DNA from: Clostridia bacterium | GTDB taxonomy: Bacteria > Bacillota > Clostridia > UBA1381 | Direction of reading: 5' to 3' | Length of the DNA stretch: 44,028 bases | Assembly: GCA_017415105.1 (NCBI GenBank) | Contig: JAFQJD010000008.1 | Location: 1 to 44,028, forward strand | In this document: in pieces, positions 1-44,028 of the stretch | Numbering within the stretch: position 1 is the first letter of the stretch | How the letters are laid out: the number at the start of each line of letters is the position of its first letter | Program-made: the position numbers and the translations under genes | Notes under the pieces: generated by a model | Databases searched by the model: none | What the model was told of the DNA's origin: nothing | What the model saw: the letters and a program-made list of their open reading frames with translations, nothing else

Positions 1-63
1 GAATTTGAAAAAGCTTGCAAAATGGAAATGGAAGAGGAACAATACCCCTTCCAAATTATTTGA
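1..63 (+). CDS. C-terminal end of an unidentified protein (partial)
   Basis: Frame 1 is open from the window edge to TGA at 61-63 and gives 20 residues ending in EEEQYPFQII. Two rho-independent terminators follow within about 100 bases, as expected at the end of a real gene. The fragment is too short to assign a family. It could also be chance open frame. Confidence 0.4.
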   Translation, partial: EFEKACKMEMEEEQYPFQII

Positions 64-94
64 TTTTGTCGAATTTTTAATAAAAACGAAGAAG

Positions 95-129
95 AACCCG
101 ATTTCTGCTTGATGCAAAGTCGGGTTTTT
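95..129 (+). terminator. Intrinsic terminator
   Basis: An imperfect stem pairs AACCCGA (95-101) with TCGGGTT, continued by a shorter GC/AAA inner stem, and is followed by a T run. It lies 31 bases after the partial gene at 1-63 and would end its transcript. Confidence 0.75.
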
Positions 130-140
130 CGACAGTCTGA

Positions 141-169
141 AGCGTACTGAATTTTCAGTACGCTTTTTT
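141..169 (+). terminator. Second intrinsic terminator in tandem
   Basis: A perfect 10-bp stem, AGCGTACTGA (141-150) with TCAGTACGCT (155-164) and loop ATTT, is followed directly by six T. With the hairpin at 95-129 it makes a double terminator that insulates purC from upstream transcription. Confidence 0.8.
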
Positions 170-195
170 CTGGCTCTTCCAACTCCAAGTGAGGA

Positions 196-288
196 CACAC
201 GTTCGACAACTGAGGCTCAAAGAAGTCGAGCACAGCGATGACTGATTTGCCCGCCGAAGTTATGCAGGGAGTGCTCGCAGAGCGTGTG
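196..288. repeat. Imperfect palindrome in the purC upstream gap
   Basis: The 359-base gap 64-422 has no gene. Besides two terminators and a promoter it holds nested inverted repeats: CACACG (196-201) with CGTGTG (283-288), and CGAGCAC (227-233) with GTGCTCG (271-277). TTGCCCGCC at 247-255 recurs in the palindromic spacer before pyrC (12208-12216). It is more GC-rich than the AT-rich promoter DNA after it. Function unknown; a small degenerate repeat is possible. Confidence 0.45.
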
Positions 289-361
289 ATGTATATGCCA
301 ATTCTGTAAAAAATAAATAAAAAAATTTTTTTAATCCGTCTAAATTTTAGATATATAAATA

Positions 362-390
362 TTGAAATTTATATTTTATTGTGGTAAAAT
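362..390 (+). promoter_or_regulatory. Sigma-A-type promoter of purC
   Basis: TTGAAA (362-367) and TAAAAT (385-390) are 17 bases apart in AT-rich DNA. The predicted start lies about 25 bases before the ribosome site GAGGG (411-415) of purC. I found no purine riboswitch fold in the short leader. Confidence 0.7.
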
Positions 391-422
391 AAATTTATTA
401 AAAGGGAAGCGAGGGTAGAAAT

Positions 423-1106
423 ATGAAGAAAATCTACGAAGGAAAAACAAAAGACGTTTTTGAATTGGAAAACGGAAATGTTTTATTGAAGTTTAAGGAC
501 GACTGTACAGGCAAGGACGGCGTATTTGATCCGGGCGAAAATTCAGTAGGACTTACAATTGAGGGTATAGGCAAAGCAAACCTGAGAACATCAGTTTACT
601 ATTTCGATTTGCTCAAAGAGGCAGGCATAAAAACTCATTATGTGAGTGCTGATGTTGATGAGGCAACAATGGAGGTGCTTCCCGCAACTGTGTTCGGGCA
701 CGGTCTTGAAGTAATCTGCAGACTCGTTGCTACGGGTAGTTTCATACGCAGATACGGCGAGTATATAGAGGACGGCACACCGCTTGAGGGTGGATACGTT
801 GAGTGTACATTCAAAAACGATGAGAAGGGTGATCCGTTAGTAACAGGCGAGGGTCTTGCAGCACTTGGTGTTATGAGCCCTGATATGTTTGAGAGTATGA
901 AGGAGCAGACACTTAAAATCACAAAGATTGTAGCTGATGACCTTAAGACACTTGGTCTTGACCTTTGGGATATCAAATTCGAGTTCGGTTACAACAACGG
1001 TGAGGTTATCCTTATCGACGAAATCGCATCAGGAAATATGCGTGTTTACAAAGACGGTACAATTGTTGATCCGGTTGAGCTTACAAAGATTATTCTTGAC
1101 AGATAA
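423..1106 (+). CDS. purC: SAICAR synthetase, purine biosynthesis
   Basis: Phosphoribosylaminoimidazole-succinocarboxamide synthase joins aspartate to CAIR with ATP, a cytosolic step of de novo purine synthesis. The 227 residues are close to the usual bacterial length. The N-terminal EGKTKDVF is the typical ATP-site start, [12 protein letters not shown] (95-106) matches the first family signature, and DEIASGNMR (199-207) is at the position of the second, in the DEI-x-GNMR form. The ATG at 423 has GAGGG seven bases upstream. It stands alone with its own promoter and terminator, with no other pur gene in the window, so regulation with other pur genes would act in trans. Confidence 0.95.
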
Positions 1107-1110
1107 TAAA

Positions 1111-1136
1111 AAAACACCCTCGGGTGTTTTTTTATT
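1111..1136. terminator. Shared terminator between convergent genes
   Basis: AAAACACCC (1111-1119) pairs with GGGTGTTTT (1122-1130), with A and T runs on either side, so it can stop purC on the plus strand and the membrane protein gene ending at 1140 on the minus strand. Confidence 0.85.
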
Positions 1137-1139
1137 GCT

Positions 1140-3053
1140 TTAATTCACTTTATATAGCGTTTCCGTACCGGAAGAGTAAACCATCTGCAGTTTGCCAAGC
1201 ATTTCTTCTGACGGTGAATACTCATTGCGTTCATTTTCGCCTACATATACATAATCAATGCCGTTCTCTTCGCAGAAGGCAATAAGATTTTCATAATCTC
1301 CCGTATAGGCAACAGCAATCTGGCTGTTTCTGTTATAATAATCATCATCAAGACCGTGAAAATAAACATACAGTGACGAGCCGAGATATATATTTCTTCC
1401 GGCAAGAGTAACGACAGGATTGAGGTGGTATGTGCTTGTAAGGAAAACTGCATCTGACGGTGTGTTTTCCTTAATATACTCAGCCATTTCGATATCATAA
1501 TCGGAGAAAGTCTGATAGTCTGCACCGCTGTTGTATTCACGGATAACAGAAAGAGTTCCGGAAAATGTTCCTGCAAAAACAGTAATAACCGCAAGATACA
1601 CACGTCCCTTTACACCTTTGAGCAAATCCCACATATGAACCAACCAGTCACTGACAGCTATAAGAAGTATCATATATGCTATGAAAAACAGCTTGTTATT
1701 ATCATATTCGTTTGGTTGGAATAGAACGAGCTCAGCAATACAGAATATAAATCCGCAGGCAAGCAAAAGCTTTTTATTATCTTTTGATGCGTGAAGTATT
1801 GCAGGAATTGCGAACAATGCCGTAACACCCCAGTTTTTGAGGTAGAACCAGAAATATGTGTCATTATGGTTAACCCAGTTAAGTCCGTAACGTAGGAACG
1901 AATCGTTATTTGCAGACTGACGGAAGGTCCAGAAAAACAACTGTGGCATTGCCATAGTGAATACTATTGCTCCGAATATAACCCAATTGATTGTATAACC
2001 TTTTTTGTCCTGCTCATTTACAATATAAGCAAAGAACAGAACTGCACATATCATACCGAGGGCGAGGAATGTATGGGTATGAATCATAGGCATACATCCT
2101 GCTAAAATACCGAGTGTAACATAGAACTTGCGTTGTTTTGTCTGCAATGCCTCAAGCAGAAGCCACAGTGCGGGGAAGAATATACACCATCCTGCCATTA
2201 TCGTCCTTTGCGGTATAATCATATCGCATATGGGGTTTACCCAACGCAGATTGTAGTCGGGCAGATTAGTCGGGGTATGATAATATTCGGTAAATATGCT
2301 GTTAAATACATTCGGATCAGCCTTTGCACCGTTTAAGAAATATGCAAAACCGAAACCGCCGCCAAAGAAAAATAATACTGTTGCAAGGACTGATGCGGAT
2401 TTCCGTTTTGTAAGACGGTATGCGATTATATAAAAGCCTATAACAAGCAACAAAGACAGTACATAGCTCGGAATAAGAACAGCTAACCGCAGGGATGTCC
2501 CGAAAAGATACAGGCTTGACGAGAGCATATTTACAAAGAACGGATAGTTAAGCAATTGTCCGTCAAGGAAAGCATAATTTGGCGGGAACTTGTGCTGTTC
2601 TGCAATACTTGTGACAAATCCGAGATGCATCTGCAGGTCACCGAATGTGGATTGTCCGCTTGCGACACCGCCTGATTCGTATGGTGCAAGAATATGATTT
2701 GTCATAATAACTGATATTACAAGCACTATAGGAATTATAAGTCCCAGAAAGACCTTTATATCAAGACCGCACTCTTCGCCGCCTGTGCCAAGAAGTGACG
2801 ATTTAAACTCTTTTATGCCTTTTTTCCTTATTATAAAAATCAAAGGCAATACAGAAAGGAGCATCAGAACTATATGGCTTGCATATGTAAAGCCTAAAAA
2901 TATTGACGGTATAACAACTCCTGCCATAAGAAGAACATTTCCGAAAATACCGCCCATCCAGCTTCGGAAAAAGATATCCTTGTCCTTAAATACACAACAA
3001 CTGTATGAATAGCCTGAGATCAGGAAAAACAAATAGATTAGAATGCCAAGCAT
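1140..3053 (-). CDS. Polytopic membrane protein, GT-C glycosyltransferase-like
   Basis: A 637-residue protein with a dozen or so hydrophobic segments, an acidic motif GDLQMHL after the early membrane spans, and a C-terminal soluble part (from about residue 530). This layout, with an acidic first extracytoplasmic loop and a short soluble tail, is typical of GT-C enzymes that take sugars from polyprenyl-phosphate carriers outside the membrane. I do not recognise the exact family and no substrate can be given. The start is supported by GGGGAGGA just upstream and by a consensus promoter at 3084-3112. It is a single-gene unit convergent with purC. It could also be a related lipid-linked sugar or membrane assembly protein. 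Confidence 0.7.
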   Translation of the reverse strand: MLGILIYLFFLISGYSYSCCVFKDKDIFFRSWMGGIFGNVLLMAGVVIPSIFLGFTYASHIVLMLLSVLPLIFIIRKKGIKEFKSSLLGTGGEECGLDIKVFLGLIIPIVLVISVIMTNHILAPYESGGVASGQSTFGDLQMHLGFVTSIAEQHKFPPNYAFLDGQLLNYPFFVNMLSSSLYLFGTSLRLAVLIPSYVLSLLLVIGFYIIAYRLTKRKSASVLATVLFFFGGGFGFAYFLNGAKADPNVFNSIFTEYYHTPTNLPDYNLRWVNPICDMIIPQRTIMAGWCIFFPALWLLLEALQTKQRKFYVTLGILAGCMPMIHTHTFLALGMICAVLFFAYIVNEQDKKGYTINWVIFGAIVFTMAMPQLFFWTFRQSANNDSFLRYGLNWVNHNDTYFWFYLKNWGVTALFAIPAILHASKDNKKLLLACGFIFCIAELVLFQPNEYDNNKLFFIAYMILLIAVSDWLVHMWDLLKGVKGRVYLAVITVFAGTFSGTLSVIREYNSGADYQTFSDYDIEMAEYIKENTPSDAVFLTSTYHLNPVVTLAGRNIYLGSSLYVYFHGLDDDYYNRNSQIAVAYTGDYENLIAFCEENGIDYVYVGENERNEYSPSEEMLGKLQMVYSSGTETLYKVN

Positions 3054-3083
3054 AATAATTCCTCCCCAAAAATACTTTATTAA

Positions 3084-3112
3084 ATTATATCGGAATTTAT
3101 AGAATATGTCAA
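3084..3112 (-). promoter_or_regulatory. Consensus promoter of the GT-C-like gene
   Basis: Read on the minus strand, TTGACA (3112-3107) and TATAAT (3089-3084) are a perfect sigma-A pair 17 bases apart. It predicts strong constitutive or repressor-controlled expression. Confidence 0.85.
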
Positions 3113-3143
3113 GGCTTGTCAGGACATAAATTACTTAACTGTA

Positions 3144-3173
3144 TTGACTTAACAGTTTGTTTTATGCTATAAT
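3144..3173 (+). promoter_or_regulatory. Promoter of the nitroreductase-GHL6 pair
   Basis: TTGACT (3144-3149) and TATAAT (3168-3173) are 18 bases apart, and TG two bases before the -10 makes it an extended -10. It is back-to-back with the promoter at 3084-3112, with about 31 bases between the two -35 boxes. Confidence 0.8.
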
Positions 3174-3206
3174 GTATTTCGTAGAAATATTTAGGAGAAT
3201 CATACT

Positions 3207-3782
3207 ATGGATATATATAATTTTATAAAATCAAGGCGTACAATTCGCAAGTTCAAACAGGACCGGCTCACAAAAGAACAGCTTGCAAAATACATAGACA
3301 CAGCACGTGTTGCACCGTCTGCGGCAAATATTCAGCCGCTTAAATATGTTGCAGTAGTAAGCAGGGAAATGACAGAGAAAATGTTCCCGCTGGTAAAATG
3401 GGCAGGCTACCTTGCACCGATGTACAATCCCAAAGAGGGAGAACGCCCGACAGCATATGTGGTTGTGTGTGCAGATACGACAATAAGGAAATCCGGATAC
3501 GATATGGATATAGGTGCAGCGGTAGAAAATATGATGCTTTGTGCACTTGCGGATAATGTCGGTGCGTGCTGGATGGCATCCATTGACCGTGATGGGATAA
3601 GAAAACTACTTGACATCCCTGAGACACTTGAAATATCCTGTGTTGTGGCATTGGGCTACCTTGCAGAAACCCCGAAAGAGGCAGAGGTCGAGAACGGGGA
3701 CATAAAATATTATCTTGGCGAGAGCGATACATTATACGTCCCTAAACGAGCCATGAGCGAGATTGTGATAAAGACTGTTTAA
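3207..3782 (+). CDS. Nitroreductase-family flavoprotein
   Basis: A 191-residue protein of the FMN-dependent nitroreductase fold. The N-terminal SRRTIRKF is the FMN phosphate-binding signature, and VAPSAANIQPLKYV fits the second flavin-contact segment. Length matches the short clostridial members. Such enzymes reduce nitro compounds, quinones or related electrophiles with NAD(P)H; the substrate here is unknown. AGGAGA (3193-3198) precedes the ATG. The GHL6-type gene follows after 12 bases, so the two are probably co-transcribed, although I see no metabolic reason for the pairing. Confidence 0.85.
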   Translation: MDIYNFIKSRRTIRKFKQDRLTKEQLAKYIDTARVAPSAANIQPLKYVAVVSREMTEKMFPLVKWAGYLAPMYNPKEGERPTAYVVVCADTTIRKSGYDMDIGAAVENMMLCALADNVGACWMASIDRDGIRKLLDIPETLEISCVVALGYLAETPKEAEVENGDIKYYLGESDTLYVPKRAMSEIVIKTV

Positions 3783-3794
3783 GGAAGAAAGACT

Positions 3795-5777
3795 ATGAAT
3801 TTTAACGATATAATACCGCTTATGCAGACACATCTGGACTTTCATACATCTCCTGATGTTCTTGGCATAGGTTCAAATTTTTCAAAGGAAAATTTTCAGA
3901 CAGCACTTAAAATGGGTGGACTTGACAGCATAACGGTGTTTGCAAAATGTCACCATAGTATGTGCTATTACCCTACGAAAGTCGGAAAGATGCATCCTCA
4001 TCTTGATTTTGACCTTACGGGTGCAATGATAGATGCGGCACACGAAATAGGTGTCCGTGCACCGGTTTACATAACTGCCGGCTGGTCACATTATGATGGA
4101 GAGATACATCCCGAATGGCGTTCTGTTTCAAAGAACGGAAGCTATACGACGCACGAGAATATGCCGGTCGAGGGAGAAAAAGATGCGTTCAAGCCCAACT
4201 ATTCGTGGTATATGATGTGCCTTAATGACGGCGAGTATGCAAATCATATTTATGAAATCACAGAAGAGGTATGCAGTCGGTATAAGGAGCTTGACGGTCT
4301 TTTTTATGACATATGCTTTATGGAGGAGGCATGCTATTGTGACAGCTGTAAGGCAGGTATGCATGATATGGGACTTAATCCCGAAAGCGAGGCGGATGCA
4401 AAAAAATACCTGATAATAAAACGTAAGGCATTTATGACAAAGTGTACTGAGATATTACGGAAATATCATCCCGAAGCTACGATATTCTTTAATTCGGGTG
4501 GTGCTGATCCGTATAAACCGGATTTTCACGATTACTCCACTCATTTTGAAATGGAGGATTTGCCGACATCAGAGGGTGACTATAACAAGCTTCCGCTACG
4601 TGCGAGATATTTTGCAAACAGTGGTAAGAAATATATAGGAATGACCGGCAAATTCCATCTTGCCTGGGGCGAATTTGGCGGATTCAAGCCGAAAGAAGCA
4701 CTTAAATTTGAGGTTGCTACTATGGCGTTGTACGGTGCAGGGGCATCAATCGGCGACCATATGCACCCCGATGGTGAAATGGAACTTGAAACATATAAAA
4801 ATATCGGTTATGCATATGATTATCTTAAAAAGATTGCACCGTTCTGTTATGATGGCGAGCAGGTATGTCAGATAGGTTTGTATCTTTCGGCAGATGCTGA
4901 GGCAAACAGCGGAGTTTCCAATATATTGCTTGAGAATCAGATGGATTACGGAATAATAAATGACAATGATTTTGATAAATACAAAGTAGTAATAATTCCC
5001 GACGGTGTGGTTCTTGACAGTGATGGAAAAGACGCACTTAACAGCTATATAGCAAATGGCGGAAGACTTGTATTAATGGCAGATTCACTGGTAGAAAACA
5101 ACAATTTCCAGATTGATTTCGGTATGAATTATAAAGGTCCGTCAGAATTTGACTGTGACTATCTGTTGCTTAAGGAAAAAAAAGATAATATCCCTGACGC
5201 TCCGATGCTGTGCCTTGTTCCGGGACATAAAACAGAGGTCGTTCGCGGCGAGGTTTTTGCGGAATTTATAACGCCGTATTTCAACCGTACATACGCAAAA
5301 TTTTTTGGGCATAAAAATACCCCTCACAACAAAACCGCAGAGCCTATGCCTGCTATTGTGAGAAACGGAAACGTTGTTTATATCTCCCATTCATTGGCAA
5401 AAGCGTATTTGCGACACGGCTCGGTTTTCCATAAGCGATATTTTATGTATGCACTCAACCTTGTTTATGACAAGCCTGATTTTGAGATATCAGGACTTGG
5501 TGCAGAGGGCAGATGCACGTTGATAGACCAGAAACAGAATAACAGATTTTGCATAAATATGGTATATGCTGCGCCTGTAAAACGAGGTGAGGCAACAATC
5601 ATTGAAGATATTATACCCATATACAATATTGGAATTAAATTCAGAACGGACAGAAAAATCAAAAAGATTTACCTCGGTCTTACCGGGGCAGAGCTCCCGT
5701 TTAGTTCAGACAACGGAGTTGTAAGCTTTACCGTTCCTGAACTTGAGTGCCATACAACAGTTGTGCTTGAATATTAA
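3795..5777 (+). CDS. GHL6-type glycoside hydrolase-like protein with beta-galactosidase trimerisation-like domain
   Basis: A 660-residue protein without signal peptide. Residues 1-340 look like a TIM barrel of the hypothetical glycosyl hydrolase GHL6 group: LDGLFYDICFMEE followed by a CYCDSC cluster is its typical barrel-strand motif. Residues about 350-450 (VCQIGLYLS, YKVVIIPDG, GGRLVLMAD) resemble the Rossmann-like trimerisation domain of GH42 beta-galactosidases; the rest is beta-rich. Related proteins are thought to act on plant or host oligosaccharides, but no activity can be assigned. It follows the nitroreductase by 12 bases and ends at a strong terminator. Being cytoplasmic, it would need imported oligosaccharide; no transporter is adjacent. 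Confidence 0.75.
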   Translation: MNFNDIIPLMQTHLDFHTSPDVLGIGSNFSKENFQTALKMGGLDSITVFAKCHHSMCYYPTKVGKMHPHLDFDLTGAMIDAAHEIGVRAPVYITAGWSHYDGEIHPEWRSVSKNGSYTTHENMPVEGEKDAFKPNYSWYMMCLNDGEYANHIYEITEEVCSRYKELDGLFYDICFMEEACYCDSCKAGMHDMGLNPESEADAKKYLIIKRKAFMTKCTEILRKYHPEATIFFNSGGADPYKPDFHDYSTHFEMEDLPTSEGDYNKLPLRARYFANSGKKYIGMTGKFHLAWGEFGGFKPKEALKFEVATMALYGAGASIGDHMHPDGEMELETYKNIGYAYDYLKKIAPFCYDGEQVCQIGLYLSADAEANSGVSNILLENQMDYGIINDNDFDKYKVVIIPDGVVLDSDGKDALNSYIANGGRLVLMADSLVENNNFQIDFGMNYKGPSEFDCDYLLLKEKKDNIPDAPMLCLVPGHKTEVVRGEVFAEFITPYFNRTYAKFFGHKNTPHNKTAEPMPAIVRNGNVVYISHSLAKAYLRHGSVFHKRYFMYALNLVYDKPDFEISGLGAEGRCTLIDQKQNNRFCINMVYAAPVKRGEATIIEDIIPIYNIGIKFRTDRKIKKIYLGLTGAELPFSSDNGVVSFTVPELECHTTVVLEY

Positions 5778-5784
5778 CAGCGGA

Positions 5785-5815
5785 AAATACAGAGGTTATA
5801 CCTCTGTATTTTTTT
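5785..5815. terminator. Terminator shared by GHL6 gene and pdxR-like gene
   Basis: A perfect 12-bp stem (5785-5796 with 5800-5811, loop TAT) is followed by a run of T on the plus strand. The minus-strand regulator gene runs into it: its last five codons and its stop codon (5798-5796) are made from the hairpin. Confidence 0.85.
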
Positions 5816-6899
5816 GCAGGAGTTCTTTTCTTTTTTTCCGCCTCACACGGTTGAGGTGACGCTCAAAATCACCGCTCTGCAAAAGTTCGGTCAGAACATA
5901 CTGCTCAAACACTGGAACAGTACAAGAATAAAAACCAAGCTTGTTTTCAAATTCATTTAACAGACTTTCGGGCAGTATCATATATCCTATACGGATTGAT
6001 GGTGCAATCGTTTTGGAAAACGTATTTATATAAATTACAGAACCGCCGTCTGAAAGGGAAAACACGGTGTCCTCATTCTTTTTTGATACTGTCAGCTCGG
6101 AATCATAGTTATCCTCAATGATATATCCATTTCGTTTTTTAACCCATTGTATGTATTCACACCTTTTTGACACGGTTGCGGTAATGCTGCTCGGGAAGCT
6201 GTTAAAAGGTGTGATATGCAAAACGGTTGCGTTTGTTCTTTCAAGCTCGTTGGATTTAATTCCGTCCTTGCCGAGTTTTAACATATCACACTTCACGCCA
6301 TTTGCCTGATATACTCTGTGTATTTTATCGTATGAGGGGCTCTCGAGTGCAAATATCCTGTTATTTCCGAGTAGCTGAACAATCATACTGTACAGATACT
6401 CTGCTCCCGATCCAATAATAACTTGCTCGGGACGGACAAAAATCCCGCTGATGCGTGCAAGATACCCGCAAATCGCAAGCCGAAGCTCGGCACAGCCGTG
6501 GTTTGGCGATTTCACGAGGATTTTTTCGCCATAGTCCGATAGAACCCTGCGCATTGTTTTTGCAAGGACCGTATATGGAAACTCAACATTGGCAGAATGC
6601 ACCTGGTAATGATGAAGTGCAATATCAGAATGAGCATCGGCAGCCATCAGAAAATCGTTGTCTTTGTAAATTACAAAATACCCGCACCGTGTTCTTGCTT
6701 CAATATATCCCTCGTCGCAAAGGAGTGCATAAGCGTGTTCGACGGATATAATACTGATATCGGTTTCTGCTGCCATAATTCTTTTTGATGGAAGTTTGCT
6801 GCCATAGCTGTATATACCGTTTATAATATCTTTTCTTATTTGTTCATACAACTGTAAATATAAAGTTTTCCCCTTATTTTTTTTAATATGGTATTTCAT
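5796..6899 (-). CDS. pdxR: MocR/PdxR-type GntR regulator with aminotransferase-like domain, C-terminally short
   Basis: Residues 1-78 form a GntR-type winged helix (SKLPSKRIMAAE, then the wing up to GYFVIYKD). Residues about 105-367 resemble class I aminotransferases: ITPFNSFPSS, the Asp-containing IEDNYDSEL (261-269) and the PLP-lysine motif SKTIAPSIRIGY with K296. In PdxR proteins PLP binding controls transcription of pdxST, and this gene is divergent from pdxS, which supports that role. It is only 367 residues, whereas the family usually has about 450-490. The frame stops inside the terminator at 5785-5815, so most of the C-terminal small domain, which normally holds the substrate-binding arginine, is absent. 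Whether it still responds to PLP is open. Confidence 0.82.
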   Translation of the reverse strand: MKYHIKKNKGKTLYLQLYEQIRKDIINGIYSYGSKLPSKRIMAAETDISIISVEHAYALLCDEGYIEARTRCGYFVIYKDNDFLMAADAHSDIALHHYQVHSANVEFPYTVLAKTMRRVLSDYGEKILVKSPNHGCAELRLAICGYLARISGIFVRPEQVIIGSGAEYLYSMIVQLLGNNRIFALESPSYDKIHRVYQANGVKCDMLKLGKDGIKSNELERTNATVLHITPFNSFPSSITATVSKRCEYIQWVKKRNGYIIEDNYDSELTVSKKNEDTVFSLSDGGSVIYINTFSKTIAPSIRIGYMILPESLLNEFENKLGFYSCTVPVFEQYVLTELLQSGDFERHLNRVRRKKRKELLQKNTEV

Positions 6900-6922
6900 C
6901 TGGTTATATAAAAAATTCCTTT

Positions 6923-6977
6923 TCTGAACATTTACATATTATCAGATATATATTATAATACAAAACAACAAATTTGT
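6923..6977 (+). promoter_or_regulatory. pdxS promoter with candidate operators
   Basis: TTTACA (6931-6936) and TATAAT (6954-6959), 17 bases apart, form the pdxST promoter. An inverted repeat TCTGA (6923-6927)/TCAGA (6942-6946) straddles the -35, and the palindrome ACAAATTTGT (6968-6977) lies between the -10 and the ribosome site AAAGGAG. Both are inferred operator candidates for the divergent PdxR-like regulator; the 94-base gap must also hold its promoter. Confidence 0.65.
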
Positions 6978-6993
6978 AAAGGAGTTTTAAAAA

Positions 6994-7869
6994 ATGAAAA
7001 ACGAAAGATATGAATTAAATAAGAATCTTGCTCAAATGTTGAAGGGCGGCGTGATAATGGACGTAACAACGCCCGAGCAGGCAAGGATTGCAGAAAATGC
7101 CGGTGCTTGTGCAGTTATGGCGCTTGAGAGAATTCCTGCCGATATACGTGCCGCAGGCGGTGTTTCAAGAATGAGCGACCCTAAAATGATTAAAGGTATT
7201 CAGGAGGCTGTTTCAATTCCGGTTATGGCAAAATGCAGAATCGGACACTTTGCAGAAGCACAGGTTCTGCAGGCAATTGAAATTGATTATATTGATGAGA
7301 GCGAAGTGCTTTCGCCTGCTGATGATAAGTACCATATTGATAAAACTGCATTTGATGTACCGTTTGTATGCGGAGCAAAGGATTTGGGAGAGGCTCTCCG
7401 GAGAATAAGTGAAGGTGCATCTATGATTCGTACCAAGGGCGAGCCGGGAACAGGCGATATTGTTCAGGCTGTACGTCATATGAGAATGATGCAGTCTGAA
7501 ATCCGCAGGATAGCATCACTTGCAAATGATGAGCTTTATGATACGGCAAAGGAGCTTCAGGTACCGTTTGAACTGGTGAAGTATGTGCACGAGAATAAAA
7601 AGCTGCCAGTTGTTAATTTTGCCGCAGGCGGTGTTGCAACTCCTGCTGATGCGGCACTTATGATGCAGTTGGGAGCAGAAGGCGTGTTTGTAGGCTCTGG
7701 CATCTTTAAGTCCGGAAATCCCGCAAAAAGAGCCGCTGCCATTGTAAAAGCAGTTACCAACTATACGGATGCAAAACTTATAGCAGAGCTTTCAGAGGAT
7801 TTAGGCGAGGCAATGGTAGGAATTAATGAAGAGGAAATAGAAATCCTTATGGCAGAAAGAGGCAAATAA
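6994..7869 (+). CDS. pdxS: Pyridoxal 5'-phosphate synthase, synthase subunit
   Basis: PdxS makes PLP from ribose 5-phosphate, glyceraldehyde 3-phosphate and ammonia, as a dodecamer fed by PdxT. The 291 residues are full length. The key residues are present: D23 in [11 protein letters not shown]80 in [10 protein letters not shown] and K148 in [12 protein letters not shown], plus the phosphate-binding loops [11 protein letters not shown] and [15 protein letters not shown] (6978-6984) precedes the ATG. pdxT starts within the stop codon (TAATG), so the two are translationally coupled. Divergent from a PdxR-like regulator, which probably senses PLP. Confidence 0.97.
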
Positions 7870-8432
7870 TGAAAATTGGTGTATTAGCACTTCAGGGAGC
7901 ATTCATTGAACATAGAGAAATACTCAAAAAACTTGATGCAGACAGCTTTGAAATACGTTCAAAAGAGGATTTAAAGCAAAGCTTTGACGGATTAATTATT
8001 CCCGGCGGAGAAAGTACTGTTCAGGGAAAACTGCTCCGTGAGCTTGATATGTTTAATGGTGTAAAGGATATGATACAAGATGGATTGTCTGTTTACGGAA
8101 CATGTGCAGGATTATTGCTTCTTGCAAAGCGTATTGAGGGCAATGAAAGAACACATCTGGAGGTTATGGACATAACTGCGGTCAGAAACGCTTACGGCAG
8201 ACAGCTTGGCAGTTTTTTTACCGAAGCGAGTTTTGCCGGAATTAAAAAAATCCCTATGACCTTTATACGTGCACCGTATGTTAAAGAGGCTCGGGGTAAT
8301 GCCGTAGTACTGGCGACAGTTGAAGGAAAAATTGTTGCAGTAAAACAGAATAATATGCTCGTAACTGCATTTCATCCTGAGCTTAATGATGACACTACGG
8401 TTCATAGGTACTTTCTGAATATGCTTAAATGA
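7869..8432 (+). CDS. pdxT: Pyridoxal 5'-phosphate synthase, glutaminase subunit
   Basis: PdxT hydrolyses glutamine and passes ammonia to PdxS. The class I glutamine amidotransferase triad is visible: C79 in YGTCAGLLLL, H169 and E171 in AFHPEL. The oxyanion region GGEST (46-50) is also present. The 187 residues are the usual length. The ATG overlaps the pdxS stop by one base. Its own stop codon (8430-8432) sits in the arm of the terminator hairpin. Confidence 0.97.
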   Translation: MKIGVLALQGAFIEHREILKKLDADSFEIRSKEDLKQSFDGLIIPGGESTVQGKLLRELDMFNGVKDMIQDGLSVYGTCAGLLLLAKRIEGNERTHLEVMDITAVRNAYGRQLGSFFTEASFAGIKKIPMTFIRAPYVKEARGNAVVLATVEGKIVAVKQNNMLVTAFHPELNDDTTVHRYFLNMLK

Positions 8433-8460
8433 GGATAGCATCACAGATGCTATCCTCATT
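8428..8460. terminator. Bidirectional terminator containing both stop codons
   Basis: A perfect 15-bp stem (8428-8442 with 8446-8460, loop ACA) lies between pdxT and walK. The TGA of pdxT is at 8430-8432 and the TGA of walK, on the other strand, at 8458-8456, at mirrored positions of the stem. A T-rich stretch follows on the plus side. Confidence 0.85.
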
Positions 8461-10273
8461 TGTTTTTAGGCAACGGAATTGTTATTGTAACATCAGTTCC
8501 CTTGTTCAGTTCGCTTGTAATCATAATCTTGCCGTGGAAAACGGATTCTATAGTCTGCTTTGCAATGGCAAGACCAAGTCCTGTGCCACCCTTGTCACGT
8601 GAACGTGCCTTATCGACTCTGAAGAAGCGGTCAAAAATATTAGGCAATTGCTCCTTTGAAATACCAATTCCCGTATCTGATACCTTTATGATGATATCGT
8701 TGTACATTGTACGCGAGAAAACCTGTATTTTTCCGCCTGTGGGAGTGTATTTCAATGCGTTTGAAATTATATTCGTAAGAACTCTCTCAAGCCCTCCGCG
8801 GTCACCTTTGATTTTCGGAACATCGTTAATGGGTGTATAAACAAGTTCTTGTTCCTTTTTCTTTGCGGTGAGCGAAAGCCTTTCAACAAGGCCTTCGATT
8901 TCCGAACGTATATCTATTTCTTCTGACGGACGTTTATAGTTTGTATTTTCGTCAAGACTTGACAATGTCAGAAGGTCGGATATAATTCGTGCCATACGGT
9001 CGGTTTCCGATGAAATGGTATCAAGGAAACGTGTGCGAAGCTCGGGCTCGGCATCGGGTGTGTCTGCAAGAATATCCGAATACGATTTTATAACCGTAAG
9101 CGGAGTACGCAGTTCGTGCGATACGTTTGCCACGAAATCAAGCCGTGCACGTTCGAGCTTTTCGTGTTTTGTTACATCGTGTATTATAACAATAATGCCA
9201 CCGTCACCTGCAGATTGCGGTATAGGTGCGAAGCTCAACTGCAGTGTGTGCTCACCAATCATAACCTGACGTTCAACCGGATCGTCTGAGGGCATATACT
9301 GCAGACTCTCAATTGTGATATCTGCGTTTATTTCCTTAAAGAACTTATTGAAAGTTATATCGTCTACAAACTTACGGTTCAGAAGCCGCATTGCTTCGGG
9401 GTTTATGTGGCTGAGATTACCATTTGTATCAAATGCCATCACACCGTCACTCATATTCTGAAGAATAGTTTCGGTTTTGGTTTTTTCCGAAATTGCTTTC
9501 TCAGAATTTTCGCGTTTTGTTTCCGAAAGATAGATAAGTGCATTGGTAAGCTCTGAAATTTCGTCATTACCCTGTGCCGGCGAAAGTGCTGAAGTGTCAC
9601 CGTCGGCAAGCTTCTTTGCCTGCGATGCAAGATTCTTTAACGGTGCTGACAGTGTTTTTGAAAACATCAGTGCGATAACAATCATCAGTATTGCCGATAC
9701 CGTAATAAGTATTACGAAAATACTGATAAGGCGTGATATAAGGCTGTTCTGTTGCGTCATAGGATCACGCAGGTATATCACAAACTGTACACTGCTCTCG
9801 TCTTTGAGCGGGATTGCATATTCTATCGCCTTGCCTGAAAAACGGTTATTGACTGCTTCATTGCCTTTGAGTGCCTCTTCCGTGACACGTGCGTGCTTAT
9901 AGAAATCACTTTCATCGTTCTGATACATTGGGTTGCCGTTGCCGTCAAGAATAGCAAGCGACATTCCGGGAATGGTTTTTAAAATATCTGTACCGAGCAT
10001 AATATTTTTCAGATTCTCGACATTTTCGGGCCCGGGCTCACTCAGAACTATTGACTCACCACCGTCGGGTGCGGGTGCTGCAGTAACTGCGTTTGCGGTT
10101 TCTGTAAGGGTTTTACGCATATCTGAAGTGAGAACTTCTGCAATCAGTTCATCAAAAGCTTTGTGATATTCTCTTACTGACCGTACTGTAACAAACAGAC
10201 CTGCAAAAATCTCGGTAAGAACTACAGCCAGCACGAAAACCAAAGTTATTTTCAGTCGAATGCTTTTAAACAT
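8456..10273 (-). CDS. walK: WalK/VicK-like sensor histidine kinase
   Basis: A 605-residue membrane sensor kinase: TM1 at about 8-30, an extracytoplasmic region 31-180, TM2 at about 183-205, a HAMP domain to about 257, a PAS domain (about 265-370), HisKA with H386 in NVSHELRTPL, and a HATPase_c domain with N box NIISNALKYTP, DTGIGI and GGTGLGLAIA. This TM-sensor-TM-HAMP-PAS-kinase order and the length fit WalK, which controls cell-wall hydrolase genes. It lies 11 bases after the WalR-like regulator, in the same operon. The extra walH/walI genes known from Bacillus are not here, as in many clostridia. The WalK assignment rests mostly on the partner. Confidence 0.85.
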   Translation of the reverse strand: MFKSIRLKITLVFVLAVVLTEIFAGLFVTVRSVREYHKAFDELIAEVLTSDMRKTLTETANAVTAAPAPDGGESIVLSEPGPENVENLKNIMLGTDILKTIPGMSLAILDGNGNPMYQNDESDFYKHARVTEEALKGNEAVNNRFSGKAIEYAIPLKDESSVQFVIYLRDPMTQQNSLISRLISIFVILITVSAILMIVIALMFSKTLSAPLKNLASQAKKLADGDTSALSPAQGNDEISELTNALIYLSETKRENSEKAISEKTKTETILQNMSDGVMAFDTNGNLSHINPEAMRLLNRKFVDDITFNKFFKEINADITIESLQYMPSDDPVERQVMIGEHTLQLSFAPIPQSAGDGGIIVIIHDVTKHEKLERARLDFVANVSHELRTPLTVIKSYSDILADTPDAEPELRTRFLDTISSETDRMARIISDLLTLSSLDENTNYKRPSEEIDIRSEIEGLVERLSLTAKKKEQELVYTPINDVPKIKGDRGGLERVLTNIISNALKYTPTGGKIQVFSRTMYNDIIIKVSDTGIGISKEQLPNIFDRFFRVDKARSRDKGGTGLGLAIAKQTIESVFHGKIMITSELNKGTDVTITIPLPKNK

Positions 10274-10284
10274 ATATGTATCCT

Positions 10285-10986
10285 TTACAGCTTATTGAAA
10301 TAATAGCCGATTGAACGCTTTGTCATAATGTACTTGGGCAGACTCGGATCGTCCTCTATCTTTTCACGCAGACGTCTGATAGTAACGTCCACTGTACGCA
10401 CATCTCCAAGATACTCATAGCCCCATACATTCTCAAGCAGAACCTCACGTGAGAATATCTGATCCGGCTCAACTGCAAGGAACTTAAGAAGCTCAAACTC
10501 ACGTAATGTTATATCAATAACCTTGCCGTTTTTCTTAACCTCGTAGCGGTCGATGTTTATTGTAACATCGCCAGATGTAATGGTGTTTGCCGGCTCCTTG
10601 CTATTGCTTTCCTGTGCCTTCATATCAGCACGGCGGAGAAGTGCCTTTACACGTGCTGAAAGCTCACGTGCCGAGTACGGCTTTGTTATGTAGTCATCAG
10701 CGCCGAACTCAAGTCCGAGCACCTTGTCCACCTCATCCTCGCGGGCGGTAAGCATAATAATCGGAACATTTGATGTCTTACGTATCTCCTTGCACACGTC
10801 CATACCGTCCATGCCGGGCAGGTTAACGTCAAGCAGAACGAGATTCGGCTTTTCGGCAAGACACATCTCAAGACCTGACACACCGTCATACGCAGAAAGG
10901 GTTTTATAACCCGACTGTGTAAATGTGTATGAAAGAATGTCGTTAATGTTCTTCTCGTCTTCAACTATAAGAATTGTAGTATCCAT
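10285..10986 (-). CDS. walR: WalR/VicR-like response regulator
   Basis: An OmpR/PhoB-type regulator of 233 residues. The receiver has acidic residues at D10 and E11, phospho-acceptor D53 in LLDVNLPGMD, and K in DDYITKPY. The C-terminal winged helix (about 130-233) includes WGYEYLGDVRTVDV and the end YIMTKRSIGYYF, very close to WalR recognition-helix sequences. The ATG follows AAAGGAAAAG. It is first in the operon with walK, from the promoter at 11047-11075. Neighbouring envelope genes (murT-gatD, glucosaminidase) are possible but unproven targets. Confidence 0.88.
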   Translation of the reverse strand: MDTTILIVEDEKNINDILSYTFTQSGYKTLSAYDGVSGLEMCLAEKPNLVLLDVNLPGMDGMDVCKEIRKTSNVPIIMLTAREDEVDKVLGLEFGADDYITKPYSARELSARVKALLRRADMKAQESNSKEPANTITSGDVTINIDRYEVKKNGKVIDITLREFELLKFLAVEPDQIFSREVLLENVWGYEYLGDVRTVDVTIRRLREKIEDDPSLPKYIMTKRSIGYYFNKL

Positions 10987-11046
10987 AATCTTTTCCTTTC
11001 GTGGTTTTCATTAGAATAACAATAATATTACACATTAGTTACATCT

Positions 11047-11075
11047 ATTTTATCAAAAATAAACAAATATATCAA
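11047..11075 (-). promoter_or_regulatory. walRK promoter
   Basis: On the minus strand TTGATA (11075-11070) and TAAAAT (11052-11047) are 17 bases apart. The leader to walR is about 55 bases. It shares the 234-base gap 10987-11220 with the pyrB promoter facing the other way. Confidence 0.65.
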
Positions 11076-11144
11076 GTGTTTTTGAAAAAAAAGTAAAAAA
11101 ATTTCCTGTAAATAAAATTTAATACTGAAATTGCCAAAATTATA

Positions 11145-11173
11145 TAGACATTTTGGAGATTTTGAGGTATAAT
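11145..11173 (+). promoter_or_regulatory. pyr operon promoter
   Basis: TAGACA (11145-11150) and TATAAT (11168-11173) are 17 bases apart. Transcription should start near 11180, giving a leader of only about 40 bases. That is too short for a PyrR-type attenuator, and none is visible. Confidence 0.7.
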
Positions 11174-11220
11174 AAAGGGTAATGAGAAATTTTAACATCG
11201 GAGAAAAAGGGGGAACACGA

Positions 11221-12135
11221 ATGAAGCAGGATCTACTCGGTCTTAAGGATTTAAGTGCACAGCAGATTAAGAACATTTTAAGCCATGCCGCCGATATGAA
11301 AAAGGTGGTATTAAGCGACAGCAAGAAAATCCCGAATCTTCAGGGAAAAACGGTTGTTAATCTGTTTTATGAGAACAGTACACGTACGAGAATGTCGTTT
11401 GAGCTTGCGGCAAAATATATGAGTGCCAATGCGGCTAATATCTCATCAAGCGGTTCGTCTGTAGCAAAAGGCGAAACCTTGATTGACACAGCAGAAACAC
11501 TTGATGTAATGGGAACAGATATTCTCGTTATGCGACATAATATGAGCGGTGCACCCCACCTTATAGCACCTGTGATAAAGGCATCTGTCATAAACGCAGG
11601 TGACGGTATGAATGAGCACCCCACACAGGCACTTCTGGATATCTTTACAATGATTGAGCATAAGGGACATATTGAAGGTCTTAAGGTTGCAATAATAGGT
11701 GATATTTCACACTCACGTGTTGTCCGCTCAAATATACACGGACTTACAAAGCTTGGTGCGGAGGTTTCGCTCGGTGGTCCTGCGACACTTATGCCAAAGG
11801 ATATTGATAAGATGGGCGTTAAGGTGTTCAATAATGTTCAGGAGGCTATAATTGATGCCGATGTTGTTATGGGACTGAGAATTCAGCTTGAGCGTCAGAA
11901 AAAAGGACTGTTCCCGAGTGTCCGTGAATACTTCAGATTCTTCGGTGTGGATGAGTCACGTCTGCGTCTTGCAAAGCCTGATGCAATCCTGATGCATCCC
12001 GGCCCTGTAAACCGCGGTGTTGAGCTTTCAACATCTGTAATTGACGGCGACAAGAGCGTTATAACCGAACAGGTTACAAACGGAGTCGCGGTGAGAATGG
12101 CGGTTATGGATATGCTTATTAATGGTGGTTTCTAA
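11221..12135 (+). CDS. pyrB: Aspartate carbamoyltransferase catalytic subunit
   Basis: Condenses carbamoyl phosphate with aspartate, the committed step of pyrimidine synthesis. The 304 residues carry the carbamoyl-phosphate signature STRTRMSFE (53-61), HPTQALLD (133-140) and the aspartate-binding region. An in-frame ATG exists at 11182, but it coincides with the predicted transcription start, and a strong GGGGGAAC site sits just before the ATG at 11221, so the latter is used. No pyrI follows, so a Bacillus-type unregulated trimer is likely. It is the first gene of the pyr cluster and is separated from pyrC by a 146-base palindromic spacer. Confidence 0.96.
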   Translation: MKQDLLGLKDLSAQQIKNILSHAADMKKVVLSDSKKIPNLQGKTVVNLFYENSTRTRMSFELAAKYMSANAANISSSGSSVAKGETLIDTAETLDVMGTDILVMRHNMSGAPHLIAPVIKASVINAGDGMNEHPTQALLDIFTMIEHKGHIEGLKVAIIGDISHSRVVRSNIHGLTKLGAEVSLGGPATLMPKDIDKMGVKVFNNVQEAIIDADVVMGLRIQLERQKKGLFPSVREYFRFFGVDESRLRLAKPDAILMHPGPVNRGVELSTSVIDGDKSVITEQVTNGVAVRMAVMDMLINGGF

Positions 12136-12154
12136 TGGACGAGTTTCCATAAAC

Positions 12155-12226
12155 TGCACATAACGGCGTTAGGCAACGCTCGAAGTATAAACACATACGT
12201 CGTCGCATTGCCCGCCTTGTTCTGCA
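12155..12226. repeat. Imperfect palindrome between pyrB and pyrC
   Basis: GGCG (12165-12168) and GGCAACGC (12172-12179) pair, with a three-base bulge, to GCATTGCC (12205-12212) and CGCC (12213-12216). Outer TGCA sequences at 12155-12158 and 12223-12226 extend the symmetry. The TTGCCCGCC segment recurs upstream of purC (247-255). No T run follows, so it is not a normal terminator. It may be a decayed repeat or an mRNA-processing hairpin. Confidence 0.5.
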
Positions 12227-12281
12227 CAGATTCTGGGAGCTCTTAATGTGACTGCATTATATCTTGATAGGAGGAATAGGT

Positions 12282-13577
12282 TTGAAAATACTAATCAAAA
12301 ACGGACACGTCATTGACCCTGCAAACGGCATTGATGGGGTTACGGATATATATATAGAAGACGGCATCATAGCCGAGATAGGAAAAAATGACGATCTTGA
12401 CGGCGTTGAAAATATTCAGGTCATTGACGCAAAAGGTATGATTGTTGCACCGGGACTTGTTGATATGCACGTGCATTTGCGTGAGCCCGGCCAGGAATAC
12501 AAAGAGGATATAGAAACAGGTACACGTGCAGCCGTTTACGGTGGTGTAACATCAGTTGCGTGTATGCCCAACACCGAGCCGGTCTGCGATAACGAAACTG
12601 TTGTACGTTACATCAAAGAGCGTGCAAAGGAAGTTGGTTATGCGAATGTGTTTCCGGTAGGTGCGATTTCAAAGGGACTTGAAGGACAGTATCTTGCAGA
12701 AATCGGTGAGATGGTATTCAGCGGTGCCGTTGCAGTAACAGACGACGGAAAGCCGGTTGAGAACTCGGCACTTATGCGTCGTGCGATGCAGTATTCGGAT
12801 ATGTTCGATATAACAGTTATATCTCACTGTGAGGATATGGCACTTGGCGAGGGAGATATGAACGAGGGTGCGGTTGCAACCGAAATGGGACTTCGGGGAA
12901 TATCACCTGCGGCAGAGGAGGTTATGGCAGCACGTGATATACTTGTTGCAGAATCAATCAACTGCCGTGTGCATATAGCACATATTTCCACAAAGAACAC
13001 AGTAGAGCTTATCCGACAGGCGAAAAAACGTGGCGTAAAGGTTACGTGTGAAACGTGCCCCCACTATTTCTCGCTTACTGACGAAGCCTGCCGTGGCTTT
13101 AACACAAACGCAAAGATGAATCCTCCGTTAAGAACAGCGGAAGATGTTCTTGCAATAAAAGAGGGACTTAAAGACGGAACAATCGACTGTATAGTAACCG
13201 ACCACGCTCCGCATCATCCGGATGAGAAGGAATGTGAGTTCGGATACGCAAAGAACGGTATCGTGGGACTTGAAACCTCATTAGGACTTGGCATAAAGTA
13301 TCTTGTAAAAGAGGGTTATCTCACAATGAGTCAGCTTATTGAAAAAATGTCAAAGAACCCGTCAGAGGTACTTGGTATAGCAAAAGGAACATTAAGCACA
13401 GGTCACAGTGCAGACGTTGTGATATTTGATCCTCAAAAAGCGTGGACAGTAGATGTAAAAGAGCTTCATTCAAAGAGTAAAAACTCACCGTTTGACGGCT
13501 TTGAGCTTTACGGCAAGCCGGAATATGTTCTGGTAAACGGAAAGGTTGTAATCAACAGCGGAGAGCTTATGAAATAA
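12282..13577 (+). CDS. pyrC: Dihydroorotase
   Basis: Cyclises carbamoyl-aspartate to dihydroorotate; a class I, metal-dependent amidohydrolase of 431 residues. The metal motif HVHLREPG (63-70) and the C-terminal TDHAPHHPDEK are clear, with NTEP in between. I take TTG at 12282 as start because AGGAGG (12269-12274) lies seven bases before it and MKILIKNGHVIDP is the normal N-terminus; an upstream TTG at 12264 lacks a ribosome site. Its stop codon overlaps the left arm of a 104-bp inverted repeat. Confidence 0.96.
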   Translation: MKILIKNGHVIDPANGIDGVTDIYIEDGIIAEIGKNDDLDGVENIQVIDAKGMIVAPGLVDMHVHLREPGQEYKEDIETGTRAAVYGGVTSVACMPNTEPVCDNETVVRYIKERAKEVGYANVFPVGAISKGLEGQYLAEIGEMVFSGAVAVTDDGKPVENSALMRRAMQYSDMFDITVISHCEDMALGEGDMNEGAVATEMGLRGISPAAEEVMAARDILVAESINCRVHIAHISTKNTVELIRQAKKRGVKVTCETCPHYFSLTDEACRGFNTNAKMNPPLRTAEDVLAIKEGLKDGTIDCIVTDHAPHHPDEKECEFGYAKNGIVGLETSLGLGIKYLVKEGYLTMSQLIEKMSKNPSEVLGIAKGTLSTGHSADVVIFDPQKAWTVDVKELHSKSKNSPFDGFELYGKPEYVLVNGKVVINSGELMK

Positions 13578-13679
13578 AGACTAAAAAATCACTCATCTTG
13601 CACTTTTGTGCTCGCTCGCATACCTGTGTATAGCCTCGCTCGCCTAAAAGCACAATTTGAGCAATTTTGTTTAGTCTTT
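13576..13679. repeat. 104-bp inverted-repeat element between pyrC and pyrF
   Basis: The ends are perfect 10-bp inverted repeats, AAAGACTAAA (13576-13585) and TTTAGTCTTT (13670-13679), and looser pairing continues inward (CTCA/TTGAGC, CTTTT/AAAAGCAC). The centre holds two direct copies of CTCGCTCGC (13611-13619 and 13635-13643) around a small ATAC-CTGT-GTAT palindrome. It begins in the pyrC stop codon. The form is like a miniature inverted-repeat element, but I see no target duplication, and transcript processing or attenuation is also possible. Confidence 0.6.
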
Positions 13680-13710
13680 AAAGAAGGATTATAAGAAAGG
13701 GAAGAGAAAA

Positions 13711-14625
13711 ATGTCAATAGATTTACTTGTAAAGAAGATAAAAGAAAAAGGAAACCCGTCAGTTGCAGGTCTTGACCCGGTGCTTTCATATGTACCGGAG
13801 TATTTAAGAGAAAAGGCGTATAAGGAATACGGCAAAAACCTCAAGGGTGCATGCGAGGCAATCTGGGAGTTCAACAAGGGGCTTATAGATGCGTTTTATG
13901 ACGTAGTTCCCGCTGTAAAACCGCAGAGTGCATTCTATGAAATGTACGGCCTTCACGGTGAGGAGGTGCTTCACAGAACAATCAAGTACGCAAAGGAAAA
14001 GGGGCTTTACGTAATCCTTGACGTTAAGCGAAACGATATAGGCTCAACTGCCGAGGCGTATTCAAAGGCATATCTGGGCAAGGTTGACATTGACGGCATA
14101 GAAGAAGAGCCGTGTCCGGTTGACTGTGTAACAGTTAACGGCTATCTTGGCACAGACGGTATCAAGCCGTTTGTTGAGGACTGTAAGGCATATGACAAGG
14201 CAATATTTGCACTTGTAAAGACTTCAAACCCGTCATCGGGCGAGTTGCAGGATTTAACAGCAGGTGACAAGAAGATTTACGAGCACGTTGCAGAGCTTGT
14301 AAACACATGGAATGCTGATACAATCGGTGAGAGTGGCTACGGTGCAGTAGGTGCGGTTGTAGGTGCGACATATCCCGAGCAGGCAACGGTATTAAGAAAG
14401 ATAATGAAACAGTCGTACTTCCTTGTTCCCGGTTACGGTGCACAGGGCGGCGGTGCAATGGGCGTTAAACCGTGCTTTAACGACGACGGTCTTGGTGCTA
14501 TCGTTAACTCATCACGTGGCATTATGTGTGCATACAAAAAGGGCGACTGGAAAGACGAGCAGTTTGCAGAAGCAGCAAGAGCTGAGGCACTGCGTATGAA
14601 GGACGATATAACAAGCGTACTGTAA
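13711..14625 (+). CDS. pyrF: Orotidine 5'-phosphate decarboxylase, type 2
   Basis: Decarboxylates OMP to UMP, the last step of de novo UMP synthesis. At 304 residues it is of the longer type 2 subfamily found in clostridia and actinobacteria. The catalytic Asp-Lys-Asp set is in LDVKRNDIGSTA (D104, K106, D109), and the N-terminal AGLDP and C-terminal PGYGAQGGG phosphate loop are present. GGGAAGAG precedes the ATG. A phage-type Bro-N gene follows after 52 bases where pyrK would be expected. Confidence 0.95.
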   Translation: MSIDLLVKKIKEKGNPSVAGLDPVLSYVPEYLREKAYKEYGKNLKGACEAIWEFNKGLIDAFYDVVPAVKPQSAFYEMYGLHGEEVLHRTIKYAKEKGLYVILDVKRNDIGSTAEAYSKAYLGKVDIDGIEEEPCPVDCVTVNGYLGTDGIKPFVEDCKAYDKAIFALVKTSNPSSGELQDLTAGDKKIYEHVAELVNTWNADTIGESGYGAVGAVVGATYPEQATVLRKIMKQSYFLVPGYGAQGGGAMGVKPCFNDDGLGAIVNSSRGIMCAYKKGDWKDEQFAEAARAEALRMKDDITSVL

Positions 14626-14677
14626 AGTCTGAATAAATTTCCGTATATTCAACAAAACTCTTTGCGGAGGGTGTACT

Positions 14678-15529
14678 ATGGATAACAAAATACAAATATT
14701 TGAAGACAGAAAAGTAAGAACTGCCTGGAATGAAGAAACCGAAGAATGGTATTTTTCGGTTAGTGATGTAGTAGAGATATTAACGGAAAGCAAAGATGTT
14801 AAGCAATACATAAAGAAGATGCGTAGTCGTGATCCGGAGCTTAATTCCAAGTGGGGTACAATTTGTACCCCTGTTGAAATGATTGCTTTGGACGGTAAAA
14901 AGAGAAAGATACAAGCGGCAGATACCTCCGGAATATTTCGTATAATTCAATCAATTCCGTCACCTAAAGCAGAACCTTTCAAGATGTGGCTTGCCGAAGT
15001 TGGCAAGGAACGAATTGATGAAACTATTGACCCTGAACTTGCAATCGACAGGGCAATAGAAACTTATCAAAAGAAAGGCTACAGCGATGAATGGATACAT
15101 CAAAGGATTTTATCTATCAGAGTTCGTAACGCTTTGACGGATGAATGGGACAAGCATGGAGTTCAAAAAGGCGTAGAATATGCTATTCTTACAGATGAGA
15201 TTACAAAAGCATGGTCGGGAATGACAACACGCAAATATAAGAATTTAAAAGGTTTGACAAAAGAAAATTTGCGAGATAATATGAGTGACCTTGAACTTGT
15301 CTTGAATATGCTTGCTGAAGCGACCACAACAGAAATATCCAAAACATCTAATCCAAAAACTTTTGCAGAGAATGTTGAAGTGGCACAAAGAGGCGGAAAA
15401 GTTGCAGGCGAGGCAAGAAAGAATATCGAAGAAGAAACCGGCAGAAAGGTTATAACTTCAAAAAATGCAACTGAACTAAATCAAATAGTTGTTGATTTAA
15501 TTGAGGCGACGGCAGAAGAAAAAGAATGA
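14678..15529 (+). CDS. Bro-N antirepressor / DinD-like protein
   Basis: A 283-residue protein. Residues about 10-110 form a Bro-N domain (WYFSVSDVVEIL, then RKIQAADTSGIFRIIQSI and FKMWLAEVG), a DNA-binding domain of phage antirepressors and baculovirus BRO proteins. The C-terminal half, with QRGGKVAGEARKNIEEETG, resembles the end of DNA-damage-inducible protein D. The role is unknown; such genes often belong to prophages or genomic islands and some are SOS-regulated. It has its own strong ribosome site (GGAGG 14666-14670) and sits between pyrF and pyrK, with no other phage gene near. Its codons look more A/T-rich than those of the flanking pyr genes, which suggests late acquisition. No LexA box was recognised upstream. 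Confidence 0.8.
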   Translation: MDNKIQIFEDRKVRTAWNEETEEWYFSVSDVVEILTESKDVKQYIKKMRSRDPELNSKWGTICTPVEMIALDGKKRKIQAADTSGIFRIIQSIPSPKAEPFKMWLAEVGKERIDETIDPELAIDRAIETYQKKGYSDEWIHQRILSIRVRNALTDEWDKHGVQKGVEYAILTDEITKAWSGMTTRKYKNLKGLTKENLRDNMSDLELVLNMLAEATTTEISKTSNPKTFAENVEVAQRGGKVAGEARKNIEEETGRKVITSKNATELNQIVVDLIEATAEEKE

Positions 15530-15558
15530 TTTTGCAGGTGCTGATTTGGTATGAACAT

Positions 15559-15602
15559 AAATAGCATTTCAGCTATTTGCATAACTTGCGAAAGTTCTCG
15601 CA
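15559..15602. repeat. Two small hairpins between the Bro-N gene and pyrK
   Basis: AAATAGC (15559-15565) pairs with GCTATTT (15572-15578), and TGCGA (15587-15591) with TCGCA (15598-15602). Neither has a T run, so neither is a good terminator. They may mark the downstream edge of the inserted Bro-N segment or stabilise the pyrK message. Confidence 0.4.
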
Positions 15603-15640
15603 GACTAAACTAATCTATATAAATGAAAGAGGTAGGACAG

Positions 15641-16396
15641 GTGAAAAAAGTATATAAATGTGAATTGGTATCAAAGACGGAACTTTGTCCGGGTATATTT
15701 GATTTTGTTGTAAAGGCACCCGAGATTTCAGAAACAGCTGAAATCGGTCAGTTTCTGCATATTGACTGTGGTGGCAAAACGCTTTTAAGACGCCCGATAA
15801 GTATATGTGATTTCGGTGAGGGGTATGTACGTTTCGCGTTCCAGGTAAAGGGTGAGGGAACACGTGAGCTTGCAAAGTTTGAAGTGGGCGATATGATAGA
15901 TATGATGGGTCCGCTCGGTCACGGTTTTAAGATGACACCGGGCGAAAAGGCAGTTGTCATCGGCGGCGGAATAGGTGTATTCCCTGTGCTTGGTCTTGCA
16001 CGTGAGACTGACAGTGCAGTATTTCTGGGCTTCCGTAACAAAGACCTTGTTATCATGGAGGATGATTTTAAGGCAGTAAACGATAATGTAACAATCTGTA
16101 CAGATGACGGAAGCTACGGTTATGACGGTTTTGCCATTGCGGCAATGGGTGAGTATCTCCTCGAAAACAAGGTTGATATGATTTACTGTTGCGGGCCGAC
16201 TCCGATGCTTAAGGCTGTAAAGCAGATTGCAGAGTACAGAAACATCCCGTGCCAGCTCTCACTTGAGGAGCGTATGGGTTGCGGTATCGGTGCCTGCCTC
16301 ACTTGCGTATGCAAAACTACAGGCAAGGGTATGGCAGAGCATAAGCAGGTATGTACCTGCGGACCGGTATTTGATGCAAAGGAGGTTGTATTCTGA
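15641..16396 (+). CDS. pyrK: Dihydroorotate dehydrogenase B, electron-transfer subunit
   Basis: PyrK carries FAD and a [2Fe-2S] cluster and passes electrons from the PyrD FMN to NAD+. Of its 251 residues, RRPISI (50-55) is the FAD-binding motif, GGGIGVFP starts the NAD domain, and C214, C219, C222 and C238 are cluster ligands in MGCGIGACLTC and the VCTC tail. I choose GTG at 15641, with AAAGAGG eight bases before; the in-frame ATG at 15623 has no ribosome site. pyrD starts inside its stop codon. Confidence 0.95.
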   Translation: MKKVYKCELVSKTELCPGIFDFVVKAPEISETAEIGQFLHIDCGGKTLLRRPISICDFGEGYVRFAFQVKGEGTRELAKFEVGDMIDMMGPLGHGFKMTPGEKAVVIGGGIGVFPVLGLARETDSAVFLGFRNKDLVIMEDDFKAVNDNVTICTDDGSYGYDGFAIAAMGEYLLENKVDMIYCCGPTPMLKAVKQIAEYRNIPCQLSLEERMGCGIGACLTCVCKTTGKGMAEHKQVCTCGPVFDAKEVVF

Positions 16397-17310
16397 TGGG
16401 AAAGCTTGAGATAGATTACTGTGGAGTGAAATTCAGAAACCCGATAGTTACGGCATCGGGAACATTCGGCTTTGGCTATGAATATAACGATTACGTTCCG
16501 CTTGAGGAATACGGTGGTTTTGCGGCAAAGGGACTTACACGAAAGGAAAGAGCAGGAAACAAACCGCCCAGAATTGCAGAAACCCCTTACGGAATATTAA
16601 ATAGTGTGGGCTTGCAGAATCCCGGCGTTGAAACTTTTGCAAAATATATAATGCCGGAGCTTGCAAAAACATTTGACACAAACGTAATTGCAAATATGTC
16701 AGGCAACACGATTGAGGAGTATGCCGAAATGGCAGAAATTCTGTCAGAAACTGACGTTGCACTGATTGAAATGAATATATCGTGTCCGAACGTAAAGCAT
16801 GGCGGACTCGCATTCGGAACAAATGCGGCAGTCGTTGAGGAGCTTACAAGAGAGGTACAGAAGCGTTGTAAGAAACCGCTTGTTGTAAAGCTTTCGCCGA
16901 ACGTAACGGATATAACCGAGATTGCAAAAGCGGCAGAAGCCGGCGGTGCAGACGGTGTATCGCTTATAAACACACTTTTAGGTATGAAAATAGACATAAA
17001 CACACGCCGTCCGATACTTGCAAACAATATGGGCGGACTTTCAGGTCCTGCCGTAAAACCGGTTGCAGTACGTATGGTGCATCAGGTATATAATGCCGTA
17101 AAGATACCGATTATCGGTATGGGCGGTGTTGCAAGCGGTGCTGATGTTATTGAGTTTATGATTGCAGGTGCAAAGCTTGTTGCACTGGGTACGGCAATGT
17201 TTGCAAAACCGGATTTGATACTTGATGTTAAGCGTGAAATAAATGAATATATGGATCGCTTTAACATTGACGATATAAACGATATAATAGGAACAGTAGA
17301 GTTAAACTAA
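16396..17310 (+). CDS. pyrD: Dihydroorotate dehydrogenase B, catalytic subunit
   Basis: FMN enzyme oxidising dihydroorotate to orotate; a 304-residue class 1B protein. The catalytic base is a cysteine, C130 in NISCPNVKHGG, as expected for class 1; class 2 uses serine. ITASGTFG-like TASGTFGFG and GMGGVASGAD form the FMN and phosphate loops. The start overlaps the pyrK stop by one base (TGATG), so the two subunits are coupled. It ends the pyr cluster; carAB, pyrE and pyrR are not in the window. Confidence 0.96.
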   Translation: MGKLEIDYCGVKFRNPIVTASGTFGFGYEYNDYVPLEEYGGFAAKGLTRKERAGNKPPRIAETPYGILNSVGLQNPGVETFAKYIMPELAKTFDTNVIANMSGNTIEEYAEMAEILSETDVALIEMNISCPNVKHGGLAFGTNAAVVEELTREVQKRCKKPLVVKLSPNVTDITEIAKAAEAGGADGVSLINTLLGMKIDINTRRPILANNMGGLSGPAVKPVAVRMVHQVYNAVKIPIIGMGGVASGADVIEFMIAGAKLVALGTAMFAKPDLILDVKREINEYMDRFNIDDINDIIGTVELN

Positions 17311-17316
17311 AGAAAA

Positions 17317-17342
17317 AAGGCGGGGCACGCTCCGCCTTGTTT
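17317..17342 (+). terminator. Probable terminator of the pyr operon
   Basis: AAGGCGG (17317-17323) pairs with CCGCCTT (17332-17338), followed by TGTTTT. The tail is not a pure T run and the next gene starts 20 bases on, so termination may be partial. Confidence 0.6.
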
Positions 17343-17361
17343 TGCTGTAATAGGAGGCTTT

Positions 17362-18666
17362 ATGGAGACGCCGATACACACACGTCTTTGTGACTATCAC
17401 AACGAAAACAGAACACCGTTTGCAATGCCCGGGCATAAGAATATGCGTGGGCTTGATGCGGATCTGGGTGTGTGCGACGTTACCGAGCTTTCAAAAACAC
17501 TGAACCTTATGAGTGATGATAAAACAGTAACACGTGCCAATGAGCTTTTAAGTAAGCTTTACGGCTCAAAGTCGAGCTTTATTCTGACCTGTGGCTCAAC
17601 GTCCTGTGTGCAGACGATGATATTAAGCTGTGTAAACCCCGGTGATACTTTGATGGTGACTTCGGATTGCCATATCAGTGTTATAAACATATGTGCTATA
17701 ACAGGAATCAAAATAAAAATGGTAAAAGACGTAACGGAAATCTCTCCCGATATAAAGGCAGTTTTCATAACCTCGCCAAACTATTACGGCGTAACAAAGG
17801 ATATAAAGGCAATCTCGGAGTTGTGCCACAGTGCTGATATTCCGCTTATGGTCGATGAGGCACACGGTGCACATTTTACAGGCAGAAACGGATTACCCGA
17901 AACCGCCGTAAGGCTGGGTGCTGATATGGTGTGTCAGAGTGCACATAAAACACTCAATGCACTTACGGGTGCGGCATATCTGCATATATGCTCAGAGAGA
18001 GTTGATATAAACCGCATCAGACGTTCAATGAGGGCAGTGCATACCACAAGTCCGTCATATATGATTGCAGCATCTGCAGATATTGCCCGTGCGACACTTG
18101 AAACTCTTGATTATACAGATATAATTAAAGAATGTAACGAGTTTAAAGATGCCATATCAAAAACAGGCATCAAGGTAAAGAAAAATGATGATCCGACGAG
18201 GCTCGTGCTTGATTTTTCGGCATTTGACACAACAGGGTTTGCGGTCGCAAAAGAGCTTTCGGAGCATTTCGGCATAGATGTTGAAATGGCGGATTTAAAA
18301 AACATAGTACTGATAGTAACGCCATATAACAGACACTCTGATTTTATAAGCCTGTTCCATGCAATAAAAGAGATATTAAGCACAAAAAAACCAAGGACAC
18401 AGGACCGGATACTCCCCGAACCACCCTGTATAAGTGGAGTGATTTCTCCGCAGGACGGCTGGTTTAAAGCTACCCAAAGTGTTGAGCCGGATTGTGCAGT
18501 GGGCAGAATATCGGCACAAACCATCTCGGTGTATCCGCCCGGAACAGCGGTTGTAGTTACAGGCGAAAGGATTAGTGAAGATGCAATCCGGTATATAAAG
18601 GCTGTCATTGAGTGCGGTGCAGAGGTAACAGGTATAAGTGACGGAAAAATTGAAGTGATATTATGA
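17362..18666 (+). CDS. Orn/Lys/Arg decarboxylase-family PLP protein (YaaO-like)
   Basis: A 434-residue protein of the fold-type I Orn/Lys/Arg decarboxylase family, of the short clostridial form. TPFAMPGHK (19-27) is the usual N-terminal substrate motif, DEAHGAHF gives the PLP-pyridine aspartate and SAHKTLNALTG the Schiff-base lysine. The small C-terminal domain has VYPPGTAVVVTGE. Arginine or lysine decarboxylation, leading to polyamines, is the family's reaction; substrate not decidable. TAGGAGG precedes the ATG. recD2 overlaps its stop codon by four bases (ATGA), so they are co-translated, a layout seen near DNA-metabolism genes in other Firmicutes. Confidence 0.88.
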   Translation: METPIHTRLCDYHNENRTPFAMPGHKNMRGLDADLGVCDVTELSKTLNLMSDDKTVTRANELLSKLYGSKSSFILTCGSTSCVQTMILSCVNPGDTLMVTSDCHISVINICAITGIKIKMVKDVTEISPDIKAVFITSPNYYGVTKDIKAISELCHSADIPLMVDEAHGAHFTGRNGLPETAVRLGADMVCQSAHKTLNALTGAAYLHICSERVDINRIRRSMRAVHTTSPSYMIAASADIARATLETLDYTDIIKECNEFKDAISKTGIKVKKNDDPTRLVLDFSAFDTTGFAVAKELSEHFGIDVEMADLKNIVLIVTPYNRHSDFISLFHAIKEILSTKKPRTQDRILPEPPCISGVISPQDGWFKATQSVEPDCAVGRISAQTISVYPPGTAVVVTGERISEDAIRYIKAVIECGAEVTGISDGKIEVIL

Positions 18667-20885
18667 ACAGAATTGTTATAGACGGCATAATTGATAATAT
18701 AGTGTATCAGAACCCTGAAAACGGCTACGTTATCTGCGAGATATCCTCAAAGGACGAGGGCGATTTTTACGCTGTTGGCTATATGCCGACAGTGCGTCCG
18801 GGCGAGCGTGCATCGCTTACCGGCAACTGGGTAAATCACCCCGAATACGGCGAGCAGTTCAAGGTAGAAATCTATGAAACAATAATGCCAAGCGAGGAAA
18901 CGGCAATAATAAAATATCTCTCATCAGGCGTCATAAAGGGCGTGCGTGAAGCAACTGCAAAAAAGCTTTACGAAGCCTTTGGCGACTCTGTTTTTGATGT
19001 CTTGACAAGTGAACCTGACAAAGTTGCAAAAATAAAGGGCATAGGCAAAGACCGTGCCGCAACAATCTGCAAATCGTTTAATGAACAACGCAGTGTTCAG
19101 AACATTGTGATGTTTTTACAGCAGTATAATATCAGTGCAAATACTGCAATAAAGATACATAAAATATTTGGCAGTGAAGCCATATCTGTTATAAAGGAAA
19201 ACCCGTATTCGCTTGCGAATTACGTTGACGGAATAAGCTTTAAAACTGCAGATATGATTGCATACAATCTCGGAATACCTAAAAACAGTCCCGAACGTAT
19301 TGCGTGCGGTGTTACGTATTTTCTGCGTGAGGCATCATATACCAACGGTCACGTGTATATGCCAAGAGACCTGCTTAAGGAGCATACCGTATATAATCTC
19401 GGAATAAGTGATATTGAGGCTGAAAATGCAATAGCACAGCTTATTGCCGACCGTGATATTATAACCGACAGAATAGATAACACAGAGGTTTTATATCTTT
19501 ACGGAATGTATCACGATGAAAAGTATGTAGCAGAAAGAATAGCAGAGATTGCAACAGCAGTAAGCCGTTATGCTATAAGTGCAAGCCGTGCCGAGGATGA
19601 GGTGGACGAGTTCGAGGAAAAAAACGGAATAAAGCTTGCAAAAAAACAACGTGATGCAGTAGTAACCGCACTTTCATCCGGATTTATGGTTCTCACCGGC
19701 GGACCGGGTACAGGTAAAACAACTACCATAAACGCAATAATTTCCATAATGGAAAACCTTAACATAAAGGTAGCACTTACAGCCCCGACAGGCCGTGCGG
19801 CAAAGCGTATGTCACAGCTTACAAACCGTGATGCAAAGACGGTACACCGTCTTCTGGGTGCACAGATGATTGGTAATACACATACATTTTCAAGGGATGA
19901 GGAGAATCCGCTTGATTGTGATGTTATAATATTAGACGAGGCAAGTATGGTTGATACCTCGCTTATGGCTTCGTTTCTGCGTGCTGTAAAGCCGGGCGGA
20001 AGAATAATTCTTTCCGGTGACAGCGACCAGCTTCCGTCGGTCGGTGCGGGAAACGTGCTTCGTGATATAATAGATTCAGACCTTGTTTCCACAGTAAAGC
20101 TTACAGATATTTTCAGACAGTCCGAAGAAAGTCTTATAATCGTCAACGCCCACAGAATAAATAACGGCGAAATGCCGGAGCTGGGCGACCGCACCCACGA
20201 TTTCTTCTTTATGAGAAGAGGTAATCCGCAGGATGTCGCAACAACGGTTACCGAGCTTTATAAAAGCCGTCTGCCAAAAACCTACGGGCTTAATCCCGTA
20301 ACAGATATTCAGATACTCTCACCCACAAAAAAGGGGATTACAGGTACAGTTGAACTTAACCGTGTGCTTCAGGCATCAATAAATCCGCCGGCATCGGCAA
20401 AGAACGAATATAAATACGGGCAGACCATATTCCGTGAGGGCGATAAGGTTATGCAGACACGTAACAATTACGATATTGAGTTCTCCACAGAAAAGGGCGA
20501 GAAAGGTGTCGGTATATATAACGGCGATATGGGTACGGTTGATTCAATCAATATATCGGAGCGGTATATGATAATAACTTTTGATGACGGGAAAATAATA
20601 GAGTATCCGTTCACATCAGTTGAGGATCTTGACCTTGCATATGCAATAACCGTACACAAGAGTCAGGGAAGTGAATTTTCATATGTCATTATGCCGGTAT
20701 CGGCATATATGCCTATGCTTATGACAAGAAACCTGTTCTATACTGCCATAACACGTGCAAAAACTATGGTTGTGCTTGTGGGCGGTGATAAGATAGTTGA
20801 GAGTATGACAAAAAACAACTCATATACGAAACGGTTTACAGGGCTTCTGGAACGATTATTAAGAGAGAAAGAGAGGGATATTTAA
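18663..20885 (+). CDS. recD2: RecD2-type (RecD-like) DNA helicase
   Basis: A 740-residue superfamily 1B 5'-3' DNA helicase of the RecD2 (YrrC) group, which works without RecBC. The long N-terminal region, with helix-hairpin-helix-like GIGKDRAATI, is the RecD2 hallmark. The motor has Walker A GGPGTGKTTT (about residue 346), DEASMVD, a QLPSVGAGNV motif III and the C-terminal TVHKSQGSEF. RecD2 has roles in mismatch repair and replication-fork recovery. The ATG overlaps the stop of the preceding gene, and the next gene overlaps the recD2 stop by one base (TAATG). Confidence 0.93.
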   Translation: MNRIVIDGIIDNIVYQNPENGYVICEISSKDEGDFYAVGYMPTVRPGERASLTGNWVNHPEYGEQFKVEIYETIMPSEETAIIKYLSSGVIKGVREATAKKLYEAFGDSVFDVLTSEPDKVAKIKGIGKDRAATICKSFNEQRSVQNIVMFLQQYNISANTAIKIHKIFGSEAISVIKENPYSLANYVDGISFKTADMIAYNLGIPKNSPERIACGVTYFLREASYTNGHVYMPRDLLKEHTVYNLGISDIEAENAIAQLIADRDIITDRIDNTEVLYLYGMYHDEKYVAERIAEIATAVSRYAISASRAEDEVDEFEEKNGIKLAKKQRDAVVTALSSGFMVLTGGPGTGKTTTINAIISIMENLNIKVALTAPTGRAAKRMSQLTNRDAKTVHRLLGAQMIGNTHTFSRDEENPLDCDVIILDEASMVDTSLMASFLRAVKPGGRIILSGDSDQLPSVGAGNVLRDIIDSDLVSTVKLTDIFRQSEESLIIVNAHRINNGEMPELGDRTHDFFFMRRGNPQDVATTVTELYKSRLPKTYGLNPVTDIQILSPTKKGITGTVELNRVLQASINPPASAKNEYKYGQTIFREGDKVMQTRNNYDIEFSTEKGEKGVGIYNGDMGTVDSINISERYMIITFDDGKIIEYPFTSVEDLDLAYAITVHKSQGSEFSYVIMPVSAYMPMLMTRNLFYTAITRAKTMVVLVGGDKIVESMTKNNSYTKRFTGLLERLLREKERDI

Positions 20886-22234
20886 TGAAACATGGCGCTG
20901 CTGTATTTTTCAGATTTCTTGCAGTTTTTGTTGTGATATTCCTCGGCATAACGGCAGTCGTTCCGCAAAGCACGATAAAGGATGACGATGCGGTGCTTCC
21001 GATATGGAACGACGTTAACGAAGAAAACGGTGCCGATATTATCGAAGTGTTCAAGCTTGGCATAATAACCGGCGGTACAGACGGTGAATACGGCATAAAT
21101 ACACCTCTTACAGCATCAGAGGCGGCGTATGCTTCGGTAAGAATATATGAATACGAAACCGGACGTGATTATTCCTTTGATTATCACAAGTCCGATGAGG
21201 GTGAAAAATACATAAAAAAGGCAGAAAAGTATAAATTGTGGGATGATTCACTTCCGCAAAAAGACGAGGCAATGAGCCGTGAGGAGTTTGCGGCGGTTAT
21301 TTCAAGGCTTGATAAAAAATCAGAGAAGCTTAATGAAATAACAGACGTTGCAGGGCTTGACAGCCTGAAACATAAGGACGAGGTTTTAAAAATGTATAAC
21401 CTCGGCATAATGATTGATACAAACATAACAGAGGCATTCTCACCTGAAATAAAAATAACACGTGCGGATGCATCAAAGCTTATTATGATGTATCTCAAGC
21501 CCCAACGGCGTATAAAAATTGTAATGCCTGATTACGAGGCAATGGAGAAAAAAATAACCGAAACGATGTCGGGCTGGCAGGGTGACTGGTCGCTCTATTT
21601 TGAGGACTGCAAAACCGGCAGACAGATTTTGGTAAACAGCCATCAGGTATATTCTGCAAGCCTTATAAAGCTCTTTGTAGCACAAACGGTATATCAGAAG
21701 GTGGCAGACGGCGTAATCGCAAATTCACAGAAGCTTGAGAATGAAATAACAAAAATGATTACATATAGTGACAACGAGGCGTGGAAATATATAGCAAGAA
21801 AGCTCGGTAACGGCTCATACTCCAAAGGTATGGCAGAGGTCACAAAAACCGCACAGGCATCGGGATTTTCTGATACCGGTCAGTTCTATCAGGGCAGTCA
21901 TAAGAACTATAACTTCACCTCTGTAAACGATTGCGGTGTATATTTAAGAGGGATTTTAAACGGAACTATTGTGAGTCCGGAGTATTCGCAAAAGATACTC
22001 TCGCTCTTAAAAAAACAACAGCATCTACATAAAATCCCGTCGGGAATCCCCGATACGGTAACAACTGCCAATAAGACAGGCGAGCTTGACTATATGCAGG
22101 GCGATGCGGCAATTGTGTATGCACCTAACGGTACATATATACTCGTAATCATAGGCGATGACCTTAATAATGGCTACGGTCAGGTGTCAAAATTCACGGA
22201 GCTGTCAGAAATGGTATATGAGTTTTTGAACTAA
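20885..22234 (+). CDS. Exported SLH-domain protein with beta-lactamase-like serine hydrolase domain
   Basis: A 449-residue protein. Residues 8-26 are a membrane anchor or signal. Residues about 40-205 hold SLH-like repeats (ADIIEVFKLGIITGG, TPLTASEAAYASV, MSREEFAAVISRL), which bind cell-wall polymer. Residues about 215-449 resemble class A beta-lactamases, with SLIK (S259, K262), SDN (295-297) and KTG (397-399). I see no ExxLN omega-loop glutamate, normally the deacylating base, so it may be a peptidoglycan-directed or regulatory hydrolase, not a resistance enzyme. It is coupled to recD2 by a one-base overlap. A pair of palindromes follows the stop codon. Confidence 0.82.
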   Translation: MKHGAAVFFRFLAVFVVIFLGITAVVPQSTIKDDDAVLPIWNDVNEENGADIIEVFKLGIITGGTDGEYGINTPLTASEAAYASVRIYEYETGRDYSFDYHKSDEGEKYIKKAEKYKLWDDSLPQKDEAMSREEFAAVISRLDKKSEKLNEITDVAGLDSLKHKDEVLKMYNLGIMIDTNITEAFSPEIKITRADASKLIMMYLKPQRRIKIVMPDYEAMEKKITETMSGWQGDWSLYFEDCKTGRQILVNSHQVYSASLIKLFVAQTVYQKVADGVIANSQKLENEITKMITYSDNEAWKYIARKLGNGSYSKGMAEVTKTAQASGFSDTGQFYQGSHKNYNFTSVNDCGVYLRGILNGTIVSPEYSQKILSLLKKQQHLHKIPSGIPDTVTTANKTGELDYMQGDAAIVYAPNGTYILVIIGDDLNNGYGQVSKFTELSEMVYEFLN

Positions 22235-22241
22235 AGAGCAC

Positions 22242-22307
22242 GCTTATGTGTGTTTGTGAAGAACGCATTTTCTTACACTCGAGCGTTCTGAACAAATATA
22301 CATAAGC
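22242..22307. repeat. 66-bp imperfect palindrome, copy 1
   Basis: Arms 22242-22266 and 22283-22307 pair at 21 of 25 positions, several of the rest being G-T wobbles in RNA, with a GA/GA internal loop and a 16-base apical loop. No T run follows. About 58 percent of its positions match the reverse complement of the next palindrome, so the two look like copies of one element. Function unknown. Confidence 0.75.
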
Positions 22308-22314
22308 AGTGTAG

Positions 22315-22382
22315 TGCCTGAAAGTATTTACTCCGAATGCTGATGCTATGTAAAATGCATTCTCCGTAAACACCTTCAGGCA
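22315..22382. repeat. 68-bp imperfect palindrome, copy 2
   Basis: Arms 22315-22340 and 22357-22382 pair from TGCCTGAA/TTCAGGCA to GAATGC/GCATTC with one three-base internal loop (TCC facing TCC) and two wobble positions. The apical loop is 16 bases, as in copy 1. It ends 28 bases before the ndpA-like start codon, so in the mRNA it would lie directly upstream of that gene's ribosome site. Confidence 0.75.
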
Positions 22383-22409
22383 TTGCAACAACACAGAAAG
22401 GAAAAAGAA

Positions 22410-23420
22410 ATGATAGTAGGATTGAAAAAAGCAATTTTGCATATTCTTGACACAAGCTCGGGAGTGGGTGTTTTCTCGGATGAGCTTTTGGATGTCAGTG
22501 ATGCACAGATAAACACATTTATAACAACACATATAGAAAAGCTTTATGAGTCTGCAGCCTTAAGAAAAGCAGATTTCAAGGAAGCAAGCGGTTTTGGTGC
22601 AAAGATAGAGCAGTATAACAATGGTGATATAACCTTTGCCGAGCTTTCAAAAACGGCAGCGGAGCGTTTGTATGAGGCAATAGCATCGAGCGAGGACCCG
22701 AAATCGTGCGACCTCATCGCAGTGGAGTTCGTGTCAAATGAGGCGAAAATTTTCGGACTCTTAAAATGTGATAACAAGACAGGCTTCACCCATTCTGTAG
22801 TTCAGTCGGAGGGAAAGGTCAGCAACAACATTGTAAACCACGATGCAATTCTGCCGTCACTTTCAAACAGGCTTGGCGAATGTGCATTTATTGACCTTGG
22901 AACAAAGCAGATTTCATACCGTGGCAGAAACAGTAAGATAGACGGCGATACGGTTGATATAATAGCCGAGCTTTTGCTGGAGTGCGAATATGAAATATCA
23001 CCGAGAGAGAGTGCCAATACCGTAACACGGATTGCGAAAAAGGTAGCGGTTGAAAACGGTGCAGACCAGCTTGAAACACGTGCAAGAATAAAAGAGTATG
23101 TGACAGAGAGTATCGAGGAGGAGAACTACGAATACGTTGACACACGCAAGGTAGCAGAAAAAGTATTCGAAGGTATGCCTGCAGTAAGAGATGAGTTTGT
23201 CGAGAAAATGGAAAAGGCAGGAGTGCCCGAAAAGGTTGAGGTAAATAAGTACATAACAAAGAAAATGACAGCAAACATCAAGCTTTCGACTAATACCGGT
23301 GTTGAGCTGTCGTTCCCGCCCGAGCATTATAAGAATCCCGAGTTTATGGAGCTTATCACAAACGAGGACGGAACACTGTCAATCAAGATAAACAACATAA
23401 CCGAGCTTACTAACCGTTAA
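22410..23420 (+). CDS. Nucleoid-associated protein, NdpA/YejK family
   Basis: A 336-residue protein of the nucleoid-associated (37-kDa NdpA) family. The N-terminus MIVGLKKAILHILD and the middle segment CDLIAVEFVSNEAKIFGLLK, followed by the VNHDAILPSL region, fit that family. It is probably a cytosolic DNA-associated protein; the function even of the E. coli member is poorly known. I take ATG at 22410 with AGAAAGGAAAAAG before it; an upstream TTG at 22383 would start within palindrome copy 2's edge and lacks a ribosome site. Confidence 0.8.
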   Translation: MIVGLKKAILHILDTSSGVGVFSDELLDVSDAQINTFITTHIEKLYESAALRKADFKEASGFGAKIEQYNNGDITFAELSKTAAERLYEAIASSEDPKSCDLIAVEFVSNEAKIFGLLKCDNKTGFTHSVVQSEGKVSNNIVNHDAILPSLSNRLGECAFIDLGTKQISYRGRNSKIDGDTVDIIAELLLECEYEISPRESANTVTRIAKKVAVENGADQLETRARIKEYVTESIEEENYEYVDTRKVAEKVFEGMPAVRDEFVEKMEKAGVPEKVEVNKYITKKMTANIKLSTNTGVELSFPPEHYKNPEFMELITNEDGTLSIKINNITELTNR

Positions 23421-23443
23421 CAAATTGTTTTAATTCTGTTATA

Positions 23444-23472
23444 TTGACATAGACGTCAAATTAATGTATAAT
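23444..23472 (+). promoter_or_regulatory. Consensus promoter with overlapping TTGAC/GTCAA palindrome
   Basis: TTGACA (23444-23449) and TATAAT (23467-23472) are an exact sigma-A pair 17 bases apart. The -35 box is one arm of the inverted repeat TTGAC-N6-GTCAA (23444-23459), which fits a repressor operator. It drives the small membrane protein gene and probably ricT. Confidence 0.8.
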
Positions 23473-23501
23473 AAGTGTAGCATTATTTCGGAGGTGTAAA
23501 A

Positions 23502-23975
23502 GTGAAAGAGGAATATTCGTCAGGCGGAAAACAGTTTATGTTTGTTCTCCTCTGGTCGGCTGTTTTATATATAGCCTGTGCGGCAATGATGTCGGCATTT
23601 GGCAACTACGCTTTTATCGGCGGAATAATTTCAGTATTGGTTTTCTGCGTGTTCGGTTTTTTTGTTCTGACACATTATACGGCACGGTTTACATATTCGC
23701 TTAAAAACGGAAGCTTGCGTATAAACCGTATGATAGGAAAGCGGAATAAAGAGGTTGAGTTTTCGTGCAGGGATATCACGCGGACAGCTTTCGGAGAAAA
23801 GCCCGATGACTTCGCAAAACCGATACAGAATATGCGTATAAGCGTCTTTAGCAGAAAGCAGAGTATGTATATTGAGTATAAAACAAAGGATGGAAAATCA
23901 GCATCAGTTGTTATAGAGCCGTCTGAAAAACTAAAACGGCGTATAGAAAAGGAAAGGAACAGTATAGATGGTTAG
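23502..23975 (+). CDS. Small membrane protein with two TM segments
   Basis: A 157-residue protein of no family I recognise. Two hydrophobic segments (about 12-30 and 38-57) are followed by a cytoplasmic basic and beta-rich region, like the layout of small proteins with a membrane-linked PH-type domain (two TM then TARFTYSLKNGSLRI and similar strands). GTG at 23502 is chosen since GGAGGTG lies 6 bases upstream. It ends eight bases inside ricT, in a different frame, so the pair should be co-transcribed from the strong promoter at 23444. Confidence 0.75.
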   Translation: MKEEYSSGGKQFMFVLLWSAVLYIACAAMMSAFGNYAFIGGIISVLVFCVFGFFVLTHYTARFTYSLKNGSLRINRMIGKRNKEVEFSCRDITRTAFGEKPDDFAKPIQNMRISVFSRKQSMYIEYKTKDGKSASVVIEPSEKLKRRIEKERNSIDG

Positions 23976-24939
23976 TATATTGGGGGTACGCTTTAAGAAT
24001 GCAGGCAAAATTTATTATTTTGACCCACAGGGAATTGAGGCAAACCGTGGCGATTATGTAGTGGTTGAAACGAGCCGTGGAATTGAATACGGCGAGGTAA
24101 TCCACGGCATAAAAGAGGTAGAGGATTCGGTTATCACAAAGCCTTTAAAGGGTGTTCTGAGAATTGCAACCGAGGAGGACACCAGACGTTTTAACGAAAA
24201 CAAGGAAAAAGAAAAAGAAGCATATAAAATATGTATTGGCAAAATTGAGGAACACGGTCTTGAAATGAAACTTGTTGAGGTGGAATACACATTCGACGGA
24301 AGCAAGATTCTTTTCTACTTCACGTCTGACGGACGTGTGGATTTCCGTGAACTTGTAAAGGACCTTGCGGCGGTATTCAAAACAAGGATAGAGCTTCGCC
24401 AGATAGGTGTGCGAGACGAGTCAAAGAGCCTTGGCTCAATCGGAGTATGCGGCAGAAATCTGTGTTGTTCACAGTTTTTGGATGAGTTCGTGCCCGTTTC
24501 AATAAAAATGGCAAAGGAGCAGGGCCTGTCGCTTAACCCGACAAAGATTTCGGGTGCGTGCGGAAGGCTTATGTGCTGTCTGAAGTACGAGCAGGACACA
24601 TATGAGGAGCTTAACAGATTAACCCCGTCAACCGGAACGGTTGTAGAAACTCCTGACGGCAAAGGTACAGTTGCAGCTGTGTCGTTGCTTAAGGGACGTG
24701 TAAGTGTCCGTCTTGAAGCGGGTGATGAAACCACCCTGCGTGATTTTGCTGTTGATGAGGTGGAGGTATATAACCCCGACAAAAAACCGCAGAAAAAGGC
24801 AGAGGAATTGCCCCAAAAACCGGTTGAGAAGAAACAGGTAAATGCTGTTACGGAGGATTCAGAAGGAAAGACGGAAAAACCAAAACGCAGAAACCGCAAC
24901 CGTAACCGTAAAAAGAAGCCGAAAACGGATGCAGAATAA
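23968..24939 (+). CDS. ricT: RicT/YaaT (PSP1 domain) regulatory iron-sulfur protein
   Basis: A 323-residue PSP1-domain protein. Six cysteines, C161, C166, C167, C198, C203 and C204, in CGRNLCC and SGACGRLMCCLKYE, match the RicT set that helps hold [4Fe-4S] clusters in the Bacillus Y-complex (RicAFT), which steers RNase Y mRNA cleavage. The N-terminal VVVETSRGIEYGEV is the family start. Residues from about 275 form a long basic low-complexity tail rich in Arg, Asn and Lys, which could bind RNA. It overlaps the preceding gene by eight bases. RicA and RicF partners are not in this window. Confidence 0.9.
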   Translation: MVSILGVRFKNAGKIYYFDPQGIEANRGDYVVVETSRGIEYGEVIHGIKEVEDSVITKPLKGVLRIATEEDTRRFNENKEKEKEAYKICIGKIEEHGLEMKLVEVEYTFDGSKILFYFTSDGRVDFRELVKDLAAVFKTRIELRQIGVRDESKSLGSIGVCGRNLCCSQFLDEFVPVSIKMAKEQGLSLNPTKISGACGRLMCCLKYEQDTYEELNRLTPSTGTVVETPDGKGTVAAVSLLKGRVSVRLEAGDETTLRDFAVDEVEVYNPDKKPQKKAEELPQKPVEKKQVNAVTEDSEGKTEKPKRRNRNRNRKKKPKTDAE

Positions 24940-25021
24940 CAAAGTTTATAATACCGGGGGTGCGAAAGTGCGTCAGGTATATATAAATATCACTGAAAAA
25001 CAAATAATTTTAAAATAATAC

Positions 25022-25050
25022 TTGAAGTTATGACAAAACAGTGATATAAT
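25022..25050 (+). promoter_or_regulatory. Ferredoxin promoter
   Basis: TTGAAG (25022-25027) and TATAAT (25045-25050) are 17 bases apart, 44 bases before the ferredoxin ATG. AGGAGG follows at 25081-25086. Confidence 0.75.
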
Positions 25051-25093
25051 CATACTAAGGACGAAAGTCTAAAAATCTTCAGGAGGTAAAACC

Positions 25094-25267
25094 ATGGCTT
25101 ACAAAATTGACGCAGATGCATGTATAAGCTGCGGCGCTTGTGCTGCAGATTGTCCGGTAGACGCAATTTCCGAAGGCGATGCAGCATACGTAATCGATGC
25201 AGATACTTGCATTGAGTGTGGCGCTTGTGCTGATACTTGCCCGGTTGGTGCACCGGTTGCTGAATGA
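25094..25267 (+). CDS. fdx: 2[4Fe-4S] ferredoxin
   Basis: A 57-residue clostridial-type ferredoxin. Eight cysteines, C10, C13, C16, C20 and C39, C42, C45, C49, form two CxxCxxCxxxCP motifs, each for one [4Fe-4S] cluster. It carries low-potential electrons for hydrogenase, pyruvate oxidoreductase and similar enzymes in anaerobes. Start: ATG after a strong AGGAGGT site, eight bases away. It is monocistronic, with its own promoter and terminator, and was readable only by direct translation because of its size. Confidence 0.96.
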   Translation: MAYKIDADACISCGACAADCPVDAISEGDAAYVIDADTCIECGACADTCPVGAPVAE

Positions 25268-25280
25268 TTTAATATCATGT

Positions 25281-25329
25281 AGGGCGTTATGCGATACCCC
25301 CCCGGGGTGTCGGATCGCCCTTATTTTTT
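25281..25329 (+). terminator. Terminator of the ferredoxin gene
   Basis: AGGGCG (25281-25286) pairs with CGCCCT (25316-25321), with an inner stem CGATACCCC/GGGGTGTCG, followed by a TTATTTTTT tail. Confidence 0.85.
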
Positions 25330-25351
25330 GTCAGAAATGGTTATATGGAAG

Positions 25352-27271
25352 ATGAAACGAAGAATTAAACTCTACGGACTTATTTTAAGTCTGATGCTGC
25401 TTGTAACAGGCTGCGGATGCAGCGGCGGTGATGTAATTGTCGAAAAACCGTCAAAACGCAAACCGTCTACGGGCGAGAGCTGGACTGTTATGATTTATAT
25501 GAGTGCATCATCACTCGAAGATGAATACGGCCGTGCAGGCGAGGTGCTTAACTCGCTTTCTTATGATTTGCCTGAGAACGTAAATGTTATAGTAGAAGCA
25601 GGCGGATGTAATGAGTGGAGCATTGAAGGGATAAAGAATGACAAACTGCAGGATTTTGAAGTGCAGAAAAACGGCATACGCCTAATTGGTGAGCGACCGC
25701 TTGCGAATATGGGAAAGGCATCAACATATGCAGATTTCCTTAACCGCACAATAAAAGACTATCCGGCAGACCGCTATATATCTGTAATATGGGGCGAGGG
25801 TGGCAATCCGGTATCGGGCGTTGCATACGATGCTCTTTATGAATACGATTCGCTCACAGCCTCAGAAATTGCCGGAGCTCTTGCATCAACTGAAACCAAG
25901 CTTGATATAATCGGCTTTGATGCAGGAATGATGTCAAATCTTGAGGTAGCGGCGGCACTTGTTCCGTATGCTGATTATATGGTAGCATCCGAGGATATAA
26001 TGCCGCTTTCGGGCTGGGACTACAGGGGCCTTTTCTCATTCCTTTCAGAAAACCCCGATTCAGGTCCGGCACAGGTTGCACAGGTTATATGTGACGGCGT
26101 TTCGGATAACGTATGGGATGAATATGAATCAATTGTATCAATGTCTGTTATTGACCTTTCAGATGTGACAAAGCTGATGCAGGACTTTGACACACTTGCA
26201 TGGGGAATGGCAGGCGATGCGGAAAATTCAGACAAACTGCGTGCGATAAAGGCACAGCTTGATAAGGCAGAAAGAATGGGAGCAGGCACGATTTTTGAAG
26301 GTCAGTCAAATGTTATTGACCTTGGCTCGTTCAGAAACGCTGTCTACAGTGCTGTAAAGACAGACTATACAAATATTGACCGTGCTATTTCAAATGCAGT
26401 AATATACCGCACTGCAGGCAAGCTCCACAGCGACTCCTGCGGAATAAGCATATATTACCCACGAAACGGACTTGCTACAGATATAAATGAATACAAAAAA
26501 ATTTGCGTTAGTGCCGGATACAATGAGTTTATAGATAAAACTACAGCAAATGATGCTGTGTCTGACAGAGTTGCCGACTACAAGGCAACCGCAAGCTGGC
26601 AGGCGTATAACAGTGTGGTTGAAGCGAATACAGTTACCGCAGAGCCCGACCTTAACGGCAAGTATCTGCTTTACGCTTCAAACCCCGACATTATAAAAAA
26701 ACCGAGTGTAAACCTGTATAAATACAACGAGGAGGAGGGAATATACCTTTACCTTGCCTCTGATAGTGAAGTATCATACAGCAACATAACCAACTCATAT
26801 GAATACAGGCTCACAAACAAACAGCTTGAGCTCAACGGAATAGCTGTAAGCTCGTATCTTATAAACAGTATGGACGGTATGGCACTGTATTCAATTCCGG
26901 TCATATACGAGGATGAAATATCAAGTATACGTGTCCTTGCAAAAGAAACCGAAAAGGAAAAGTCGTATAAGGTTCTTGGAATATGGCAGGGTACAGATGC
27001 AAAAACGGGTATTATCGGACGCAAATATAAAACACCGTCCGTTGGTGATACAATAATCCCGATTTATGAAACATACGGTGAATACAAGGGAAAATACGTT
27101 GAGGGCAAGAGCCTTACACTGGTATTTGGCGGACTTAACATTAAGGAAAAGACGCTTGATGACGGTGAGTATCTGCTTTCATATACTGTCGAGGATATAT
27201 TCGGCAAGGTTACCCAAAGCAACACCACAAACGTGACAGCGATAAAAGGAAAGATGCAGATTTCAAGATAA
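25352..27271 (+). CDS. Clostripain-like (C11) lipoprotein lacking the catalytic His and Cys
   Basis: A lipoprotein of 639 residues: signal with lipobox VTGC (lipidated C21), a linker, a clostripain-family domain of about residues 40-400 (TVMIYMSASSLEDE; VIVEAGGCNEW) and a beta-rich C-terminal part. In active C11 peptidases the dyad is His in WDHGGG and Cys in FDAC. Here the matching sites read WGEGGN (E149) and FDAG (G192), so both are lost and the protein should not be a protease. It may bind peptide, act as a scaffold, or inhibit. The start is uncertain: ATG 25337 is an alternative for the same lipobox. It precedes murT by 28 bases in the same direction, suggesting an envelope role. Confidence 0.85.
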   Translation: MKRRIKLYGLILSLMLLVTGCGCSGGDVIVEKPSKRKPSTGESWTVMIYMSASSLEDEYGRAGEVLNSLSYDLPENVNVIVEAGGCNEWSIEGIKNDKLQDFEVQKNGIRLIGERPLANMGKASTYADFLNRTIKDYPADRYISVIWGEGGNPVSGVAYDALYEYDSLTASEIAGALASTETKLDIIGFDAGMMSNLEVAAALVPYADYMVASEDIMPLSGWDYRGLFSFLSENPDSGPAQVAQVICDGVSDNVWDEYESIVSMSVIDLSDVTKLMQDFDTLAWGMAGDAENSDKLRAIKAQLDKAERMGAGTIFEGQSNVIDLGSFRNAVYSAVKTDYTNIDRAISNAVIYRTAGKLHSDSCGISIYYPRNGLATDINEYKKICVSAGYNEFIDKTTANDAVSDRVADYKATASWQAYNSVVEANTVTAEPDLNGKYLLYASNPDIIKKPSVNLYKYNEEEGIYLYLASDSEVSYSNITNSYEYRLTNKQLELNGIAVSSYLINSMDGMALYSIPVIYEDEISSIRVLAKETEKEKSYKVLGIWQGTDAKTGIIGRKYKTPSVGDTIIPIYETYGEYKGKYVEGKSLTLVFGGLNIKEKTLDDGEYLLSYTVEDIFGKVTQSNTTNVTAIKGKMQISR

Positions 27272-27299
27272 GCATCAAAAAAGGAGCGTGACTGTTTAA

Positions 27300-28637
27300 A
27301 TGAAAAGACTTCTTGCAATATGGCTTGGCAAGCTTGTTTTTCTTGTTGGAAAAATTACAAAAAGACAGACCTCGTCAGCACCGGGTGAGCTGGCGTTAAA
27401 GGTATGCCCGTCACTTATAAGCGATATGAACAGACGCATAGGCAAAAAGGTAATTGTAACCTGTGGAACAAACGGAAAAACAACAACCAACAACGTAATC
27501 TGCACAGCCCTTGAAGCAAAGGGTTATACGGTGATGTGTAACCGTATCGGTGCAAATATGCTCTCAGGCGTTGTGACAGCATATATTGAATCTGCAACTC
27601 TTTCTGGTAAAATAAATGCCGATTATGCCTGTCTTGAAATTGACGAGGCATATGCGAAAATAATATTCAAACAGATAAAGCCGGATGTTATGGTGATAAC
27701 AAATCTGTTCCGTGACCAGCTCGACCGTTACGGCGAGCTTGACGGTACGGTAAATCTGATAAACTCTGCTATTGACCTTGCAGACGGTGTGACACTTGTA
27801 TTAAATGCCGATGATCCGGTGTGTGCACAGTTCGGAATGAAAGAGGGTGTAAAGGCACTCTATTACGGTGTGTCCGAAAAGGTGCTTGAGGATGAGGATA
27901 ATGCAAAAGAGGGACGTTTCTGTCCGGTTTGCGGCAGTGCACTCTCGTATAACTATCATCACTACAGCCAGCTTGGGGACTTCTTCTGCCCCGACTGTGC
28001 ATATAAGCGTCCGGAGCCTCACTATGTGATAAATAATGTGAAGCTTGGCGTGCCGATAAGCTTTGCGATAAACGGTGAGCAGTATACTGTTAACTATAAA
28101 GGTTTTTATAATATCCTTAACCTTTCCGCGGTATATGTAGCACTGTGTGCCGCAGGTGAGACGGTTGAAAATTTTGCTGATTTACTTTCGGCATACAAAC
28201 CGCCATCGGGCAGAATGCAGGAGTTTAAGCTCAATAAGCCGGTGGTCTTGAGCCTTTCAAAGAACCCTGCAGGCTTCAATCAGGCGATAACGACCGTAAA
28301 CAGCGATACACGCAAAAAAGATGTCATTCTTGCAATAAACGACGGTGCCGGAGACGGCAGAGATGTATCGTGGATATGGGATGTGAATTTCCCGAAGCTC
28401 AGAAACGAAAATACCGTTACTCTTTCCGTAACCGGCATAAGGCGTTACGATACAGCACTGCGGTTTAAGTATTCTGATATTGAGGTTGATGTTCTTACAG
28501 ACAATATGCGTGAGGCAATCACAAAAGCACTTGATACAGATTCAGAGATTGTCTATGTAATGGTCAACTATACCGCAATGTACGGAACAGAAGCGATTTT
28601 AAAAGAACTTGAAAGGGGATATAATGATGAAAATTAA
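27300..28637 (+). CDS. murT: Lipid II isoglutaminyl synthase, MurT subunit
   Basis: A Mur-ligase-like ATPase that, with GatD, amidates the alpha-carboxyl of D-Glu in lipid II. The 445 residues are normal length. TCGTNGKTTTNN (54-65) is the ATP P-loop. A zinc-ribbon insert with C208, C211, C230 and C233 (CPVCGSALS and CPDCAYKRP) is the MurT hallmark, and the C-terminal DUF1727 region has NDGAGDGRDVSWIWDV. AAGGAG (27281-27286) lies somewhat far from the ATG. gatD overlaps its 3' end by 14 bases. Confidence 0.94.
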   Translation: MKRLLAIWLGKLVFLVGKITKRQTSSAPGELALKVCPSLISDMNRRIGKKVIVTCGTNGKTTTNNVICTALEAKGYTVMCNRIGANMLSGVVTAYIESATLSGKINADYACLEIDEAYAKIIFKQIKPDVMVITNLFRDQLDRYGELDGTVNLINSAIDLADGVTLVLNADDPVCAQFGMKEGVKALYYGVSEKVLEDEDNAKEGRFCPVCGSALSYNYHHYSQLGDFFCPDCAYKRPEPHYVINNVKLGVPISFAINGEQYTVNYKGFYNILNLSAVYVALCAAGETVENFADLLSAYKPPSGRMQEFKLNKPVVLSLSKNPAGFNQAITTVNSDTRKKDVILAINDGAGDGRDVSWIWDVNFPKLRNENTVTLSVTGIRRYDTALRFKYSDIEVDVLTDNMREAITKALDTDSEIVYVMVNYTAMYGTEAILKELERGYNDEN

Positions 28638-29349
28638 GATATTGCATCTTTACCCCGATTTGTTGAATCTTTATGGCGATATGGGCAACATTGAGTGTTT
28701 AAAGCATCGCCTTATCTGGCGTGGTATTGATGTTGAGGTTATAGCACATCCGTCAGATGCAGGGGAGTTCGACGTGGCCGATATAGATATAATTGTTCTT
28801 GGCGGTGGTGGAGATGCCGAGGAGAAAAAAGTAATGCAGATGCTTGCCGTGCAAAAGGACAAGCTTATTGACTATGTAAATTCAGAGGGCACTTTGTTTG
28901 CTACGTGTGGCGGTATGGATATGCTTGGCAAATACTGCGTATTCGGAAAAGAAACCGTAGACGGTCCGGGCGTACTTGATATATATACAGAAAACAGCAA
29001 AAAACGTATGACGGGCGATGTTGTTCTTGATTCTGAAGTCTTTAACGGCAAAATAGTCGGATTTGAGAACAGAGGCCGCCGTACTGTTATAGGTGCGAAT
29101 ACTCCGCTTGGCAGAGTGTGCGAGGGCGGTGGAAATAACGGTGATGACAAAAAAGAGGGTGTGGTTTATAAAAATGTTATTGCTACACATCTGCACGGTC
29201 CCGTACTACCGAAAAATCCGCAATTGTGCGATTATATATTAGAATGTGAACTACAGAAAAAATATAAGGAATTTGCAAAGCTCTCGCCGCTTGCAGACGA
29301 GCTTGAGAAAAAGGCGAACGAATTTATTGTAAAAAGATATTCAAAGTAA
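28624..29349 (+). CDS. gatD: Lipid II isoglutaminyl synthase, glutaminase subunit GatD
   Basis: GatD supplies ammonia to MurT by glutamine hydrolysis. The 241 residues carry C95 in LFATCGGMDML and H189 in IATHLHGPVLPKNP, the class I-type (CobBQ-like) dyad. The ATG at 28624 follows GAAAGGGG and is preferred to a TTG-type start at 28609. It overlaps murT, so the two subunits are made together. The pair matches MurT/GatD of staphylococci and streptococci and indicates amidated peptidoglycan stems, although not essentiality here. Confidence 0.94.
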   Translation: MMKIKILHLYPDLLNLYGDMGNIECLKHRLIWRGIDVEVIAHPSDAGEFDVADIDIIVLGGGGDAEEKKVMQMLAVQKDKLIDYVNSEGTLFATCGGMDMLGKYCVFGKETVDGPGVLDIYTENSKKRMTGDVVLDSEVFNGKIVGFENRGRRTVIGANTPLGRVCEGGGNNGDDKKEGVVYKNVIATHLHGPVLPKNPQLCDYILECELQKKYKEFAKLSPLADELEKKANEFIVKRYSK

Positions 29350-29375
29350 ACCATTACAGCAGGAGAGGAGAAACT

Positions 29376-31142
29376 ATGCGTAAAATTCTTGACAGACTTA
29401 AAAATCTGCCCTGGATAAAAATAGCACCGTACGGCGGTGTTGTTTTCGGTGTGGTTTTATTCCTTGTCCTTGCTGTTACTACATATAACGATACTGTGAA
29501 CAAACGTGAGGAGCAGGGCGGACTTGTAACAAGATTTCCTACCGACTCCACGCAGTTTTTTGCAGGAGGTATGCCTGATTCGGGCATTATACTGTCGTGG
29601 TATGACAATACTGCAAAGCTTAAGACGGGTGAGATAACCACCTTGAAGCTTAATGCTGAGATTTACCCGATAACACTTGGTGAGAGAGACCTTGTTTTTA
29701 CGTCCTCATTGCCCGAATGTGCTGAAATTGACAGCGAAGGCAATATTACAGCAAAGAAAACGGGAAGTGTGGAGATTACCGTTTCAAACGCGGCAACCGG
29801 ACTTAGTGCAAAAGCATATCTGCAGGTAATACAGCCGATTGAAGGGTTTTATATCCAGAACCCGTCACTTAATGTATATACCACAGATACGGGCGTGAGA
29901 ATTGTACCGATGATTTACCCCGAAACAGCATCTAATACAACCGTAAAATGGTATTCAAAGGATACAAAAATAGTCGAGGTTGACCAGACCGGACACATCA
30001 AGCCGGTATCTACCGGAATGACAGAGGTTGTTGCGACCACTGCCGATGGCGGACATACTGCAAAATGCTTTGTGAATGTTATAAACGAAACAATCAGAGT
30101 TGATGAGGTGAAGATACTTAATAAAGACAAGACCGAGCTTGAACGTGGCGAGGCATTAAGACTTCTGGTATCGGTACTTCCGCAGAACGCAAGAAACAAG
30201 CTTGTAAGCTGGCAAAGCTCTGACGAATCAATAATATCGGTTACACAGACCGGCGTATTAAAGGGTGTAAACCCCGGCTCGGCAACCGTATATGCAATGA
30301 CAAGCGATGGAGTGTACGACAGTTTTAATGTAACCGTAAAAGCATCACAGTCTGTAATTGTTTCTCCGGGTACACCAAGCTATACCGTTCCAGGCGGTGT
30401 TACATATACTGCTTACGATATGACGCTTGATGAAATGACAGAAAAACAGATGTCAACAAATCCTGTATATAACGACGGAAGCGGTCTTAAGTCTGCCGAC
30501 TTTAACCGCACAAGGATGTATGTTGACCCCAACGAGTTCTCAGAAAGCTCGTATAAATATCAATTTATGGACCTGTCGCACTATAACGGTATAAGCCGTG
30601 ACAAGCTTGCCATGTTCCTTGACGGCAAGGGCATATTAAGCGGTAAGGCAGATACATTTATACAGGCGGCAAGGCTCTATAACATAAGCGAGCTTTATCT
30701 TGTCGCACACGCCTGCCTTGAAACCGGATACGGCACATCACAGCTCGCAACGGGCGTAAACTATAACGGTGTACGGGTATATAATATGTTCGGTATAGGT
30801 GCTTTTGACAGCGATGCGGTGGGCACCGGTTCAAAGAAAGCCTACAGTGAGGGCTGGACAACGCCCGAGGCTGCAATTATGGGCGGTGCACAATGGATAA
30901 GCAAAAACTATATAAATGCAACATCGGGCAGACAGAACACACTCTATAAAATGCGATGGAACCCCGACAGCCCCGGAACACATCTTTATGCCGGCGATAT
31001 TGCGTGGGCAGTAACACAGTCAACCATAATGGAAAGGTTGTTTGCACAGTTCAGAGAAGCTTCGGTAAGCTATGAGGTACCTGTATATGCAGGCTCGGTG
31101 GCACCGGTTATTACAACAAACACAATGACTCTTGGTCGTTAA
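29376..31142 (+). CDS. Membrane-anchored Big2-repeat N-acetylglucosaminidase (GH73-type)
   Basis: A 588-residue protein: a short cytoplasmic tail, a TM or uncleaved signal at about 15-36, three bacterial Ig-like (Big2) domains between about 75 and 330 (each with a W/SS..I..VD..G.I pattern), and a C-terminal glucosaminidase domain. The catalytic glutamate should be E449 in AHACLETGYGTS, and the domain ends in a WAVTQSTIMERL helix. It would cut glycan chains of peptidoglycan at the cell surface. GGAGAGGAG precedes the ATG. It lies 26 bases after gatD and before a large glycosyltransferase, so a single envelope operon from murT on is likely. A WalR target is possible. Confidence 0.88.
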   Translation: MRKILDRLKNLPWIKIAPYGGVVFGVVLFLVLAVTTYNDTVNKREEQGGLVTRFPTDSTQFFAGGMPDSGIILSWYDNTAKLKTGEITTLKLNAEIYPITLGERDLVFTSSLPECAEIDSEGNITAKKTGSVEITVSNAATGLSAKAYLQVIQPIEGFYIQNPSLNVYTTDTGVRIVPMIYPETASNTTVKWYSKDTKIVEVDQTGHIKPVSTGMTEVVATTADGGHTAKCFVNVINETIRVDEVKILNKDKTELERGEALRLLVSVLPQNARNKLVSWQSSDESIISVTQTGVLKGVNPGSATVYAMTSDGVYDSFNVTVKASQSVIVSPGTPSYTVPGGVTYTAYDMTLDEMTEKQMSTNPVYNDGSGLKSADFNRTRMYVDPNEFSESSYKYQFMDLSHYNGISRDKLAMFLDGKGILSGKADTFIQAARLYNISELYLVAHACLETGYGTSQLATGVNYNGVRVYNMFGIGAFDSDAVGTGSKKAYSEGWTTPEAAIMGGAQWISKNYINATSGRQNTLYKMRWNPDSPGTHLYAGDIAWAVTQSTIMERLFAQFREASVSYEVPVYAGSVAPVITTNTMTLGR

Positions 31143-31159
31143 AGAAAGGATAGTGGAAA

Positions 31160-34100
31160 ATGACAGCTATAATAGGAATTATTGTTCTTACTGCAATGTT
31201 TGGCGGCGTTGCATGGTCGTCAATTGAAAAAAACACCTTTAAAACCATGAAAAGTGAAAAGAACAGCAACAGCTATATCTGGGTTCTTCTCATTCTCGGT
31301 CTTGTTGTCCGCATAATTGCGGCGGCAAGCTACAGGGGCCACGAAACGGATATGAACTGTTTTTCGGGCTGGTCGGATATGATATTCAACAACGGACTTT
31401 CACAGTTCTATTTATCCGAAGGCTTTCACGACTATCCGCCCGGTTATGTATATGTAATGTACGTTCTTGGTGCAATAAAAAGCATTTTCGGTCTTGACGG
31501 TGCTTCGTGGTGGGTAGTGTTAAAGCTCCCGTCAATTATAGCAGACCTTGCAATGGGATACCTTGCATATAAAATCACAACGAAGACATATTCACAAAAA
31601 GCCGGTGTGATTATTTCGGCATTTATTGTATTTAACCCTGTTGTAATATTCAACAGCTGTATCTGGGGACAGGTCGATTCGGTGCTTGCAATATTCTGTG
31701 CACTTGCGGTATATTTTGCTGCAGAAAAACGCTTCACCGCATCATTTTTTGCGTTTGGTGCGGCTATACTTATAAAACCGCAGGCAATATTCTTTGCACC
31801 GGTAATTGTGTTTGGCATAATAGAAGAAATATTTATCAACAACGGGTTCGATGCGAAAAAGCTTATAAAAACAGTGCTCTGGGCACTTGCGGCGGTGGCT
31901 GCAGTGTTTGTGCTGTTTATGCCGTTCGGAACAAACCCGATGCACGGTATAGAGGTAATACTCAATCAGTACATCGAAACGGTCGGTCAGTATAATTATA
32001 TGACAATAAACGCATTCAACCTTTACGGTGCAATGGGGCAGAACTGGACAGAGCTTTCATTGGTTGTATCTGTAATCGGTTATCTCTTGATGGCGGCAGT
32101 GGTGGTATTTGCAGGTTTTCTGTTTTTTAAAAAGAGCGGTAAGGAGAAATACTATCTTGTTTCTGCAATCCTTGTATTCGGCATATATATGCTTGCACCG
32201 AAAATGCACGAAAGATACGCATTCCCGGGTATATTTATGCTCATAATGCTTGTAGGTGCGTGTCCTGTAACGAAGAACTTCCTGTTCTACGGTCTGTATT
32301 CGCTTTCGCAGTTCTTTAATATTGCATGGGTGCTTCTTGTTTACGAAACAAACACAGGCAAATACTTCAAATCACCGGTAATTGCTGTAGCTTCAGTTAT
32401 AAATCTTGTTCTGTTTGCATGGATGGCATATACTGCAACAAAGAAAACAGAAACGGTTGTGCCACAAAAGGTACAGCAAAAGCCCGAACCGAAAAAAACG
32501 GTACAGGAAAAGACGAAATCTGAACCGAAAAAGACTTTAAAAAGCCAGTCAGGCGGATTCAGATTAAGTGAGAAGCTTGTAAAAATAACTGCGTTTGATA
32601 TTTGTGCAATTATTGCTATAACGGCAGTTTATTCGTGTGTAGCTTTCTATAAGCTTGGTGATAAGGTTGCACCCCAGACGAGTGCGGAGATTCTACAAAA
32701 CAGCATAACGGTCGATTTTGGCGAGGAGAAAAATATTTCAAAAACAGCATTCTTCCTCGGTGCAAGAAACCTTGAGGAAAGAAGACAGCTTACGTTTACT
32801 TATCTTGATAGCAACAAACAGACAGTAAAAGAGGATGTCAATGAGTCGGGTGCAGTGTTTGTATGGACAATCCGTGAGGGCATAGACGCAAATGCACGCT
32901 ATGTAACAATAACAAGCAATGCTACAGAAAACCCGACAGACCCGAGCGACAGAGTATATCTTAACGAGGTATGCTTCCTTGATACTGACGGAAATGTGAT
33001 AACACCAAAAAATGCAGATGATAGCGAGGTCAGTGCACTCTTTGATGAGCAGGACTACCTCACAACCGAAAAATCGTATATGTCGGGAACGTATTTTGAC
33101 GAGATATACCATCCCCGTACTGCATACGAGTTTTTACACGGTATGAGTGTATATGAATGGACACATCCGCCGCTTGGCAAGGTGCTTATGGGTATTGGTA
33201 TATCAATATTCGGTATGGTACCGTTTGGCTGGAGATTTATCGGTACACTGTTCGGCATATTTATGGTGCCGGTTGTGTATCTTCTTGCAAGACGTTGCCT
33301 TAAATATAAATGGCTTGCAGTTTTGTCGTGCCTGATTTTCACTTTCGATTTTATGCACTTCACGCAGACTCGTCTTGCAACGATTGACACGTATGTAACC
33401 TTCTTTATAATGCTGATGTACTACTATATGTATAAGTATTATAAAAAGAGCTTCTATGACACACCGTTATGGAAAACGCTTGTTCCGCTTGGTATTTCGG
33501 GAATATTCTTCGGCTTCTCTGTTGCATCAAAATGGACGGGACTTTACGCCGGAGCAGGACTTGCGGTTATATTCTTTATGACACTTTATGACCGCTTTAA
33601 AGAATATAAATATGCTTTATCAGCACCTGACGGTGAAACGGACGGAATAAGTCATAAAATGGTTATAGAAACATTTAAAAAGAATACAGTTATAACACTT
33701 GCGTTCTGTTGTGTGATGTTTATAGCAGTTCCGTTTGCGATATACGCATTTTCATATATTCCGTATATGGCAACCCCGAGCGGAGAGGGCTTTAAGACCA
33801 TATTTACAAACGCAGAATCTATGCTCACATACCACGGAAAAACGGTTGTGGCAGCAACTCATCCGTATTCATCGCATTGGTTTGAGTGGCCGGTTATGTA
33901 CCGTCCGTTATGGTATTTCTCAAACACACTTGAGAACGGTCTCAAGCAGGGAATAAGTGCAATGGGTAACCCTCTGGTATGGTGGGCTGGTATTCCTGCA
34001 GTTGGATACTGCCTTGCACTTTCAATAATAATTCCGTTGAAGAAAAACAACTATTTTGGAAAGAACAAATATAATTTTGCGGTAGCATATGGTGTAGTAT

Positions 34101-34564
34101 TTGCAATATTATGTCTTTTTGCCGGCGTATCGGGTATGGGTAAAGAAACCCTTGCAAGACTTCTGCCGTGTGTGGCGTTGTACTCAGTTGTATTTGTCGG
34201 GATATTTGTCATTACACTGATGTGTGATGACAAGCTCAAGCAGACCTCTGCACGCACACCGCTGTTCCTTGTAATCGGCTATTTTGCAGGATATATGCCG
34301 TGGATGCTTGTATTAAGAACTACGTATATCTATCACTACTTCCCGTGTGTTGTGTTTGTGGTGCTTATGATAGGCTACTGTATTAAAAACATTTACGATA
34401 ATGCAAAGAACAAAAAGGCAGTTATTATTACTGCATCAGTTTATACAGCCGTTGCAGTAGGAATGTTTATTTTGTTCTACCCCGTTATAAGCGGACAGCC
34501 AGTCTCACTTGAATTTGCAGAAAAATTCCTTAAGTGGTTCTCATCATGGGTTCTGGTAGCCTGA
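31160..34564 (+). CDS. Two-module GT-C glycosyltransferase, PMT-type C-terminal half
   Basis: 1134 residues with two polytopic modules. Module 1 (about 1-430) is a GT-C-like mannosyltransferase with the acidic loop GHETDMNCF near residue 60 and DYPPGYVYV. A Lys/Pro/Gln-rich linker (about 430-475) leads to a TM and a beta-sandwich of about 510-610 resembling discoidin-type domains. Module 2 (about 630-1134) is PMT/GT39-like: DEIYHP near 645, YEWTHPPLGK and TRLATIDTYVTFF. GT39 enzymes O-mannosylate exported proteins from polyprenyl-phosphate mannose. Both modules face outward; the substrates are unknown. The beta domain may grip acceptor glycan or protein. It starts 17 bases after the glucosaminidase gene. 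Confidence 0.88.
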   Translation: MTAIIGIIVLTAMFGGVAWSSIEKNTFKTMKSEKNSNSYIWVLLILGLVVRIIAAASYRGHETDMNCFSGWSDMIFNNGLSQFYLSEGFHDYPPGYVYVMYVLGAIKSIFGLDGASWWVVLKLPSIIADLAMGYLAYKITTKTYSQKAGVIISAFIVFNPVVIFNSCIWGQVDSVLAIFCALAVYFAAEKRFTASFFAFGAAILIKPQAIFFAPVIVFGIIEEIFINNGFDAKKLIKTVLWALAAVAAVFVLFMPFGTNPMHGIEVILNQYIETVGQYNYMTINAFNLYGAMGQNWTELSLVVSVIGYLLMAAVVVFAGFLFFKKSGKEKYYLVSAILVFGIYMLAPKMHERYAFPGIFMLIMLVGACPVTKNFLFYGLYSLSQFFNIAWVLLVYETNTGKYFKSPVIAVASVINLVLFAWMAYTATKKTETVVPQKVQQKPEPKKTVQEKTKSEPKKTLKSQSGGFRLSEKLVKITAFDICAIIAITAVYSCVAFYKLGDKVAPQTSAEILQNSITVDFGEEKNISKTAFFLGARNLEERRQLTFTYLDSNKQTVKEDVNESGAVFVWTIREGIDANARYVTITSNATENPTDPSDRVYLNEVCFLDTDGNVITPKNADDSEVSALFDEQDYLTTEKSYMSGTYFDEIYHPRTAYEFLHGMSVYEWTHPPLGKVLMGIGISIFGMVPFGWRFIGTLFGIFMVPVVYLLARRCLKYKWLAVLSCLIFTFDFMHFTQTRLATIDTYVTFFIMLMYYYMYKYYKKSFYDTPLWKTLVPLGISGIFFGFSVASKWTGLYAGAGLAVIFFMTLYDRFKEYKYALSAPDGETDGISHKMVIETFKKNTVITLAFCCVMFIAVPFAIYAFSYIPYMATPSGEGFKTIFTNAESMLTYHGKTVVAATHPYSSHWFEWPVMYRPLWYFSNTLENGLKQGISAMGNPLVWWAGIPAVGYCLALSIIIPLKKNNYFGKNKYNFAVAYGVVFAILCLFAGVSGMGKETLARLLPCVALYSVVFVGIFVITLMCDDKLKQTSARTPLFLVIGYFAGYMPWMLVLRTTYIYHYFPCVVFVVLMIGYCIKNIYDNAKNKKAVIITASVYTAVAVGMFILFYPVISGQPVSLEFAEKFLKWFSSWVLVA

Positions 34565-34588
34565 TAGTGAAAAGGAAAGGACAAGAAA

Positions 34589-35431
34589 ATGCGAATAATT
34601 AACAGTGCCCAAATAACAAAAGCGGTACGGAAAATGTGTATCAGTGCCAACTGTCACTTAAACTCCGACATCCGCAATGCTATAGAAAATGCACTTGAAA
34701 CCGAAAAATCGGAGGTTTCAAAAGGCATACTTGAAAAACTGCTTCTTAATGCGGATATTGCAGACAAAAAAGAAGTACCAATATGTCAGGATACCGGAAT
34801 GGCAGTGTTCTTTGTCGAAATCGGCAAGGAAGTGTTTGTCGAGGGTGATACAATAACCGATGCTATAAACAAAGGTGTTTCGGAGGGCTACACAGAAGGG
34901 TATTTGCGTAAATCCGTTGTAGGTGATCCGCTTGAGCGAGTGAACACTAACGACAACACACCGGCGGTTATATATTATGACTACACAGACGGCGACAAAA
35001 TCAGAATAACTTTTGCACCCAAAGGCTTCGGAAGCGAAAACAAGGGCGGAGTTAAAATGCTTAACCCGTCAGACGGTGTAGACGGTGTGGTTGATTTTGT
35101 GGTTGAGACGGTTAAAAAAGCCGGTGCAAACCCGTGTCCGCCGATGGTTATAGGCGTAGGTATAGGCGGCACAATGGATAAAGCCGCAGTGTTGTCTAAA
35201 AAGGCACTTACACGTGATATAACACAACGCAACAAAAATCCGTATTATGGTGAGCTTGAAAAAACAATTCTTGAAAAAGTAAACAGGCTTGGCATAGGCC
35301 CGCAGGGGATGGGCGGAACAACAACGGCACTTGCGGTCAATATAGAAGAATACCCTACGCATATTGCAGGCTTGCCGGTCGCGGTTAACATCAACTGCCA
35401 CGCAACACGTCATGCAGTGGAGGAAATTTGA
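34589..35431 (+). CDS. Class I fumarate hydratase, alpha subunit
   Basis: A 280-residue iron-sulfur hydratase alpha subunit (fumarase A N-terminal region or tartrate dehydratase alpha). Three cysteines for the [4Fe-4S] cluster are visible, in [10 protein letters not shown] (C66), NPCPPM and NINCHATRH. The [10 protein letters not shown] and GIGPQGMGG segments are conserved. Hydrates fumarate to malate, oxygen-sensitive. A beta subunit normally follows it directly, but the next gene is an XRE regulator, which overlaps the stop codon region, so the beta gene must be elsewhere if the enzyme works. RBS AAAGGAAAGG fits the ATG. Confidence 0.92.
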
Positions 35432-35433
35432 AA

Positions 35434-35832
35434 ATGATGACATCTTCCGGTACAAAGCTTGAACTGCTCCGGCGTGAGGCGGGTATGACACAGGAGGAGG
35501 TAGCGGAATATCTTGGCATATCACGCAACACTCTTGCGGCATACGAAAGCGGAAAATCAAAAATTCCGCTCTCGGTATTCATACGTCTTGCAGACCTTTA
35601 TAAATGCGATGTATTTGATGTGCTTGGCGTGCATGCACCGCAAATAGAGTTCGACATCCCTGAAATTGAGCTCGTAAAAGCACACGCAAAGTATAAGGTG
35701 ATGCAGGAGAGGCGTAAGGATGACGCATACGCAAAATCGTATCTGCCGGACAAATATTATGTTGAAAGATACAAAACCTACCTCAAAGAGGGTATGGCAT
35801 ACCATAGAATAAAAACAAAAAGAAATACATAA
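35434..35832 (+). CDS. XRE-family helix-turn-helix regulator
   Basis: A 132-residue protein. Residues about 10-65 are a Cro/CI-type HTH (LRREAGMTQEEVAEYLGIS, then TLAAYESGKS and FDVLGV). The C-terminal 65 residues are charged and helical, of no known domain. The fumarase stop codon TGA (35429-35431) lies within its ribosome site region; GGAGG (35419-35423) fits ATG 35434 at ten bases, better than the TTG at 35428. It may regulate the downstream MATE gene, which begins 14 bases later. Confidence 0.88.
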   Translation: MMTSSGTKLELLRREAGMTQEEVAEYLGISRNTLAAYESGKSKIPLSVFIRLADLYKCDVFDVLGVHAPQIEFDIPEIELVKAHAKYKVMQERRKDDAYAKSYLPDKYYVERYKTYLKEGMAYHRIKTKRNT

Positions 35833-35846
35833 TGAGGTGATGCAAC

Positions 35847-37223
35847 TTGTTGAAAAAATTATCTGCACCAACTGATATGACAGTCGGTGCACCGTGGAAA
35901 AGTATAATAATGTTCACGTTGCCGATGCTTATAGGCAACATTGCACAACAGCTTTACAGTACGGTTGACAGTATTGTAGTTGGAAAATATATAGGCGACA
36001 ATGCACTTGCTGCAGTCGGCAGTGCCGGTCCGATTATAAATATGATTCTTGTCTTGTTTATAGGCATATCTGCAGGTGCAAGTATAATGGTGTCGCAGTA
36101 CTTCGGTGCAAAAAACAGAAAGAGTCTGGCGTATACGATAGGAAACTGTATTACAGTAACGGCAGCGGCGTGTGTTATACTTGTTGTAATAGCAGTACCG
36201 CTTATAAAACCTGTACTTGCCTGGCTTAACACGCCTGATACAATAATAGACGGCTGTGCCGACTATCTTATGATTTCTGTTATCGGTGTTGCCGGACTTG
36301 CGTACTATAACATATTAAGCGGAATTATCCGTGGTCTTGGCGATTCGTTTTCGGCACTTATTTATCTGCTTGTAGCGACAGTTATAAATATAGTCCTTGA
36401 CATTGTGTTTGTTGCATATGTAGGAATGGGTGTTGGCGGTGCGGCACTTGCAACGGTAATTGCACAGGCGGTATCGTCGGTACTGTGTGTTATAAAGCTC
36501 GCAAAAATGGGTGAATATTTTGATTTTGGTGTTAAGTATTTAAAACCGGTTGCATCATATGTTAAAACTATAATCAGGCTTGGCTTGCCGTCGGGTGCAA
36601 CGCAGGCAATATTCTCATCAGCAATGATAGTTGTGCAGTCGCTCACAAACCAGTTCGGAGAACAGTTTATTGCGGCAAACGTAGTCATAATGCGAGTTGA
36701 CGGTTTTGCAATGCTTCCGAACTTCTCATTCGGTATGGCACTTACAACGTATGCCGGTCAGAATGTCGGTGCAGGTCTTTATGACAGAGTAACAGAGGGA
36801 GCAAAGCAGGGAACACTTCTTGCAGTCGGTACATCAGCGGCAATTACGGGAATAATTCTATTGTTCGGAAAATCGCTTATGGGCGTATTCACCGACACAC
36901 AGGAGCTTGTTGATATGAGCTACCGGCTTATGAAAATTCTTGCAGTGGGATATATCGCTATGGCGGTCACACAGGCACTTTCAGGCATTATGCGAGGTGC
37001 AGGCGATACCGTAACACCGATGGTGATATCACTTATAACCACGATTGCAATACGTATCCCGATAGCATACGGAATATCATTCCTCACAAGAACCCCCGAG
37101 CTTCCGGTTGGCAGATGCGAATGTATTCAGATTTCACTTCTTATGACATGGGTTATCGGTGCGATACTGACGGCAATTTTCTACAGAATAGGTAAGTGGA
37201 AAACAAAAGCAATAGTAAAATAA
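35847..37223 (+). CDS. MATE-family efflux transporter
   Basis: A 458-residue polytopic protein with about 12 TM segments and the MATE pattern: IIMFTLPMLIGNIAQQLYS, IVVGKYIGDNALAAVGSAGP in half one and LGLPSGATQAIFSS in half two. Exports cationic drugs or metabolites with Na+ or H+; substrate unknown. The TTG at 35847 (a second TTG follows at once) is taken as start, with GAGGTGAT six bases upstream. The stop codon is in the arm of the terminator shared with the histidine kinase gene. Confidence 0.92.
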   Translation: MLKKLSAPTDMTVGAPWKSIIMFTLPMLIGNIAQQLYSTVDSIVVGKYIGDNALAAVGSAGPIINMILVLFIGISAGASIMVSQYFGAKNRKSLAYTIGNCITVTAAACVILVVIAVPLIKPVLAWLNTPDTIIDGCADYLMISVIGVAGLAYYNILSGIIRGLGDSFSALIYLLVATVINIVLDIVFVAYVGMGVGGAALATVIAQAVSSVLCVIKLAKMGEYFDFGVKYLKPVASYVKTIIRLGLPSGATQAIFSSAMIVVQSLTNQFGEQFIAANVVIMRVDGFAMLPNFSFGMALTTYAGQNVGAGLYDRVTEGAKQGTLLAVGTSAAITGIILLFGKSLMGVFTDTQELVDMSYRLMKILAVGYIAMAVTQALSGIMRGAGDTVTPMVISLITTIAIRIPIAYGISFLTRTPELPVGRCECIQISLLMTWVIGAILTAIFYRIGKWKTKAIVK

Positions 37224-37252
37224 AGCTGTGAGCCGAATGGCTCACAGCTTTA
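37221..37252. terminator. Bidirectional terminator containing both stop codons
   Basis: TAAAGCTGTGAGCC (37221-37234) pairs perfectly with its complement at 37239-37252 around GAAT. The TAA of the MATE gene (37221-37223) and the TAA of the minus-strand kinase (37252-37250) are the two ends of the stem. Confidence 0.85.
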
Positions 37253-38665
37253 TTTCACTTCAAGTGTAAATTCAAATGTAGTTATATACGTGTCGCTGTC
37301 GGGCGATTTTTCGTTTTTAACTGTAATTGACTGATTATGCAGCCGCAAAATGTTTTGTACAAGCGAAAGTCCGAGTCCGGCACCGGTGCGGTCACGTTCA
37401 CGTGATGCGTCCGTTTTATAGAACCTGTCAAAAATGTGTTTGAGGTCGTTTGTATCAATCTTTTCGCCGACATTAGATACCGATATATATGCCTTTCCGT
37501 TTGCAATGGCGGTTCTTATCATAATTTGCGTATCAGGCAGGCTGAACTTTATTGCATTGTCGATAAGGTTTATCATAACCCGTTTTATCTGGTCCTTGTC
37601 ACCGAGAGTTATAAGATGCTCGGGACGGAAATCCACGTCAATATCTGCATTGCTCTCGTCTATTTTCTTCTCAAGACTTATAAGTGATGAACAGATAAGG
37701 TCGTTTATATCAAACGGAGAAATATTGATTTTAAACTCCTCAGACTGCATCTTTGACATTTCAAGCATATCATTTACAAGCTTTGTAAGCCGTATTGACT
37801 CGTCACGGACTATTTTAAGATAATCGTCACGTTCCTCGTCCCGTATTGTGCCGTCAAGCATTCCCTCTATAAAGCCTGTTATACTTGTCATAGGAGTACG
37901 CAATTCGTGCGATACATCCGATATAAATCTCTGACGGCTCGCATCCGCTTTTTCGATTGAGCTTGCCATAAAATTAAAGGTTGATGCAAGCTGACCGATT
38001 TCGTCGTGCGTTGTTACTGCAACACGTTCGCTAAAATCGCCTTTTGCAATGTTTTGTGCAGCTCGGTTTATGCCTGCGATCGGTCTTGAAATCTTTTTCG
38101 CCTGTATATATATAATAACAAACGAAACAAGCAACGACAAAAGTGAAGCCATTACGAAAATGAAAAACAATTCCAGAACATCGTGCCGAAGCTCCGGCAG
38201 GCTCTTGTTAAAAACAATTGCACCTATGGGTGTGTTTTTGTAATGTAGCGGATATGACACACTAAGCACACGGTTTTGGTAAAAATCATTGAAATCCGAT
38301 TTAAAAACAACAGTTTTGTCATTAGTGATGCTGTCCATAACTCTGTCAGGTACAGATATGACACGGGCAGTGCTTTCAAAAATTTCTCCGTCACGGTTTA
38401 CAATAACAATATCCGACTCTGTGAATTTTGACCATGACCGCAAAAAATTTGCATATGCACGTGCAGAAACCGAGTCCTGCTGTTCAACCTGCAGTGTAAC
38501 CGTCCATTCCTCAACAGTGTTTGCAACCGATGAAAGCATTTCTATCTGCTTCCGCTCATTAAACTGCGAAAACAGTGCTGACAGCGATACGGCAAGAGTC
38601 GAGAACAAAATAACAAGAATTATTGCGTACGTCCAGAACATTCGTCCGAAAATACTTTTAAACAT
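37250..38665 (-). CDS. PhoR/ResE-like sensor histidine kinase
   Basis: 471 residues: TM1 at about 12-34, an extracytoplasmic domain of about 130 residues, TM2 near 165-190, HAMP to about 240, HisKA with the phospho-His near residue 250 (SDVSHELRTPM) and a HATPase_c with NLIDNAIKF, FDRFYKTD and GAGLGLSLVQ. A generic envelope-sensing kinase; the signal is unknown. AGAGGGGATT precedes the ATG. It is downstream of its regulator but separated by a 165-base block of hairpins, so its translation or its expression relative to the regulator could be modulated. Confidence 0.9.
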   Translation of the reverse strand: MFKSIFGRMFWTYAIILVILFSTLAVSLSALFSQFNERKQIEMLSSVANTVEEWTVTLQVEQQDSVSARAYANFLRSWSKFTESDIVIVNRDGEIFESTARVISVPDRVMDSITNDKTVVFKSDFNDFYQNRVLSVSYPLHYKNTPIGAIVFNKSLPELRHDVLELFFIFVMASLLSLLVSFVIIYIQAKKISRPIAGINRAAQNIAKGDFSERVAVTTHDEIGQLASTFNFMASSIEKADASRQRFISDVSHELRTPMTSITGFIEGMLDGTIRDEERDDYLKIVRDESIRLTKLVNDMLEMSKMQSEEFKINISPFDINDLICSSLISLEKKIDESNADIDVDFRPEHLITLGDKDQIKRVMINLIDNAIKFSLPDTQIMIRTAIANGKAYISVSNVGEKIDTNDLKHIFDRFYKTDASRERDRTGAGLGLSLVQNILRLHNQSITVKNEKSPDSDTYITTFEFTLEVK

Positions 38666-38689
38666 AACAATCCCCTCTGTACATATTAC

Positions 38690-38709
38690 GCCTTATCGGA
38701 AGATAAGGC
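38690..38709. repeat. Stem GCCTTATC/GATAAGGC before the kinase gene
   Basis: Eight perfect pairs around GGAA (38698-38701). A T run follows on the plus strand, which carries no gene here, so as a terminator it would only stop antisense transcripts. In the minus-strand mRNA it lies about 25 bases upstream of the kinase start, near its ribosome site. Confidence 0.6.
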
Positions 38710-38758
38710 ATTTTTTTACTTTATAGGAAATTGCGTATTTCCTATAAAGTAAAAAAAT
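38710..38758. repeat. Perfect 22-bp stem, loop TGCGT
   Basis: 38710-38731 and 38737-38758 are exact reverse complements, loop 38732-38736. Both ends carry seven A/T, so on either strand it resembles an intrinsic terminator with an AT-rich stem. In the regulator-kinase transcript it would sit midway and could limit read-through into the kinase gene. Confidence 0.8.
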
Positions 38759-38764
38759 ATTAAA

Positions 38765-38811
38765 TGCCCGTGCGAAATTTTCCTCGCTATGCTCGGAAAC
38801 GCACATGGGCA
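38765..38811. repeat. Interrupted palindrome TGCCC/GGGCA
   Basis: TGCCC-GTGCG (38765-38774) pairs to CGCAC-AT-GGGCA (38800-38811), with an inner TTTCC/GGAAA and a central TCGCTATGCTC loop. Part of the same hairpin block. Confidence 0.6.
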
Positions 38812-38816
38812 CGACC

Positions 38817-38865
38817 AAAGCGTTATCCTTCTATGCCCGCCGCGGGCGTGTGCTGAAGGCGCTTT
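38817..38865. repeat. Palindrome overlapping the response regulator 3' end
   Basis: AAAGCG (38817-38822), CCTTC (38827-38831) and GCCC (38835-38838) face GGGC (38844-38847), GAAGG (38855-38859) and CGCTTT (38860-38865). The right arm encodes the last residues of the regulator, and its stop codon (38833-38831) lies in the left arm. Confidence 0.65.
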
Positions 38866-39559
38866 GTTCGTGAACTTCAAACTTATATCCGACACCCCAG
38901 ACAGTCTTTAACTGCCAGTTTGCCTCGGTGCCCTCAAGCTTTTCACGCAGACGTTTTATATGTACGTCAACTGTTCTTGAATCACCGAAATAATCAAAGC
39001 CCCACACCTCTTCAAGTAACTGCTCACGTGTAAACACACGGTTGGGGTTGGATGCGAGGAAATAAAGAAGCTCAAGCTCTTTAGGTGGTATTTCGAGAAT
39101 ACGCCCGTCAATTTTAAGCTCGTAATTAACGAGATTAACCTCAAGCTTATCAAACTCAACCACCTTATCATCAGATGTGGAAGTCTTGGCTTCGCTTCTG
39201 CGGAGTATTGCTTTAATCCTTGCAATAAGCTCTTTTGGCTCAAACGGTTTTACGATGTAATCATCAGCACCGAGCTCAAGGCTCAACACCTTATCAAAGG
39301 TTTCACCCTTTGCAGTAAGCATAATAATCGGTACATCAGAGGTTTTGCGTATCTCACGGCAAACACCGTTTCCGTCAAGCTCGGGCATCATTATGTCAAG
39401 CACTATAATTGACGGATTTTCCTTTTTCCAGACATCAAGTGCTTCTAAACCGTCAGCTGCGGTGCACACTGTAAAATCTTCCTTTTCAAGATACAGCTTT
39501 ATAAGCTTTACAATATTTATATCATCATCTACTACCAATACTTTTGACACATTACTCAC
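38831..39559 (-). CDS. OmpR/PhoB-family response regulator
   Basis: 242 residues. Receiver: VVDDD at 9-13, phospho-acceptor D55 in VLDIMMPELDG, K in DDYIVKPF. DNA-binding winged helix: about 130-232, with EVWGFDYFGDSRTVDVHI and ending WGVGYKFEV. The last dozen residues (HEQSAFSTRPRRA) are encoded by a palindrome (38817-38865), are Arg-rich and are not part of the fold; they appear to have been added by a sequence element. The promoter is at about 39585. It works with the kinase at 37250-38665, which is downstream across the hairpin block. Confidence 0.9.
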   Translation of the reverse strand: MSNVSKVLVVDDDINIVKLIKLYLEKEDFTVCTAADGLEALDVWKKENPSIIVLDIMMPELDGNGVCREIRKTSDVPIIMLTAKGETFDKVLSLELGADDYIVKPFEPKELIARIKAILRRSEAKTSTSDDKVVEFDKLEVNLVNYELKIDGRILEIPPKELELLYFLASNPNRVFTREQLLEEVWGFDYFGDSRTVDVHIKRLREKLEGTEANWQLKTVWGVGYKFEVHEQSAFSTRPRRA

Positions 39560-39563
39560 TCCA

Positions 39564-39603
39564 TTCCATAGTAATATATTTTATATTATACCATATTATG
39601 GAA
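39564..39603 (-). promoter_or_regulatory. Response regulator promoter with palindromic flanks
   Basis: On the minus strand TATAAT (39590-39585) with TG upstream is an extended -10; the -35 is weak. The palindrome CCATATTATGG (39591-39601) lies between them, and TTCCATA (39564-39570)/TATGGAA (39597-39603) mirror each other. An operator is inferred, perhaps for autoregulation. Confidence 0.5.
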
Positions 39604-39706
39604 CAGGAATAAAGGGGTTTTGATTAAATTTTTTAAAACAAATTGTGAATATATCCGACAAAATAAAAAATATTTCGCAAAAAGTCTTTATATTTCGTGT
39701 GTTTTA

Positions 39707-39715
39707 TGATACAAT
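39707..39715 (+). promoter_or_regulatory. Extended -10 promoter of feoAB
   Basis: TGATACAAT (39707-39715) is an extended -10, with no good -35 at the right distance. It lies 38 bases before the GTG of feoAB. I could not see a Fur-type box; iron control is expected from the gene's role but not shown. Confidence 0.5.
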
Positions 39716-39752
39716 GAAAGCGATATGGATTTTTGGGAGGAGTGACGGGGAA

Positions 39753-42092
39753 GTGACACTTAAAGACATAAAAAAAGGAAAATCCGCACAGATAACAAGA
39801 GTGGGCGGTGAGGGCGAATTACGCCGTCACTTTCTTGATATGGGCGTTATACCGGGCACGGAGGTAAAGGTGGTAAAGTATGCACCGATGGGTGACCCGA
39901 TAGAGCTTATGCTTCACGGCTATAATCTGACACTACGGCTCAGTGATGCAGAGAAAATAGAGGTTGTGGCGGTTGATACGGATGAAACTGAAAAAGGTAC
40001 GGAGCAGAGCTACGCAAAAAGCATACACCATCCTGGACTTGGCGAGGGTGGCAGATATCATATCCACACCGGTGAAAAACCGCTTGATAAGACTGAAAAA
40101 CTGACATTTGCACTTGCAGGCAACCAGAACAGCGGAAAGACCACACTTTTCAACCGCCTCACAGGTGCAAATCAGCACGTAGGCAATTTCCCCGGTGTTA
40201 CCGTTGACAGAAAAAGCGGCAGGATAAGAAACAAACCAAATACAGAAATAACTGATTTGCCGGGTATATATTCAATGTCGCCTTACAGCAGTGAGGAAAT
40301 GGTGACACGCCGGTTCATACTTGATGAAAAGCCGGATTGTATAATAAACATAGTTGATGCAACAAACATTGAGCGGAATCTGTATCTCACTATGCAGCTT
40401 ATGGAGCTTGATGTGCCGGTTGTGCTTGCACTCAATATGATGGACGAAGTGCGTGGGAATGGCGGGGCGGTACATATAAACGAGCTTGAAGCCTTGCTCG
40501 GAATTCCTGTAGTACCGATTTCTGCGGCGAAGAATGAGGGTATTGACGAGCTTATAGGTCACGCAATGCACGTTGCACGTTACCGTGAATACCCGACAGA
40601 TATTGATTTTTGTGACAAAAGTGCAAACGGCGGTGCGGTACACCGTTGTCTGCACGGAATAATGAACCTTATAGGCGACCACGCAGAAACTGCGAAAATA
40701 CCTGTACGTTTTGCGGCAAGCAAGCTTGTTGAGGGTGATGAGCATATATTAAATGCACTTGACTTAAGCGAAAACGAAAAAGAGATGCTTGAGCATATAA
40801 TCGTTCAGATGGAAAAGGAACGTGGGCTTGACCGTGTTGCGGCAATTGCGGATATGCGATTTTCGTTTATAACAGATGTATGCCGTAAGACAGTTATAAA
40901 ACCGAAAGAAAGCCGTGAGCGTGAAAGAAGCCGTAGAATAGATAAACTTCTTACGGGGAAATTTACGGCAATACCGATGTTTATCCTGATTATGGCGACG
41001 GTTTTCTGGCTGACGTTTAATGTAATCGGTGCATGGCTTCAGGGGGTTCTTGAATCTGGCATAGAATTGTTAGTTGCACAGATTGATACACTGTTTGAGG
41101 TATGGTCAGTGAATGGCACAATCCGTTCGCTTGTAGTAGACGGAGTATTTGCAGGTGTGGGCAGTGTGTTGAGCTTTTTGCCGATAATTGTGGTGTTGTT
41201 CTTCTTCCTTTCACTGCTCGAGGACAGTGGCTATATGGCACGTGTGGCGTTTATTATGGATAAGCTTTTAAGGCGGATAGGACTTTCGGGCAGAAGCATT
41301 GTTCCGATGCTTATAGGCTTCGGATGTACAGTGCCGGCAGTTATGTCAACACGCACACTGCCGAGCGAGAGAGACCGTAAAATGACAATACTTCTTACGC
41401 CGTTTATGAGCTGTACTGCGAAGCTTCCGATTTATGCATTCTTTGCAAATGCATTTTTTCCGGACAACAGTGCACTCGTTATGATTGCGTTGTATTTTAT
41501 AGGTATAGTTGTTGGTGTCGTTACTGCGTTTGTGCTTGGCAAAACGGTATTTAAAGGTGATGCTGTGCCGTTTGTGATGGAACTGCCAAACTACCGTATG
41601 CCGGGCTTGAAAAACGTAATGATGCTACTGTGGGATAAGGCGAAGGATTTCCTTGAACGTGCATTCACTGTTATATTTATAGCATCGGTTGTGATATGGT
41701 TTTTGCAGACCTTTGATTTCAGGATGAATGTTGTAAGCGACCCTGAAAACAGTATTCTCTCGACGGTTGCAGGCATCATTGCACCGGTATTTGCACCGTT
41801 GGGATTTGGCAACTGGCGTGTGTGTACGGCACTTGTTGCGGGTTTTATGGCAAAAGAAAGTGTCGTTTCAACATTAAGCGTACTTTCGGCAGGAAGCCTT
41901 GTTATGCCACAGTTTGCAGTGTGGGCATTGCTCGTTTTCTGTCTGCTCTATACACCTTGCGTTGCGGCGATAGCCTCTGTAAAACGTGAGCTTGGCGGAC
42001 GCTGGGCTGTAGCGGTTGTAGTGGGACAGTGTGCCGTTGCGTGGGTATGTGCATACATAACATTTATAATTGCAAAATTTATTTTAATTTAA
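39753..42092 (+). CDS. feoB: FeoA-FeoB fusion, ferrous iron transporter
   Basis: 779 residues. An N-terminal FeoA domain (about 1-75; VTLKDIKKGKSAQITRV, LDMGVIPGTEV) is followed by a His-containing linker and a full FeoB: G1 GNQNSGKT, FPGVTVD, G3 DLPGIYS, G4 NMMD, then a membrane part with two gate regions (IGLSGRSIVPMLIGFGCTVPA; LTPFMSCTAKLPIYA). It imports Fe2+ in anaerobes, coupled to GTP hydrolysis. GTG at 39753 is chosen as it gives the standard FeoA start with GGGG/GGAGG before it; upstream in-frame codons overlap the promoter. No separate feoA or feoC follows. Confidence 0.93.
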   Translation: MTLKDIKKGKSAQITRVGGEGELRRHFLDMGVIPGTEVKVVKYAPMGDPIELMLHGYNLTLRLSDAEKIEVVAVDTDETEKGTEQSYAKSIHHPGLGEGGRYHIHTGEKPLDKTEKLTFALAGNQNSGKTTLFNRLTGANQHVGNFPGVTVDRKSGRIRNKPNTEITDLPGIYSMSPYSSEEMVTRRFILDEKPDCIINIVDATNIERNLYLTMQLMELDVPVVLALNMMDEVRGNGGAVHINELEALLGIPVVPISAAKNEGIDELIGHAMHVARYREYPTDIDFCDKSANGGAVHRCLHGIMNLIGDHAETAKIPVRFAASKLVEGDEHILNALDLSENEKEMLEHIIVQMEKERGLDRVAAIADMRFSFITDVCRKTVIKPKESRERERSRRIDKLLTGKFTAIPMFILIMATVFWLTFNVIGAWLQGVLESGIELLVAQIDTLFEVWSVNGTIRSLVVDGVFAGVGSVLSFLPIIVVLFFFLSLLEDSGYMARVAFIMDKLLRRIGLSGRSIVPMLIGFGCTVPAVMSTRTLPSERDRKMTILLTPFMSCTAKLPIYAFFANAFFPDNSALVMIALYFIGIVVGVVTAFVLGKTVFKGDAVPFVMELPNYRMPGLKNVMMLLWDKAKDFLERAFTVIFIASVVIWFLQTFDFRMNVVSDPENSILSTVAGIIAPVFAPLGFGNWRVCTALVAGFMAKESVVSTLSVLSAGSLVMPQFAVWALLVFCLLYTPCVAAIASVKRELGGRWAVAVVVGQCAVAWVCAYITFIIAKFILI

Positions 42093-42136
42093 TGCAACCT
42101 TTTCGGGTTGTGAAACGTATTATTATTGCAGGGCGG
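42093..42136 (+). promoter_or_regulatory. Candidate ECF-type promoter of the sigma-factor gene
   Basis: TGCAAC (42093-42098) to CGTAT (42116-42120), 17 bases, resembles the -35/-10 pair of sigma-W-like ECF factors (TGAAAC, CGTA). An exact TGAAAC is also present at 42111-42116 with CGGA 17 bases later. Either would fit autoregulation; neither is proven. Confidence 0.4.
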
Positions 42137-42177
42137 AAATGCTGATGTGGTTTCTGTCGGCTACGGGAGGTTTTACA

Positions 42178-42654
42178 ATGTACCGTTATACATATGACGA
42201 AATTGCCGATAAGTATATAGACACAATCTATAGGCTGGCTTTGTCACGTACAAAATCTCATTCGTATGCCGAGGATATTACGCAGGATGTATTTGTAAAG
42301 CTGATGAGTGCGAATAAGAAGTTCGACAGCGAGGAGCATTTAAAGGCGTGGCTTTTAAGAGTGACGATAAATCTGACAAAGGATTTGTTTGCATCCTCGT
42401 GGTATAAAAAGACCTCTGAGCTTGACGAGGACGTTTCATATACACCCGAGGAGAAAAGCGACCTCTATTATGCGGTTATGAAGCTTCCGCAGAAGTACCG
42501 CACCGTAATCCACCTGCACTATTATGAAGGATATTCAGTAGACGAGATTGCAGGAATCACAATTGCAACACCGGGCACTGTAAAATCGCAGCTGCATCGG
42601 GCACGTCAGATGATAAAGGACTTGATGGAGGAGGGCGAAGTTGTTGGAGGATAA
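42178..42654 (+). CDS. ECF-type sigma-70 factor
   Basis: 158 residues. Region 2 (about 5-75) with YAEDITQDVFVKLM, and region 4 (about 100-150) with LPQKYRTVIHLHYYEGYSV and a GTVKSQLHRAR helix. The gap is a charged linker. ECF factors respond to envelope or other stress when freed from an anti-sigma partner. The ATG at 42178 has GGGAGG seven bases before it; earlier in-frame codons are poor. The next gene overlaps it by 14 bases and encodes a membrane protein, the probable anti-sigma factor. Confidence 0.92.
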   Translation: MYRYTYDEIADKYIDTIYRLALSRTKSHSYAEDITQDVFVKLMSANKKFDSEEHLKAWLLRVTINLTKDLFASSWYKKTSELDEDVSYTPEEKSDLYYAVMKLPQKYRTVIHLHYYEGYSVDEIAGITIATPGTVKSQLHRARQMIKDLMEEGEVVGG

Positions 42655-43471
42655 GGAGTTTATAGCTCAGTATAAAAAGGATTTTGACAGCATCGGTGCG
42701 AGTGATGAGCTCAAAAACACGGTCAAAAACCTCAAACCGCAGAAACCACGCCGTGTGGTAACACCATTTAAGGCAGCTATCGGAACAGTTGCGGCGGCAG
42801 TTATGATATTTGCCGCAGTGCATGACTATAGCTTTGAAAAAGATACAAGCGGAGTGATTTCCGAAACAGTTGTTTTTACACAGCTGCCGGAGGCACAGTT
42901 TGAAATAGTAGAAAAGAAGGATGTTCCAAAGCCTCAAAAGGCAACACCCAAGCCACAAAAGGCAAGTGTTGTTATTGTAACCCCCGAGCCGGTAAAAACA
43001 GTTGCTCCCCAGCCGGAGGCAACACAGCCGGAAGCTACAGAAGCGGAAAACGACGGTATAGCCGTAATGGCAATTGAGGGAAACGGACCGTCGCCGAGAA
43101 ACGGAGGCAGTGAGTATATTCCGCCAAGCGTTGAGATGTGGACGATAGAGGAGTATTATACATATCTCGGAACGAATGTGTCGCAGAAAATTGCAGGCAG
43201 CTACACTGGTGCACAAACACTTGAATTTGAGGTGGGTGCTGACGGCGTACCGCTTGACGATACGGCTGTTCTCAACTTTGCAATGAACAACGGTGCAACG
43301 GTAAGAATAACAGTGTCAAAGCTTGTGTTGTTTGACGCATCGCTTTCAGGAACGGTAACAGAGGCAGGGAACGGATATAATGCGTATAAAGTAAGCGGTG
43401 GTGTGTATTATAACGTATATGCCACAAATACAACAAAAGACGGTGTTACGGATTTGATAAATAACCTGTAA
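42641..43471 (+). CDS. Probable membrane anti-sigma factor
   Basis: 276 residues: a cytoplasmic N-terminus of about 40, a single TM near 43-60, a long Pro/Lys/Gln/Thr low-complexity extracytoplasmic segment (about 95-135, with repeated PKPQKA and QPEATE units), and a compact C-terminal domain (about 155-276) rich in Thr/Val/Gly. No zinc-binding anti-sigma motif (HxxxCxxC) is visible, so it is of a different type. Start TTG 42641 with GGAGGAGGG just before it, and the overlap with the sigma gene argues for a matched pair. The C-terminal domain is probably the sensor, substrate unknown. Confidence 0.75.
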   Translation: MLEDKEFIAQYKKDFDSIGASDELKNTVKNLKPQKPRRVVTPFKAAIGTVAAAVMIFAAVHDYSFEKDTSGVISETVVFTQLPEAQFEIVEKKDVPKPQKATPKPQKASVVIVTPEPVKTVAPQPEATQPEATEAENDGIAVMAIEGNGPSPRNGGSEYIPPSVEMWTIEEYYTYLGTNVSQKIAGSYTGAQTLEFEVGADGVPLDDTAVLNFAMNNGATVRITVSKLVLFDASLSGTVTEAGNGYNAYKVSGGVYYNVYATNTTKDGVTDLINNL

Positions 43472-43475
43472 AGGC

Positions 43476-43503
43476 AAAAGGTGTGAAATTCACACCTTTT
43501 TTT
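43476..43503 (+). terminator. Terminator after the anti-sigma gene
   Basis: AAAAGGTGTG (43476-43485) pairs with CACACCTTTT (43491-43500), loop of five, then more T. Confidence 0.85.
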
Positions 43504-43536
43504 GTTTCGACATATATTATAACGGAGGTGAAAACA

Positions 43537-43950
43537 ATGACAAATATGAATTGCGGTTGCAGAACAAGCTGTGCAGCTCTTGCAGTTGTTGCGAGTATAA
43601 TCATAGGAATTATAACAAGTTTTCTTGTTTATACAGCGACTGTAACAGTAACACCTGCATTTTTGTGGGTACTGTTCGGTATAGCGGTGGTATGGCTTGC
43701 AGTGTTGCTTATAACAACGGTAACAACAGGAACAAGGGGTGTCCGTGACTGTGTGTGTTCAGGACTTACGGTGCTACTCACCGGAATACTCGGCACGATA
43801 CTCACATCGGTTATCCTGCTCGGCATAACATTTGCGGCAACAAGCGTTATCGGTGCGATTATCGCAGGCATACTGCTTCTGTTCTTTACCCTCACCGTAA
43901 CATCGACTGCCTGCCTTATAAAGTGCGTTGCAGGATGTGACGAGGAGTAA
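43537..43950 (+). CDS. Small four-TM protein with terminal cysteines
   Basis: 137 residues. Cysteines cluster at the N-terminus (MNCGCRTSCAA), in the middle (RDCVCSG) and at the C-terminus (STACLIKCVAGCDEE), with about four TM segments of mostly Val, Ile, Thr and Ala between them. No family recognised. ATG 43537 follows GGAGGTG (43524-43530). It is separated from the ECF operon by a terminator, and closed by one of its own. It could bind metal or cofactor at the membrane surface, a guess from the cysteines alone. Confidence 0.75.
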   Translation: MTNMNCGCRTSCAALAVVASIIIGIITSFLVYTATVTVTPAFLWVLFGIAVVWLAVLLITTVTTGTRGVRDCVCSGLTVLLTGILGTILTSVILLGITFAATSVIGAIIAGILLLFFTLTVTSTACLIKCVAGCDEE

Positions 43951-43951
43951 A

Positions 43952-43979
43952 AAAATCCCCCGCTTATGCGGGGGATTTT
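43952..43979. terminator. Terminator between the small membrane protein and tRNA
   Basis: A perfect 12-bp stem, AAAATCCCCCGC with GCGGGGGATTTT, loop TTAT. It lies five bases from the tRNA 3' end and could serve transcripts from both sides. Confidence 0.9.
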
Positions 43980-43983
43980 CCTA

Positions 43984-44028
43984 TGGAGCTGGTGAGCAGA
44001 ATTGAACTGCCGACCTCTTCATTACCAA
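43984..44028 (-). tRNA. tRNA-Thr (anticodon GGU), partial
   Basis: Read on the minus strand, the 3' part of a tRNA is clear: anticodon loop with GGT in TTGGTAAT, extra loop GAGGTC, T arm GGCAG-TTCAATT-CTGCT, acceptor strand CACCAGC and an encoded CCA (43986-43984). The anticodon and the GAGGTC-GGCAG segment match bacterial tRNA-Thr(GGU). The 5' half lies beyond the window. Confidence 0.88.

Follow-up and report, generated by a model that had tools for sequence, protein, structure and literature searches.

A clade of ferredoxin-linked clostripain-family lipoproteins without a complete catalytic dyad in Clostridia

The window, by which we mean the whole stretch of DNA analyzed, covers 44028 bases of a 1.8-Mb, 40-contig Clostridia genome that is 94% complete. 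On its forward strand lies a gene for a protein of the clostripain (C11) family, preceded by ricT and a ferredoxin gene and followed by murT, gatD and a glucosaminidase gene. Orthologues of the C11 gene are called ferredoxin-linked below, a label assigned after the fact; the clade itself was recovered without the dyad columns or neighborhood information. The features of the locus are as follows.

23502..23975, + strand: orf157, before ricT, encoding a small protein with hydrophobic stretches by eye and no family above cut-off
23968..24939, + strand: ricT (PSP1/YaaT), NCBIfam NF041131 at 315.6 bits against a cut-off of 70, upstream in 35/36 orthologous loci
25022..25050, + strand: promoter-like site before the ferredoxin gene (TTGAAG, 17 nt, TATAAT, TG before), a consensus match only
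25094..25267, + strand: gene for a 2[4Fe-4S] ferredoxin of 57 amino acids (Pfam Fer4), directly upstream in 36/36 orthologous loci
25281..25329, + strand: terminator-like hairpin and T run in the gap between the ferredoxin and C11 genes, seen in the sequence and found in part by the scanner
25337, + strand: in-frame ATG, an alternative start of the C11 gene
25352..27271, + strand: putative pseudo-C11 lipoprotein gene, 639 amino acids
25412..25414, + strand: codon of the lipobox Cys21 (LVTGC), the Cys being unchanged in all 28 rows of alignment A1
25796..25798, + strand: Glu149 at the catalytic His column, from alignment to C11 relatives and solved chains
25919..25921, + strand: Asp190, the presumed P1-specificity Asp, retained (Asp in 36/36 linked and 56/56 unlinked proteins)
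25925..25927, + strand: Gly192 at the catalytic Cys column, placed by the same alignments as Glu149
26579..27268, + strand: C-terminal region, residues 410-639, possibly Ig-like (Big_13 at 18.2 bits, under the cut-off of 27)
27300..28637, + strand: murT (Pfam MurT_C), 28 bp after the C11 gene, a neighbor in the window's genus only
28618..29349, + strand: gatD (Pfam GATase_3), whose best NCBIfam models are GatD, under their cut-offs
29376..31142, + strand: SagB-like glucosaminidase gene with Big_2 domains (Pfam Glucosaminidase and Big_2; NCBIfam SagB at 191.8 against a cut-off of 425)

Elsewhere in the window, 20885-22234 encodes a Beta-lactamase2-fold protein whose N-terminal part resembles S-layer-type repeats by eye, and 31160-34564 encodes a protein of 1134 amino acids that appears to consist of a GT87-like half and a PMT-type mannosyltransferase half.

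The original prediction assigned the product of 25352..27271 to the clostripain family, and the match of residues 72-371 to Peptidase_C11 (PF03415), at 126.7 bits against a cut-off of 25.8, bears this out. With the clostripain equivalog model TIGR02806 the protein scores 22.2 bits against a cut-off of 550, and is not assigned to it. The window protein is the sole C11 match in its genome. Carrying a signal peptide and a lipobox Cys, it is predicted to be a bacterial lipoprotein; a lipobox-like pattern, matched loosely in a few cases and judged as a pattern only, is found in 36/36 orthologues. The C-terminal region of about 230 residues, which can also be aligned in intact full-length C11 relatives such as L145, matches no curated family above cut-off, the Ig-like match being sub-threshold, and a PDB search with it returned chance-level matches only. 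The original prediction called the C11 fold intact; judged from the sequence, the window protein may keep this fold and the old substrate groove.

The prediction also placed E149 (WGEGGN) at the catalytic His site and G192 (FDAG) at the catalytic Cys site. A profile built from 28 orthologues was compared with C11 chains of known structure, and among the five alignments listed the Cys column was covered in all five (9cip, 6mzo, 6n9j, 3uws_B and 4yec_B) and the His column in three (clostripain 9cip, 6mzo and 6n9j); we take 3uws to be PmC11. Against 9cip (E 2e-23) the profile alignment sets clostripain NHGGG over GEGGN of the window protein and FDACLM over FDAGMM. In the available portions of the literature, the catalytic pair is given as His176/Cys231 for clostripain (PMC11296011) and as H132/C185 for globupain (PMC10315481), and the active C11 motif is His-Gly...Ala-Cys (PMC12445089). 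Since the solved-chain alignments and the published clostripain and globupain dyads agree, E149 and G192 occupy the dyad columns as predicted, and these columns are anchored in the orthologues by G150 (35/36), D160 (36/36) and D190 (36/36). The window protein, with Glu and Gly at these positions, has neither the His nor the Cys of an active peptidase. An active site formed by a different His and Cys was sought in the 28-row alignment and no conserved pair was found: no alternative His is invariant or nearly so, and the nearly invariant Cys247 is without a conserved His partner. The residue corresponding to the P1-specificity Asp of active C11 peptidases, given as Asp229 in clostripain and Asp177 in PmC11 in the part of PMC11296011 available, is present as D190 in 36/36 orthologues. 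Its retention would fit the binding of basic residues but would equally fit a role in the fold, because active members share the same Asp.

The gene is not peculiar to the window. A search of the window's genus found it in 15/16 genomes, the sixteenth (G010) being 71% complete with a contig that ends at ricT. In the family, 37/70 genomes gave a match and 36/70 carry the ferredoxin-linked gene, the 37th matching genome (G045) having only intact-dyad paralogues; the linked orthologues are spread over eight genera. When the 95 genomes of the order were searched with the clade profile, one C11 gene was found outside the family (L182 in G084), with its dyad intact; the remaining matches, in G072, scored 19 bits and covered just the signal-peptide end. 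The class search covered 391 genomes drawn evenly from a larger group. A weak profile match in G042 was considered as a gene remnant and rejected, as it covers only the signal-peptide end and falls within a small lipoprotein-like ORF that is unrelated to the gene. Five near relatives appear in named records, all of them MAGs listed as Clostridia bacterium or uncultured Ruminococcus sp.; one of these MAGs was obtained from dairy-cattle colon.

The C11 ORFs compared from the fetched loci number 92, comprising 36 ferredoxin-linked proteins and 56 others. None of the 36 has a complete dyad: 11 have His with Ser, two have only the Cys (L047 with Ser and Cys, L065 with Gln and Cys) and 23 have neither residue. 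The complete His/Cys pair is thus absent from all of the orthologues, and a single-genome oddity or sequencing error was rejected, as 36 orthologues agree. In L074 and L075 a Cys lies one residue past the Cys column (FDASC) with Gln at the His column. Both dyad residues are present in 77/77 of the remaining C11 proteins that were found when family, order and class were searched (17 unlinked proteins from the family, one from the order and 59 from the class), examined as 56 in the main alignment, 20 further class-level proteins and one last gene of the class list (G239). The diverged relatives L213, L219 and L220 likewise still have His and Cys at the dyad columns. Relatives that keep the dyad and lack a conserved context do exist, but as paralogues outside the clade and never inside it.

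Five distant relatives were taken from named genomes, of which three keep both dyad residues and two Bradyrhizobium proteins do not; this is a biased sample, as the Bradyrhizobium cases were found by patterns that included IGFDAGMM. The proteins of Bradyrhizobium neotropicale (L026, 5905-7260) and B. centrolobii (L027, near 5899-6888) belong to C11, keep the His and have FDAG for FDAC, apparently an independent loss of the Cys in the Alphaproteobacteria.

At the Cys column of the linked group Ser is the commonest residue (23/36). Together with the 11/36 proteins that have both His and Ser, this could be read as a change of nucleophile, by which the His-and-Ser members would be serine-type proteases and only branches such as that of the window would be dead. 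However, 12 of the 23 proteins with Ser have lost the His, the Cys column also holds Gly, Pro, Ala and Asn, and other columns of active C11 proteins drift as well. As the window protein itself has Glu and Gly, the reading does not apply to it, and for the His-and-Ser members we regard it as very unlikely.

The 36 linked proteins fall on one side of a branch when the dyad columns are removed, with an SH-aLRT of 97 in a quick tree and a bootstrap/SH-aLRT of 100/97 in a careful one, where the clade of 36 is recovered in 100% of 200 bootstrap trees. By parsimony, the minimum number of changes is four for presence of the His, three for presence of the Cys and one for the complete dyad. Judged from the alignment, the His was replaced several times over within the clade and the Cys was mostly replaced by Ser; in the sub-branch of four that includes the window protein, the His column holds Glu or Asp and the Cys column Gly or Asn. 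Over 358 columns compared between the 36 linked and 56 intact proteins, the entropy of the dyad columns is zero among the intact proteins, but the same columns are variable in the 36, in which the His column is more variable than 81% of the columns and the Cys column more than 47%. Throughout the 36, Tyr49, Met120, Asp160, Asp190, Asp323, Gly364 and Tyr390 do not vary, and the linked proteins also conserve columns that the 56 do not, for example Trp44, Asn76, Asp97, Pro235, Cys247, Asp280 and Glu316. As further columns of active C11 proteins have drifted (54, 65, 68, 147, 217 and 263, which are Asp, Asp, Glu, Trp, Glu and Thr in active relatives), the groove may be remodelled. A His-Cys loop free of basic residues was rejected as a mark of the dead clade, Lys and Arg being absent from it in 16/36 linked and 9/56 intact proteins.

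The linked clade is under strong purifying selection, with dN/dS values as low as in intact relatives: 0.04, 0.10, 0.13, 0.08, 0.13 and 0.11 for six linked pairs (dS 0.8-2.1, several dS values being near saturation) and 0.05, 0.08, 0.23 and 0.10 for four intact pairs. Between the window gene and its nearest relative dN/dS is 0.14 at a dS of 2.3. Two linked pairs were left out, their dS being saturated (6.1) or undefined. The protein search found no interrupting stop codon in any of the 36 genes; for G002, one TGA was counted in the profile search and none in the protein search of the same gene. A lineage that has lost its catalytic residues under purifying selection corresponds to what is called a pseudoprotease, and on this basis the linked proteins would qualify. 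The drift of catalytic and other columns and the absence of the gene from a g7 subclade might suggest instead a former protease in decay that has been kept by chance. This is the least probable of the explanations considered, and hardly credible, as the gene is full-length in 36/36 orthologues, extends over eight genera and shows newly conserved columns; neutral decay is rejected by the low dN/dS, barring artefacts in these values. That a dead protease is being kept for a non-catalytic role, as originally proposed, is well supported by a single clade of 36 proteins, all without the full dyad and under purifying selection.

Such a role could in principle be that of a decoy for, or an inhibitor of, an active C11 protease made by the same cell, as 13/36 carrier genomes also have an intact-dyad C11 gene. 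The other 23 carriers, including the window's genome, are without another C11 match; many of these genomes are incomplete, but for the 94% complete genome of the window the decoy is already unlikely. Overall it appears highly improbable, and regulation of a sibling C11 protein was rejected as a general role on the same count of 23/36.

The widest positional association of the gene is with the ferredoxin/RicT block, a neighborhood that includes the ferredoxin gene at 25094-25267 and was missing from the original prediction. The single locus of the 36 without ricT upstream is that of G069, in which the ferredoxin and C11 genes are together and RicT is on another contig without an adjoining ferredoxin gene. 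Upstream of the linked gene ricT is usually accompanied by orf157. In family genomes without the linked gene, a ferredoxin gene is found at 17/20 ricT loci, and two of the three loci without one are cut off there by the contig end; the ferredoxin gene is thus beside ricT in most loci of the family, with or without the linked gene. None of these 20 loci has a C11 match, and at the 16 loci for which downstream ORFs were listed, these encode different things. Conversely, no RicT or ferredoxin ORF lies beside the 40 C11 genes of L145-L184 or in the short stretches L201-L221. The positional tie to the ferredoxin/RicT block is wider than that to murT-gatD described below.

The region has seven promoter-like sites, compared with a mean of 6.5 in shuffled sequence. 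A hairpin followed by at least four T is found in 35/36 orthologous gaps between the ferredoxin and C11 genes, by a loose criterion applied without a shuffle control. Since the T run ends at 25329 and the start codon lies at 25337 or 25352, too little room is left between them for a promoter, and expression of the C11 gene in the window probably depends on read-through of the ferredoxin terminator. A tRNA or Rfam element in the gap before the gene was considered and rejected, none being found in the window at the thresholds used. RicT belongs to an Fe-S protein complex. RicT and the ferredoxin are presumably cytoplasmic and the lipoprotein presumably outside, and as these are opposite sides of the membrane, the association may reflect shared expression or inherited gene order, not a complex.

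Downstream, the coordinates and Pfam matches confirm that the gene lies just before murT, gatD and a glucosaminidase gene. In the window's genus (g1), murT is the next gene in 15/15 loci and the glucosaminidase gene lies two or three genes on in 15/15, with gatD between them in 13/15; it is missing there in G006 and G007 (L044 near 5615-5622 and L045 near 10278-10288), in which the only gatD-like matches are on other contigs at 48-53% identity. The gene is probably transcribed together with murT, gatD and the glucosaminidase gene in the genus. The original prediction went further and suggested a link with peptidoglycan metabolism, raising the question of whether the neighborhood is conserved. 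It is so within the genus but not beyond it: among the 21 loci outside, two end right after the gene and murT is next in none of the 19 that can be assessed. As a context common across genera murT-gatD was accordingly rejected, these genomes having a separate cassette. In the murT regions from outside the genus (L193-L199), gatD follows in 7/7 and a glucosaminidase gene in 6/7, the exception (L196) ending 1.6 kb after gatD. Two g4 genomes have the murT cassette about 8-12 kb upstream of the C11 gene on the same strand, and no C11 gene is in view in the remaining five regions, of which four belong to carrier genomes.

Over the 70 family genomes, 35 have both MurT and the linked gene, one has the linked gene only (G036), seven have MurT only and 27 have neither. 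On a RicT tree of 63 of these genomes, the linked gene changes three times and MurT four times, leaving three independent pairs and a sign-test median p of 0.5; with so few changes on the tree, the co-occurrence cannot reach significance. Four genomes of a g7 subclade (G038, G039, G041 and G042) have MurT without the linked gene, the stretch behind ricT being off the contig in G042. On the RicT tree, the presence of MurT and that of the linked gene split the family along the same deep division, and the rows of g3, g6, g8, g11-g13 and g15 have neither.

The main rival to a general binding role is that the protein is a peptidoglycan accessory, regulating or scaffolding the MurT-GatD or SagB-like glucosaminidase pathway in the way that inactive LytM proteins regulate autolysins. 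The constant order in the genus, the 28-bp gap to murT in the window and the presence of MurT in 35/36 carrier genomes are in keeping with it, and inactive LytM regulators such as DipM do exist (PMC10336132, in the part available). Against it stand the absence of an adjoining murT in all 19 assessable loci elsewhere, where the murT-gatD cassette is separate (7/7 regions, 6/7 with a glucosaminidase gene in view), the g7-subclade genomes that have MurT alone and the three independent pairs with their median p of 0.5. MurT and GatD, moreover, are cytoplasmic. The murT-gatD context thus holds within one genus, and a peptidoglycan role as an explanation for the clade we consider doubtful.

We favor as the probable explanation a lipid-anchored C11 pseudoprotease that binds a partner instead of cleaving it; from the dyad columns we infer that peptidase activity is absent. 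The protein would be anchored to the cytoplasmic membrane on its outer side, where a peptide or protein partner would most likely be held in the old substrate groove with its kept Asp190, through the C-terminal Ig-like region, or both; in this way it would scaffold or regulate a process of the envelope. Several points weigh against this explanation: the 11 proteins with His and Ser could in principle retain serine-type activity, in L074 and L075 a Cys directly follows the Cys column, although their His column holds Gln, and the most constant neighbors, RicT and the ferredoxin, are presumably cytoplasmic while the protein is expected outside. A more specific scenario, which is speculative and on balance unlikely, is that a surface clostripain became a conserved receptor-like protein, losing its dyad by several routes but keeping the pocket Asp and fixing new columns. 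It would capture an envelope partner or basic peptides, and one genus would have recruited it to the murT-gatD-glucosaminidase operon as a cell-wall regulator.

With clostripain and other C11 proteases the window protein shares homology over residues 72-371, alignment of its profile to 9cip and to PmC11 4yec, and the P1 Asp; it differs from them in the replaced His and Cys, the C-terminal extension and the predicted lipid anchor. Parallels are found among caspase relatives. In the portion of PMC6426788 available, pseudo-orthocaspases of photosynthetic bacteria are described as conserved groups in which the HC dyad is replaced, often by Tyr or Ser, with models that have an unchanged fold and keep the acidic specificity pocket. 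These are likewise caspase-like proteins with a replaced dyad and a kept acidic pocket, but they are p20 orthocaspases, while the clade described here is one of gut-Clostridia lipoproteins with many kinds of substitution. Metacaspase 4 of Trypanosoma brucei, named a pseudopeptidase in the part of PMC4850289 available, is similar in being a caspase-clan pseudopeptidase with a function kept, but is a eukaryotic metacaspase and not a C11 protein. DipM-type LytM proteins, according to the available part of PMC10336132, resemble the proposed role of the window protein as inactive envelope peptidase homologues that work through binding; they belong to another family and have other partners. No pseudo-C11 clade was found among the matches listed in open-licence PMC literature on inactive clostripain homologues and clan CD pseudoproteases, nor in the portion of PMC12445089 available.

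The C11 family of proteases is known from commensal gut bacteria, and an annotation as clostripain family in these genomes need not denote a protease. A maintained C11 clade without the dyad would show reuse of the fold without catalysis, as in caspase relatives. The 36 sequences with graded loss of the dyad, along with the intact paralogues that 13 of these genomes also carry, constitute a natural experiment that could teach which parts of a caspase-like groove serve binding and which serve cutting.
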